A stretch of 64,000 nt of DNA from the NCBI RefSeq assembly GCF_009727055.1, contig NC_052359.1:62601214-62665213 (forward strand), given 5' to 3'. Positions 1-64,000 of the stretch are shown in pieces. The translations under genes were made by a program, and so were the position numbers. The stretch's first letter is position 1. Every line of letters starts with the position of its first letter. Below the pieces are notes generated by a model. The model searched no databases, was not told the DNA's origin, and saw only the letters and a list, made by a program, of their open reading frames with translations. This stretch comes from Benincasa hispida (taxonomy: Eukaryota; Streptophyta; Magnoliopsida; Cucurbitales; Cucurbitaceae).

Positions 1-965
1 TGCCGTGTGGCATAATTTTTGTGTGCGAACTTTCTGGCAGGCAAAAAATCGAAAACAGACCTAGAGGTTCAGAACGATGAGAAAAAGCCGTGCACGCAGA
101 AGTTTTGGGATCGGAGCTCGTTTGGTGCCCCAAACGGCTATCGAGCCTGGCAGGGGTGCCTTGGGGCTCAATTTTTATGCGCGAACTTTCCTGCGGGCGA
201 AAATTTGAAAACGCCCCAAGGGGTTCAGAACGATGAGAAAAGGCCGTGCACGTAGACCGTTTTGGGAATGGAGCTCGTTTGGTGCCCCAAACGTCTATCG
301 GGCCCGGTGGGTGTGCCTCGGGGCCCAATTTTTGTGCACGAACTTTCCGGCTGGCGAAAATTTGAAAACGAGCCCAACGGTTCAGAATGATGAGAAAAAG
401 TCGTGTACGTAGACGGTTGTGGGAACGTAGCTTGTTGGTGCCCCAAACCGCTATCGGGCCCGGCGGGGGTGCCCCGGGGCCCAATTTCTGTGCGCGAACT
501 TTCCTGTGGGTGAAAATTTGAAAACGAACCCAGGGTTTCAGAATGATGAGAAAAAGCCGTGCGCGCGGACGATTTTGGGAACGGAGCTCATTTGGTGCCT
601 CAAACAGCTATCGGGCCCTGCGGGGTTTCCCCGAGGCCCAATTTTTGTGCATGAACTTTCTGCACGGGCGAAAATTTGAAATCAAACCCAGGGTTGAGAA
701 CGATGAGAAAAAGTCATGCATGGACAGTTTTGGGAACGGAGCTTGTTTGGTGCCCCAAACAGCTACTGGGCCCGACGGGGGTGCCTTGGGGCCCAATTTT
801 TGTGCACAAACTTTCCGACGAGCAAAAATTTGAAAACAAACCCAGGGGTTCAGAACGATGAGAAAAAGCCGTGCGCTAGAAGATTTTGGGAACAGAGCTC
901 GTTTCGTGCCCCGAACGCTACCGGGCCTGGCGGGGATGCCCTGGGGCCCAATTGTTTTGCGCAAA
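1..965. repeat. Satellite array, block A (about six ~156-bp units)
   Basis: Head-to-tail copies of a GC- and CpG-rich unit. The box GGTTCAGAACGATGAG recurs near 67, 222, 379, 534, 691 and 846, a spacing of 155-157. Each unit also carries GGAGCTC, the dyad GTTTGGTGCCCCAAAC (6-bp stem, TGCC loop), a GGGCCC-rich stretch and GAAAATTTGAAAAC. Differences between copies are mostly CpG to TpG or CpA, as in methylated repeats. Reading frames cross the units on both strands only because the repeat is stop-poor; I see no conserved protein. The block stops at 965, where an LTR begins. Confidence 0.9.
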
Positions 966-1275
966 TGATAACTTGTAGAAAAACAAGTTATTTATACTGC
1001 TTTATTTAGATATTGCGATTAAAAGAGAGGAAAGTTGCTTCAATTGTATGGAAATGGGCTAAGAAATGCAAGAATTATAAATTGTCATCAATACACCCAC
1101 TGACACCATTGCGATGGTAGAAAAGAGTATTTCAAGTCTGTTTTGCAGGAAATCAAGTCACTGTATGCGCTCATGGCTCAAGAGAAAAAAATTAATGCAT
1201 CTACGTCGCATTGCGCCCATCATTCAGAAATGAATAGACGATCAACGCAATGACGGCGCATGCGACAATCGATCA

Positions 1276-1800
1276 NNNNNNNNNNNNNNNNNNNNNNNNN
1301 NNNNNNNNNNNNNNNNNNNNNNNNNNNNNNNNNNNNNNNNNNNNNNNNNNNNNNNNNNNNNNNNNNNNNNNNNNNNNNNNNNNNNNNNNNNNNNNNNNNN
1401 NNNNNNNNNNNNNNNNNNNNNNNNNNNNNNNNNNNNNNNNNNNNNNNNNNNNNNNNNNNNNNNNNNNNNNNNNNNNNNNNNNNNNNNNNNNNNNNNNNNN
1501 NNNNNNNNNNNNNNNNNNNNNNNNNNNNNNNNNNNNNNNNNNNNNNNNNNNNNNNNNNNNNNNNNNNNNNNNNNNNNNNNNNNNNNNNNNNNNNNNNNNN
1601 NNNNNNNNNNNNNNNNNNNNNNNNNNNNNNNNNNNNNNNNNNNNNNNNNNNNNNNNNNNNNNNNNNNNNNNNNNNNNNNNNNNNNNNNNNNNNNNNNNNN
1701 NNNNNNNNNNNNNNNNNNNNNNNNNNNNNNNNNNNNNNNNNNNNNNNNNNNNNNNNNNNNNNNNNNNNNNNNNNNNNNNNNNNNNNNNNNNNNNNNNNNN
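1276..1800. other. Assembly gap (525 N)
   Basis: A run of N inside the LTR that starts at 966. By alignment with the copy at 61613, the missing bases should hold the TATA region and the start of the leader. Reading frames that cross the gap are meaningless. Confidence 1.
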
Positions 1801-3136
1801 AGAGGTGAGTCTCAGGGCGAATCATTCCAAATCCCCACCATGAAGCTCTGTACCTAGATCAACTCTACCGGTTGAGCAAGCCTGAGAGGGAACCTCATCC
1901 TTCCATTCACTCCATCTACGCCGGCAAGCAATCTCTCCATCCAGTTTGGTGTCAAGACATTGGCACTCTACTGTATCTATTTCTAACTCTTATTCATCAA
2001 TTGTATTTCATCTTCTTAGTCTAAATCATTCACAACCATGTCTCAGACGCTTGATTTTATAATTAATTGTCATGATCATTCTCATTTCCACATTTTTGTT
2101 TATTTCCGTTCCTCCATTAATCGCTTTCTCCACGATTTTTTCTTAATCCCTTGGTGATTAATATGAATTAAGCAAGTAATTTAATTTGGGCTAAAGAAAT
2201 AAGGATGTTTAGCTAAAGCATGCTAGACGGCATCTTCACTGTGAGAGTAGAAGTGAAGATGCCATTCTGATCTGTCGAGAGAAGGATAGAATAATGCATT
2301 AACTGTTTCACCATAGAGATGTGGGAAACACGATTGATCACCGAGAGGTGTACACCAAGGGAAAACGGAACCGTACTTATATCTTTAATGCAATTAAGGA
2401 ACTTGCGATGTTTATATTAATTATCCTTTCTCTTTATGCTTCGCACATAAGCCTTGCCACCGCATAACACGATCTTTGTATAATCTTCACCGTCAGCCTC
2501 AACCTCGAAATCTTGTATCATGTAACCTGTATCTTGTATCATCATAGCTTAGGTTTATTTTATCGCACGTTACTTTTATCGCAATTTACTTTATTATCGC
2601 ATTTTTATCGCTTATCTTTAGTTTACTGTACAACTTACATTATCGCATGTACAACCCATACTTTTATTAAATGGAAAAACCCCCGGTCCCATATATCACG
2701 AATGTAACGCAATTAACCTAAAACAATCCCTGTGTTCGACCTCAGATCACACCGAGAAACTTGCGGTGGAATTATACTTGGTTCCAACGCAAGGAAACTT
2801 GTGACAACGCATAGTATACTGCAAGATTCTCATAAATAACGCATATCTAGAAGTAGTATTGCATAAATAAAGTGTGTCTGAATAAGCATAACATAGCATC
2901 CACATTCCATTTCCATTCCAAGTCATTGAGGTTATGGTAACATGAGCTTGTATGACCCATCATTCATCACCATCCATATGCCTATTTAGAATCACCGCAT
3001 CTTAAGCGTTGTATGACATAAGAAGATAAATTTTATTCATTTATATTCATATTTTTCCACATGCTTAAAATAGAAGCATCAATTTTTATGTCAACATGGA
3101 CTTGTAGCAAATATACAAATTATGTCATCAAGTTTA

Positions 3137-3154
3137 TGGCACCATTGCCCGGGA
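3137..3154 (+). other. Degenerate tRNA-Asp primer-binding site
   Basis: tggcaccattgcccggga lies six bases after the LTR end. It differs at three positions from the complement of the 3' end of plant tRNA-Asp (TGGCGCCGTTGCCGGGGA), the primer known for Athila-type elements. Confidence 0.7.
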
Positions 3155-3241
3155 ACTGGTAATGGGGACTTGGACTTGTTCATTCATTCATATTCATCAT
3201 TTTACTTATGCTTAAAGATACAAAATATGTCAACAAGTTTA

Positions 3242-3259
3242 TGGCGCCGTTGCCGGGGA
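3242..3259 (+). other. Second, perfect tRNA-Asp primer-binding site
   Basis: TGGCGCCGTTGCCGGGGA matches the expected complement of the tRNA-Asp 3' end at 18 of 18 positions and sits 105 bases after the degenerate site. The bases before it (tatgtcaacaagtt) copy the LTR end (tatgtcatcaagtt), so a segment of LTR end plus primer site was duplicated locally. Confidence 0.75.
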
Positions 3260-3466
3260 TTGGTTAACGGTTATTGTTTGAGAACGTTTGTAGTATGTGC
3301 AGGACAAATCTCTTTGTATTGGATGTTTATCGCGAAGAGCAATCTGACGGCTTATGAGTACTGGAGTGACCCAGAAATTCTAAGCTGACCCAAAGATCAG
3401 GTGTATTTTTCACGCAGGAGTACATCAAGACCAGATTAAGCACCGAAACTTCAAGATCTATGGTTA

Positions 3467-5245
3467 CGAAAATTTGAAAACAGTCCCGTGGTTCAAAATG
3501 ATGAAAAAAAGTCGTGCCACCAGATGATTGTTGAAACGGAGTTCATTTGGTGCGCCAAAACGGCTATCAGGCCCCACAGGTGCATGGAGCCTATTTTTGT
3601 GCGCGAACTTTCAGGCGGGCGAAAATTTGAAAATGAACCCAGGGGTTCAGAACGATGAGGAAAGCCGTGCGCCAGTACAGTTTTGGGAACGGAGCTCATT
3701 TGGTGCCCCAAACAGCTAACAGGCCTGCGGAGGGTGCCCGGGGCCAATTTTTGTGCGCGAACTTTTCGATAAGCAAAAATTTTTAAAAATGGACCCAGGG
3801 GTTAAGGAAATGATGAGAAAAAGTTGTGCGCGCAGACGGTTTTGGAAATGAAGATCGTTTGGCTGCCCCAAATGGCTAGCGGGCCGGCAGGGGTGTTCTA
3901 GGGTCAAATTTTTGTGCGCGAACATTCCGGGGGAGGGAAAATTGAAAACGGACCCAGGGGTTCAAACGATGGCAAAAAGTCGTGCGCGCAGACGATTTAG
4001 GAACGGATGGCTCGTTTGGTGCTCCAAACGGCTATCGGGCCGTGGGGGTGCTTGAGGCCCAATTTTTGTGCACGAACTTTCCGGAGGGGCGAAAATTTGA
4101 AACACGTCCCGGGGGTTCAGAACGATGAAAAAAAGTCATGCGTTAGACAATTTTTGGGAACGGAGCTCGTTTGGTGCCCCAAACAGCTATCGGGCCTTGT
4201 GAGGGTGCACGGGCCCGATTTTTGTGCACAAACTTTCACAGGCAGGAAAAATTTGGAAATAGACCCAGGGGGTTAAGAACGATGAGGAAAAGCCATGCGC
4301 CAGACAGTTTGGGAACGGAGGGCTCGTTTGGTGCCCCAAACAGCTATCCGGCCTTGCGAGGGTGCCGGGCCAAATTATTGTGCGCGAACTTTCCGGCAAG
4401 CAAAATCTTGAAAAACGGAAGCCAGGGGTTCAGAACAATGAGAAAAAGTTGTGCGCACAGATGGTTTGGGAATTGAAGATCGTTTGGTGCCTAAACGGCA
4501 AGTGGGCCCGATGGGGGTGTCCTTAGAGTCAGAATTTTGTGTGTAACATTCCAGCGGGCGAAAATTTGAAAATGGACCCAGGGGTTAAAACGATGAGAAA
4601 AAGCCATGCGCCATAGACGATTTAGGGAACGGAGCTCGTTTTGGTGCCCAAACGGCTATCGGGCCAAGCGGAGGTGTCCCAGGGCCAATTTTTTGTGCGC
4701 GAACTTTTCGGCGGGTGAAAATTTGAAAACGGACCCAGGGGTTTAGAACAATGAAAAAATCGTGCACACAAACGATTTTTGGAATGGATCTCGTTTGGTC
4801 GTCAAACGGCTATCAGGCTTCGGCAGGGGTGCCCCGGGGTCCAATTTTCGTGCTCGAACTATCCTCTGGGGCGAAAAATTGAAAATGGACCCAGGGGTTC
4901 AGAATGATGAGAAAAAGCCGTGCGCGTAGACGGTTTTAGGAATAGAGCTCGTTTGTTGCCCCAATGGCTATCAAACTCATGAATACTGACACATTGGGTT
5001 CAATGCGATGAGAAAAAGCGTGCGCACAGATGGTTTTTGGAACAGAGGCTCGTTCGGTGTGTCCCAAATGGCTATCGGGCCTGACGGGGGTGCCTAGGGC
5101 CCAATTTTTTGTGCGCGAACTTTCCGAAAAAGCAAAAATTTGAAAAGGAAACCCAGGGGTTTAGAACGATGAGAAAAAGTCGTGCGCACAGATGGTTTGT
5201 GAATGAAGATCGTTTGGTGCACCAAAACAAAGCTAGCAGGCCCAG
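3467..5245. repeat. Satellite array, block B (about twelve ~156-bp units, decayed)
   Basis: The same unit as block A. The ggttcagaacgatgag box or its variants recur near 3491, 3645, 3800, 3958, 4115, 4270, 4426, 4583, 4738, 4886, 4996 and 5157. Copies carry more indels and transitions than block A. One unit near 4930-5000 is shortened by ~45 bases. The block ends inside a unit, at a truncated minus-strand LTR. Confidence 0.88.
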
Positions 5246-5755
5246 CAGGTGAAATGTCAACATTATCTTTTGGATTTTCTCAAGGTAGATGCGTTGATGC
5301 GTTCATTCCACCTACCTTGCGTTGATCCCATTAGTTTACATTGTCGCATAGCCGCAATCATTCAATGGCCGCATTCGCTTAATACCGCAACTCTACATGT
5401 TGACCGCAATCGCCTGACGAGCGCAATCCCCATGCGATGGATGCATGCGGCTGATCACCGCAACACTCATGCATTGATCTAATGCATTTGCCTTGTGATG
5501 GAGAGTTTCTCCTATGCGGTCGTCTATGCGGTGGTCCGATTTCCGCGTTTGCGTTCATTTCATGCATTAGCTACAAAAATAGAACATTGAACGCATAATT
5601 AATGCAAAATAACGGGTTAGCTGAGATTCGTTATGCTGATCGACGCAAACTCATATTCTCGTGAATTCTTATCATGATTGACGCATATTCTGCCTAACAA
5701 CCTTCATAATTCTAAGTAAAAGGCCTAAGATGGCATGCATTTCTGCATGTCATCA
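5246..5755 (-). mobile_element. Athila-type 3' LTR, truncated (minus strand)
   Basis: Read on the minus strand, the LTR starts TGATGACATGCAGAAATGC at 5755, directly after a polypurine tract, and runs to 5246 where the satellite cuts it. The part 5246-5465 is homologous to 12880-13072 in the minus-strand LTR further right (shared 'aggtgaaatgt', 'cattccacc' and 'accttgcg' blocks). About 290 bases at its start are absent from that partner, which is itself truncated there. Confidence 0.7.
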
Positions 5756-5771
5756 CATCCCCAAACTTAAA
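5756..5771 (-). other. Polypurine tract of the minus-strand Athila-type element
   Basis: On the minus strand it reads tttaagtttggggatg and abuts the LTR start. The plus-strand element at 20.5 kb has the equivalent tttaaatttgggggtg directly before its 3' LTR. This tract primes plus-strand DNA synthesis in LTR retrotransposons. Confidence 0.75.
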
Positions 5772-6640
5772 ATCATGCTTGTCCTCAAGCATGCATTATA
5801 ATCAAGAAATTCTAACTCAACTTCATGCTTTCCTTTGCGATGACTAGCTTCTCAAAATATAATTTACACACACCTTTGACCATCACCGCAATGCTCTCCT
5901 CCACTTTGGCCGCTTCTTCAAAAAGATCTTGTCTAAGTTAAATCCGGCAAGCCTTTTCTAAAAAACTTTTATTCATTCATCGCAATTTTGTATTTAGCTT
6001 TTGAGAATGCGTTCATTCAAAAATACTTCAGAACTTTGCGATGGCTTATTCAAATGCGGCGTTGAACCTGGTTACACCCTTTGTTTTGCCTTACCCCCAC
6101 ATGTGTCATGCGGTAATCCAACTTCGGTTGCATTCCTTATTCAACTCAACTCTTGTCTAGTTTGTTTTGGCTTGCGCCGGACAGAGGAGTTGCGCTTAGG
6201 CACTGATCCTGGCTACTTTCCTACGTTTTGGCTTGCCCCCACGTATGTCATGCGGACATCCAACTTTGAGCAAGTGCCTTTCACAGCTTAACTCTTATCA
6301 ACATGGGTTTCCCTATTGCGTTGACAGTGGAGTTATTATTCTAAAAAACTCACTTCACTTTTTTTTGTTTTTTTAAGGATCGCAATGCAATGAACGAAAT
6401 TCTCTGAGACCGCTGCCACCCCCAAACTTAGAGGTTGGTAGCGTTCTCAATGCAAAGTTAAAAACAAAATTACAAGAATGCGATAATAAATGTTTGAACA
6501 AAGGTTTGCACAAAATAAAACTTCAGACTTTCAAAATTTGAAAAAGCTAATAAAAGTAAAGAATGCCTTGCGTTGATTAGTTAGAAGATGCGGTGAACTA
6601 TACGTACCATCATAGAAACATTGCAAAACAACGCAATAGG
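5772..6640 (-). mobile_element. 3' non-coding internal region of the minus-strand Athila-type element
   Basis: No coding sequence is recognisable. The region holds two copies of a conserved ~33-base box (6090-6122 and 6232-6264) and a second polypurine-like 'cccccaaacttagag' at 6420. The same arrangement occurs before the 3' LTR of the 14827-25491 element. It probably belongs with the 5' LTR and primer site at 11247-13072, the body having been lost or displaced by 6641-11246. Confidence 0.6.
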
Positions 6641-7065
6641 GAAAACGGACCCAGGGGTTCAGAACGATGAGAAAAAATCCGTGCGCGTAGATGGTTTTGG
6701 GAACGGAGCTCGTTTGGTGTTCCAAACGGCTATTAGGCACGACGAGGTGCCCCGGGCCAATTTTTTGTGTGCGAACTTTCCAACGGCGGAAATTTGAAAA
6801 CGGACCTAGTGGTTCAGGAAAGATGAGGAAAAGCCGTGAAGACGGTTTTGGAAACGNNNNNNNNNNNNNNNNNNNNNNNNNNNNNNNNNNNNNNNNNNNN
6901 NNNNNNNNNNNNNNNNNNNNNNNNNNNNNNNNNNNNNNNNNNNNNNNNNNNNNNNNCCAAAGTCTACCGGGCCCAGCGGGAGAGCCTAGGGCCCAATTTT
7001 TGTGGGCGAACTTTCCGGCGAGTAAAAATTTGAAAACGGACCCAAAGGTTCAAACGATGAAAATG
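6641..7065. repeat. Satellite array, block C, with a 100-N gap
   Basis: Two to three units of the ~156-bp satellite (boxes near 6655, 6811 and 7048). Positions 6857-6956 are exactly 100 N, a conventional unknown-size gap. The block ends in mid-unit at about 7065, where unrelated decayed sequence starts. Confidence 0.85.
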
Positions 7066-8259
7066 TTTCGAGAAGGAACTTTGAAAAGGATTAATAAGTC
7101 ATAAAGCACTTTGGTAATACTCAGGAACTTGATGGACTAGGTAAAGTATGTGTAGTGATATGAAGAATTCTTTTAGAATATCTAGCGAAGTTAATGTCAA
7201 TTAAAGGAAGCCAAAAAAAAGTTGGACATGAGTTTAGACTTAAAGGGGAATAAAGCAAGAGTGTATTTTTTTTTTGGGTTGAAGGAATTATTTTAGAAAT
7301 ACCTAGATTAATTAAATCCATAGCTTATTGTGATGAAGAGATCAAAGTTGGACAAATTTTGAACAAACGAAAGTCTTTTGGAGTTTAAAAGTATGAAAAT
7401 TGGCAAAGGAGAATTCCACGAGATGAAAATTCTTAGTAAGAGAGATAAGACTTATGGAGGAGTTAAGTAAAATATACTTTAGTAAAGAGATTATGTTCCA
7501 CTTGGAAAGTGGAAAAAAAAAGTATCCAAGAAAGTTTACTCTTTTGGAAAGAGAAGGGAATTTAATTTATTTAAAACTCCTAGTTAAGTATGATTTGGAG
7601 GCATGATATGAAGGGTTACAAGGAATTTGTTTTGGTGTAAAAGAAAAATATCTCATTATCATGTGGAACTTTAGGAGAGTATGAGTTGGATGGAAAGATA
7701 GCTTACATAGGTGATTGGTATGGAACTTTGTTTTAGCACAAGAATCTGCTACCGAAATAAAAGGTTGAGAAGAGATAAGCTAAAATGGAGTTACTAATAA
7801 CAGTAGATGTTCAAGAACTATTGACATGGTATGTTGAGGCTTCATTAGTTAAGAGGTAAACCATTGAGAGCATTAGTAAGATTTAAGGGATTTTGACGTA
7901 GTGTGCAAGTTCGAAACATGAACTAGTAAGACCATCAATTTGATTGAAAAAGAAAATTAATCCAACTCGAGGTAGACAAAAGTGGTATATGCACAAAAGT
8001 AGTAAGTTGGATCTTCCAATATCACCATTGGCATAAGGGATAGACTGGTAATAAAGTTGAGTTGATAACAAGAAGTTGCTATAGGTGGGTTTGAAGCAAT
8101 ATAGTATAGTATGTTTTCCCTTGCATGGGCAATGAGTTAACTAGCTCTAGGGAGTATGAGTAATTCAAGCTCTGACTTATGAATCAGGAAGATTTTATCG
8201 TAAAAATTAACTTCGGGGATCAATTACGATTATTATGAGGTTATGAAAATGTGTTATCA
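7066..8259. other. Decayed sequence, probably Ty3/gypsy internal region
   Basis: AT-rich, many stops in all frames, no clear domain. It leads into a recognisable reverse transcriptase/integrase remnant, so it is most simply the worn 5' part of that gypsy element. I see nothing else in it. Confidence 0.35.
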
Positions 8260-9527
8260 ATTGACTAATGCTTTAGCATCCAGGGACTTCAAAACCTCAT
8301 TTTCAGAGGGAATTTTAGACTCATCCGCAACAGGGTATAAGTAATGATATGTTATTGTTTTAAGGCTAAAGGATAATATGAGGTTTGGCTCAAGCAAGTT
8401 TTATGGCCTATGACAGTATAGAGCCTCATGATGAGTTTCTCATGAATGTGAGACCTAATTAGACAGATTTATTCTTAGACATGTAGACCCTAACAGAGAC
8501 ACCACAGTCGGCGCTTCTAGAGTAGAAGCAGTTTTCAGTGATTTGTTTTGGTACGTATCTTCAAATGACGCATTATATAGCATGACAAAATGGTAAGCTC
8601 AGATATATGTTTTTAGTGAATAAGACTTTCTTAAGCTCACAACAGTTTTCATAGTTCTCAGCTTGAGCGTGCTAAAGTATTGTTAGTTTTCAGCATCTTA
8701 AATTTCATAGTTATATATGGAAGAGGTTGTCACACCTTTTTTGATACTAGTTTCAACTATGTCATAAGTGACTCTCGTTTTACATCTAGTTTTTGGAAGA
8801 TTCTCCAGTTAGCATTGGGTACTCGATTGGATTTTAATACAACTTTTCACTCACAAAATGATGGTCAGAAAGAACGTTTGAACTAGACATTGGAGAATAT
8901 GTTGCGCACTTGGCGTTATAGTTTTCAGGGAGTTGAGACTCTCACTTGCATTTGATGGAATGAGCATCATAACAGATATCTGGCTAACATTGGCATGTCG
9001 CCATTTGAAGCCTTCTATGGGAAGAGCTACAGGTCTCCTGTGTGTTGGGATGAAGTAGGTGAGAGGAAATTGCTAGGACTTGAGCTAGTGTAAGCCATGA
9101 ATGGGGCAATATAGAAGATCAAGGCTTGTATGCAAACAGCTCAGAGCAGACGAAAAAGTTACGTTGACGTGAGACGTAAGGAACTAAAATTTAAGACTAG
9201 GTGATAAAGTGTTCTTAAAGGTGGCGCCTATAAAGGGTGTTTTGAGGTTTGGAAGGAAAGGGAAGCTGAGCCCGAGGTTCATTGGACCTTTCGAGGTCTT
9301 GAAGCGAATTGGTCTCGTAGCTTATCGATTGGCATTGCCTCCATCACTTTCTTCAGTTCATAATGTCTTCCATTTCCATGTTTCGATGCTGAAAAAGTAT
9401 GTAACAGGTCCATCCCATGTAGTTGACTTTGAGCCATTATGGTTGAATGGCAACTTGGGTTATGAAGAGAGGCCTGTGTAGATTCTCACTAGAGAGGTGA
9501 AGATGTTACGCAATAGGGAAATAGCAG
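8260..9527 (+). pseudogene. Chromovirus-like Ty3/gypsy pol remnant (RT scrap, integrase, GPY/F domain)
   Basis: A short reverse-transcriptase scrap (YQLTNALAS, near 8255-8285) precedes the integrase core: DSRFTSSFWK, LALGTRLDF, then a region around 8850-8880 with the expected catalytic Glu (QKERLN). Further downstream come FEAFYGKSYRSPVCW (about 9005-9050) and, in 9209-9480, [17 protein letters not shown] and VAYRLALPP, the GPY/F module. [17 protein letters not shown] and REVKMLRNRE then lead toward a chromodomain-like tail that is cut off. Integrase inserts the element cDNA. In-frame stops at about 8884, 9090 and 9479 and frameshifts make it dead. The strand agrees with the LTR that follows. 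Confidence 0.8.
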
Positions 9528-9900
9528 TTGTAAATTAATGAATTGATGTTGAAATTATTTAATTTGGAAATTAATGAATTGATGTTGAAATTATTTAATT
9601 TGAAAATTAATGAATTGACGTTGAAATTATTTAATTTAGAAATTAATGGATTACGTTGAAATTATTCAATTTAAAAATTAATGGCAGGAATTAATTTCAT
9701 TATGGAAGGAAGGGGTGTTTCAATTTAATGGTTTAATTGGAGGGAAGTTATGGAAATTAGACTTTTGGAAATTAATGGATTACGTTGAAATTATTCAATT
9801 TAAAAATTAATGGCAGGAATTAATTTCATTATGGAAGGAAGGGGTATTTCAATTTAATGGTTTAATTGGAGGGAAGTTATGGAAATTAGACTTTTAATGT
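9528..9900. repeat. Tandem repeats in the gypsy LTR (~42 bp, then ~126 bp)
   Basis: From 9528 to about 9680 a unit with aattaatgaattgatgttg and aaattatttaattt repeats four to five times. From about 9640 to 9895 a longer unit repeats twice ('attaatggattacgttgaaatt', 'ggcaggaattaatttcatt', 'atggaaggaaggggt', 'tggagggaagttatgg'). These are local expansions; no coding meaning. Confidence 0.8.
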
Positions 9901-10528
9901 CACACAAATTTAATTTGAAATTAATGTCAAGAATTAATTTCATTGTGGAAGGGAGTGAGTTAAATTCTTTGTGAATTGAAAGTTGGAAGCAGGTCTGATT
10001 GAAGGAAGAATTTGGAGATTGGAATATTGAGAGTGGTTGTTACTCAGGCTTCGTTGGAGAATTGAATTTAAAGATTTATTATTAAAGACTGTCACTTGGA
10101 TCGATATCTGAATCTAGTATCGAGGTAAGTAATCTTACTACTGGAACTGCCCACGGGCCAGGCATTAGATGTATGCTAGCATGATAAATGCACATTATGG
10201 CAAAATGTTAGCATGATAGACTGATAGTATAATATGATCAAAGTATGTTTTGGTATGAGATCTGAATTATTTATTTATGCACATAGACATTTGAATGATA
10301 GTATGAGATGGTATGTGCTTTCATATGGTTGTATTTGATCTGATGATGTTGAGGTACACATGTATGTTGTAGAACCATGATGTTGAGGTATATGTGTATG
10401 TTGTAGATCCATGATGTTGAGGTTTATATGTATGTCATAGATTCGTATAGTGATGATTATGATGTTGAGACTGTGCAAATATCCTTACTGATTAGTTAGA
10501 TGCCCATTAGATTTTTTATTTCCTTTGG

Positions 10529-10692
10529 GATTCACCAGTTTGTGTTTCCTTCGAGATTCATCAGTTTGTGTTTCCTTCGAGATTCACCAGTTTGTGTTTC
10601 CTTCAGGATTCACCAGTTTGTCTCCTTCGGGATTCACTAGTTTGTGTTTCCTTCGAGATTCATCAGTTTATGTCTCCTTCGGGATTCACCAG
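10529..10692. repeat. 26-bp minisatellite within the gypsy LTR
   Basis: Seven copies of a 26-bp unit containing GATTCACCAGTTTGTG and TTTCCTTCG, starting at 10529, 10555, 10581, 10607, 10631, 10657 and 10683. The other LTR of this family has its counterpart at 37325-37510 on the opposite strand. Confidence 0.9.
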
Positions 10693-11246
10693 AGGTAGTG
10701 GGCATACTTAACTACAGTAGGATAAGACTCAGTCTTCTTCTTGTTTCATGTGCATATGTGTCCCATGAGGACTAGAGCAGTTTATATGTTTCACCAGAGG
10801 TGGGTATCTAAAGGACATAGATGCCCAGCCAGACCCTAGTAGTGGGGTTACTTACTGAGTATTTTATACTCATTCTTTCTCATGTTGTTGTTTCAGGTAA
10901 GGGTAGAGATGCACTGGCGATGGACAAGCGGAATTCGTGATCAAGCCACTAGACTAGTTTTTACGCTTCTGCATCATGAAATTTAGAGTTCTTTTCATGT
11001 TTCTCTTAACTTTTAGTTTTGATGTTTAAAACTTACTTTAAGAATCGTTTTTCAGACTCATTTACTATCCTTTATGATTTATGGGTACCCTACTATTGTT
11101 TTAGTATTTCAATTTAATGAAAGTCTTTTGAACTTACCTTATTTAATTAGCATTTATTTCGCCATAACCGAGTGTCGTTTTGAGTTTCATGCATGCATGT
11201 ATTTAGTAACGGCCTAACTTAAGTCCTAGGGGGTCGGGTCGTTACA

Positions 11247-11396
11247 ACTGGTTTTCGTTACATCGCCTACATGTCAATATTGTTTGAAGCTTGGTCTCAA
11301 AAGCTACAATAATCCCAAGGTAAAAAGGTTTCCTGTGAAAATACAAAACTCAACAAACTATTAGCTGCCAAGTCCCCAGCAACGGCGCCAAAAACT
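11247..11396 (-). mobile_element. Leader of minus-strand Athila-type element with tRNA-Asp primer site
   Basis: 11373-11390 (tccccagcaacggcgcca on the plus strand) matches the 3' end of tRNA-Asp at 17 of 18 positions, so the minus strand holds the primer-binding site. It lies six bases from the LTR end at 11397. Only ~150 bases of internal sequence survive before the gypsy LTR cuts it off. Confidence 0.8.
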
Positions 11397-13072
11397 TGAT
11401 GACGTAAATTAGTGAACGCAATATTTGCGATGCATGTCTTAAGTTATGCATTTGTTCTCATGCGTTGGTGGTCATGCGTTAGAATGAAATGAAGGCGTTG
11501 ATCTCATATGTCATGACCATGTGTTCCTGTCACAAGTTTTCTTGTGCTCTCACCAAGAGAACGCAAGTTTCTCGGGTGATCCGAGGTCGACTCAGGGACT
11601 TGTAGCTAAATGGTATGCGATGATGTGTGTGCGGCGAAGAAATAAAATAATGATGAGGGTTATGAGCTAAGCACTACTCCTACTCCTAACTAACAGATTA
11701 AGCGGTAGAAGTATGACTGAGAGGTAGAGACATGGCAACGGTTGATGCGTAGTAAAATGCATGGAAAAATAGATAAAAATGTGAGGATGTCTTCACTGCA
11801 ACACTAATCTTACCCGCAAGGGTAACCCAGCCAACGCAAGCTATGCGATCATACTATACACACTTGATGTAGACACGTGCGATGTATATGCGATAGTGTT
11901 AAGAAGCCTATTTCTAAGCCTCTATATGACCACATACCACCATATCCTACTTAAAGGGTGCATACGTTGTGTAGTAGCAAACAGAGCTTATCTCTAAGTT
12001 CCCCATTCTTTCTTATGCGATCCAATCCGCTCTCTCGAGTCTTAGATTTGGTTTTTAGACTACTCTCCCAAGTATGCCTAAATGATGAATGATGCACTCA
12101 TAAGACAAGGTAATCACATAAACCTGTCTGACGTAAGATTATTCTTATCTCTAGTGAACACTTGCTTACATTGCTTAATGAGACCAACCACTTACCCTCC
12201 CAGGCAGTTAGTTGCTGCTGATTCTACTCATAGACAAGCATTGCGTCCGCTTATAGACAAGCATTGCTACAGCTCACACTAAGCAAATAAGGTTTTCTCA
12301 CAACACTCGTGCAACACACACCTCCTGGTGGTTTGCTACATGCTTCATATCCCTAATACGCATGATTAAGTATACGATACTCTAGCAATCTTACTCAGTG
12401 ATGCAATGAAAGTAAAGGATGCTAAGTAAATGAAGATGGAGATGGAATCAAAGGAAAATACAGAAATACATTGATCACAAAATGTATTAATTCCTTAAGC
12501 AAAAATGTAATACAATACAAAGAAAGAAGAGAAATGGAGGGGGCCAGCTGGAAGCAATGTGTTGCTTCTAGCAGATGTGTGTCAAGGCTGCCGGTGGTGC
12601 CATGGATGGGCGGTGGAGCAGACTCTCTCGAGCTCTAACTCTGGCGAAGGCTCCGGTCGTCACTTGGAATGATTGAGGGGATGAAGAACTCTCAAGCTAT
12701 CTTCTCACCCTTTGGTCTGGATCACAAGGATCCACCCGAAGGTAGAAACTTGGATGATTTGAAATTCTACTCATCGGTTTCTATTTATAGAGCTTGATCG
12801 CCGACAGCATTTATAGACCTGCTCTGAATCTTACACTCGCGGTGCGATGATCCTTTTCTGAATCTCTATTGCTAACGGCGTGGTAGGTGAAATGTTAACA
12901 TCATCTTTTGATACTCCCGAGATATGTGTTCATGTTTGCATTCCACCAACCTTGCGGTCATCCATTCTATTATGGTTATCATTTTGTAGCTGCAATCTCT
13001 CGCATGACCGTATTTTGCTTGACGACCACAACTTCTATGCGATGGCCGTATGCGGTTGATGGCTACAACATG
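11397..13072 (-). mobile_element. Athila-type 5' LTR (minus strand), 5' end missing
   Basis: On the minus strand it ends ...TACGTCATCA at 11397, next to the primer site. A TATA box is at 12783-12789 (minus strand), with a leader to its left rich in 'tctcgag' and 'atgcga' words like the other Athila LTRs. The far end stops at 13072 against copia reverse-transcriptase sequence and lacks the TGATRAC hairpin start, so the first ~290 bases are gone. It pairs best with the 3' LTR remnant at 5246-5755. Confidence 0.75.
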
Positions 13073-13929
13073 AGGAAACTTTCTCACCTATTGTCATGCT
13101 CAAGTCTATCAAGATACTTCTGTCCATAACCACATTTAATGATTATGAGATATGGCAAAAGGACGTCAATACTGCCTTTCTTAATGGTAATCTTGAGGAG
13201 ACCATCTCATGACTCAACTAGAGGGGTTCGTAGTTCTAGATCAGAGCAAAGAGTTTGCAACTTAATAGGTCCATTTATGGCTGAAACAAACATCTAGATC
13301 ATGGAACATTAGATTAACACTGCGGTCAAGTCCTTTGGCTTTGATCAAAACGTTGATCACTAGACGGCGGTCAAGACGATCCTCAAGTATCTTCGAGAGA
13401 ATGAAAGACTACATGCTCGTGTATGGAGATAAGGATCTGATCCTTACAGGATGCACAGACTCTAACTTTCAGACCAATAGAGATTCTCGTAAATCGACAT
13501 CGGGGTTAGTGTTCACTCTGGACGAAGGGGATGTAGTGTGGCGAAGCATCAAGCAAGGATGCATCCCAGACTCCACTATGGAAGCCGAATACGTAGCCGC
13601 TTGTGAAGCAGCTAAGAAGGCTGTTTGGCTGAGAAAATTCCTTACAGATTTGGAAGTTGTTCCAAATATGGATTTTCCAATCACTCTCTATTGTGATAAT
13701 AGCAGGGCTATGGCAAATTCGAAGGAGCCTTAGAGTCATCATCGAGGCAATCATATAGAGCAAAAATACCACTTGATCAGGGAGATTGTGCATCGCGGTG
13801 ATGTGATAGTCACTAAGATCGCGTCGGAGCACAACATTGTTGATCCCTTTACAAAGGCTTTCACGGCTAAAGTGTTCGAGGGTCACCTGGAGAGTTTGGG
13901 TCTGCAGGACATGCGACATCTTGTCTAGG
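13073..13929 (+). pseudogene. Ty1/copia pol 3' end (RT scrap and RNase H)
   Basis: The RT part reads EETFSPIVMLKSIKILL and then WQKDVNTAFLNGNLEE, the copia RT signature region. An internal deletion near 13340 joins it to the RT/RNase H linker (KDYMLVYGD). RNase H follows with DSRKSTSGLVF, STMEAEYVAACEA and LYCDNS, ending ...VDPFTKAF...GHLESLGL at about 13920. The Asp and Glu in these motifs are retained. A stop near 13733 and frameshifts make it non-functional. RNase H would remove RNA during reverse transcription. The polypurine tract and LTR follow at once. Confidence 0.88.
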
Positions 13930-14025
13930 GCAACTGGAAGATGATACTGGGGTATGCCCTAGTTTATTGTATATTGTACATGTATTTTTCTTTTATTGTA
14001 CATTAGTCTCCCAAGGCATTAGGAC

Positions 14026-14036
14026 AAGTGGGAGAT
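14026..14036 (+). other. Polypurine tract of the copia element
   Basis: aagtgggagat immediately before the LTR start (TGTTAGGATTGG, 14037). This is the usual copia form and position. Confidence 0.75.
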
Positions 14037-14826
14037 TGTTAGGATTGGTGTCCTAATTCTCTCGGAGTCTCGTTGTTTGTAATATATACATATTGTTATG
14101 AATAAAATAAGAGTTATTTCATTCTAGCATTGGCATTTACTCATATCCAATAAACAAAGCTCCATGGTTATAGTATGTAAACTTAAGCATGTATATGAGA
14201 TATACAAGTGGATCATGCCTTAAGCGATAACCTAAATAGGTCTATAGTATAAGGATTAAGGTAGGATACCTGATCCTGGTGACACTACGGATATGGCCCG
14301 CTTTGTAGAGGTTTGCAAGTGTTGTGAACTACTACATATGGTAGATCCTAACCATTCATGTGGAGAAATACGAGCGGGGGTGTACATACAAAGAGTTTGT
14401 ATAAGACCGGACCACGAGATGATTTGTCTCTGTATATAACGTTGTTGATACTAGAGACTTACATCTCACCTAAACGACCATAGGTGACATGACCTCAATC
14501 CTAAGTGTTTTGGGAACTCCTGCCTTTGAGGGTGGTCCATTGATTAGTATGGGTGAGAGTGGCCAGATTGCCAACTCAACATACCTACCTTTTTGGGGAC
14601 CTATCTGATATGGGAGCTGAGAACTTAGTTACACAAGATGGAATTCACTCATTCCCCAAAGCAGGGGTAAGTAGATAGATTACTCCCTTAAGGGCTGATT
14701 TCGAGGCTTGAACATAGTGGCCACAGCTTCTCTTTGGAAGAGAGGACTCAGTCATAGTAAGACTATGACTTATGTTCATTAGAGGAATTAGTGGTACTTA
14801 AGGAGTTAGATGTAACTACAGGGCAA
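14037..14826 (+). mobile_element. Copia LTR (long family), first part
   Basis: The LTR begins TGTTAGGATTGG and is colinear with the uninterrupted solo LTR at 40314-42407: 'catgtatatgagatatacaagtggatcatg', 'acactacggatatggcc', 'agagtttgtataagacc', 'gcaggggtaagtagatagat'. At 14826 it is broken in the middle of '...actacagggca' by an Athila-type element and resumes at 25492. The two parts total ~2.12 kb, against 2.09 kb for the solo copy. Confidence 0.88.
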
Positions 14827-16320
14827 TGATAACTGGTAGAAATACAAGTTATTACAACTCAATTTAGTAAAACAATGAGAGAAAGCGATGATAAAATAGG
14901 CAATATCATGTCTGAAAGCGCCAAACTAAAAGGAATTGCGACCGCTAATGCTCATCACATAAAAGTAGTTAATTTACATATTTTCTGCAGGTACAATGCG
15001 ATGGCGCATATGAAATTTCTATCCAAAGGCACAATGTGACTGCGCGCTTGAAGTTGCAATTGTAAGTCATGTGATCATCAGAAGTTTCTTAAAATCATAA
15101 AAGACCTCGCATCAAGGTGACAACATAATAAATCATGATGGGACGTAAAGCTGATAACGGTCGATTCCGAATTCAGTTGACAAGCCATTAAAAACCATAC
15201 TGTAGCAAGTACATTGAACTTTCAGTGACTTTTAAACGGCGCAACAGAGTAGGGAAATTAATGTCGCCCATCATTGCAATCATTTGTAAGAAAAGCTGCT
15301 ACACCTTGAAATCTATAAATACTGAATGCCACCAGTGAGAGAGGGATCCACACACATACACATACATATACATAAAGAACGGAGAGAGCAAGGAGACGAG
15401 GCGGAACTGAGAGGAATCGCTCCCGGACAGATCGAGAGACTGCTGGAAAGCAATACAAAGGAGAGAAGGCCAACCCTTGCGAGAGCAAGAATCCACAACT
15501 AGAACAGAGTTGGAGTGATAAAGAGCAGTGTAAAAGGCCACGGGAAGCAAGACATTGCTTACCAGGTCAAGACATTGCTTACCGGGTTTGTTATCTCTCA
15601 AATCGATTTGTTATTTTGTATTCAGCACTTCATTTGCAGAAAATGGAAACTTTATTTCGATTTATGTTCAATCTCTCCACACTATGCATGAGTAACTAAA
15701 TTTCTAAATGGGTTGAGAAGTACTTAGCTAGCATGACTTAATATATGCCTTTTATGCAATCATCTTGTCTTATGTGTGCATCATGCACCCTTTAGATGTA
15801 CTTGAGAGAGTAGTCTAAAGATAGAATCTAGGCTTGAGAGAGTCAAATTAGATCGCATAAGTAAGAGTAGAAACTTAGAAATAAGTTTTATCGACTGTTT
15901 TGCATATACATCGCATGCGTCCTAGAAATAGGAATTGTGGCATTCTGCATTGAGAAATATAGTATTGATATTTGTGTATAGCTTGATCGCATAACTTGTG
16001 CACAATCTTAGGAAATGTTAGCTAAATCCCGTCTCAACCCTTTCATCGCATACTTATTGTAACTCTACGCTTTCATCACTCCGCGTTCAACTCCGTCACA
16101 TAGGAAAATCTAAATCAAAACATCATCCACTTCTTTTTCACCACTGCAATAGAATCAAAGAGTCTGTCGCATATCTATTTAGTAGTCCATGTGTTCGACC
16201 CTGGACTTACCAGGAACCTAAGAAGGATTTTACTTGGGCTTTGTTAAGAAAATTTGCATGACCATCGCATAACTCACATCATCGCATACTCACACCATCG
16301 CATCATAATTCTACGCATCA
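14827..16320 (+). mobile_element. 5' LTR of nested Athila-type element
   Basis: It starts TGATAACTGGTAGAAATAC and ends ...CTACGCATCA, 1494 bp. The TATA box is TATAAAT at 15314-15320. The leader downstream holds 'gagagagcaaggagacgag' and ends with 'gttcgaccctggacttaccagg', a block shared by all the related LTRs. GGGCA flanks the element on the left (14821-14825, one extra A) and on the right (25492-25496), consistent with a 5-bp target duplication. Confidence 0.88.
15314..15320 (+). promoter_or_regulatory. TATA box of the Athila-type 5' LTR
   Basis: TATAAAT in the context 'aatctataaatac'. Equivalent boxes occur at 21009, 21935, 23166, 23207 and 62135, and on the minus strand at 12783-12789, at matching places in the other LTRs of this group. 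Confidence 0.65.
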
Positions 16321-16326
16321 AGTTTT

Positions 16327-16344
16327 TGGCATCGTTGTCAGGGA
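16327..16344 (+). other. Worn tRNA-Asp primer-binding site
   Basis: tggcatcgttgtcaggga starts six bases after the LTR end. It differs from the tRNA-Asp complement only by C-to-T and G-to-A changes, as expected from methylation decay. Confidence 0.7.
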
Positions 16345-16542
16345 CTACGGTATAGATTGCGCTAACATCAAACCTCTTTGATCTTTGCAGCTTTCGACCT
16401 CTGTTGCATTGCCATTCCTTCAGTAAAGGAAGAAGCAAGCGTCGCAGGACACCCTCCTGAGCCCAACTACGACCCAGAGATCGAAAGAACATTTCGCATA
16501 AGACAGAAAAACACACGTAGACAACAAGGAAGAACTCACAGA

Positions 16543-18125
16543 ATGGCTGAACAACCTGAAGAATGAGCCATAAATGAAAACAACATAATGGCAAATCCTA
16601 TCCTACTAGCAAATGATCGCAATAGACCCATCCGGGACTATGCATCACCAAACTTGTATGATTTCTCTCCAAGAATCATGAGACCAGCATTGGATGGATC
16701 AGGTTCGAGATGAAGCCAGTAATGTTACAAATGATACAAACAGCAGGACAGTTCGGAGGACGGCGTGGTGAAGATCTGCATGCCCATCTACGAAGCTTCA
16801 TTGAAATTTGTAACACTTTTGTGTTCCCTAATATCTCCGTAGAGGTGAAGATCTACACGCCTATCTACGAAGCTTCATTGAAATTTGTAACACTTTTGTG
16901 TTCCCTAATATCTCCGCAGAAGAGGTTCGACTCATGCTATTTCCATTTTCACTATGTGATAAAGCAGGAAAATGAGCATACTCCCTCGAACCAGGAGAGA
17001 TAACTTCATGGGAGCAAGTTGTGAAGAAGTTTATGAAGAAGTATTTCCCTCTTATAGAGAATGTTAGAAGGAGGAAATTGATCACCAATTTTAAACAAGA
17101 AGAAGATGAATCGCTCAATGACACGTGGGCGAGATTCAAGAGACTAGTGTGCGATTGCCCACACAATGGATTGTCGGATTGCCTCCAAATGGAGATTTTC
17201 TATCATGGATTAAATTTTGCATCGCAAACAGCTACCAATGCGATAGCAGCAAAAGGTCTACTGGACAAAACATATGATGAGGCAAAGAACATTCTTGATC
17301 GCATCTCGAAAAACCACGAAGATTGGTAAGAAAGCGATCAAAGAGAAAAACCCAGAGAAGGTAATGCAAGTAATGGTGCCATCACATCATTGCAAAATCA
17401 GATCAATGTGATGATAAATTTATTACAGGGCATCACAATAAAGAATCCCGGAATGCAAAGAGGGCAAGTCAATGCAATAGAACAGACAAGCACCAATTGT
17501 GCTACATGTGAAGAATCGCATTCGGTTGAAGTGTCCACGAAATCCGCAGTCAATCTATGTCAAGAACAACCCTTTTTCAAACACGTGTAAACCCGGGTGG
17601 CAAAACCACCCAAATTTTGCTTGGAAAAATAACCAACAACAAGGTTGTCAACCCATGGCGCAAAGAGAAGGACCACCAGGATTTTTCCAAAGAATTAACG
17701 GTCAATAGCAACAACAAGCCAGCAGCTATCAAACACCACCATCATCCTCTCTGGAGAATTTGTTAAAACAATACATCAAAAAAAATGAAACAGACCTCCA
17801 GAGCCAAGCGACATCCATCCGCAATTTAGAAATCCAAATAGGACAAATTGTGGAAGAGCTGAAAAACATACCACAGGGGACACTGCCTAGCTCAACTGAG
17901 CTCCCACGTAACTCGAGGAATACAGGGGAAGAACAATGCCTAGCAGTCACCCTGAGAAGTGGAAAGGCGACGGTGGAATTTAGGAAGGAGCCTAGCAGGA
18001 CCAATTCAAATGCGATGGAATCAAAGAAACCGTTGACACAAACTGAGTCAGAGGAGCCCGAGATTATGGAACCTGAAGATGCGATCACCTTTAAGCCTCC
18101 AGACCATGGAACAGTGAAAGTATAG
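16543..18125 (+). pseudogene. Athila-type Gag, broken
   Basis: It starts at the ATG at 16543 (MAEQPEE, then a stop) and continues with NDRNRPIRDY, typical of Athila Gag starts. The best-kept part is 17021-17329: WARFKRLVCDCPHNGLSD, MEIFYHGLNFASQT and KTYDEAKNILDRIS, the retrotransposon Gag domain. A lysine- and glutamate-rich linker (17760-18125) leads to the protease. Gag forms the particle that packages element RNA. A 77-bp tandem duplication at 16767-16920 (not a multiple of three) and several stops break the frame. Confidence 0.82.
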
Positions 18126-19022
18126 CTACCTCCATTCCCTCAAAGATTGAAAAATAAGCAAAACAATGAAGGTCAGTATCGTCGCTTCCTGGAAATATTG
18201 AAATAACTACACATCAATATTCCATTTACAGAGGCGATAGAGCAGATGTCGGTATATGCCAAGCTTTTGAAGGATATGGTTTCGAAGAAGAGAAGCACAG
18301 GAAAAATCACCATGGTGGCATTAACGCAAGAATCAAACACTATAATCCTACCGAAGATGCGCGACCCAAGCAACTTTACAATACCCTGCTCAATAGGAGG
18401 GATCTACATTGCTCAAGTATTATGCGATCTTGGGGCAAGCATAAACTTAATGCCCCTTTCAATCTTCAAACAATTGAATGTAGGTCAGCTGACACCCACA
18501 ACGATGACTCTTCAGCTTGCAGATAGGTCCCTGGTACACCTTGAAGGAAAATTGAAGGATGTCTTGGTCACAATCAACAAATTCATTCTACCTGCAGACT
18601 TCATCACTCTAGATTATGAAGTGGATACAGATGTGCCAATCATATTGAGACAACCATTCTTGTCTACTGGTCGTCCTCAAATAGATATGCACAAGGGAGA
18701 AATCACAATGAGCATCAATGCAAAGAAGCTTAGGTTTAATATTATCAAGGCAATGAAGTCCCTAGAAGATGAAGGCTTATCAGATTCCGACGATGACCAC
18801 ACTTGCGTTGAAGATGGGGAGTCCGAGGAAGAAAATGAAGAAAGAGAGGACGGGACAACATCCTTAGAAACCTGCCATGCAATAACAAAGACGGTGAACA
18901 ATGAGGAAAAGTTGAAATTGAATGAAGAAAGAAAAACACAGAAACCCTCCTTAGAGCAACCACTTATACTGGAGCTGAAAAACTTCACCAAATCACTTGA
19001 AGTACGTTTTCCTTGGCCATAA
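18126..19022 (+). pseudogene. Athila-type aspartic protease, with start of RT linker
   Basis: The frame 18246-19022 is open for 258 residues. It shows LKDMVSKKR, then CDLGASINLMPLSIF with the retroviral-type active-site Asp in D-L-G-A-S. ADRSLVHLEGKLKDVLV, VPIILRQPFLSTGRPQID and an acidic linker follow. The protease matures Gag-Pol. It is the longest intact domain of this element. It continues (out of frame) into LPIIISSTL-like sequence, the usual run-up to reverse transcriptase, and then breaks. Confidence 0.85.
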
Positions 19023-19260
19023 CGAAACCTTGCCAATTATCATATCCTCTACGTTACTAGAAGAAAAAGAAACTGTGCTGCTCAGTATTCTGAAGAAATA
19101 TATTAGAGCAATCTGATGGACGCTTGCAAATATTAGAGGCTATAACCAGATTATGATCGCACCAGAGGATCAAGAAAAGGAGAGAAAAGCTTCGTGGACC
19201 TGAGAAAGCTAGAATGAAGAAGAAACGTGTAGTCCCTGCATTGATAAGCGACACACATTC
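19023..19260 (+). pseudogene. Reverse transcriptase deletion junction
   Basis: The RT entry (WTLANIRG-like, near 19118-19140) is joined directly to YNQIMIAPEDQEK (about 19140-19178), which in full-length relatives lies well downstream in RT. What follows (ESQNEEET, KRHTF) is no longer RT. The remaining RT, RNase H and integrase are missing, so the element could only move with proteins supplied by another element. Confidence 0.6.
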
Positions 19261-20515
19261 ATCAGGGACGAAGTATATCCTTTTTTTAAGTATCCTTTTG
19301 TTATTTTTCTTTCATGAATCTATCTTAATTTTTGCATGATTACTACTCTTTATAATTGCCAACTCTTTCTTTCATACCTTTTATCCTATGGGCATTTATC
19401 ACACTGATCATAGTAAATGATTGCGATGGAGCAATGCAATAACCTTACATACGCGATCGGTTCGATCAGCCCATCGCAATCAAAGAATCAGCCCACCACA
19501 GGAAAGGATGCAACAAAAAATGATGCGGGCGACAAAGCAAATTTGGGGGTTGTGTCTTTCCTTGCCTCATCTTATTTCAATTTTGCACTTCTCGCATCTC
19601 AATTTAATATTGTTGAATTCTACTATCGCATCCTCTTTAGTTTGACTCAATCTTGAATTTTTTATTACTTTATTTGGTCGTCGCATTCACCTCGTGCCAA
19701 TTATGACTTCAATGATGAAATTCATGCCTTTGTTTCTTACCGCATGTACTAGAGTCAGATTAATTTTAGGACAATCGATTCATGAAACATTTCTAAAATT
19801 TAGCGGTCTACCAGCTTTCCTTCAAAACTATTTTTACGAAATTTCCTAAGTCCATCGCATGATTTATTCTGTCTCTCAGCAATGAGGACATTGTTGTGTG
19901 TTAAATTTGGGGGTCTAGTAATGTTATTTTCAACCTTGTTACTTTTAGAAATTCGATTTAAAAAAAATTATATAACGTTGAGATCAGATCCTACTTGTAG
20001 TTGGATATTCGCATGACACCCGTGGGGGCAAGCCAAAATGAAGGTGGGAATCGTAATCAACGCAGAAACCAAGTGATCACAATTCCGCTGCCGAATAAAG
20101 AGATGGGCATGAGTTTTGACTAAGAAAGAGCGCCTTGATCATGGTTGGATGTCTGCATGACACTCGTGGGGGCAAGAAAAAATGAAGGCTAGGCACTCGG
20201 ATCAGCGCAAGATCATAAAACGAATATCTGAATCGTGCAAGGGTCAAAATCACTTGAACATCCCGATTTACGAAAGTTTGAAATAAATCATGCGTTGTCT
20301 TGGAAACGAGTAAAGTTTTTTTGAAGGTTAAGCTTGAGGTCCCTAAAGATTAGAAATATTTTAGGAAGAGATCAGGATAGAAATTAAAAAGGCATTGGTT
20401 CATGAAATTTGAATAAGGCACCTTGAGAAGTCTAGGAAGGGTAAAGGCGGTTGAATTTTTAAAGAAAATATTTAGTTTATGCTTGAGGAAAAGCATTGTT
20501 TTAAATTTGGGGGTG
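19261..20515 (+). mobile_element. 3' non-coding region and polypurine tract of the Athila-type element
   Basis: No domain is visible. There are two polypurine-like tracts: ttaaatttgggggtc at about 19903 and the functional-looking tttaaatttgggggtg at 20500-20515, abutting the 3' LTR. Two copies of a conserved box, GTTGGAT..CGCATGACA...GTGGGGGCAAG, lie at 20000-20032 and 20144-20176. Confidence 0.7.
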
Positions 20516-21513
20516 TGATAATTGGTAGAAATACAAGTTATTACAGCTTAATTTAGTAAAATAATGAGAGAAAGCGATGATAAAATAGGCAATATCATGT
20601 CTGAAAGCACCAAACTGAAAAGAATTGCGATCGCTAATGCTCATCACATAAAGGCAATTAATTACCTATTTTTTGTAGGTACAATGCGATGGCGCATATG
20701 AAATTGTGATCCAAGGGCACAATGCGACTGCGCGCTTGAAGTTGCGATCTCAAGTCATGCGATCGTGAGAAGTTTCTTAAAAAGTGATCGCATAAAAGAC
20801 CTCGCATCAAGGTGACAGCATAATAAATCATGATAGGATGTAAAGCTGATAACGATCGATTCCAAATTCAGTTGACAAGCCGTTAAAAGCCATACTGTAG
20901 CAAGTACATTGAACTTTTGGTGACTTTTAAACGACACAATAGAGTAGGGAAATTAATGCCGCCCATCATTGCAATCATTTATAAGAAAAGCTACTGCACC
21001 TTGAAATCTATAAATACCAAATGCCACCAGTGAGAAAGGGATCCACGCACATACATATACATATACATAGAGAATGGAGAGAGCAAGAAGACGAGTGATA
21101 ACGGGCAGAAATGCACGTTATTACAGCGCAAAGTTATAAAACAATGCAGGATTGCGTTGATAAAAATATACAATATTGCGTCCAAAAGTATTAAGTTCAC
21201 AACATTGCGATCGCATGCATCCATCACATTAAAATAGCTAACTTATGTATTTTTGTGCAGAAAATGCATTGACACAAGGCAGAGATGCGATCCAAAGAAA
21301 TTAACGTCTGAGCGCATTAAGAGATTGTGTTAACGCAAGGCTATGCGATTATTTGCGCTCGTGAATATTTTCTCGAGAAGGTTGTCGCATAGAGCCGGCG
21401 CATCATGGTGGGCGCATCTAGGTGAAAAGCGTAATAAATCACGATGGGACAGAAAGCTGGTGACGGTCGATTCCGAATTAAGTTGACAAGCCGTTAACGA
21501 CCTACTGTAGCAA

Positions 21514-23054
21514 TGATAACTTCTAGAAATACAAGCTATTGTGGCTCAAAAGTTGGAACAATTAGGGTCTTTAATGATAAAATCTCAACATTTTTAGAGA
21601 AAACACATGGAATTACTCGAACACTATCAAACTCATGCAAAAGAATGTTTATTGCTAAAATACTGCGGCACTAACGCATGATATTGCAGGATCTCAACAA
21701 AAGGCTAACACATGATTAAGAAAAGTGTCGCAGGCAAAGTCTAACGTATGGGGCATGCGTTGGAGGGATTCAATGCAAGGAAGATTCATTGATTTAGGCT
21801 GTTTGTGTCAAATCACCACTTGCAAGGATGGGCAACTCCAGAGCGCGGAGTCTGAAAAGCATCTGAGTGTCACGGGGCTGACCAGGGTATGGAATTTAAT
21901 GTTGCCCATCATCAAGTTGGAGAAGACCGATGCCTATAAATAGAAGAAATCCCACCAGATGGAATAAGTTTTTCTTGAGAGTTATTCAGTCAGAGCTTAG
22001 TTTAGAATCTTAGATCCTTAGAGCTGTGCTGTGGTGCCGAGAAGAACAAGAGGGAAGAGAACCACCACCATTGCCGATCAAGGAGCGGAGGAAGCTGAGC
22101 TCGAGAGAGACATTTCTTCCAATTCTTCCACAAGTGGTTGTACACGACTAGAATTGAGCCAAAAAGGACAAGAGATTGTACTCTATGGCTTGACTCCTTT
22201 CATTTCATTTTACTTATCGCTTTCATCTTCTTATTTGATTAAGTATTGGTTTTTTAAAGACAGTCAGTTTCTTTATAAATTCTCATGTTTGATCTATCAT
22301 ACATTGCCATTGTTTATTTCTTGCTTATGTTGGATGCGTCTATAACTTCATGCAAAATTCCATTTCAAACGCTTAAGCCAACTAAATCAATTGGTAAAAG
22401 CATCTTTAGCTTAAACTATTCGAGAGAATAAGTAAGCCAACATCAAGTTAGAAACACTTAGTACATCTAAAGATAGACGCACTGGTGTTTTATTGCATCC
22501 TGTGTTTGACGCATACATTCTAGAAACAGGTATTATATGATATTTGCATTAAGAAGTGTCGAATAGAGTCTAACGCATAAACGGAGATAAACAAGTCATC
22601 TCATTCGCTTTATATTCTTGTTTGTGTACATCCAACTTAGATGGACGCATATCATTTGCTTCAAACTCCATTTTCAAATGACCTATCATTCTCTACTCGA
22701 CCTTTTTGTATCTTCTTGCCCACACACACAACAGCTTAGTGTAAATAACTCATTTCTACATACACTTAGGATATCTCTACAACAGTTACAACGCAAGGTC
22801 TGCGTTGGCTAATCTGAATCCCTGAGTTCGACCCTGGACTTACCAGGAACCTAAGTTGGATTTATACTTGGATCTGATTTAGGAAAACTTGAACGTCAAT
22901 AGAGGAATGTCATGCGTCCTGTTGTACATCACTAACACATCAACGCGTTACTAACGCATCATAAACGCATCAATGCATCATTCATAATTACACTTATTTT
23001 GCCAATTATTTTATACAATGCACTCCTAAGCTTGAATCACGAAATCAACGAACA
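21514..23054 (+). mobile_element. Solo Athila-type LTR, innermost layer
   Basis: It starts TGATAACTTCTAGAAATAC and ends ...CAACGAACA, with perfect AGCAA target duplications at 21509-21513 and 23055-23059. Joining the flanks restores 'ctgtagcaagtacac', the sequence seen in the related LTRs at 15200 and 20900. TATAAAT is at 21935-21941. 1541 bp, no internal region, therefore a solo LTR. Confidence 0.9.
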
Positions 23055-23141
23055 AGCAAGTACACTCAACTTTTCGGTGACAAATATTCTGCGCATCTAA
23101 TAGAGAATTAATGCCATCCCATCAGTGCAATCATAAGAGAG

Positions 23142-23223
23142 AAGAAGCTTTTCACCCCGAAGCTCTATAAATACCGAAGACCAAGAAGCTTTTCACCCCG
23201 AAGCTCTATAAATACCGAAGACC
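23142..23223 (+). promoter_or_regulatory. Tandemly duplicated TATA region (2 x 41 bp)
   Basis: Two identical 41-bp units, each with 'aagaagcttttcacc' and 'gaagctctataaatacc'. The TATAAAT boxes are at 23166-23172 and 23207-23213. Related LTRs have one box here. Confidence 0.75.
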
Positions 23224-25491
23224 ACCTTCAGTGAAGGAGTTCATCCAGTTTGATAATTTTCCCCATAGATAAAAGTAGCCCTGTTCATAGTTTTCTTATA
23301 CTTAGAAAGCGGAGTGAGAGAAGGGAAGAGATGCCGGAAGATCGCCCTGGTCAACTCGAGAGAGAACCCAGGAGGCGTGGCAAAACAGAGAGAGGGTCGA
23401 TTCTTGCGAGAGCAAGATTATCTTTTGAAGCAGAGTAGAGAAGAACAGTGTAAAAGCCTTGGGAAGCAAGAGATTGCTACCAGGATCTTTATTCTTATTT
23501 CGTATTGTCATTCTGTATTTCGATTATATATCTATAAAATGGAACTTGCTTATCTACATATGTTCGCTCTCTTTAAAACATGCATGAGTAGCTAAATCTA
23601 TCGAATGGGTTAAGAAGAACTTAGCTAACATGACCTAGGATTTTCATTGCATGCGATCATTTTGTCTTATGTTGCGCCCATCACCCTTTTAGAGCTACTC
23701 GAGAGAGAGTCTAAAGAAAGAACCTAAGACTTAAGAAAGCTAGGTTAGAATCTAGACTCAAGAGAGCAAGATTAGATCTGCATAAGCAAGAGATAGAGAC
23801 TTAGAGATAAGCTCTGTTTGTTAACATGCATCGTATGCACCCTAGAGATAGGTTATGGTATTATGCGGTCGCCTTGTATGTGTGTGTGTCAATCATCATC
23901 GCATAAACAAGATAGAGGCTTATGTGTAAGTCCTATAGACATCAACGCATATATCGCATGCATTCTAAATCTAGAAGTCGTAGTATTTGCATTGAGAGGT
24001 GATTTGCTATTGTATGTGTGTAGCATGATCGCATAACATGAGCGCAATCCTAGGAAGTGTTAGTTGAACCCCTTCTCAACCTGTTCCCTCGCATATTCAT
24101 CACATCTTCCATGTTATTAACTCTTTTCTTAACTCTATCGCATACTTTTTATACTATAAACAACAAACCAACAAACTCTTTGATTGATTTGTTACTGCAA
24201 AGTGATCTCGAAATTATCACCGCATATTGTTGTCTTTAGTCCCTGAGTTCGACCTTGGGCTTACCAGGAGACTCAGTGGGCTTTATACTTGGGTTCTGCT
24301 GAGAAAACTTGTTGCACAACACATTTTCCATCACTGCAATTCCTTTAATTAATTCACCGCATAAAATAATGCATCAACAAGGCAGAGCCGAGAGGAATCG
24401 CTCCCAGATAGATCAAGAGACTACTGGAAAGCAATACAAAGGAGAGAAGGCCAACCCTTGAGAGAGCAAGAATCCACAACTAGAACAGAGTTAGAATGAT
24501 AAAGAGTAGTGTAAAGGGCCATAGGAAGCAAGACATTGCTTACCGGGCTTGTTATCTCTCAAATCCATTTGTTATTTTGTATTCAGCACTTTATTTGTAG
24601 AAAATGGAAACTTCATTTCGATTTATGTTCAATCTCTCCACACGATGCATAAGTAGCTAAATTTCTAAATGGGTTGAGAAGTACTTAGCTAGCATGACTT
24701 AAGATATGCATTTTATGCGATCATCTTGTCTTATGTATGCATCATTCACCCTTTGGATGTACTTGAGAGAGTAGTCTAAAGATAGAATCTAGGCTTGAGA
24801 GAGTTCGATTAGAATCTAGGCTTGAAAGAGTCGAATTAGATCGCATAAGCAAGAGTAGAAATTTAGAAATAAGTTCTATCAGCTATTTATACATTGCATG
24901 CGTCCTAGAAATTGGAATGGTGGTATGCGGCAATCTTGTCTTATGTGTGCGTCATTCATCATTTGGTCATACTTGAGAGAGTAGTCTAAAGATAGAATAT
25001 AGGCTTGAGAGAGTCGGATTAGATCGCATAAGCAAGAGTAGAAACTTAGAAATAAGTTCTATTGACTTTTTCGCATATACATCGCATGTGTCCTAGAAAT
25101 AGAAATTGTGGCATTCTGCATTGAGAAATGTAGTACTGATATTTGTGTATAGCTTGATCGCATAACTTGTGCACAATCTTGGGAAATGTTAGCTAAACCC
25201 CTTCTCAACCCCTTCATCGCATACTTATTGTAACTCTACGCTTTCATCATTCCATGTTCAACTCCGTCGCATAGAAAAATCTAAATCAAAACACCATCCA
25301 CTTCTTTTTCACCACCGCAATAGAATCAAAGAGTCTGTCGCATATCTATTTAGTAGTCCCTGTGTCCGACCCTGGACTTACCAGGAATCTAAGAAGGCTT
25401 ATACTTGGGCTTTGTTAGGAAAACTTGCATGACCATCGTATAACTCACATCATCGCATACTCACACCATCGCATCATAATTCTACGCATCA

Positions 25492-26829
25492 GGGCATAAC
25501 GATTATTGGCCAAGCTATACTTACGAGCGATTTATGAAGTGGTTATCGCACCATCGATTGGTTAAGATGGACACATAATATATCTGTAGTAAGGAAAGTT
25601 CAGTTGTCAGTCTTTAATGGAGTGTCTGGTAGTTAACGAATGGTGGATTCCGTGACTAAAGAGTTTAGCCATTTATTCACGTACCTTTGGAGCTTCAAGC
25701 TACAAGTCCACAAGGTCCCCTTGTAGCTCAATGGATTCAAGTTGAGGATCATTTCTTGGTGTTGATTTGAAATGTTCAAATTGACAAGAGGTAATTCGAT
25801 TATATTGATATGATCAGCATGATATATGAGATACATCAAATGGAGGATTAATGTAAATGAGATTTACATTAAGTGTCATGGAATAGAAAAAGAGCTATGG
25901 TTTATATGTTTCATGAGATGAAATATTAAAACTATAGGTAATAAGTATATTATGGTAAGTTGGTTATCATGTATATTTATAATAATATTAATTATTGGAT
26001 AATTATCTCTTTTCTCTAATAATCAATTGAGTGGGAGGTTATTGGTGGTTTCATGGTAATCGTGAGATAAAAGGAAGAATATTTTCCTAAATTTAGTAGT
26101 TGTTGAATTGAGAATTCACTTCTCGGAAAGTTCTCACGAAAAGGTTGTCAAGTAAATATGATTTACTAAATGACAGATTGAAGAGAGACTAGATGATCGT
26201 TGAGTGTTTCTATACGATAGACACTCAGCTGGCCGATGAGCTAAACGTTTGAGCGACTTTTGCTAAACGATCGTATAGCTTTTGTTAAACGATTGGGCAT
26301 TGTTTATACGATAGACACTATCATCTCCCACTTGCTCAATCATTTACACAATTGTTTTCCTCTGGTCTCATTCTCTAACCAAGTCCACACAGAGCTCACA
26401 CTTCTAGATTCTCACACCGAGAATACCAAGGTAGCCATTGTGGTATGCCATACTCAACTCGACACTAGTCAAGATTATTTGGAGGCCGTTCGTGGTGTTG
26501 GTATGGAGCCCACTGTGTTCGTGATCTTGGAGATCGCAATGTTCAAGTTCTTTGTTGATCGTGCTGTATTGCGGTTATGGTGGACGAGCATTCATGTGTT
26601 GCAGTCTTGCTGATTGTTCGAGCGTTCGTGATCGAGGGATCTTGAAGATGAATCTTCAAATGTATGTTAATTTCTATCCCTTGATCTATAGAAAAGCATG
26701 TTGTAATTTCACTTTATGCATGACCATATGTTTCCGTTTCTTGATTGTAATTGTTAATGTTAATATATGAATGAAATTTGGAACTATCCTTCCACTGCTC
26801 ATGGAAATCCTCATATCCGATTTCCTTCA
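25492..26829 (+). mobile_element. Copia LTR (long family), second part
   Basis: It resumes at GGGCATAACG and is colinear with 41135-42407 of the solo LTR: 'gttaacgaatggtggat', 'gaaatgttcaaattgacaagag', 'tctcac..cgagaataccaa'. 26180-26310 carries the repeated 'ctaaacgatcgtatag' boxes. It ends ...TTTCCTTCA at 26829. Confidence 0.85.
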
Positions 26830-26990
26830 ATTGATATCAAAGCCAAGTTGTTCTGATATTCCAATTTATTACATATTCATTATTCAATCTAATCTTGACC
26901 CGAGTTCAAAAGTTGAAGAAGCAGTTTGCTAATTCTATGTTGTTGTTGCCCTTCTAACGAAGGAGCAGAATGATTCTTTCTTTACTTTTA
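26830..26990 (+). mobile_element. Copia 5' internal scrap with degenerate tRNA-iMet primer site
   Basis: ttgatatcaaagcc at 26831, one base after the LTR end, resembles the copia primer site TGGTATCAGAGCC. So this LTR has RNase H and a polypurine tract on its left but a primer site on its right. The internal sequence fades out by about 26990. Confidence 0.5.
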
Positions 26991-28205
26991 CTTCAGGTAA
27001 TCGGAGACTGGTTTGAAAATTTCTTTAGATCAAGCAAATTACCACTACTCTCCAAACTTTTTCATTTAGTATTTCTTGTTTAAAAGTTTTTAGATCCCCT
27101 TCTCTTCAGACTTCCCAAACATTGTCATTTAGGATTTCTTATTTGAATGTTTCAAACCACTTATTATGCTTTATGTTCACTTTGTTCTTGTTCCTTTTAT
27201 CTATTATGCAATGCTTTTATGATTAGTGATGGTAAACTCTTGACAAATGCACATTTTGTAGAACATGATATATAAGTAATGTAATGAGGCATTTAAGCCT
27301 CCTTTTCAATTCTATGATGCATAGTTGGAGCCCATTTCTCTTGTTGAGCTTCCTTTTGTGAGCTTGGTTTTTTATATACCCTTGTATTCTCCCTCCCCCC
27401 CAATCAAGAACATGAATCAAAATATTATTATTTCTTTTTTAAAAGGAAAAAGAAGACCAAAATGTAACTGATGTCATTACGTTCTTATCTCCAGTGCTCA
27501 TATATTAGTATCCTTTTTAACCTAATCTTCCCAAGATCCTATATCTCCTCTGTCGCTAAATAATTATATTGACTACAATTTATTGATGTTAGCACATTCT
27601 TATCTACTATTTTGCATGTTTTGTTGATGTTGGTCCCTATGTTCGGTCGCAAGCCAAAGTAAAGAAAAGGGGAGATGAGACCAAGTTCATAGTTAAGGTA
27701 TTGTTGGTGGAGAAATTGGTTTTCCTCTTCTGAGCTTATCTTAATAGATATTCTATATGTTCAAACTATTTTGACATTTCAAATAGCGTAAGGAAAAGTA
27801 GAATCATTATAAAATTTGGCTTTTATGTTTATGGATTGATACAAGGAACTCATTACTCAAAAATCAAGTTAGATGAGGTGCAAGTTGTGTTGGCTAAATT
27901 TCTGGGATGCTACATGTGATAGTGGATGCTTGCACAATTTGGTCATTTTGAAGAATATGTGGCAGAGATGGTAGGTGCTCGCAATTTTGAAGATAAATTA
28001 TGGGTCAAACATTACTTTGTCCTTTTGAAGATATAGCTAGGATTACTTCATACCGATATAAGTTTACTTTGGAATTGCTCATATGGAAGGGGGGTTGGAA
28101 AGGTTAACTGTAGTTTTAGAAATGTGTTCATATGGAAATGATGACTGCAAAGGTGGTTTTGATAGTTGTTATGTGGATGATAGCTTTGTTTGTATGGGAT
28201 GGATT
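26991..28205. other. Unassigned AT-rich stretch
   Basis: No open frame beyond chance, no domain, no terminal repeats. It may be old host intergenic DNA, since it is the left flank of the palindromic copia structure. I cannot assign it. Confidence 0.4.
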
Positions 28206-28607
28206 TGTTGAAAGTTAAACATGTTTTATTTAACTAGACAAGTTATAGATGAATTTAAGGATGTGGGTTAATTAAACATATTAATTTATGACAAGTTATA
28301 GATGAATTAACGTAAGAGGTAATTTATTAGAGTTTCACATAAATTAAGTGTAGGATTTTAATTGTTCCATGTAAACTTAATTAGGGTGTAAGTTATGTAT
28401 TTAAATTTACCCATGACAATCCTATAAATAGGATTGACATTGACATGGTTGATGTATCCAAGTGTATAGAGAAGAACACATAAAGAGAGTTTAATCAAAA
28501 GTGTGAACCAAGTTTGAAGAGTTTTTCAATTAAAAGCGTTTTTGTTTTCTCTCAAATAATCGTGTGTTAGTTATTTATTTGTGAGTGTCCATCACACACT
28601 TCCAACA
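28206..28607 (+). mobile_element. Copia LTR of the left arm (402 bp)
   Basis: It starts TGTTGAAAGTTAAACATG and ends ...CTTCCAACA, followed by the primer site TGGTATCAAAGC (28611-28622, one change from the tRNA-iMet complement). The TATA box lies inside a perfect inverted repeat, 28427-28446. Confidence 0.85.
28427..28446 (+). promoter_or_regulatory. TATA box inside a perfect inverted repeat
   Basis: CAATCCTA and TAGGATTG flank TAAA, so the TATAAATA box sits at the centre of an 8-bp-arm dyad. The right arm keeps the same arrangement at 32378-32397 on the minus strand. Confidence 0.7.
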
Positions 28608-28653
28608 AAGTGGTATCAAAGCTTGAGTTTGAAAAACAATAATTGTTTTGCAA

Positions 28654-29418
28654 ATGACAAATAAAAATTTGGTTCCTTTCCAAGTGTCTCGACTTATGAA
28701 AGAAAATTATAGCAATTGGTGTATTCGTATGAAAGCTCTACTTGGTTGGCAAGATGTATGAAACATTGTCAATAGTGGTTATGAAGAACCAGAAAGTGAT
28801 GCGACTTTAAATTAAGCTCAACAAGAAGCTTTGCAAAATACAAGAAAGAAAGACCAAAAGGCTCTCACCATCATTCATCAAGACATTGATGATCCAAATT
28901 TTGAGAAGATTTCGGGAGCAACTATTGCACATCATGCATGAAAATTTTTTAAGAATACATACAAAGGAGTAGATCGAGTCAAGAAGGTTCGCCTCCAAAA
29001 ATTGAAAGGTGATTATGAATCACTATATATGAAGGAATCTGAATCAATTTCATATTATACTTCAAGATTGCTAGCAGTAGTAAATGAAATGAAAAGATAT
29101 GGTGAGACGATAGATGATGAGCAAGTGGAAGAAAAGATACTTCGCTCATTGGATGAAAAATTCAATTTCATCATTGTAGCTATTGAAGAATCAAAGGATT
29201 TGAGTACAATGTCCATTGATCAACTTATGGGTTCCTTACAAGCCCATGAAGAGAAGCTTCTCAAGAAGAACAAACAAACAACTGAGCAACTTTTTCAGTC
29301 AAAGTTGCAGTTGAGAGATAAAGAAGATAGTCAAGAAAAAGGCAATCGAGGTCGAGGACGTAGTAACAACCGTGGACGTGGTGATTTCAGAGGTCGAGGT
29401 CAAGGAAATTATGGTTAA
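28654..29418 (+). pseudogene. Copia Gag, left arm
   Basis: ATG at 28654; NYSNWCIRMKALLG and LNEKF-like ([10 protein letters not shown]) motifs are those of the copia Gag (UBN2/retrotran_gag type) domain. The tail is rich in Arg-Gly ([19 protein letters not shown]), as in RNA-binding Gag ends. Stops near 28758, 28812 and 28940 replace Trp or Gln codons; the frame 29002-29418 is open. Gag coats the element RNA. Confidence 0.85.
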
Positions 29419-30330
29419 AGAAAATTTGATGAGAGTAATTCAAACTCTAATTCATCTAGAGGTCGTGGAAGACAAGAAAACGGTGAGTCATCTTTGCTTC
29501 TAGTATGCAAAGGTGAATAAACGTGAAAATAATGTATGGTATCTTGATAATGGTGTAAGCAATCACATGTGTGGATGTAAGTCAATGTTTGTGGAACTTG
29601 ATGAATATGTTGGTGGTAATATCATATTTGGTGATGTCACAAAAATTCTTGTCAAAGGAAAATGTAAGATTTTATCAATTTGAAAAATGAGAAGCATGAG
29701 TTTATCACTAATGTTTGTTATGTGCCTGATATGAAGAATAATATTTTGAGTTTGGGACAACTCTTAGAGAAAGGCTATAATGTTTTGATGAAGAATTATA
29801 GTCTTTCAATAAGGGATAATCGTAATAATATGATTGCTAAATCATAAATGACAAAGAATAGAATGTTTTTATTAAACATTCAAACTGATGTTGCTAAATG
29901 TTTGAAGTCATGAATATGGTGAAAGGATTGTCATATCTCAAACATCCAGATCAATTTTGTGAAGGTTGACTTATGGCAAGCAAGCAAGGAAGAGTTTTCC
30001 ATGAGAATCTTCTTCAAGAGCAAGGAGACCGCTAGAGTTAGTTCACAGATCTTTGTGGACCAATTAAACCAAATTATTTTGGTAAGAATAATTATTTCTT
30101 ATTATTTATTCATGATTTCAGTTGAAAAACTGGGTTTATTTTGTCTAAGGAGAAATCAGAAGTATTTGGCATGTTCATGAGATTTAAAGCTCTTGTGAAA
30201 AAAAAAAAAAAAAAAAAGTGGTTATTACCTAAAAGCCTTGAGATCAAACAGGGGAGGAGAATTCACTTCAAATGAATTCAAAGATTTGCGCAAAAAATGG
30301 AATTCGTTGGCCTATGAGGAGTCCATGGAA
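29419..30330 (+). pseudogene. Copia protease and integrase start, left arm
   Basis: WYLDNGVSNHMCG (about 29538-29577) is the protease site with the usual D-T-G changed to D-N-G. IIFGD and KNNILSLGQLLEKG-like sequence follow (29700-29780, frameshifted), then the pre-integrase region with CEG changes. Near 30060-30260 come IKPNYFG-like and RGGEFTSNEFK-like stretches, the latter spanning the integrase Asp region. Heavily frameshifted, with a run of about 20 A at 30199-30218. Confidence 0.7.
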
Positions 30331-30369
30331 CTATCATAGGAACTGTCATAGGCCAAATACATAAGAAAT

Positions 30370-31249
30370 ATTTGTTGAGGAGTCCATGGAACTGTCATAG
30401 GCTGATGAATTCCATTTTCTGGGCAAATATTTGAATTTATTTGAAGTGAATTCTCTTCCCCTGTCTGATCTCAAGGCTTTTAGGTAATAACCACTTTCTT
30501 TTTCGACAAGAGCTTTAAATCTCTTGAACATGCCAAATGCTTCTGATTTCTCATTGACAAAATAAACCCAAGTTTTTCGACTGAAATCATCAATAAATAA
30601 TAAGAAATAATTATTCTTACCAAAAGAACGTGGTTTAATTGGTCCACAAAGATCAGTGTGAACTAACTCTAGCAGTCTCCTTGCTCTTGAAGAAGATTCT
30701 CATGGAAAACTCGTCCTTGCTTGCTTGCCATAAAGACAATCTTCACAAAATTGATCTGGATGTTTGACATATGGCAGTCATTTCACCATATTTATGACTT
30801 CAAACATTTAGCAACATCAGTTTGAGTATTTAATAAAAACATTATATTCTTCGTCATTTGCGCTTTAGCAATCATATTATCACGATTATCCCTTATCGAA
30901 AGACTATAATTCTTCATCAAAATATTATAGCCTTTCTCTAAGAGTTGTCTCAAACTCAAAATATTGTTCTTCATATCAGCCTAAACATTAGAGATAAACT
31001 CATGCTTCTCATTCTTCAAGTTATCAAAATCTTACCTTTTCCTTTGATAGGAATATTTGTGGCAACACCAAATATTATATTATCACCAACAGATTCATCA
31101 AGTTCCACAAACATTGACTTATATCCACACATTTCATTGCTTGCAATGCTATCAAGATACCATGCATTATTTTCACATGTTTCTTCACCTTTGCATGCTA
31201 GAAGCAAAGATGACTCACCGCTTTCTTCATCTTTCTTAGCATAATTCAC
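30370..31249 (-). pseudogene. Copia protease and integrase start, right arm
   Basis: Minus-strand mirror of the left arm. 31249-31016 reads SSLLLACKGEE, WYLDSIASNEMCG (protease site, D-T-G lost) and KSMFVELDE. Then KNNILSLRQLLEKGYN (30974-30792). FKRFKALVEKESG and LRSDRGREFTSNKFK at 30531-30400 are integrase. Frameshifts separate the pieces. Confidence 0.72.
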
Positions 31250-31436
31250 ATTTTCTTCTACTTTATTCCTACATTACTAGGAATAATGGCCAAATTTATG
31301 ACAGTTATAAAATTCAATCTGTCTTTGTCATATATTTTTTTCATTATTTGATCTTTCTCCATTTGATCTCGAATAATTTTGTCTTCCACGACCTCTTGAT
31401 GAATTAGAGTTTGAATTACTCTCATCAAATTTTCTT

Positions 31437-32160
31437 TAACCATAATTTCCTCGACCTCGACCTCTGAAATCACCACGTCCTCAACCTCAATTGCCTTTTT
31501 CTTGACTATCTTCTTTATCTCTCAACTACAACTTTGACTAAAAAAGTTGCTCAGTTGTTTGTTTGTTCTTCTTGAGAAGCTTCTCTTCATGGGCTTGTAA
31601 GGAATCCATAAGTTGATCAATGGACATTGTACTCAAATCCTTTGATTCTTCAATAGCTACAACGATAAAATTGAATTTTTCATCCAATGAGCGAAGTATC
31701 TTTTCTACCACTTGCTCATCATCTATTGTTTCACCATATCTTTTCATTTCATTTACTACTGCTAGCAATCTTAAGGTATAATCTGGAATCAATTCAGATT
31801 CCTTCACCTCTCAATTTTTGGAGGCAAACCTTCTTGACTTAATCTACTCCTTTGTATGTATTCTCCAAAATTTGTCATGTATGATGTGCAATAGTTGCTC
31901 CAGAAATCTTTTCAAAATTTGGACCATCGATGGCTTGATGCATGATGGTGAGAGCCTTTTTATCTTTTTTTCTTGTAATTTGCAAAGCTTCTCATTGAGC
32001 TTGATTTAAAATCGTCACTTTCTGGTTCTTCATAACCATTATTGACAATGTCTCATACATCTTATGAACCAAGTAGAGCTTTCATACAAATACACCAACT
32101 GCTATAATTTTCTTTCAAAAGTCGAGGCACTTGGAAGGGAACCAAATTGTTATTTGCCAT
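31437..32160 (-). pseudogene. Copia Gag, right arm
   Basis: Its ATG is at 32160 on the minus strand and it ends at the same TAA as the left-arm Gag. 31807-31538 is open: MKESELIPDYTLRLL and [17 protein letters not shown], closely matching the left arm. The Arg-Gly tail is present but frameshifted. Stops differ from those of the left arm, so the two arms decayed independently. Confidence 0.82.
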
Positions 32161-32206
32161 TTATAAAACAATTATTGTTTTTCAAATTCAAACTCTGATA
32201 CCACTT

Positions 32207-32655
32207 CGTTGGAAGCGTGTGATGGACACTCACAAATAAATAACCAACAAATGATTATTTGAGAGGAAACAAAAACACTTTTAATTAAAAGACTCTTCAA
32301 ACTTGGTTCACCGTTTTGATTGAACTCTCTTTGTGTGTGCTTCTCTACACACTTGGACATATCAATAATGTCAATGTCAATCCTATTTATAGGATTGTCA
32401 AGGGTAAATTTAAATACATAACTCACACCCTAATTAAATGTACATGGAACAATTAAAATCAGACACTTAATTTATGTGAAACTCTACTAATTAACTTTTA
32501 CATTAATTTAATTAACTCTCATCTTTTAATTTTTTTTCAACTCTCATAAATTAATTCATCTATAACCTCTCATAAATTAATATGCTTAATTAACCCACAT
32601 CCTTAAATTCATCTGTAACTTATCTAGTTAAATAAAACATGTTTAACTTTCAACA
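32207..32655 (-). mobile_element. Copia LTR of the right arm (449 bp)
   Basis: On the minus strand it starts TGTTGAAAGTTAAACATG at 32655 and ends ...CTTCCAACG at 32207. A primer site (TGGTATCAGAG, plus-strand 32193-32203) lies inward. It is ~47 bp longer than the left LTR because of extra 'gagagttaattaaattaat'-like sequence near 32500-32560. Confidence 0.82.
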
Positions 32656-33000
32656 ATAGTTTTTATGGTAGTTTATGATATGTAATTTTTTAAATTATTC
32701 ATATGGGGTTGACTATTGGAATTATGTTCATTATATTCTTTTTGGAAATGTAAATATGGGGTTGTCCAAATTCTTCTAACTTAGAAAATCTTTCATGGAG
32801 TTGTAAGTTATATATTGATAACATTGATGAAGTAATCTTTGTTAAAAGTATTGAGGAAATTTTGATTGATAAGATTGAAAATGTGTGGTTGTTCATTTGG
32901 TTTGATGAATGTTTGTTGTATATATATGTACATATTTTCTTGTTAGACCAAAATACATGAGCAACTTATAGGTAAATATCTATAATACAAATTTTTTTAA
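32656..33000. other. Unassigned AT-rich flank
   Basis: No domain or repeat structure recognised; right flank of the palindromic copia structure. Confidence 0.4.
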
Positions 33001-33417
33001 AAAAAAACACACAAACAAATTTGACAAGTTAAATATGTCAAGATATAGATATATTTTACAAATAGACACTATCAAGAAGTTTTGCACTTAATATTTTATT
33101 CTTGTCAAGAAGATCCATATTCTTGACATTTTTAGCATATCGAGTAAAGTGTATCTTGACATTTTTAACATATCAAGTAAAGTGTATCTTGACATTATTA
33201 ACATATCAAGTAAAAAATATCTCGACTTTTTTTCCTTGTCAAGAACGTTTATATTCTTGACATTTCAAACATGTCAAGTGTCACAGTTCTTGATATTTTT
33301 ACCTTGTCATGAAACCCCATATTCTTGACATTGGATGTCTTGACGTTTTTAAAAACATCAAGAACAGTAACACTTGACATTACAAAATTGTCAAGAAACA
33401 TTGTCTTTCTTGTGGGG
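33001..33417. mobile_element. Possible CACTA-type DNA transposon end with subterminal repeats
   Basis: The word TTCTTGACA or CTTGACATTTT and its inverse ATGTCAAG recur more than ten times in 400 bases, in both orientations. The right edge reads tttcttgtgggg (33406-33417); its complement, ccccacaagaaa, differs from the CACTA terminus CACTACAAGAAA at two of twelve positions. Dense short subterminal repeats in both directions are typical of CACTA elements. I found no matching left terminus or transposase. Confidence 0.4.
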
Positions 33418-34900
33418 GCCATTTTAAGAGACAAGTTGAGGATCCCACATTGAAAAGATGGGATAATCTCGCTATCTTTAAAAGATACATGGTATTTCAT
33501 TTATTATCAATTAATTTTGATAAGTATGATTTATTGTATGATCGCAAGAAAAAAAAAAAAAAAAAAAAAGGCTAGTGTTGTTGGTAATGTTATTGGGATG
33601 TATTAGGATCGGTACACCTTGATGAAATGCTTAAAAATACAATGATTGTTTGAGAAGTGCTCAACCTTTTAGTTTTTTTTAAATTGAACATAAAAATATT
33701 ATTTCTACCAATACCCATGTATTTCTTTGTTTTGTTTTCTACTTTTTAGAATTGTTTTAAAATTCCAATCTAAATTTTGAACATTAGAAAAGGTAGTTTT
33801 GTTTTTATTTTTGAAATTTAGCTATGAATACAAATGTTTCTTTGGTGAATATGAAAACTATTGTAAAGAAATTGTGAGAAAACATGCACAAATAATAATA
33901 ACTCATTTTATGCTAGTAAAGATATTAAAAGTTGAATAGATAAATTGTTTTTTAATAGCAATAAAATTGAGATTTTTTTCCTGAGGAATTAGGAATGAAA
34001 TTAAAGAATGACAAGTGACTCAAATAAATTTAAAGTATACGTTGGTCCACTAATTAAGATTTTTCTATTTTCTATTATCATTTATACGTCAAATCGATAT
34101 TTCCAATAAAGTGAAAATAGACTCGGTCTTTTTAGTTCCACTTGTCGTTTGTGGCCAAGCATGGTAGGTTGTTCCACCTTCCAACTTTAGTATTAGATCT
34201 TGAAAATTTTCTGTCTAAGGGATTGCTCAACACGATTCTAATGAGTTGGTGTCATCGACCTGTTAGTCGTCAATGCTATATTTTGAGTCTCCGAGCCTAC
34301 ACACTTTTCAATGCAAATATTAACATTTTTCAATATGTAGTTACATTCGTCAATATGGAAAATTTTTTGTATTAAAGAAAAATCGACTCAAAGATCATCT
34401 CCATACACACAAATTCATCTCTTAAGCTTGAAAAGTTATTCAATGAAACTACCATACTATGACTATCTTTTAATAATAGCTAGATGTAGATTGAAAAATC
34501 TATATGCTCTGCAAGTTAGTCTCATCGAATAATTCCACTTAGCACAATTGTGATGAGTTGTGTCATTGACCTACAAGTCGATGCCATTTTGACTCTTCAA
34601 GTTTACACTTTTTCAACAAAAAGATTAACATTTGTCAATTTGTAGATATATTTGTTGATATGATATAAATACTAACAACAAGATTTTAAAACTTAATTTG
34701 AGAGTAAAATCTATCAATATATCTACAAAATTGAAATAACTTTTTAATAAATACTAACAATATAAATACAAACAACAAAAAATTTAAATAATTTTTATAA
34801 CGTTCTTTATTTACAAGAACATCCATCAATATAAGATATATCTATAAAATTGAAATTTTGAAATCGATATTAATATTCTAATCCTTGCTTCAATCGGACA

Positions 34901-34933
<33 letters not shown>

Positions 34934-35281
34934 TCAAATATCTAAAAGAAATATAAAAAAAAAATTGTTAGTATTAAAGAAAAATGATTAAATTATACGA
35001 ATTGTCTCTAAACTTTGTACTTTGTGTCAAAAATACCATTGAACTTTCAAATGTATTAAAATTACCCTTAAACTTTCAAAAAGAAATTTTAAAATACCAT
35101 TGTCGTGGATTTTGGATGTGTTAGTGTTTGGTTTCAAAAATGCAACTTTCAAAAAGTTTTAAAAATATCCATATTATCAATATATGAACACAAACCATAA
35201 TACTTATTTCAAATATTCTTGAACTTTTAAAAGTTACATTAATATTCCTAAGACATATATGGACATATATAAGAGTGGTTT
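33418..35281. other. AT-rich non-coding stretch with poly(A) runs and an old duplication
   Basis: Contains A-runs at about 33549-33570 and 34902-34931. A worn direct duplication at about 34227-34360 and 34548-34672 shares 'gatgagttg.tgtcat.gacct', 'agtcg' and 'attaacattt.tcaat'. A family of 'aaactttcaaaa' boxes at 35010-35250 looks like a dispersed non-coding repeat. No gene seen. Confidence 0.5.
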
Positions 35282-35738
35282 AAAAATAGTTAAAAGCTTT
35301 TAAATGCTTCCACTCTTGAATCGACTTTATTGAAGATGGATCCGAACTCTTTATCTGAAGACTTAAGAAGAATACACCCGAAAGATGATGAAAAAGGAAC
35401 TAAATCCTCGAAAGACCAAATCCTTACCTCCCCCTTTAGAGTTGAATAAAATGGCTGAAGAAAATAATTCCACCTGAAAGAGCATTTGATGATCCCTCTA
35501 AAAAGGATAAAGAAACAAAGCAACCAAATGTTTTCCCATCAGAAGATTACCTTAATTTAGCAGGGATTGCTCCTTCTAAAGAACTTAAAACCGGAAAAGA
35601 AAGGGATAGTCAAACATCTCATCAGTCTCAAACATTAAATTCTCCACATTTAATCAAAACAAAAGAGACACCTATGTTTTTTGAAAACCAGAAAACTGTG
35701 CTTCTAGAAGAAACTACTGACTCAATTACTAATTCACA
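35282..35738 (+). pseudogene. LINE (L1-type) end of ORF1, decayed
   Basis: ATG-led fragment MDPNSLSEDLRRIHPKDDEK from 35336, followed by stops and shifts. It directly precedes the endonuclease frame, the position of ORF1 in plant L1 elements. Identification rests on position only. Confidence 0.4.
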
Positions 35739-36509
35739 TTGAAAATACTTTGCTGGAATGTTCGAGGTCTAGGGAATCCTCGAACATTTTGGTCATATTC
35801 CCTAATAAAACAAGAAGATCCAACTGTCCTTTTTCTTTCTGAAACAAAATGTAATGAAGCTGTAACTACACGTTTAAAAACTAATTGCAATTTTTCAGGA
35901 TGCTTAACTGTTCGTTGGTCTTTATTTATTGTGGAAAAAAGAAGGGTAATTGTAATTGGTAGAATTTTTAAGAATAATAAAAGTGTATAACATCATTTTA
36001 AAAAAATTGTAAATATAGACAAGTCTATCAGCAATAGACTTCTATCGTTGATAGACTCTTACCAGTGATATGGTCTATCACTGATAATTTAGTCATATTT
36101 GCAATTTTTTTACATTATGTTATATCTGCTAATACTTTGAATCTAATATCTATATTTACAACTGTCCAAAAAAGAAACTACTGTCAACATGCTCTCTTAC
36201 TCTCAAAACTATGTTGACTCTACTCTTGATTGGAATGACTATTTTTTCACATTCACTGGCTTTTATGGTTATCCTGAAACACATAAATAAACATCTAACT
36301 TGGAATCTTTTAGAAAATCTCTATAATTCTAGCAATACTCCATGGCTCTGAGGGGTGATTTCAATGAAATTCTATGGGACTACAAAAAATTTGGGGGTCT
36401 ACTAAGAGAAAAATCTTTAATGGGAAACTTTCGTGCTGCTTTAGATAAATGTAAACTTTAAGACCTTGGTTATAGAGGAGGAAATTTCACTTGGCATGGA
36501 ACATGTTCG
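35739..36509 (+). pseudogene. LINE (L1-type) endonuclease domain, interrupted
   Basis: MKILCWNVRGLGNPRTFW and FLSETKCNE are the first two motifs of the apurinic-like endonuclease of plant L1 elements (the N and E are metal-site residues). After a ~187-bp insert (35988-36174) come FTGFYGYPETHK, GDFNEILWDYKKFGG and GNFTWHG, in the right order. The domain nicks target DNA. A stop near 36290 and others kill it. It is cut at about 36510 by a copia element and resumes at 48342. Confidence 0.85.
35988..36174. mobile_element. Small inverted-repeat insert in the LINE endonuclease
   Basis: Begins taacatcattttaaaaaaattg and contains 'gtctatcagcaatagacttc', 'gttgatagactc' and 'ggtctatcactgataa' boxes, then tatttgcaatttttttac, the inverse of its start. 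The tail 'atctatatttacaactgtcc' follows. It sits between two in-order endonuclease segments, so it is an insertion. I associate this sequence type with cucurbit genomes from memory; no transposase. Confidence 0.6.
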
Positions 36510-36773
36510 ACTAAGATCTTCTTGTTCACAATCACAAATTACTCAGAATTAACGGTCAAGTACAATTCAAGAGTCAAGGAATATTGTATGCTGAGGCTTG
36601 AAACTCTTTTTTTGTTTATCTGATGGCAGCTCAATCGTGTAGACGAAGCTCCAAGAACTAAATGATAGTTTAATTATGTAAATGATAGGACGAAGTGTTA
36701 GACGATCGTGTAGACGACAATTGATTAGAGCTAAACAATCATATAGACAACAACTGAAGAGCTAGACAATCAC

Positions 36774-39268
36774 TGTAATGACCCGACCCCCTAGGACTTA
36801 AGTTAGGTCGTTACTAAAATACATGCATGCATAGAACTTAAAACAACACTCTTTTATGATGAAATAAATGCTAAATAGATAAGGGGAATGCAAAAGTCCT
36901 TTATTAAATGCAAATATTAAAAACAATAATAGGGTACCCATAAATCATAAAGGTTAATAAATAAGTATGAAAAACAATTCTTAATAATAAGTTTCAAACA
37001 TCAAAACTGAAAATTTAGCAAAAACATGAAGGAAATCTAAGTCTTGTGAGCAGAAGCATAAAAACTGGTCCCAGAGGCTCGATCACAGATTCCGCTTGTC
37101 ATTCGTCGGTGCGTCCCTACTCTTACCTGAAACAACAACATGAGAAAGAATGAGTATAAAATACTCAGTAAGTAACCCCACTACTAGGGTTAGGCTAGGC
37201 ATCTATGTCCTCTAGATACCTACCTCTGGTGAAACCTATAGACTACTCTAGTCCTCATGGGACACATATACACATGAAACAAAAAGGAGACTGAGTTCTA
37301 TCCTACTGTAGTTAAGTATGCCCACTACCTCTGGTGAATCCCGAAGGAAACACAATCTGGTGAATCTTGAAGGAGACACAAACTGGTGAATCCAAAAAAA
37401 CACAAACTGGTGAATCCCAGAGGAAACACAAGCTGGTGAATCCCGAAGGAAATACAAACTGGTGAATCCCGAAGGAAACACAAACTGGTGAATCCCGAAG
37501 GAAACACAAAATCTAATAGGCATCTAACTAATCAGTAAGGACACTTGCACAGTCTCAACATTATAATTATCACTATATGAATCTACGGCATACATATATA
37601 CCTCAATATCATGGCTCTACAACATACACATATACCTCAACATTATCAGATCAAATACAACCATATGGAATCACATATCATCTCATGCTAGCATTCAAGT
37701 GTCTATGTGCATAAATAAATCTTTCAGACCTCAAGCAAGAACATACATTAGTTATACTAAACTATCAGTTCATCATGCTGTCATTCTACCATAATATTCA
37801 TCCATCATGCTAGCATACATCCAATACCTGGCCCGTGGCAGTTCCAGTAGTAAGATTACTTACCTCAAATTTGGTCCCAAATCAATTCAAGTAATTAACC
37901 TTCTTACAACTCTTGGAAGACTTTGAATCCACCCTATAACATACATTACAAATATTAATTTAGCACCCCTAGTCCAAAAATAATAAATCCAAAGTTTTAA
38001 ACTCATCTTTGGGGTCTAAATCCAATTAACCAAATTAAATCAAATGTCCCCAAATTTAACTTACCGAAGTCGCGGCTTGGTTCGAGGTCAGTTCCAAAGT
38101 TTTATTTATTTGTCCAAACTGAATCTAAATCAAAACCAAAGTATAATAACTAAATTTTCAACGATTGCCCTTAATCAAAAAGGGAATCAAACCAACTACT
38201 CACCCAAAATACCATAATTGACGGAACTCATAATCTTGTCGGTAGCACCCAAAAGAATTTAAAATCCCTTCAAACTTTGTATCTAAAATCCAAAATCACA
38301 ATTAATCTAGTAATTAGGCCCATAATCGGTTGGTTATTCAAAACTTGAACAACAAATCCTCAAATTTCCAAGAAAACTCACCCAAACTAGTAGATCCAAC
38401 GAGTGGCAACGACATCCTGCTTGACGATGGTGTCGGAGTGGAGTCACACAACCTAGGCAGTAGCGACTCGCAACCAGAGGCAGCAAGCTACAGATTCGTG
38501 AGTCAGAGAGAGAGAGGCGGGCGTTTGAAGCTCGTCGTCGGCAGCGCGCCACTGGTGGGAGTCGGATCCAGCCAACTGAGGAGAGGTGTGTTGGGTCGCA
38601 AACGGTGAGGCGGCGCTTCAGATCTGGATTTTTCGGTGGAGTCGACACGGAGGACAAGGGCAAGCGACTGGATCTGTGACTGAGACAGCTAGAATGTGTG
38701 TCTCAGATCTGTGACTCGACGTCGACTTCAGCGGCTGGGAGGAAGCGCCAGCGCGACGAGTAGTGCGAAGGAGGCGAGCGGCGTGAGAGCAGGCGGGCAG
38801 AGGCTGGGTCGGCGGTGGACAACGCGGAGAAGAAAAGTTGGTGGGTCATCTTTGCGTGAGAAGAATAAGGGGAAGGGAAAAAGAAAAAAATAATAATAAA
38901 TAAAGAAATAAAATAAAATATTTTATTTTATTTTATTTTATTTCATTATATCTTATTTTACCTTATTTTATTCTCTTCCTTCCACTTTTAATCCCTTGTT
39001 CCTTTAAAATTTTCAACTAAAAAAAAAATATTTTAACCAACCCCCTCTCAAAATAAAATTAATTCCTGACATCAGTTTCAAATTAAATTTGTGTGACATA
39101 AAAAGTTCAATTTCAACAATTTCCCTCTGATTAAACAATTAAGACGAATCACCTCTTTCTTTGCGATCAAATCACAATAATTACACCTAAATTTCCAAAA
39201 TTCCAAAAATTCCCTTTAATACTAGAAAATACTAAAATGACATTAATAACAAAATTCGAGGTGTTACA
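36774..39268 (-). mobile_element. Solo Ty3/gypsy LTR (chromovirus family)
   Basis: On the minus strand it starts TGTAACACCTCGAATTTTG at 39268 and ends ...GGTCGGGTCATTACA at 36774, 2495 bp. Same family as the LTR ending at 11246. The host copia LTR continues on both sides ('gagctagacaatc' and 'tagacgattgga', compare 47938-47970). No primer site or coding region, so it is a solo LTR. A GC-rich block at 38400-38880 holds a chance frame. The flanking 5-mers (atcac, gtata) do not match. Confidence 0.82.
37325..37515. repeat. 26-bp minisatellite in the gypsy solo LTR
   Basis: About seven copies of a 26-bp unit with CTGGTGAATCCCGAAGG and AAACACAAA, the inverse of the repeat at 10529-10692. Because 26 is not a multiple of three, it gives similar FPSGFTSL-like peptides in all three minus frames. 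These are not genes. Confidence 0.9.
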
Positions 39269-39699
39269 GTATAGACGATTGGACATGGAGCTAAACGATC
39301 AAGTACACAATGCTATAGGAACTACATGATTGTATAAACGATACTTTAGTAAATGCTAAACGATCATGGAGTTAGAAAGAAAGAACACAAGAGTTTAAGT
39401 GGTTCGGCCAAAGGCCTACGTCCACTATGCAAATGGGGAGGGTCTCTTTTATTAATTCTTCTTCAAAATTATTACAGAACGAATGCCTTACTCTCTCTAG
39501 TTTTCCTTACTACTTTATCTCACATTCATTTTTATTTATATACATAGGCGCAATGGTCAACGATGAAACTCTAGTGGTTACAACACATAACAAAAAGAAG
39601 ACAACAGTCCAACTGCCTGCAATCTTGTTTTCTTGTCTTCAGTTATTTTAGTAACAATCTCCACCTTTGTAAGCATCTAGAGTACCCTTCCCTCTTTAC

Positions 39700-40313
39700 T
39701 TGTTGAGCTGACTTGAGCTAACCCTTTTCAGGTAACTTGGACCTGAGAAGGTCCAAGCATCAGCCAAGCTTGCTTAATGAAACTATTTTGGTTAGCATAT
39801 TAGCTGCATTGTCTGAGGTATGAATCTTGACTACCTCAACTTCCCCTTTTTTAATCTCCTGTCTGATGAAATGATATTTAATGTCAATGTGCTTGGTTCT
39901 GCTGTGAAACTGCTGGTTTTTAGATAGGTAGATTGTGCTCTAGTTATCACAATATATTCTAACCTTTGTTTGTGTAATGCCGAAATCATTTAGTAAACAT
40001 TTCAACCACAAACCTTCCGTCACAGCCTTAGACAGTGCAATAAACTCAACCTCTGTTGTGGAAAGGGCCACAACAAGCTACAAACTTTCCTTCTAGCTTA
40101 TCAAATTGTTTCCCCATAAGAAAACATGGCCTGATAGAGAATTTCTTCTGTCCAAATCTCCTGCATAATCAGCATCTGCATAACCATACACTTCATCATT
40201 GGATGGCTCATTCTGTCTATATAAGACCCTTGCATCCTTTGATGAATAGAGATACCTCAATATCCATTTGACTGCTTCTCAATGTCGTTTACCAAGGTTT
40301 GCCATGTACCTAC
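39700..40313 (-). pseudogene. Copia RNase H (minus-strand element)
   Basis: Minus-strand reading gives ADADYAGD, SWKESL, ALSTTEVEFIALSKAV (stops at two sites), IYCDN and HIDIKYHFIRQE, then DNAANMLTK near the end. It continues the RT frame that resumes at 42413 beyond a solo LTR. The catalytic D-E-D set is visible. Stops replace Gln and Trp codons. Confidence 0.82.
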
Positions 40314-42407
40314 TGTTGGAGTTGATGCCCTGAAGTCTCGTGTCCTATAGTTTGTAAACAGTTTATACGAACACTTATGTTGTATAGTATATGATATTTG
40401 ACTTCACATCCTGTATTTTGCCCAGTTGCATGTTTTATTTGCTTTACCACAAACCAATAAACTTAAAATCCCTGGTTATCTATATGTAACTCAAGCATGT
40501 ATGTGGTGACATACAAGTGGATCATGTCTAGAGTGATAACCAAAATGGTCTGTAGTATATGGATATATGAGGGAAACCTTATCCTGGTAACGCTACGGAT
40601 GTGGCCCACTTTGTGAAATGGTCAGAAGTGTTGTGACTTGTCACATATGGTCTGATCCTGATTATTTGTGTAGGGACATGCGGGGGGGGCGTCCTATACA
40701 AAGAGTTTGTATAAAACCTGACCACGAAGTGTTAACGTCTCGTTATATAACACCGTTCATGACAGAGACTTCACTTCACTAGGATGACCATAGGTAACAT
40801 GACCTCAATCATTAGTGAGTTGGAAACTCCTATCATTGAGGGCGGTCCTTTGATTTTTATGGGTGCGAGTGGCCAGGTCGCCGATTCAAACCTACCATTT
40901 TGGGGATTCGTCTGATTTGGGAGCTAGGAACTCAGCTACACAAGATGGAATTCACTCCTCCCCCGAGGCAGGGGTAAGTAGATAGATAGCTTCCTTAAGG
41001 GCTGATTCCAGGGCTTGAACGATGTGGCACCACATACCTTCTCTTGGCCCGAGAGATGTTCACACATAGTTGGACTATGTTGTATTGTTCATTAGAGGAA
41101 TCAGTGGTATTTAAGGAGTGAGATGTAACTACAGGGGCAAAGCGGTAATTTGGCTCAGCTGTACTTACAAGCATCTATGAAGGGTCATCGTACTCATGAT
41201 TGGTTATATCTGATGGACACAGAAATATATATGTGGTAAGAAGAGTTCAGCTGTTGATCTTTAGTGGAATTCCTGACAGTTAACGAATGGTGGATCTTGT
41301 GGCTAAAGAGTTTAGTCAGCTATTCACGGACCGTTGGAGTTTCGAGCCACAGGTCCATTAGGTCCCCTGGGTAGCTTGGATAAAGTCAAGAATCAATGTC
41401 TGGGTTAATTTGAAATGTTCAAATTGACAAGAGAAAGTTCGATTATATATAATATAATTGGCTAAATGTATGAGATACATTATTTTGGAGGAAATTAGAT
41501 ATAAATATGATTTATATCAAGTAGAGGAGAAATTACTATAATAGACATGTGATATCAAACTATGGGGTAAAAATATAATATGATTATATTTAATAATTTA
41601 ATTGGTTAATTATATGATAATTAACCTAAAAACTCTCTCGGATGTGCATTAGTGGGAAAACCGCGTCGGATATTGTAACCGAAGAATAAAAATGAAATTT
41701 TGTTTCATTTTGAAGTGTTTGAAAAGTTTGGATGGTTTTGCGTTCGCGTGGAAACGTAAACGATCTCATAAGTCGAGAGCCTATACGATAGTCCCTCAGT
41801 GCCTAAACGATCGCATACCTCGCGCCTAAACGATCGCACGCTAATTCCTAAACGATCAGATAACTTTCCTAAACAATCGTATAGTGTGTCATATTTGCTA
41901 AACGATTGTCTACTTTTTCCTAAACGATCGTTCGGTAAAACCTACACAATCGTGTAGTGTCTTCTAAATGATAAGCACTAAGCTCTACGATAGCTTCCTC
42001 TTCTCTCCACTTGCTTATCGTCTACACGATCAGTTCTTCCTCCTACCTCTACCAAACTCACCAAAGACCACACTTTGGGTTCTCACTCCGAGAATACCAA
42101 GGGCTTCTTTTTGGTGATGTCGTCCCTACTGCGTTCATTGTTTACGGTTGTTCGTGCTGCTGTAGCCGACGCATTTATTGGGCGTTTGTTGATTGGGTAG
42201 AGGTCTTCTGTTGCGTTGAGTTCCAAAGCTTGAAGAGCGTCTTCAACTAGTATGAGAACTCTTTCCCTTACATTTTAGTCTAAGCATGTCGTTAATTACT
42301 GTTTGTTTACATAACTGTGTGTTCGAATGTATATGGTGTATTTCGGTCATGGTAAAATTGGAAAGAGCCAAACGCGCTCATGGAACTCTTCGTTGAGAGA
42401 TCCTTCA
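40314..42407 (+). mobile_element. Solo copia LTR (long family) in the RNase H/RT coding region
   Basis: It starts TGTTGGAGTTGATG and ends ...GATCCTTCA, 2094 bp. Perfect CCTAC target duplications lie at 40309-40313 and 42408-42412. The same family as the split LTR at 14037-26829. 41756-42025 carries about a dozen 'aacgatcg'-type boxes. No internal region remains. Confidence 0.93.
41756..42025. repeat. Cluster of ACGATCGT-type palindromic boxes
   Basis: 'ctaaacgatcgc', 'cctaaacgatc', 'acaatcgtgtag' and relatives recur every 15-30 bases, around an often complete ACGATCGT palindrome. It lies downstream of the AT-rich promoter-like part of the LTR (41440-41620), so it is probably transcribed. Confidence 0.7.
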
Positions 42408-42412
42408 CCTAC

Positions 42413-43478
42413 TAACCATACTTGTACCGTAGGACATATCTAGTCTGGTAGAAGTCATTAGGTATATCAGAGATCCCACTGCTTGGGAATAGGGAACATC
42501 CTTCATATGGTTTATATGCTCTTCATCTATACTTTTTGGACTATTTGCAGCTGAAAGCTTGTAGTGAGGTGCAAGAGGAGTGCCAACTGATTTAGCACCC
42601 TCCATTTTGAACCTCTGCAATATTTTTGCACAATATTCTAACTGACTCACTTGCAATTTGTCCTGTTTTCTGTCTCTTTTAATCTCAATACCTAAGATCC
42701 TTCTTGATTCCCTTAGGTCTTTCATATCAAACTCTTTCTTAAGAAGCATTTTAACTTGCCTCAACTCTTCTTTGGAACTCCCGACCAGCAGCATGTCATC
42801 TACATAAAGAAGTAGATAAAGCGCTTCCTTGAACCTACTAGAGTTTGTATAAACACACCAATCATATGAGCTTCTCTTGAACCCCATTTTGGAGATCACT
42901 TCATCAAACCTCTCATACCAACACCTTGGTGACTGCTTAAGGCCATAGATAGACTTATTTAGCAAACACACCAAGTCTTCTTCTCCCTTTTTCACATACC
43001 CTTGAGGTTGCTTCATGTAAATGGTCTCATTCAACAACCTATGTAGAAAGGCTGTCTTCACATCCAATTGGTCTAACTCCAAGTTCTTTTGCACAACTAA
43101 GGAAAGGAGTAGCCTAATTGATGTATGCTTCACCACTAGAGAAAATATCTCAGTGTAATCAATACCTTCTTTTTGTGTGAACTCTTTTGCAACTAACCTT
43201 GCCCTGAACCTAGACTTTTGCACCCTTGGAATTTCTTCTTTGAATCTGTAAATCCATTTACATGAAATAGGTTTGTACCCTTTAGGCAAAGGTACTAGTC
43301 TCCAGGTGTCATTTTGGTTGAGGGACTTCATTTCATCATTCATTGCCTCAATCCACTGTCTAGCATCAGGGTTGTTTGTTGCTTCTTCAAAGTTGGTGGG
43401 TTCATTGTTGCTCACTGAAATTGCAGCACTTAAAGCTATACTAGCAAAGTCATATTCTTGGTATCTAGCCGGTGGCAC
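42413..43478 (-). pseudogene. Copia reverse transcriptase (minus-strand element), best-kept domain
   Basis: Open for about 355 residues on the minus strand. Motifs in order: NDTWRLVPLPKGYKPISCKWI, RARLVAKEFTQKEGIDYTEIF, VQKNLELDQLDVKTAFLH, SIYGLKQSPRCWY, LYLLLYVDDMLLVG (catalytic Y-V-D-D) and FDMKDL, then GIEIKRDR and YSQAVGSLIYLM. It copies element RNA into DNA. Sequence type agrees with the Tork/Tnt1-like branch. It is cut by the solo LTR at 42407 and continues into RNase H at 40308. Upstream is the integrase tail, past stops near 43516. Confidence 0.88.
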
Positions 43479-43517
43479 AATAGTTCTTCTAGGTCTGTCT
43501 CTTGCTAATGAATAATT

Positions 43518-44470
43518 CTATAAGTCTCCATGTGTCTCTACTTGTTCTCTTGACACATATTCACTGGTTTCAACAGTCTCATCACCTTTAACATCTAGAT
43601 TTTGAGAGGAAGTAGAAGCTCCATGATTATTTTGAGGCTCCACCTCAAACCTTGTGCTACTTGTCTTTGTCATAGATGTAGTTGGTTGTTCATACATCAT
43701 AAACATCTCATTCTCTCTGAATACCACATCTCTACTATTCACACATCACTTCTCAATAGGATGTCACAACCTATAACCCTTCACTCCCGGTGTAAAGCCT
43801 AAAAACATGCATTTTACAGCCCTAAGTTTCAACTTACCTTGACTTTGATGCACATAGCCTACACATCCAAACACCTCCAAGTGTTCCAGCTTAGGTGGCT
43901 GCCCTGTCCACCTCTCTTCAAGAGTTTTCAGCTTTATGGACTAATATTAGCACCTATTAAGAGTGTATATTATGTAGGAAACAGCTTCAACCTAATACTT
44001 TTCAGGCTAGAGCATTTGACAGCTGACATCTAATTCTTTCCAGCACTGTTCTATTCAATCTTTCAGCTACTCCATTTTGTTGAGGTATGTACCTCACTAT
44101 TTTGTGCCTTACTATGCCATGCTCCCTACAAAACAAGTTGAACTCCTCTCCACAAAACTCTAAACTATTATCAGTTCTCAAATGTTTAATATGTTTAGAG
44201 GTGTGCTTTTCAATCAAGGTCTTCCATTCTTTGAATCTACTAAACACTTCATCTTTAGATTTTAGAAAGTAAACCCAACTCTTCCTTGAGTAATCATCTA
44301 CAAAGGTAAGAAAGTATCTTGCTCCATTTAGAGATGGATAGTGAGTTAGCCCCCACAAGATTGAATGCACATATTCAATGATCTTTTTAGAAGTGTGATG
44401 TTCTTTGGGGAAACCTTGCCTTGTTGCTTTGCCTATTATGCAATGTTCACAAAATTTTAAGTTGTCTATA
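43518..44470 (-). pseudogene. Copia integrase (minus-strand element)
   Basis: 44370-44002 is open on the minus strand: GARYFLTFVDDYSRKSWVYFLKSK with the first catalytic Asp, then HLRTDNSLEFCGEEFN with the second, and IPQQNGVAERLNRTVLERIR with the Glu. This D-D-E core joins element DNA to the target. The C-terminal part (43930-43518) is frameshifted and includes the linker MNSRDVVFRENEMF. CEHCIIGKATR-like zinc-binding residues lie near 44440. Confidence 0.85.
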
Positions 44471-44490
44471 ACTCCCCTTGGAAGAATCCC

Positions 44491-45150
44491 CTATTTTGAG
44501 AGTACTTGCAGCCCCCTCACACTAATATGAGAAAGCCTTTTGTGCCATAACTCATCTTCTGTGGGTTCTTCATCAGTTGCCATCAAGGCCGAATGTGCCA
44601 TTTGCACATCTTTGATGACATACAAGCCGTTCACTTTGGTTTCCACCAATACTACTTTAGAGTCTTTAATTATTTCAAAGGTGCCTTCCATACCTCTATA
44701 CTCATAGCCAATTGCATCAAACATCCCCAAAGATAGGAAATTTCTCTTCAATGTAGGAACATGCCTCACGTTCCTAATCAACTTCACTGAACCATCTAAA
44801 ATTTTCAAGGATACAGACCCTATTTCAGCAACTCTGCAAGTGTTGTTGTTTCCCATGTAGATCGGTCCTCCATCCCACTTCTTGTAGGTGCAAAACCATC
44901 CTTTAGATGGTGTCATATGGACTAAATAGCCAGAATCTATCACCCAGTTCTGAGTCTCTATAGTATTTTGCTCTCCACCTTCTTCAATTGTAGCCAATGC
45001 ATCTGAATACACAAGGGAATTCTCCCCTACAGCAGCCTCGGTCTGTTTTCCACCCTTGTTTTGTTGGTTCAGCTTCCTCTTCAAGGTATAGCAGTCCTTT
45101 TTCATGTGTCCCATTTTGTGGCAAAAATGGCACTTAATCTTGCACTTATC
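44491..45150 (-). pseudogene. Copia zinc knuckle, protease and pre-integrase (minus-strand element)
   Basis: The knuckle CHFCHKMGHMKKDC (C-X2-C-X4-H-X4-C) lies at about 45140-45095. The protease site is NWVIDSGYLVHMTP, with D-S-G kept. IRNVRHVPTLKRNFLSLG and LWHKRLSHISVRGLQVLSK (pre-integrase His motif) follow. Open from 45114 to 44491, then a stop before integrase. Confidence 0.85.
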
Positions 45151-45159
45151 ACCACCATT

Positions 45160-47580
45160 TTATTTCCCCTTCACATTATTCTTGTTTTTCCCCTTTGAAT
45201 ATAAGCTTTCACCACCTTGCTGATCTTTCTTGCTCATTTGTAACTCTAATTCTTTGACACTTACTGCTGATATGATTGCTTCTATTGTTATTCTTTCTCT
45301 ATAGTACATCATGACTGTCTTGACATCTTTGAATGATTCTGGTAAAGAGTTTAGTAATATGAAAGCCTCGTTCTCTTCCCCAATATTGTCTCCTATTGAT
45401 CTTAACTCTGAAGACAGTCGCTTGAACTCATTCAAATTATTCATGAGGGACTTTGCAGCATCCATCTTGTAGGTGAAAAATCTTTCCCTCAAGAAAGATT
45501 TGTTAGGCAGGTCTTTGTTGAGATATATCTCATTTAGTTTGTTCCAGGGGGCATACGCAGTAGGCTGGTCTACAATCTACCTCAAAACACTATCTGTGAC
45601 ATTCAAGACAATGGTTCCATAAGCGTTTTGAAAGAGTATATCAGCATGCAGCGGAAGTAACAAGGATCAATAAGCACACTAATTCATTAATTTTGACAGT
45701 AACTAAAGCATGCTCATCAATTATAAGAGGGTTGGAAGTCATACCTTTGTAGTACTCCTTAAGATCTTGATTCTCAGCTGTAATCTTCTCCGAAATTTGT
45801 TGTGAACCACCTAAAGATCTTCCTCACTATACTCTTGGAGCTTTAGAATGAGTTATGGGACTCAAGAACAGCTTGAACGAAAGGAAACTTGGAGAGAAGC
45901 TCACTGCTACAAACCACTTGAAGAACAATTTATTTAGCCCGAATTTTTTTGCAAAAACTCTTTGAATGCATGCCTCAATTCCACTCCAATCTTCCTTATT
46001 TATTATAGGTCTCTCATGCAAAGAAGATGGCTGCATGAGATGTAGCTCATGCTTGGAGTTATTGAAGCAAATGAAAATGAGTTTTGAGTGACCTAGTTGA
46101 AGATTTAATGGGAAAATCCAAATTTCCATTTTGTGTTGATTTTCTTAATTTTTTTCAATTTTTCATCAAATGATTTCAAAAACCAATTCGATTTTAAAAT
46201 TGAAAATATTATTAATTTTGTAAAATTAATAAATAATTATTTAATTATTTTTAATTAATTTAATATCAAATATTAAATTAATTTTACACAAATCCACCTT
46301 CATATAATTAAATCATATTTAAATATAAATTCTCCTATTTCGTTTATTTCTAATTTGAACGTTTCAAATTAACTTATCATACTACTTTAAAGCTAATCCA
46401 TTTACGAGCTAGTAGGGGGACCTCGCGGATCTACAGATCATTGGCTCAACGATCTGAGATTAATTGGCTAAATTCATTACATCGAATTAATCCCCATTCG
46501 TTAACTAATGGGTCACTCCACTAAAGCCCATAGTTGAACTCCCCTCATTGTAGATATATTATGTCCACTTGATATAACCATGATCAGTAAAACGATCCTT
46601 CACAGGTCGTTCATAATCACTGTTGGGTCAAGATCACCGTTTTACCCCTGTGAATACATCTCGTTCTTTAAGTTCCTACTGACCCTCTAGTGAATGATTT
46701 TGATTCATAATACTTATGAATCAAGTCCTTTCTCTATCATGAGAAGGTAGGACCCCGATTGTTCAAGACCTGGAATCAGTACTTAAGAGAACAACCTATC
46801 TGCTAACCCTAAATCGAGTAAGAGCGAATTTCATCTTGCAGAGCTACACCCCCAGCTATTCATCCGGTCTTATTCCCAAAATGGAAGGCTTATTGAGCAG
46901 TGCTGTTGGACTACTCTTACCCATGCAGATCAAAGGATAATCCCGAACAAACAAAAGTTCATAGTTAGTTCAGGATTAAGATCGAGTTAACCTAGGTCAC
47001 TTTAGAATGAAATAGTCAGTTTTAACAGTAAACGGTCGTTATAAAGAAAAGTGACTATTTTGTGGTCCAGTCTATATGTAAACTCGTTTCATAGGATGTC
47101 CCCACTCATATGTCTCTAAATGAATGATCTGTGGATCACATCATTTCTATTACGTACAAAATGGGTCGCATCCATAGTGTTACCAGGATGAGATACCCAA
47201 TTTCATCCATATACTTATTAGACCATTTAGGCTATATACTATTAACTTGATCCTGTTTATGTCACCAAATAAAGTTAAAATATTCACACTATAGCCATGG
47301 ATATGTTAATTGAATTTTCATAATAGAATGCAAAATCAACAACTTTATTGAATAAGTTATTCAAGAATGTTTAACACGAACTGCAAGTTCTAGGACATTC
47401 CCAACACGTTTACCTCGATTGTCTCTTTCTCTGCCTTGGTGAGTGTTTAAGGGTACTTTGCAAGGTCCGTGATGGCCAGTAGTGATTTCTACTGTCCAAG
47501 ACTGCCTTAATCTTCGCTTTCCATAGTTCAAAGTCTATCTTACCATCGAACTTCTCAATTTCATATCTGGTAGTGGCCAT
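45160..47580 (-). pseudogene. Copia Gag (minus-strand element), split by a solo LTR
   Basis: The ATG is at 47580 on the minus strand: MATTRYEIEKFDGKIDFELWK, then a frameshift. The LTR 45629-47406 interrupts it, and Gag resumes at about 45623 with AYGTIVLNVTDSV-like sequence. 45492-45160 is open: LRERFFTYKMDAAKSLMNN and LNSLPESFKDVKTVMM, a copia Gag domain. No promoter is needed beyond the 5' LTR at 47675-48341. Confidence 0.83.
45629..47406 (-). mobile_element. Solo copia LTR in gag
   Basis: On the minus strand it starts TGTTGGGAATGTCC at 47406 and ends ...ATACTCTTTCA at 45629, 1778 bp. Perfect CGTTT duplications flank it (45624-45628 and 47407-47411). Removing the LTR and one copy rejoins gag. 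No coding region inside; the frame at 45827-46129 is chance. Confidence 0.9.
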
Positions 47581-47674
47581 TCTTGATCTTCAAGATTGAC
47601 TTTTCTGATTCGAAGTATGCAAGAATTCAAATTTTGGACCTGTCTTGAACTGTTCACTGAGCTCTGATACCACT

Positions 47675-48341
47675 TGTTGTCCCAAATGTCTAAAATCTTC
47701 TCATTCCCAATCACAAATTACTCAGAATTAACGGTCAAGTACAATTCAAGAGTCAGGAAATATTGTATGCTGAAGCTTGAAACTCTTCTGTCATTTACCT
47801 GATGGCAGCTCAATCGTGTAGATGAAGCTCCAAGAACTAAACAATAGTTCAATTATGTAAATGATAGGATGAAGCGCTAGACAATCGTGTAAACGACAGT
47901 TGATTAGAGCTAAATGATCATATAGACGACAACTGAAGAGCTAGACGATCATATAGACAATTGGACGCGGAGCTAAACAATCGAGTACACGATGTGATAG
48001 GAACTTCACGATCATGTAAACGATACTTTAGTAAATGCTAAATGATCATAGAGTTAGAAAGAAAGAACACAGGAATTTAAGTGGTTCGGCTAAAGGCCTA
48101 TGTCCACTGTGCAAATCGGGAGGGTCTCTTTTATTACTTCTTCTTCAAAGTTATTACAGAACAAATGCCTTGTTCCCTCTAGTTTTTCTTACTACGTTAT
48201 CTCACATTCGCTTTTCTTTATATACACAGGCGCAATGGTCATCGATGAAGCTCTGGTGGTTACAACACATAACAGAAAGAAGTCGACAACGGTTCAACTG
48301 CCTGCAATCTTGTTTTCTTGTCTTCGGTTCTTTCTGTAACA
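47675..48341 (-). mobile_element. 5' LTR of the minus-strand copia element
   Basis: On the minus strand it starts TGTTACAGAAAGAACC at 48341 and ends ...TTGGGACAACA at 47675, two bases from the primer site. A TATA-like tatataaag lies near 48220 (minus strand). The left part (48060-47810) is full of 'acgatcgtgtagac' boxes, downstream of that TATA. Confidence 0.82.
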
Positions 48342-50340
48342 ATCAAGACGTGGAATAAAAATCTCGAAAAGATTAGATAGATTTCTTTGCAACACCTCTT
48401 CCGAGGATACCTTTATTCAAAAAAATATAAATCACTTGAATTGGCTCTTTTCAGATCACCGTCCTATCATTATCTCAGTTACTAACAAAAGTTTCAAGAA
48501 AAGACAAGCTACAAATAGACCTCTTAGATTTGAAGAATCATGGACACTCCATGAAGACCGTAGGAAATTAATCTCCTCTACTGCTAACTGGTCTATTTCA
48601 AAAATAAAACATCTTTCTCTAAAAAACAATCTTAATCTTTGCCAAAAGTCCCTTAAACCCTGGGGAAGGAAACTATATAATGATAGGAAAGGGAAAATAT
48701 TAGCCTACAAAACTTCTCTTAAGGAAGCTTGTGATTGTTTTCTTAGTGTGGACTTTAATAAAATCCATCTTTTTGAATTTGATCTTGATAAACTATTAGA
48801 AGGAGATGAAATATATTGGAAACAACGTTCAAGAGAAGAATGGCTAAAATGGGGAGATGCAAATACCAAGTGGTTCTATAAAAAGGCATCCATTAGAAAA
48901 GGGAAAAAAATGAAACAGTTGGAATCCAACATAATGATGGTTCTTGGACCGAGGACCTTATTAAAATTGAAAACACTTTTATCTCCTACTTTCAAAATAT
49001 TTTTACCTCCACTAATCCTAGTAGAGTGGACTTGGAAAAAGTTCTATGTAATTTACATTCTTTAATCTCCCATGACATTAACCTAAAACTCCTCGAGCCT
49101 TTTACTTTTTCAGAAGTTGAGATAGCCATCTCACAAATGTTTCCAACCAAAGCTCCTAGCCTGGATGTCTTCCAAGCTATTTTCTTCCAAAAATATTGGG
49201 ATAGGTCTTTCAACTACAAAAACCTGTTTAGACATCCTAAATAGAAAACAAAACATTAAAACTTGGAACTCTACCAACATTGTTCTCATTCCAAAGATTC
49301 CAAATCCTCTTTTAGTCGGTGATTATAGGCCAATTAGTCCTTGAAATGTCCTTTACAAAACTATCACAAAAACTTTAGCAAATCGTCTAAAACCCTTTTT
49401 AAACTGTCTTATTTCTTCTACTTAATCTGTTTTTATTCCAGACAGAGCTATTTTTGTAACATCATAAATGGCCACGAATCTTTGTCAAACAAAAGAGGAA
49501 CAATAGGAGAAATATGTTGCCCTAAAACTATATCTTAGTAAAGCTTACGATAGAGTTGAGTGATATTGTTTAATAGGTTTCTAAAAAAACTTGGTTTGAA
49601 TGATGAATGGTGCTCACTTATACATAATTATTTATCTTCTGTAACTTTCTCTATTCTGATAAATGGTGAATCTAAAGGTTCTTTTTATCCTAGCAGAGGC
49701 CTTCGTCAAAGAGATCCATTATCACCGTAACTTTTCTTGTTTGTTATGGAAGGCCTTTCTGCTTTACTTAAAAATGCCACTACTGCAGGATTCCTATCAA
49801 CCTTATCTCCTTGTCAAGGTAGCTCTATAATAATTAATCATTGCTGATGATCATCTTATTTTTTGTAGGGCTAATGAATAAGAGCTAAATTCACTCAAAA
49901 TAATCCTTAACACTTTTGAAAAAGCTTCTGAGGAAAACATCAACTACAACAAATCAGCAATTGTTTTCCCCTGACAAATTCATCAAGAACAAAGTGATCT
50001 TCTCAGTAGCATTCTCGGAGTTAAAAGAAAGGAAAGCCTGGGTCATTATCTTGGCTTCCCTTCTTTTTTTTCAAGAAACAAATCACAGGACTTTAGACAT
50101 GTTGAAGACAAGATTTGGAAAGCAATTCAAGGTTGGAAAAGAGCTTTCTTCTCAGTTGTAGGCAAAGAAATTTTAATTAAAAGCGTTGGACAATCTATTC
50201 CCACTTACATAATGAACCTATTCAAACTACCTAAGAATTTTTGCCATGAAATCACAAAATCCTTTTCAAGAGTTTGGTGGGGTTCATCCACAAATCATAA
50301 AAAAAAATCATTGGATTTCTTGGAATACAACAAATATACT
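48342..50340 (+). pseudogene. LINE (L1-type) endonuclease end and reverse transcriptase
   Basis: It resumes with KRLDRFLCNTSSED and SDHRPIIISV (the last endonuclease motif with catalytic His). A linker follows, open at 48436-49065 (RPLRFEESWTLHED, EIYWKQRSREEWLKWGDANTKWFY). RT pieces: IPKIPNP, DYRPIS, ANRLKPFLN near 49320-49400; [12 protein letters not shown] at 49693-49728; then ADDHLIFCRANE at about 49842-49880, the A-D-D active site, one frame away. HYLGFPSFFSRNKS and AIQGWKRAFFSV follow. Many shifts; truncated near 50340 with no poly(A) tail seen. Confidence 0.87.
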
Positions 50341-50390
50341 ATTCAATAACTTTTTAATAGCATTTTAATATAGCATATGTAACAAAATGT

Positions 50391-50655
50391 TATATATATA
50401 TATATATATAAAGAGGGAATCTAAAAATTTTAGGCGCATGCGTGAAAATTTTCCTTTCCCAAATAAACATATTACACTTTTTTTTCACTTTAGTTCTCTG
50501 CTTCTCTTTCGTTAAGACGCCACACGATTTTCATTTCATCTCTCGATTTTCTCCTTCCGCTTGGCATTCAACTGCATTTTCATTCTTCTTTTATGAGCTT
50601 GGAATGCGCACCTTCTCTTTCACTCATCTCTATCATTCTCCTCTTTCGTTCTCTC
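50391..50655 (+). promoter_or_regulatory. Possible host promoter and CT-rich 5' leader (left part)
   Basis: A (TA)n run ending tatatataaagaggg (50391-50418) is followed by 200 bases rich in CTTCTC and TTCTC tracts, like many plant 5' UTRs. A copia element interrupts it at 50656 in the middle of a 'tctctc' tract, and the tract continues at 60251. No protein is visible, so this is a guess from composition. Confidence 0.3.
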
Positions 50656-50984
50656 TGTTGAAACGTTTGTCATTATTAAACTTTATTTGTGGCATTTAGT
50701 GTGACTTTTGGATTTTGTAACTTTTAGTTTTTTGTAACCAATAGTGATTTTTAAGTTATAGGAGTTATGTGAGTTATGAGCATTTGATGACATTTTTAAG
50801 TTATAGGAGTTATGTGAGTTATGAGATTTTTATAACCATTGGCATTCCTATGGTTATATTTGTAAGCCTATATAAAAGCATGCTTAGTTGAATGGAATAT
50901 ATATCTCTCATTTTTCATATTTTTCCTCCACGTTTTTTTTTCCTAACATAGTGGTATCAGAGCTAGTAGAAAATATTGAGAAAA

Positions 50985-51800
50985 ATGGCCAATGGTGGGA
51001 CAGGTTCACTTTAACTACCAATGCTTACCAAGCTCAACTATGACAATTGGAGCATCAAGATAAAAGCATTACTAGGAGCACAAGACGTGTGGGAGATCAT
51101 GGAGAACGGTTTCCAAGAGGCAGAAGCTGGAGCCAATCAAGCGCAAAGAGATGCGTTAAAAGAGACAAGAAAGAAGGACAAGAAGGCCTTTTATATCTTG
51201 TATCAATCGGTGAACGAAGATACGTTTGAGACCATCGCCAATGCAGAGACGTCAAAGATGGCATGGGACAAGCTCCAATCGACTCATAGAGGAGCCGATC
51301 GTGTGAAAAAGGTATGGTTGCAAACCTTACATGGTGAGTTTGAATCTTTACAAATGAAGGAAATGGAGGTGATAGCAGAATATCACACAAAAGTAATGGT
51401 TGTCATCAACCAATTGAGACAGAATGGTGAAGAAATCACAATGTTCGTGTCATGGAGAAGGTTCGAAGCCTAAATACAAAGTTCGAGATTATCGCCATGA
51501 TGATCGAGGAGACACAAGATCTCGAGAACATGACAATTGAACAATTTATAGGCTCGTTACAAGCCTATGAGGAGAAAAAGAAAAGGAGGATGGAGCAAAC
51601 AGAGACCGTTGAACAACTTCTCCAACTCAAAATCAAGGAGGAGAATAGTCGTGGACGTGGAAGAGGTCGTGGTGGTCGAGGCCATGGTGGAAAAGGTGAA
51701 GCCAACACCGATGTTTCTCAAAACTCGTCTGAATCCTCAAGAGGAAGAAGAGGTTGAGGTCATGGAAGACATGGTGGAAGGTCCGGGAGAGATAAATCTC
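50985..51800 (+). pseudogene. Copia Gag of the outer element
   Basis: ATG at 50985 with an early stop (GSL then TAA), then LNYDNWSIKIKALLGAQDVWE, KMAWDKLQSTHRGADRVKK and LQTLHGEFESLQMKE: the Gag domain. A frameshift near 51450 moves to EKVRSLNTKFEIIAMMIEETQDL and a Gly-Arg tail (RGRGRGRGGRGHGG). It resembles the Gag of the palindromic structure at 28.6 kb in order and motifs, so the two are related. Confidence 0.87.
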
Positions 51801-53277
51801 AGGTAAAATGTTATAATTGTAACAAATATGGACATTATGCGAATGAGTGTTACTCATCTCAAAAAGAGTCGATTGATCGAAAGCATCAGGACCGATCAAC
51901 TGCTAGCACATCAAAAGCCCATCAAGGGCAATCCAATTATGCAGAGGAGAATGGAACCTTATTTATGGTTTCAAAGGGAGAAGAAGAAAGTCAAGATAGT
52001 ATGTGGTATCTTGACACAGGAGCCTCGAATCACATGTGTGGAAAACGCGAGATGTTTGTGGAGTTGAACGAGATGAAGAAAGGTAATATTGCCTTTGGAG
52101 ACAATTCTTTGGCCGCCATCAAAGGAATAGGTAAAATTCTCATTTGGTTAAAAAATGGAGAAAATCAATATATGACAAATGTTTATTACATTCCCAATGT
52201 AAAAAATAATATATTGAGTGTAGGACAATTGTTAGAGAAAGGTTTTGAAGTTCAAATGAAAAAAAATTGTTTGTATTTGAGGGATAATTATGAGAGACTT
52301 ATTGCTAAAGTCTCCATGACCAAAAACCAAATGTTTCCTTTGAATATATGTAATGATGTTCCAAAATGCTTGAAGACGTGTTAAGAAGATCTCTCTTGGC
52401 TATGGCATCTACGGTTGGGGCACCTCAATTTTGGAAGTCTAGAAGATTTGTCGAAGAAGAAGATGGTGCGAGGTTTACCACACATTCATAAGCCAAACCA
52501 AGTGTGTGAAGGGTGTTTGCTTGGCAAACATCATCGAAATAGTTTTCCGAAGGAGTCTATGACATGAGCAAAGAAGCCTCTAGAACTCATCCATGCCGAT
52601 GTGTGTGGAATGATCAAACCAGAGTCTCATGGTAAAAGTAAATATTTCCTTCTCTTTATTGATGATTTTTCTAGAAAAATATGGGTGTAATTTTTTAAGG
52701 AAAAATCAGAAGTATTTTAAATCTTCAAGAGATTTAAGGCACGTGTTGAAGAATGAAAGCAACCTTACAATCAAGGCCATGAGAACCGAACGAGGTGGTG
52801 AATTCACATCAAATGAGTTCAAACGATTTTTTGATGAAAAAGGCATCTGACGTCCGTTAACAGTCCCAAGGACACCACAACAAAATGGTGTGGTGGAGAG
52901 AAAGAATCAAACATTCTTGAACATGGCAAGAAGCATGCTAAAGACAAAGAAGATGCCGAGGGAATTTTGGGCGGAGGCCGTAGCTTATGCGATTTATTTG
53001 ACAAATCGAGCACCAACCAAAAGTGTGCTTGACAAGACGCCTCAAGAAGCATGGAACGGAAGAAAGCCCGGGATTGGTCACTTCAAGGTGTTTGGGAATA
53101 TTGCAATGCTCATGTGTCGGAAGAAAAAATGACCAAGCTCGATGATCGAAATGAGAAACTCATCTTCATCGGCTATGATCAAGTTCAAAGGGTTATTGTC
53201 TTTACAATCCTTTGAATGGGAAGGTAATTATTAATCGTGATGTTGTTTTTGATGAGGAAGCCTTTTGGGATTGGAAT
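51801..53277 (+). pseudogene. Copia zinc knuckle, protease and integrase of the outer element
   Basis: CYNCNKYGHYANEC (C-X2-C-X4-H-X4-C) at about 51811-51852, then MWYLDTGASNHMCG with the protease D-T-G intact (about 52001-52040) and NNILSVGQLLEKGF. Past a stop at 52381 come LWHLRLGHLNFGSLEDL and CEGCLLGKHHR (integrase zinc site), [25 protein letters not shown] and PQQNGVVERKNQTF: a D-D-E core with frameshifts near 52690 and 52750. The open stretch 52890-53132 holds ARSMLKTKKMPREFWAEAV. Broken at 53277 by the inner element. Confidence 0.88.
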
Positions 53278-53278
53278 T

Positions 53279-53462
53279 GTTGAAATGTCTTGAATCTGTT
53301 TGCTGGCGCTTCGAACAACCTAGTACGGGGGTCTCGCTGGTGGGGGTTCGCGCTGTCTCTTATACACATCTAGATGTGTATAAGAGACAGGTTGAAATGT
53401 CTTGAATCTGTTTGCTGGCGCTTCGAACAACCTAGTACGGGGGTCTCGCTGGTGGGGGTTCG
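53279..53462. other. Library artefact: mosaic-end junction with duplicated flank
   Basis: 53353-53371 is CTGTCTCTTATACACATCT, the 19-bp Tn5/Nextera mosaic end, and 53372-53390 is its exact reverse complement, forming the 38-bp junction adapter of Nextera mate-pair libraries. The 72 bases at 53279-53350 are repeated exactly at 53391-53462. The 3' LTR has a single copy and no adapter, so this is not biological. Confidence 0.97.
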
Positions 53463-53807
53463 GGGGCGCCCCTAAAACCTATTCAGATTTTGTATTCAAC
53501 ATATTTATTTATTTTTAGTTATTTACGTTTTTTACCCTAGGGTTTAGAGCAGTGCGATATATAAACTCTCTAACCTAGAGGCACTGTTCTTGATGTGATT
53601 CTGAAAACATTCTCTCGAAATAATATTGTTCTCTCTCTACCTGTGGACGTAGCTAACACACTGTTAGTGAACCACGTATATCTATGTGTCGATTTTTTCC
53701 CACTCTACGTTCCTTTTTATATTATTTAATTGTCGATTTCGCAACAAACTGGTATCAGAGCCTTGTTAGGGTTTTTTCGAAATTCCACAATTGTTCGACA
53801 ATTGAAG

Positions 53808-54671
53808 ATGTCTAGCATGAACGCAAAGATCGATAAATTTACCGGGAGGAACAGTTTTGGTTTATGGCAGATCAAGATACGATCCCTGCTAAAGCAGCAG
53901 GGGTTGTGGACACCACTGACGCGTAAGTCAAAGAAGGTTGCCGTAGATGACGAAGAGTGGCAGACTCTTGAGGAGAAGGCTCATTCGACGATCATGCTAT
54001 GTTTAGCTGATGATGTCATCATCGAGGTTGCAGATGAAGAAACTGTCGCTGGTCTTTGGTTGAAGTTGGAGAGTCTTTACATGACGAAATCTTTAACCAA
54101 GAAGTTGTTTCTGAAGAAACGTTTATATCATCTACGTATGCAGGAAGGTACGTCTCTACGAGACCATCTTGATCAATTAAATAAAATTTTATTAGATCTG
54201 CGTAATGTAGAGGTTAAGGTTGATGATGAGGATGTTGCCCTAATTCTATTAACATCTTTGTCGTCGTCTTATGAGACTTTCGTTGACTCGTATATTGGAG
54301 GGAAAGAAACTTTGACCTTAGAAGATACAAAGTCCACATTGCTTATAAGAGAGGACCGTCAGAATGCAGGAAGTTCAGTTTCAGAAAGTCAGGCATCTGG
54401 GTTAGCTACTACAGGAAGCAAGGGACATAGGAATTTTGGTAAGCAGAAGTCGAATCAGAATAAAAGGTCTTCGAAGTCAAAAGGTTCTAGATCAGATGAT
54501 ATTTGTAACTACTGTAAAGAAAAGTGGCATTGGAAAAACGAATGTCCTAAGATAAAAAGGAATCAAGAAAAAAAGGAAAAGGGTGACAAAAGGGAAGCAT
54601 CCTCTTCTGTTGTACAAGTTGAGATTGATTCTGAAGAAGTCGAGATCGATTCTGAAGGAGATCTAGCTTAA
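53808..54671 (+). pseudogene. Copia Gag of the inner element (nearly intact)
   Basis: Start chosen at ATG 53808 (MSSMNAKIDKFTGRN), because the longer frame runs back through the primer site. FGLWQIKIRSLLKQQGLW and KLESLYMTKSLTKKLFLKKRLYHL are the Gag domain. The knuckle is CNYCKEKWHWKNEC, with the usual Gly before the His replaced by Trp. It ends with an acidic repeat (EIDSEEVEIDSEGD) at a TAA where related elements read through into protease. Tork/Tnt1-like. Confidence 0.88.
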
Positions 54672-55630
54672 GTTGTGAATGAACAGTCACATTCTGATGA
54701 TGTGTAGGTTCTTGATTCTGGGGCATCTTATCATATGTGTCCAAATAGAGAGTGGTTCTCAACCTATCAGCAAATAGATGGAGAGAATGTTAACATGGCT
54801 AACGGTGCTGTGTGCAAGATAGTTGGAATAGGCTCAGTCAAGATACGAACATATAATGGTTCCTTTTACACTTTAAAAGAGGTTAAGCATGTTCCACTAA
54901 TGAAGAAGAGTTTGATATCCTTTAGTGTAATCGATAGCAAAGGCTACAGTTGAAGGTAAAGTTAGAGCAATGTATGTCTATAAGGGTTCTGAGGTAGTTC
55001 TGAAAGGCATAAAGCGTGGAACACTGTATTTTCTATTAGGTTCCACAATAACAGGTTATGCTGTTGTTGCATCATTAGTCGTTCACAAGGATGATATGAC
55101 TAAGTTATGGCATATGAGACTTGGTCATATGAATGAAAAAGGTATGCAAATTATGTCAAAAAGAGATCTTATTTGTGGGCATAAGGTGCAGGATTTTGAA
55201 TTTTGTGGGAAGCTTCATCGCAGCAAGTTTCCAAGAGGTGTTCATCGTACAAAAGGGACACTTGATTATATTCATTCAGATTGTTGGGGACCTTCCAAAG
55301 TTGAATCTATTGGAGGTAGTAGGTATTTTTTGTCTATAATTGATGATTACTCAAGAATGACTTGGGTTTTTATGATGAAACATAAAAGTAAAGCCTTCAA
55401 GAATTTCAAGCAGTGGAAGATATTGATTGAAAATCAAACTGGGAAGAAGATCAAAAGGCTGGGAACTGATAATGGTCTGGAATTCTGTGGATCTAAATTT
55501 AATGATTCTGTAAAGATGAGGGGATTGTTCGCCATCATACTGTTAGGAATACTCCACAGCAAAATGGGGTTGCGGAACGTATGAATCAGACGTTGTTGGA
55601 GAGAGCAAGATGCATGCTCTCTAATGCAGG
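54672..55630 (+). pseudogene. Copia protease and integrase of the inner element
   Basis: Same frame as Gag after stops: VLDSGASYHMCPNREWFSTY (protease, D-S-G kept, about 54709-54765), LKEVKHVPLMKKSLISF, then stops near 54953. From 54970: MTKLWHMRLGHMNEKGMQIMSKR, CGKLHRSKF (first zinc Cys of the usual C-X2-C lost), GGSRYFLSIIDDYSRMTWVFM (Asp), RLGTDNGLEFCGSKFN (Asp). A one-base shift before the PQQNG region at about 55530-55570 leads into VAERMNQTLLERA. Confidence 0.87.
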
Positions 55631-57145
55631 GTGGCTAGAAAGTTTTGGGCAGAAGCAGTGAATACATCATGTTATCTAATCAATAGTGGACCTCACACAG
55701 CTATTGATTGTAAAACACCTTACGAGGTGTGGTCTGATAAGCCTGTAGATTATTCTTTATTAAAAGTTTTTGGTTGTATTGTCTACTATCATGTTAATGA
55801 GGGTAAATTAGAACCAAGAGCTAAAAAGGGTATATTTGTGGGTTTTGGGGATGGAGTTAAGGGATATAGAATCTGGTCACCTTCTGAGAATAGAGTCATA
55901 CTTAGTAAGACTATGATATTTGATTAAAATTCCATGCTTAACTCAACTGTAAAGCCTTTTGTGACGTCTACTGATGTGGGAGAAAGTAGTAGTGTTGATA
56001 AATAAGTGGAGATGCAATTCACTTCAGCTGTGAATGAATTACAACATCAAGGTGGAGAAGATCAACACGTTACTACATAAACTGATGTGCAACCAGAAAT
56101 TAATGTGCCTAGAACTTCAGAAGTTGATTTGCCTAAGAATTCTAGATCACGAGTAGATCAACCGAGTATAGCTCGTGATAGAACTAGAAGAGTTGTTATT
56201 GGACCTCCTGTGAGGTATGATTTTGAAGATATGGTTACTTTTGCATTAAAGGTTGCTGAAGAGGTGGATCCTCATGAGCCATCCACCTATAGAGAAGTTG
56301 TGTCATGTGGTGAGTCTACTAAATGGCTTGTTGCTATGGGGGATGAGATGGAATCTCTTGACAAAAATCAGACTTGGGAATTAGTTAAACAACCAAAGGA
56401 GAGAAAAATTGTCACTTGTAAATGGGTCTTCAAGAAAAAGGAGGGAATATCACCTTCAGAGGGCATTAAATATAAAGCTCGAGTTGTTGCTAGAGGGTTC
56501 ACACAAAGGGAAGGAGTTGATTATAATGAGATCTTCTCACCAGTCGTTAGACATACTTCTATCAGGGTGTTACTAGCTATAGTAGCACATCAGAATTTGG
56601 AACTTGAACAACTAGATGTGAAAATAGCTTTCTTACATGGAGAGTTGGAGGAAAAGATTTATATGACCCAACCAGATGGGTTCCAGTGTCCAGGTAAAGA
56701 AGATTATGTTTGCAAGTTGAAGAAATCTTTGTATGGGTTAAAGCAGTCTTCAAGGTAGTGGTACAAACGTTTTGACAGCTATATGATTAGACTTGGCTAT
56801 AACAGGAGTCCGTATGATTGTTGTGTATATCACAACAAAGATGATGATGGTTCGATGATTTATCTACTTTTATATGTAGATGATATGCTCATAGCTGCAA
56901 AGTCCAAGTCTGATATTCTGAAATTGAAGAATCTTCTCAGTGTTGAGTTTGATATGAAGGATTTGGGTGCTGCTCAGAAAATTCTGGGTATGGAGATTTA
57001 TAGGGACAAAGGTAAGAGTAAACTCTTCTTGTCACAGAAAGGATATATTCCGAAAATATTGTCCAGGTTTGGTATGTCATCAGCTAAGCCTATAGATACT
57101 CCTAGTGCTGTAAATGCTCGTTTGTCATCTGAGTTTTCACCTTAG
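55631..57145 (+). pseudogene. Copia integrase tail and reverse transcriptase of the inner element
   Basis: ARKFWAEAVNTSCYLIN and GCIVYYHVNEGKLEPRAKKGIFVGF form the integrase tail (to 55927). RT occupies 56087-57145: NQTWELVKQPKERKIVTCKWVF, KARVVARGFTQREGVDYNEIFSPVV, LELEQLDVKIAFLHGELEEKIYM, SLYGLKQSSR, then TAG at 56757. It continues with YLLLYVDDMLIAAKS (Y-V-D-D) and FDMKDLGAAQKILGMEI. Only a handful of stops (55925, 56003, 56079, 56757, 57143) break it. Confidence 0.9.
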
Positions 57146-57820
57146 TCTGAAGTTGAGAAGGAGTACATGTCTCGAGTTCCTTATGCTAGTGCAGTGGGAA
57201 GTTTGATGTATGCTATGGTTTGTACTAGGCCTGATCTTGCCCATGCTATTAGTGTTGTCAGCAGGTACATGGGTCAACCTGGGAAGGAGCATAAGAGGAT
57301 TTTTCGTTACCTTAGAGGTATATCTGATGTTGGTCTTGTTTATGGGAATTGCACAGAGTGTTTGGTGACTGGTTATTCTGATTCTGACTATGCTGGAGAT
57401 GTTGACAGTAGGAAGTCTATGACTGGCTATGTGTTCACTCTGGGTGGTTCTGTTGTTAGTTGGGAGGCAACCTTACAGCCTACAGCTACTTTGTCTACTA
57501 CTGAAGCAGAGTACATGGCCTTGACAGAAGCTGCTAAAGAGGGAATATGGCTGAGGGGGTTAGTTGGTGATCTTGGTTTGCATCATGACCAAGCTATTGT
57601 ATATTGTGACAGTTTGAGTGCAATATGCCTAGCCAAGGATCAAGTTCATCATAAGAGAACTAAGCACATAGATGTAAGATATCACTTCTTAAGAGGTGAG
57701 CAAAGAGTTAAAGTGATGAAAATTGGTATTGCTGATAACCCTGCTGATATGTTCACCAAACCAATTCCACAAGGAAAGTTCCAACATTGTTTGGACTTGC
57801 TGAATGTTTTGAATTATTAG
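57146..57820 (+). pseudogene. Copia RNase H of the inner element
   Basis: Open for 217 residues: YASAVGSLMYAMVCTRPDLAHA, SDSDYAGDVDSRKSMTGYVF (Asp), ATLSTTEAEYMALTEAAKE (Glu), VYCDSLSAICLAKD (Asp) and HIDVRYHFLR, ending NPADMFTKPIPQGKFQHCLDLL. All catalytic acids are present. It ends about 120 bases before the polypurine tract. Confidence 0.92.
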
Positions 57821-58308
57821 TGGTCCCCTTTGTGGGACACTTTGAGGCATGAGGGAGAAGTCTTAGTACATCTGGCGATATTGATTTATGTTGCATTTAG
57901 TACATCTGTTATCTGGGAGAGAATTCAAGTCAAGGTGGAGATTTGTTGAAATGCCTTAAATCTATTTGCTGGCGCTTCGAACAACCTAGTACGGAGGTCT
58001 CGCTGGTGGGGGTTCGGGGGCAACGCCCATGAAACCTATTCAGATTTTGTATTCAGCATATTTATTTATTTGCAGTTATTTACGTTTTTTACCCTAGGGT
58101 TTAGAGCAGTGCGATATATAAACTCTCTAACCTAGAGACGTCGTTCTTGATGTGATTCTAAAAACATTCTCTCGAAATAATATTGTTCTCCCTCTGCCCG
58201 TGGACGTAGCTAACACACTGTTAGTGAACCACGTATATCTATGTGTCAATTTTTCCTTACTGTACGTTCCTTTTTATGTTCTTTAATTGTCGATTTCGCA
58301 ACAGGAAT

Positions 58309-59158
58309 ATACAAGAGGAGGAGTATGATTTCCTTCCATATTTTGAAGAAGACGATGAAAATGAGCCGACCAGGGATGAAATGGGTGAAGGTTTTCCCAT
58401 TCCAGTGCCACCTCATTCGACTGATCGATCATCATCTGAAGGTTCATCCAGCGATTTGGAGAACGAAATTGGCCCAAGAGGAACTCGAAGTCTACGGGAA
58501 CTTAATGAGGTAAATGAAAATCAAAATGACATAATTCTAAGAAGGATGCAAGCAATGGATGGGAGTTGACCAAGCTTCCAAAAGGGCACAAACCGATCGG
58601 AGTGAAGTGGGTATACAAGACAAAGAGAAAAGTAAATGACGATGTTGAGAGGCACAAGGCGAGACTAGTGGTGAAAGGGTATAGCCAACAACATGGCATC
58701 AACTATGATGAGGTATTTGCTCCTATTGTTCACCTTGAAACTATTCGTTTGATTATTGCTTTGGCAGCCCATAATCATTGGAAGATACATCAAATAGATG
58801 TCAAATTGGCATTCTTGAACGGAATTCTTGAGGAAGAGGTCTATGTAGAACAACCATTGGGTTATGAAGTCAAGGGTGAAGAAGATAAAGTGCTTCAATT
58901 GAAGAAGGCACTTTATGATTTAAAGCAAGCACCAAGAGCATGGAATTCGAAGATTGACAAGTACTTTCAAGAGAAGAAGTATATGAAGTGTCTTTATGAG
59001 CATGCCCTCTACATCAAAATGCAAGGTGAAAGCATACTAATCATTTGTTTATATGTTGATGATTTAGTATTTACCAGAAACAATCCTAGCATGTTTGATG
59101 AGTTTAAAAGAGAGATGGCAAAGGAGTTTGAAATGCGGACATTGGTCTCATGAGTTAC
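58309..59158 (+). pseudogene. Copia reverse transcriptase of the outer element
   Basis: It resumes after the inner element with an acidic linker (YDFLPYFEEDDENEPT), then 58566-59153: TKLPKGHKPIGVKWVYKTKRK, KARLVVKGYSQQHGINYDEVFAPIVHLETIR, WKIHQIDVKLAFLNGILEEEVYVEQPLGY, ALYDLKQAPRAW and ILIICLYVDDLVFT (Y-V-D-D). A shift at about 59150 leads to the next segment. Confidence 0.9.
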
Positions 59159-60000
59159 TATCTTGGGATCGAGGTCAAACAAGGTGAAGACAGGATTTTT
59201 ATATCCCAAGAGGGCTATGATAAAGAAGTGCTCAAGAAGTGCAATATGAATGATGCTAATCCAGTTGGAACACCGATGGAATGTGGAGTCAAAATCACCA
59301 AGCAAGATGGAGGAGAGAAGGTAAATTCTACATATTTCAAAAACTTGGTTGGAAGTTTGAGATACTTGACATGTAAAAGACCGGATATTCTTTATTTGGT
59401 TGGAATTATTAGTCGATTTATGGAGGAATCGACAGCAACACATTGCAAAATGGCAAAAAGGATACTTCGCTACATCAAAGGGACGATTGGGTATGGTCGT
59501 TCCTATGTCTCTTCTAGCAATTTTGATATTATTGATTATTATGAGAGTGATTGGAGTAGTGATTTGAATGATCAAAAGAGCACTACGAGGTTTGTGTTTT
59601 TTATTGGTGAAACGGCATTCACATGGATGTCAAAAAAGTAACCCATAGTCACATTATCAACATGCGAGGCAGAGTACGTCGCAGCAACTTCATGTGTATG
59701 TCATGCAATTTGGCTAATAAACTTAGTGAAGTAGTTGAAGTTTCAAATGGAAGGTCCAATGGAGATTTTTGTGGACAACAAATCGGCCATTGCCTTAGCC
59801 AAAAATCCGGTATTTCATGGGAGGAGCAAGCACATTGATACCCAATTTCACTACATTCCGGATTACATTACGAAGAAAGAAGTGGAACTCAAATATATCA
59901 AGTCACAAAACCAAGCGGCGGACATTTTCACAAAGCCCCTCAAGTTGGAGACTTTTATCAAAATGAGGAGTTTACTTAGTGTAACAAATCAAGTTTAGGG
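59150..60000 (+). pseudogene. Copia RT end and RNase H of the outer element
   Basis: SYYLGIEVKQGEDRIFISQEGYDKEVLKK, then YFKNLVGSLRYLTCKRPDILYLVG and an RNase H start with ESDWSSDLNDQKSTTRFVF. A shift at about 59640 goes to the TCEAEYVAA region. From 59735: MEIFVDNKSAIALAKNPVFHGRSKHIDTQFHYIPD and AADIFTKPLKLETFIKMRSLL. The stop lies directly before the polypurine tract. Confidence 0.9.
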
Positions 60001-60250
60001 GGATGTTGAAACGTTTGTCATTATTAAACTTTATTTGTGGCATTTAGTGTGACTTTTGGGTTTTGTAACTTTTAGTTTTTTGTAACCAATAGTGATTTTT
60101 AAGTTATAGGAGTTATGTGAGTTATGAGATTTTGTAACCATTGGCATTCCTATGATTATGTTTGTAAGCCTATATAAACGCATGCTTAGTTGAATAGAAT
60201 ATATATCTCTCATTTTTCATATTTGTCCTCCACGTTTTTTTTTTCTAACA

Positions 60251-60480
60251 CTCTCTTTTCCTTCTTCTTCGAGTTCAACTAGGTTTTGTGCATACTCTTC
60301 TCCTTCGGCTATGATTGGGTTTTGTCCAGGCACTCTTCTCCTTCTTTCGAGCTTGCTTGTGAACTGATCCATCGACTGGTTTCAGCTTCAAAATTTCAAC
60401 TTTTTTTTATTCCACTGTGATGTGCATCGATTTGACATTTGTGAGCATTGTCACCGGTTCAAACAATTCATGAGGTAAAT
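60251..60480 (+). promoter_or_regulatory. Possible host 5' leader (right part) with splice donor
   Basis: The CT-rich tract broken at 50655 continues here ('ctctcttttccttcttcttc') and ends with attcatgag|gtaaatact at about 60474, a fair splice donor, followed by T-rich, intron-like sequence. A possible acceptor, ttttttttttag, precedes ggggtaatggct near 60852. No conserved protein follows. Confidence 0.3.
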
Positions 60481-61612
60481 ACTGGTTTTTCTTTTTTATC
60501 ACTTTTGCAAATTTACAACTGGATTTTTTAGATTTTTGGTTCAATTTCAAATTTCTTCTAAGTAACGCTATTTATGATAAAAACCCCCCAAATTTTCATG
60601 TATCTGAGATTGTTTCGATAAATTTGTACTGAAGTTTGGAAATTTTATGTTGTTTGTTGTGATGTGCTAAGCATAAATCTGAAATTCTAAATAATAGTTT
60701 GGTGTGTTCGGCTAGGCATAAATCGAAAGTTCTAAATAATCGAATTTATTGATATTTGGAAATTGAATATTGTTCTGCAAGTTTCAACTTTAAATAACAA
60801 TAACGATATGAGAGCTTCTATTTTACTTAATATAAACCTGTTTTTTTTTTAGGGGTAATGGCTTGGCTTTTTCAAGAGGGTTCTTGTATCCTAGTATAAA
60901 TGTATTTTAGCTGCTATATGTTGAAATGATGTGGTTTTCATGTACTTTTATCGTTACTTGTGTTGTCCTACTTTTTGTAGTACGCACTTGTATGTTGGTT
61001 TTTTCCAGAGGGTTCTTGAATTGTTACTAATGTAGTTTTATTGTACTGTTGTATTGTTTTTTATGTGGTTCTTCTTGTTTTTTGTCATTAGTTTTTACTC
61101 CTATGTGGTTTTGTTTTTTTAGTTTGGGCCTTATTTTTGCCAATGTCGTCTATGATCTCTTACTTCTTTTTCTCCTTGTTCCATATCAAATTAATGGTGG
61201 GGTATAGTTGAATGAATGCCTAAATACCCAATGTCATAATTGAACTAATTACTCGTGAATATGAAGTTTAACTAGTGTCTCAAAACATATTATGTGTATT
61301 TGTTATATTTACAAAGTGGTAAAATCCATTTTAACTAGATTGTTGAGTATTGGTTGAATTATGTTGAGCTCTGTTTCATTTTCTTTCCATATTTATATTT
61401 GGAAAGTACTTTGAGAATGGTATGAACTTATGTATAATACTCAACATTACTTCTCAATCAAGTAATTTCAAGTAAAATTGTTGGTTTTAACGGTGAGTGC
61501 AGTTTTTTGTCGTTGCCATAACAATTAATTGAATGAAAAATTGTGGTTGAATTTGTTTATGTATTTGCTGATTAACTTTTTTCCTCTTTTGGTTGTTCTG
61601 GTCCTTGGCTAA
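60481..61612. other. T-rich non-coding stretch, intron-like
   Basis: Long T tracts ('ttttatgtggttcttcttgttttttg') and no open frame or repeat of note. It would fit the intron of the hypothetical gene whose leader was split by the copia element. Nothing stronger can be said. Confidence 0.35.
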
Positions 61613-63420
61613 TGATAACTTGTAGAAATACAAGTTATTTATGCCGTTTTATTTAGATTATGCGACAAAAAGGAAAAGTTGCGTTGACGGTATAGAAATT
61701 GGCTTAGAAATACGAAAATTGTTAAGTGTCGTGAACACACCCGTTAACCCCATTGCGATGGCGAAATGGAATGTCCAAGTCTTTGTTTTGCAGGAAATGG
61801 GTCACCGTATGCGATAACCGCTTGAGGACAAAAATGAACAACGCATCCACACAGCATGCGGCAATCATTCAAGAACAAAGAAAGAACAACGCAATTGCAC
61901 CGCATGAAACGATCGATCGCAGACTCAAACGATCAATGCAATTACACCGCATGCGGCGATCGATCGAAGATGAGAAGAGCAACGCATTCGCAGGGACTTC
62001 TGACAAGTCTACAGCTTTTCTGTTGTACGATTCTGACAAATTGATCGTGGAGCAGAGCGGACATTTCCACTATGCCATAGCAGGAATTATCAGATTTTCA
62101 AAGTGGGACCACCAATACAGAAGGAGCCAAGATCTATAAATAGCTTCATCAAATTCAATGAAAAGTAAGTTGGTCTGAAGAGACAATCCAGAGAAAATCC
62201 GGGAGAACGACGAGACAAGACTGAAAGGTAAGTCTCTGAGCAAGAAATTATTTCCATCCTCGAAGAAGAAGCTCTGTGCAAGAGGTCACTTCTACCTGGA
62301 AAGCAAGCCTGAGAGGGAAGCTTTCCACTCCATTTCTTCCACACGCCGGCAAGCACAACGTCTCCGATCGGGACCTGTGTCAAGACATTGACACTCTTTT
62401 CGTATTTCTTCTTATTTTCCAATTCATCTACTGTGTTCATCTATCTTTAATCTTTCATTCACCATCTGTAACAAACGATAATCTTTAGATTTAAATATCA
62501 TTATTGTAATCATTGTCATTTCTCTGTTCTTTTCCATATATTCATCATCCATTTTCTCCATCATATGTAACTAATCCTCTGGGTAGAAGGGGAAGATTAA
62601 GCGAGTGAGTTAATCCTTGTTAAGAAAATCAGCTAAGTTTAGCTAAGGCATGCTCGATGGCATCTTCACCTGTGAGAGCAAAAGTGAAGATGTTATTCCG
62701 CCTATCGAAAGAAGGTTGGAAGAATGCGTTAACTAAAGCGAGAAGTATTTCCAGAGATGGAAACAACCTTACGTTCATTACGTTCATCCCTGTTTCACCA
62801 TAAACATATGGGAACGCGGCCAATCACTGAAAGGTGTAAGCCAAGGGAAAGCAGAACCTTAGTTGCGTCCTCAACAAGATTGACGAACTTGCGATGTCCT
62901 TTCCCTCAACCCATTCTCTTTCTGATTCATTTCACAAGACTTGCCACCACATTCATTAGATTCTTTTGCACAACTTCACGGTCAGTCCTCACCCTGTATT
63001 ATTAATAATTTATTCATTTATTTTATCATCGAAATTTATTTTGCAGCACTTTATTTTATCACTGCAATTTACTTTATCGCATTTTACTTACCATCGTATT
63101 TTATTCTTTACCGCAATTTACTTTTCATCGCAATTTACTTTTACCGCATTTTACTTTTCGCAAAACCAATTCATTATTCTTTATGTTAAACCAATCGCAT
63201 ATATCACATTAGTATTGCATTAATCACAACTATTCCCATGTTCGACTTCAGATCACTCTGAAAAACTTGCGTTAGAATTATACTTGATTCCAGTGCAAAA
63301 AAATTTGTGACATGCACTAAACAAACGCATACTACGAAGTATATCAGCATCATCGCTATACATTAGAATGTAATATCACATATTATCATAAGTCATGGCG
63401 CATAAGCAATCATTCAATTT
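61613..63420 (+). mobile_element. Athila-type LTR, probably solo
   Basis: It starts TGATAACTTGTAGAAATAC with a perfect terminal hairpin. TATAAAT at 62135-62141, leader with AAAG|GTAAGT at 62228, and 'caagcctgagagggaagc', 'acgccggcaagcac' and 'aacttgcgatgt' blocks shared with the LTR at 966. No primer site or coding region follows, so it is likely a solo LTR. The right end is not sharp (63350-63430), and I found no repeat of the left flank gctaa at a CA end. Confidence 0.75.
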
Positions 63421-64000
63421 TTAAATCTTTACAGATAATAATCTTTTGGATGTGTGTACAAAAGATTTGATAATGACTTGAGGTGCTTTCTTTTTCTTAT
63501 AGTATAGTGATGCATTTTTGTGTTAGTTGATATATATTTATTTAATAACTCATTATTGAAGAAAGCAAGCTGGTTCTAGTAAAATTAAATAAACAAATAA
63601 AGATTTGGTAGAGTTTCTTTAAAAAATTTCCTCATTTTGTGCCATCCATTTTTATTATTGCAATTTGCTAATTGTTAATGAAAGTAATTCTTAGCCCGTC
63701 CTTTTCTTTATTTGTCAGTTCTTGGTTTTCTAATGCAATCACAAGACATGATTCCCTCGGATTATTTTTATGCAATTAGTTACATACTGGATTGTTCAAG
63801 TTACAAATATTTTGTGATCTTGCTTGTTTTCTTGCAAATAAATTATATTTTTCCACAACATATTAAGAAGTAAAAGTGTACCAAAAATTTCAGTGCATAG
63901 AACATATAATTTAGGGGTGTTCAAAATACACGATGATCCGAAAAAACCGATCAATTCAATCCAACCCATGCGATTTTGGTTGGGTTATCAACTCATTTGA
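63421..64000. other. AT-rich flank; possible start of a dispersed repeat at the window edge
   Basis: No gene seen. From about 63912, 'taggggtgttcaaaatac' followed by 'ccgatcaattcaatccaacc' and 'ttgggttatc' looks like the edge of a widespread non-coding plant repeat with a TAGGGGTG start, cut by the window end. Confidence 0.3.

Follow-up and report, generated by a model that had tools for sequence, protein, structure and literature searches.

How does a stretch of laboratory sequence come to stand inside an LTR of a copia element in the genome of Benincasa hispida, and why is the LTR sequence before it repeated after it? The question was addressed within a window of 64,000 nucleotides, that is, the whole stretch of DNA that was analysed, and all positions are counted along it. 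We conclude that the anatomy of 53279-53462 is almost certainly an assembly artefact, in which an untrimmed mate-pair junction was carried into the assembly. The locus contains the following features.

53273 to 53277, + strand: target site duplication GGAAT, left side
53278 to 53746, + strand: 5' LTR as assembled, 469 bases including 112 surplus bases, delimited by a TG start, a CA end and alignment to the 3' LTR
53279 to 53350, + strand: doubled stretch, copy 1 (LTR bases 2 to 73), an exact match to 53391-53462
53351 to 53352, + strand: stray CG between copy 1 and the adapter, read from the sequence
53353 to 53390, no strand: 38-base mate-pair junction adapter made of two 19-base Tn5 mosaic ends, an exact match, identified through excerpts of PMC7357533 and PMC4248319
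53391 to 53462, + strand: doubled stretch, copy 2, an exact match to copy 1, which abuts the adapter and runs on into the remaining LTR
53730 to 54668, + strand: open frame, copia-type gag (PF14223, E 1.3e-34)
54970 to 55581, + strand: open frame, GAG-pre-integrase and integrase core (PF13976, PF00665)
56087 to 56755, + strand: open frame, copia-type reverse transcriptase (PF07727, E 1e-44)
57944 to 58303, + strand: 3' LTR, 360 bases, TG...CA, with no adapter and one copy of the 72-base stretch, placed by alignment
58304 to 58308, + strand: target site duplication GGAAT, right side

Sequence matching revealed two exact copies of the 19-base Tn5 mosaic end, one on the + strand (53353-53371) and one on the - strand (53372-53390). 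They stand head to head without an intervening base, just as the earlier note had read them. The resulting 38-mer is a perfect palindrome, identical to its own reverse complement. When up to 3 mismatches were allowed, these two were the only mosaic-end matches in the 64-kb window, compared with a mean of 0.01 in shuffled sequence, and the number of copies of the 38-mer expected in 64 kb from base composition is 3e-18. The same mosaic-end scan detected no second junction adapter in the window, and no adapters of other kinds were found there with the oligos tried. An excerpt of PMC4248319 presents the mosaic end as a hyperactive in-vitro substitute for the natural Tn5 ends and prints the oligo. 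The full 38-mer is printed in an excerpt of PMC7357533 as a biotin-labelled circularisation adapter for a mate-pair library of ~4 kb fragments. In the Nextera long mate-pair protocol, as described in an excerpt of PMC4074385, the junction adapter is contained in every properly made fragment and trimming is needed. According to the excerpt of PMC7357533, the 38-mer was ligated to sheared DNA there, and therefore the 38-mer alone is no proof of a Nextera kit. Thus, it can be said that the earlier label "Nextera mate-pair" is correct as to a mate-pair adapter, printed as such in that excerpt, whereas the kit itself, given its sheared-DNA use, is likely and unproven.

The stretch 53279-53350 is repeated exactly at 53391-53462, at an offset of 112 bases and with a maximal extent of 72 bases. 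The LTR starts at 53278, and the doubled stretch therefore starts at LTR base 2. Copy 2 touches the adapter without a gap, whereas copy 1 is separated from it by the 2 bases CG (53351-53352); after copy 2, and likewise in the 3' LTR, the sequence is GGGGGC. This stray CG may have arisen through a sequencing error or may be derived from another copy of the family. It had been claimed that the 72 bases preceding the mosaic ends are duplicated after them; the exact 72-base repeat bears this out, except that the CG stands between copy 1 and the adapter. The two copies are identical to each other throughout, also at the 4 sites that distinguish them from the 3' LTR. Because copy 1 carries the 5' state at these 4 sites, the element's own 3' LTR is not its source. 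Short-range exact duplications of at least 30 bases at offsets of at most 400 form 9 stretches in the window, 53279/53391 among them. Two of the other 8 were read by eye and look natural: a 77-base tandem duplication at 16786/16863 whose edge bases differ, and a 129-base tandem at 9639/9768 with one internal difference, both without an adapter.

The host of the adapter is a copia element. It has a TG...CA LTR pair with the GGAAT target duplication on both sides, and its domains follow the order gag-integrase-reverse transcriptase, the integrase lying before the reverse transcriptase as in copia. The LTR pair, GGAAT and the gag, integrase and reverse transcriptase profiles support the earlier placement of the adapter within a copia LTR, and 57944-58303 confirms that the 3' LTR has a single copy of the stretch and no adapter. 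The adapter is missing from the only paralogous sequence compared, which is this 3' LTR of the same element. We take the element to be nested in an older copia-like element, as integrase-like motifs were seen by eye in the translated left flank and reverse-transcriptase-like motifs in the right flank. Other repeats were also observed in the window. A large copia-like inverted repeat occupies 28205-32656, with arms at 28205-30329 and 30383-32656 that are 53 bases apart and 88-98% complementary in several pieces. The segments 9835-11246 and 36511-39161 form a related inverted pair at a distance of ~26 kb; their matching pieces show 77-96% complementarity, and both segments contain a 26-base repeat array. 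Positions 1-7050 hold a satellite-like array with a period of ~156 bases, and both N runs of the window (1276-1800 and 6857-6956) are inside it. The sole Rfam match in the window, a weak one, is snoR71, a plant snoRNA, at 17066-17172 (-), scoring 41.6 bits where the cut-off is 40. This match lies antisense within a gag-like open frame read by eye at 16976-17326 (+), and the snoRNA call may therefore be spurious.

The same 38-mer is present in other public assemblies. Among prokaryote species genomes, it was found exactly in at least 120 stretches from at least 19 assemblies, counted by their titles, and 3 of the prokaryote matches listed are records of named chromosomes. Some assemblies among the matches listed have many adapter sites, for example Enterococcus sp. 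10A9_DIV0425. Exact copies were also found in 5 of 72,556 plasmid records and in 7 stretches of viral contigs, and none were found in 20,395 E. coli records or in 50,697 phage records, a point against the artefact reading. The 38-mer is tied to no single organism or insertion site, and its scatter over unrelated organisms fits a reagent and not a mobile element.

We also asked how often a repeat accompanies the adapter, counting exact repeats whose two copies, one to each side, lie no more than 10 bases from the adapter, and never counting N as a match. The 127 loci contained 154 exact junctions, 109 of which were used; the other 45 were excluded because they lay less than 300 bases from a locus end or had another junction within 300 bases. 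As controls, 1,084 random positions from the same loci with no N in reach were taken; a few of the adapter sites did have N in reach (L082 145, L063 100). A repeat of at least 20 bases touching or near the adapter was present at 14 of the 109 sites and at 1 of the 1,084 control positions, and a repeat of at least 72 bases at 5 of the 109 sites and at none of the controls (0/1,084), among the matches listed. These 14 sites were spread over 8 of the 19 assemblies, by title and among the matches listed. At 90 of the 109 public sites, again among the matches listed, there was no repeat of even 9 bases, and doubling is thus an occasional companion of the adapter and not the rule. The reading given earlier, a mate-pair junction adapter left in the assembly with ~112 artificial bases, is thus supported by the 38-mer printed in the literature excerpts, by the adapter-free 3' LTR and by the same anatomy elsewhere.

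The flanks of the public adapters show a target preference. The 273 distinct public flanks are enriched for G at position 1 (45%), for C at position 9 (41%) and for A or T at position 5 (78%), and the signal fades past position 9. The Tn5 target is 9 bases long, and this pattern is as expected from the Tn5 consensus. When the two flanks in the window, and these two only, were scored with the public-flank matrix, 5% of LTR positions scored at least as high as the right flank and 29% at least as high as the left flank. The right flank fits the public target signature, and the left one is unremarkable as a Tn5 target; for two flanks, this is weak support.

How the junction would have entered the assembly can be outlined as follows. 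In the making of a mate-pair library, both ends of a long fragment are fitted with mosaic ends and the fragment is closed into a circle, and every proper circle junction reads genome, 38-base adapter, genome. An untrimmed junction read from a copy of the host LTR family probably entered contig building or gap closing. Both sides of the junction lie within the LTR and overlap by 72 bases, and the assembly therefore reads the LTR start, the adapter, the LTR start again and then the rest of the LTR. We infer both the untrimmed reads as the cause and the assembler step involved. Repeats of this kind result whenever the genomic sequences to either side of a junction come from a single place and overlap there, and this is the simplest reading for the window. 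Copy 2 starts at LTR base 2, and this would put the start near a repeat border, where repeat assemblies tend to break.

The same artefact might have been reached by another route, in which the doubling represents the two LTRs of one element and not one place seen twice. A mate-pair fragment of ~4.6 kb would have run from base 2 of the 5' LTR to about base 75 of the 3' LTR of one family copy, circularisation would have brought its two LTR starts together across the adapter, and the resulting read would have been placed at the present copy. The LTR spacing of ~4.55 kb is a plausible mate-pair length, and this route explains why both junction sides lie at the same LTR position. However, copy 1 has the 5' and not the 3' state at the 4 differing sites, and a younger copy of the family elsewhere would be needed. 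We regard this route as quite possible but somewhat improbable. A fragment joining the start of this element's own 3' LTR to the start of its 5' LTR is disfavoured, since copy 1 lacks the 3' LTR bases at those sites. Copy 1 thus stems either from one place seen twice or from an LTR-to-LTR mate-pair fragment of a younger family copy.

An insertion in the living genome, by a minimal Tn5-like element consisting of two ends with nothing between them, is extremely improbable. Its inverted ends do face outward, as those of a transposon do, but no transposase gene lies between them, and the ends have the laboratory mosaic sequence printed in the excerpt of PMC4248319. In addition, the 9 bases before the adapter are GGGTTCGCG and those after it GTTGAAATG; there is no target duplication at this point, and what is duplicated is 72 bases long. 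A natural Tn5/IS50 insertion was likewise rejected, because GGGTTCGCG and GTTGAAATG form no 9-base target duplication and because the exact laboratory mosaic end, by the excerpt of PMC4248319, stands in place of a natural outside or inside end. Mosaic ends are also in use in laboratory vectors, but a transgenic or tagmented construct that had integrated into the plant line used for sequencing has a negligible chance of being the source, as the 38 bases stand alone with no vector, marker or cargo and the junction sits within a multicopy LTR.

With an assembly artefact as the preferred reading, its effect on the host element can be stated. The 5' LTR is 469 bases long as assembled and 357 bases long without the 112-base surplus. 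Aligned from base 2, the sequence from copy 2 onward differs from the 3' LTR by 24 substitutions (20 of them transitions) and 3 gap columns, and the Kimura distance between the LTRs is 0.072. When the insert was left in, the alignment again contained 24 substitutions and the gap columns rose to 109; identity over all columns fell from 92% to 72%. The number of substitutions is the same with or without the insert, and substitution-based dating is therefore safe. The earlier note had warned that LTR length, divergence and dating would all be wrong. This applies to length (469 against 357) and to all-column identity (72% against 92%), but not to the count of 24 substitutions. LTR finders that rely on length or overall identity may miscall the 5' LTR at 53278-53746.

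The 38 bases are synthetic and carry no weight for biology, and the locus is an ordinary sequencing artefact of low scientific interest. For data quality it has a little importance. The mate-pair reads behind the assembly were presumably left untrimmed or trimmed incompletely, so that it may contain more adapter insertions, as the earlier note also held, and more short duplications. We tentatively suggest, while thinking it unlikely, that doubling at adapters is a recurrent assembler signature, in which overlapping junction sides are kept as a short loop. Such a signature might help to detect duplications caused by adapters in public assemblies, also at sites where the adapter was later masked and the duplicated bases were left.

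Compared with known systems, the insert agrees with the Nextera mate-pair junction adapter, the Tn5 mosaic end dimer, in all 38 bases and in orientation, with genomic sequence on either side. The usual junction adapter is trimmed from reads, whereas this one was retained in an assembly and is bracketed by a 72-base duplication. The host is like a plant-type copia LTR retrotransposon in its TG...CA LTRs, its 5-base target duplication and its gag-integrase-reverse transcriptase order, and unlike it in that the 5' LTR has 112 surplus bases and the reading frames are broken into pieces. Among the untrimmed junction adapters in public prokaryote assemblies, parallels to the arrangement are, for example, in Scytonema (L060), Nitratireductor (L115) and Rhizobium (L029), where exact repeats of 158, 133 and 99 bases, respectively, touch or nearly touch the same 38-mer on both sides. 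The public prokaryote adapter sites are bacterial and mostly without a duplication, whereas the site in the window lies in an LTR and has a duplication of 72 bases.
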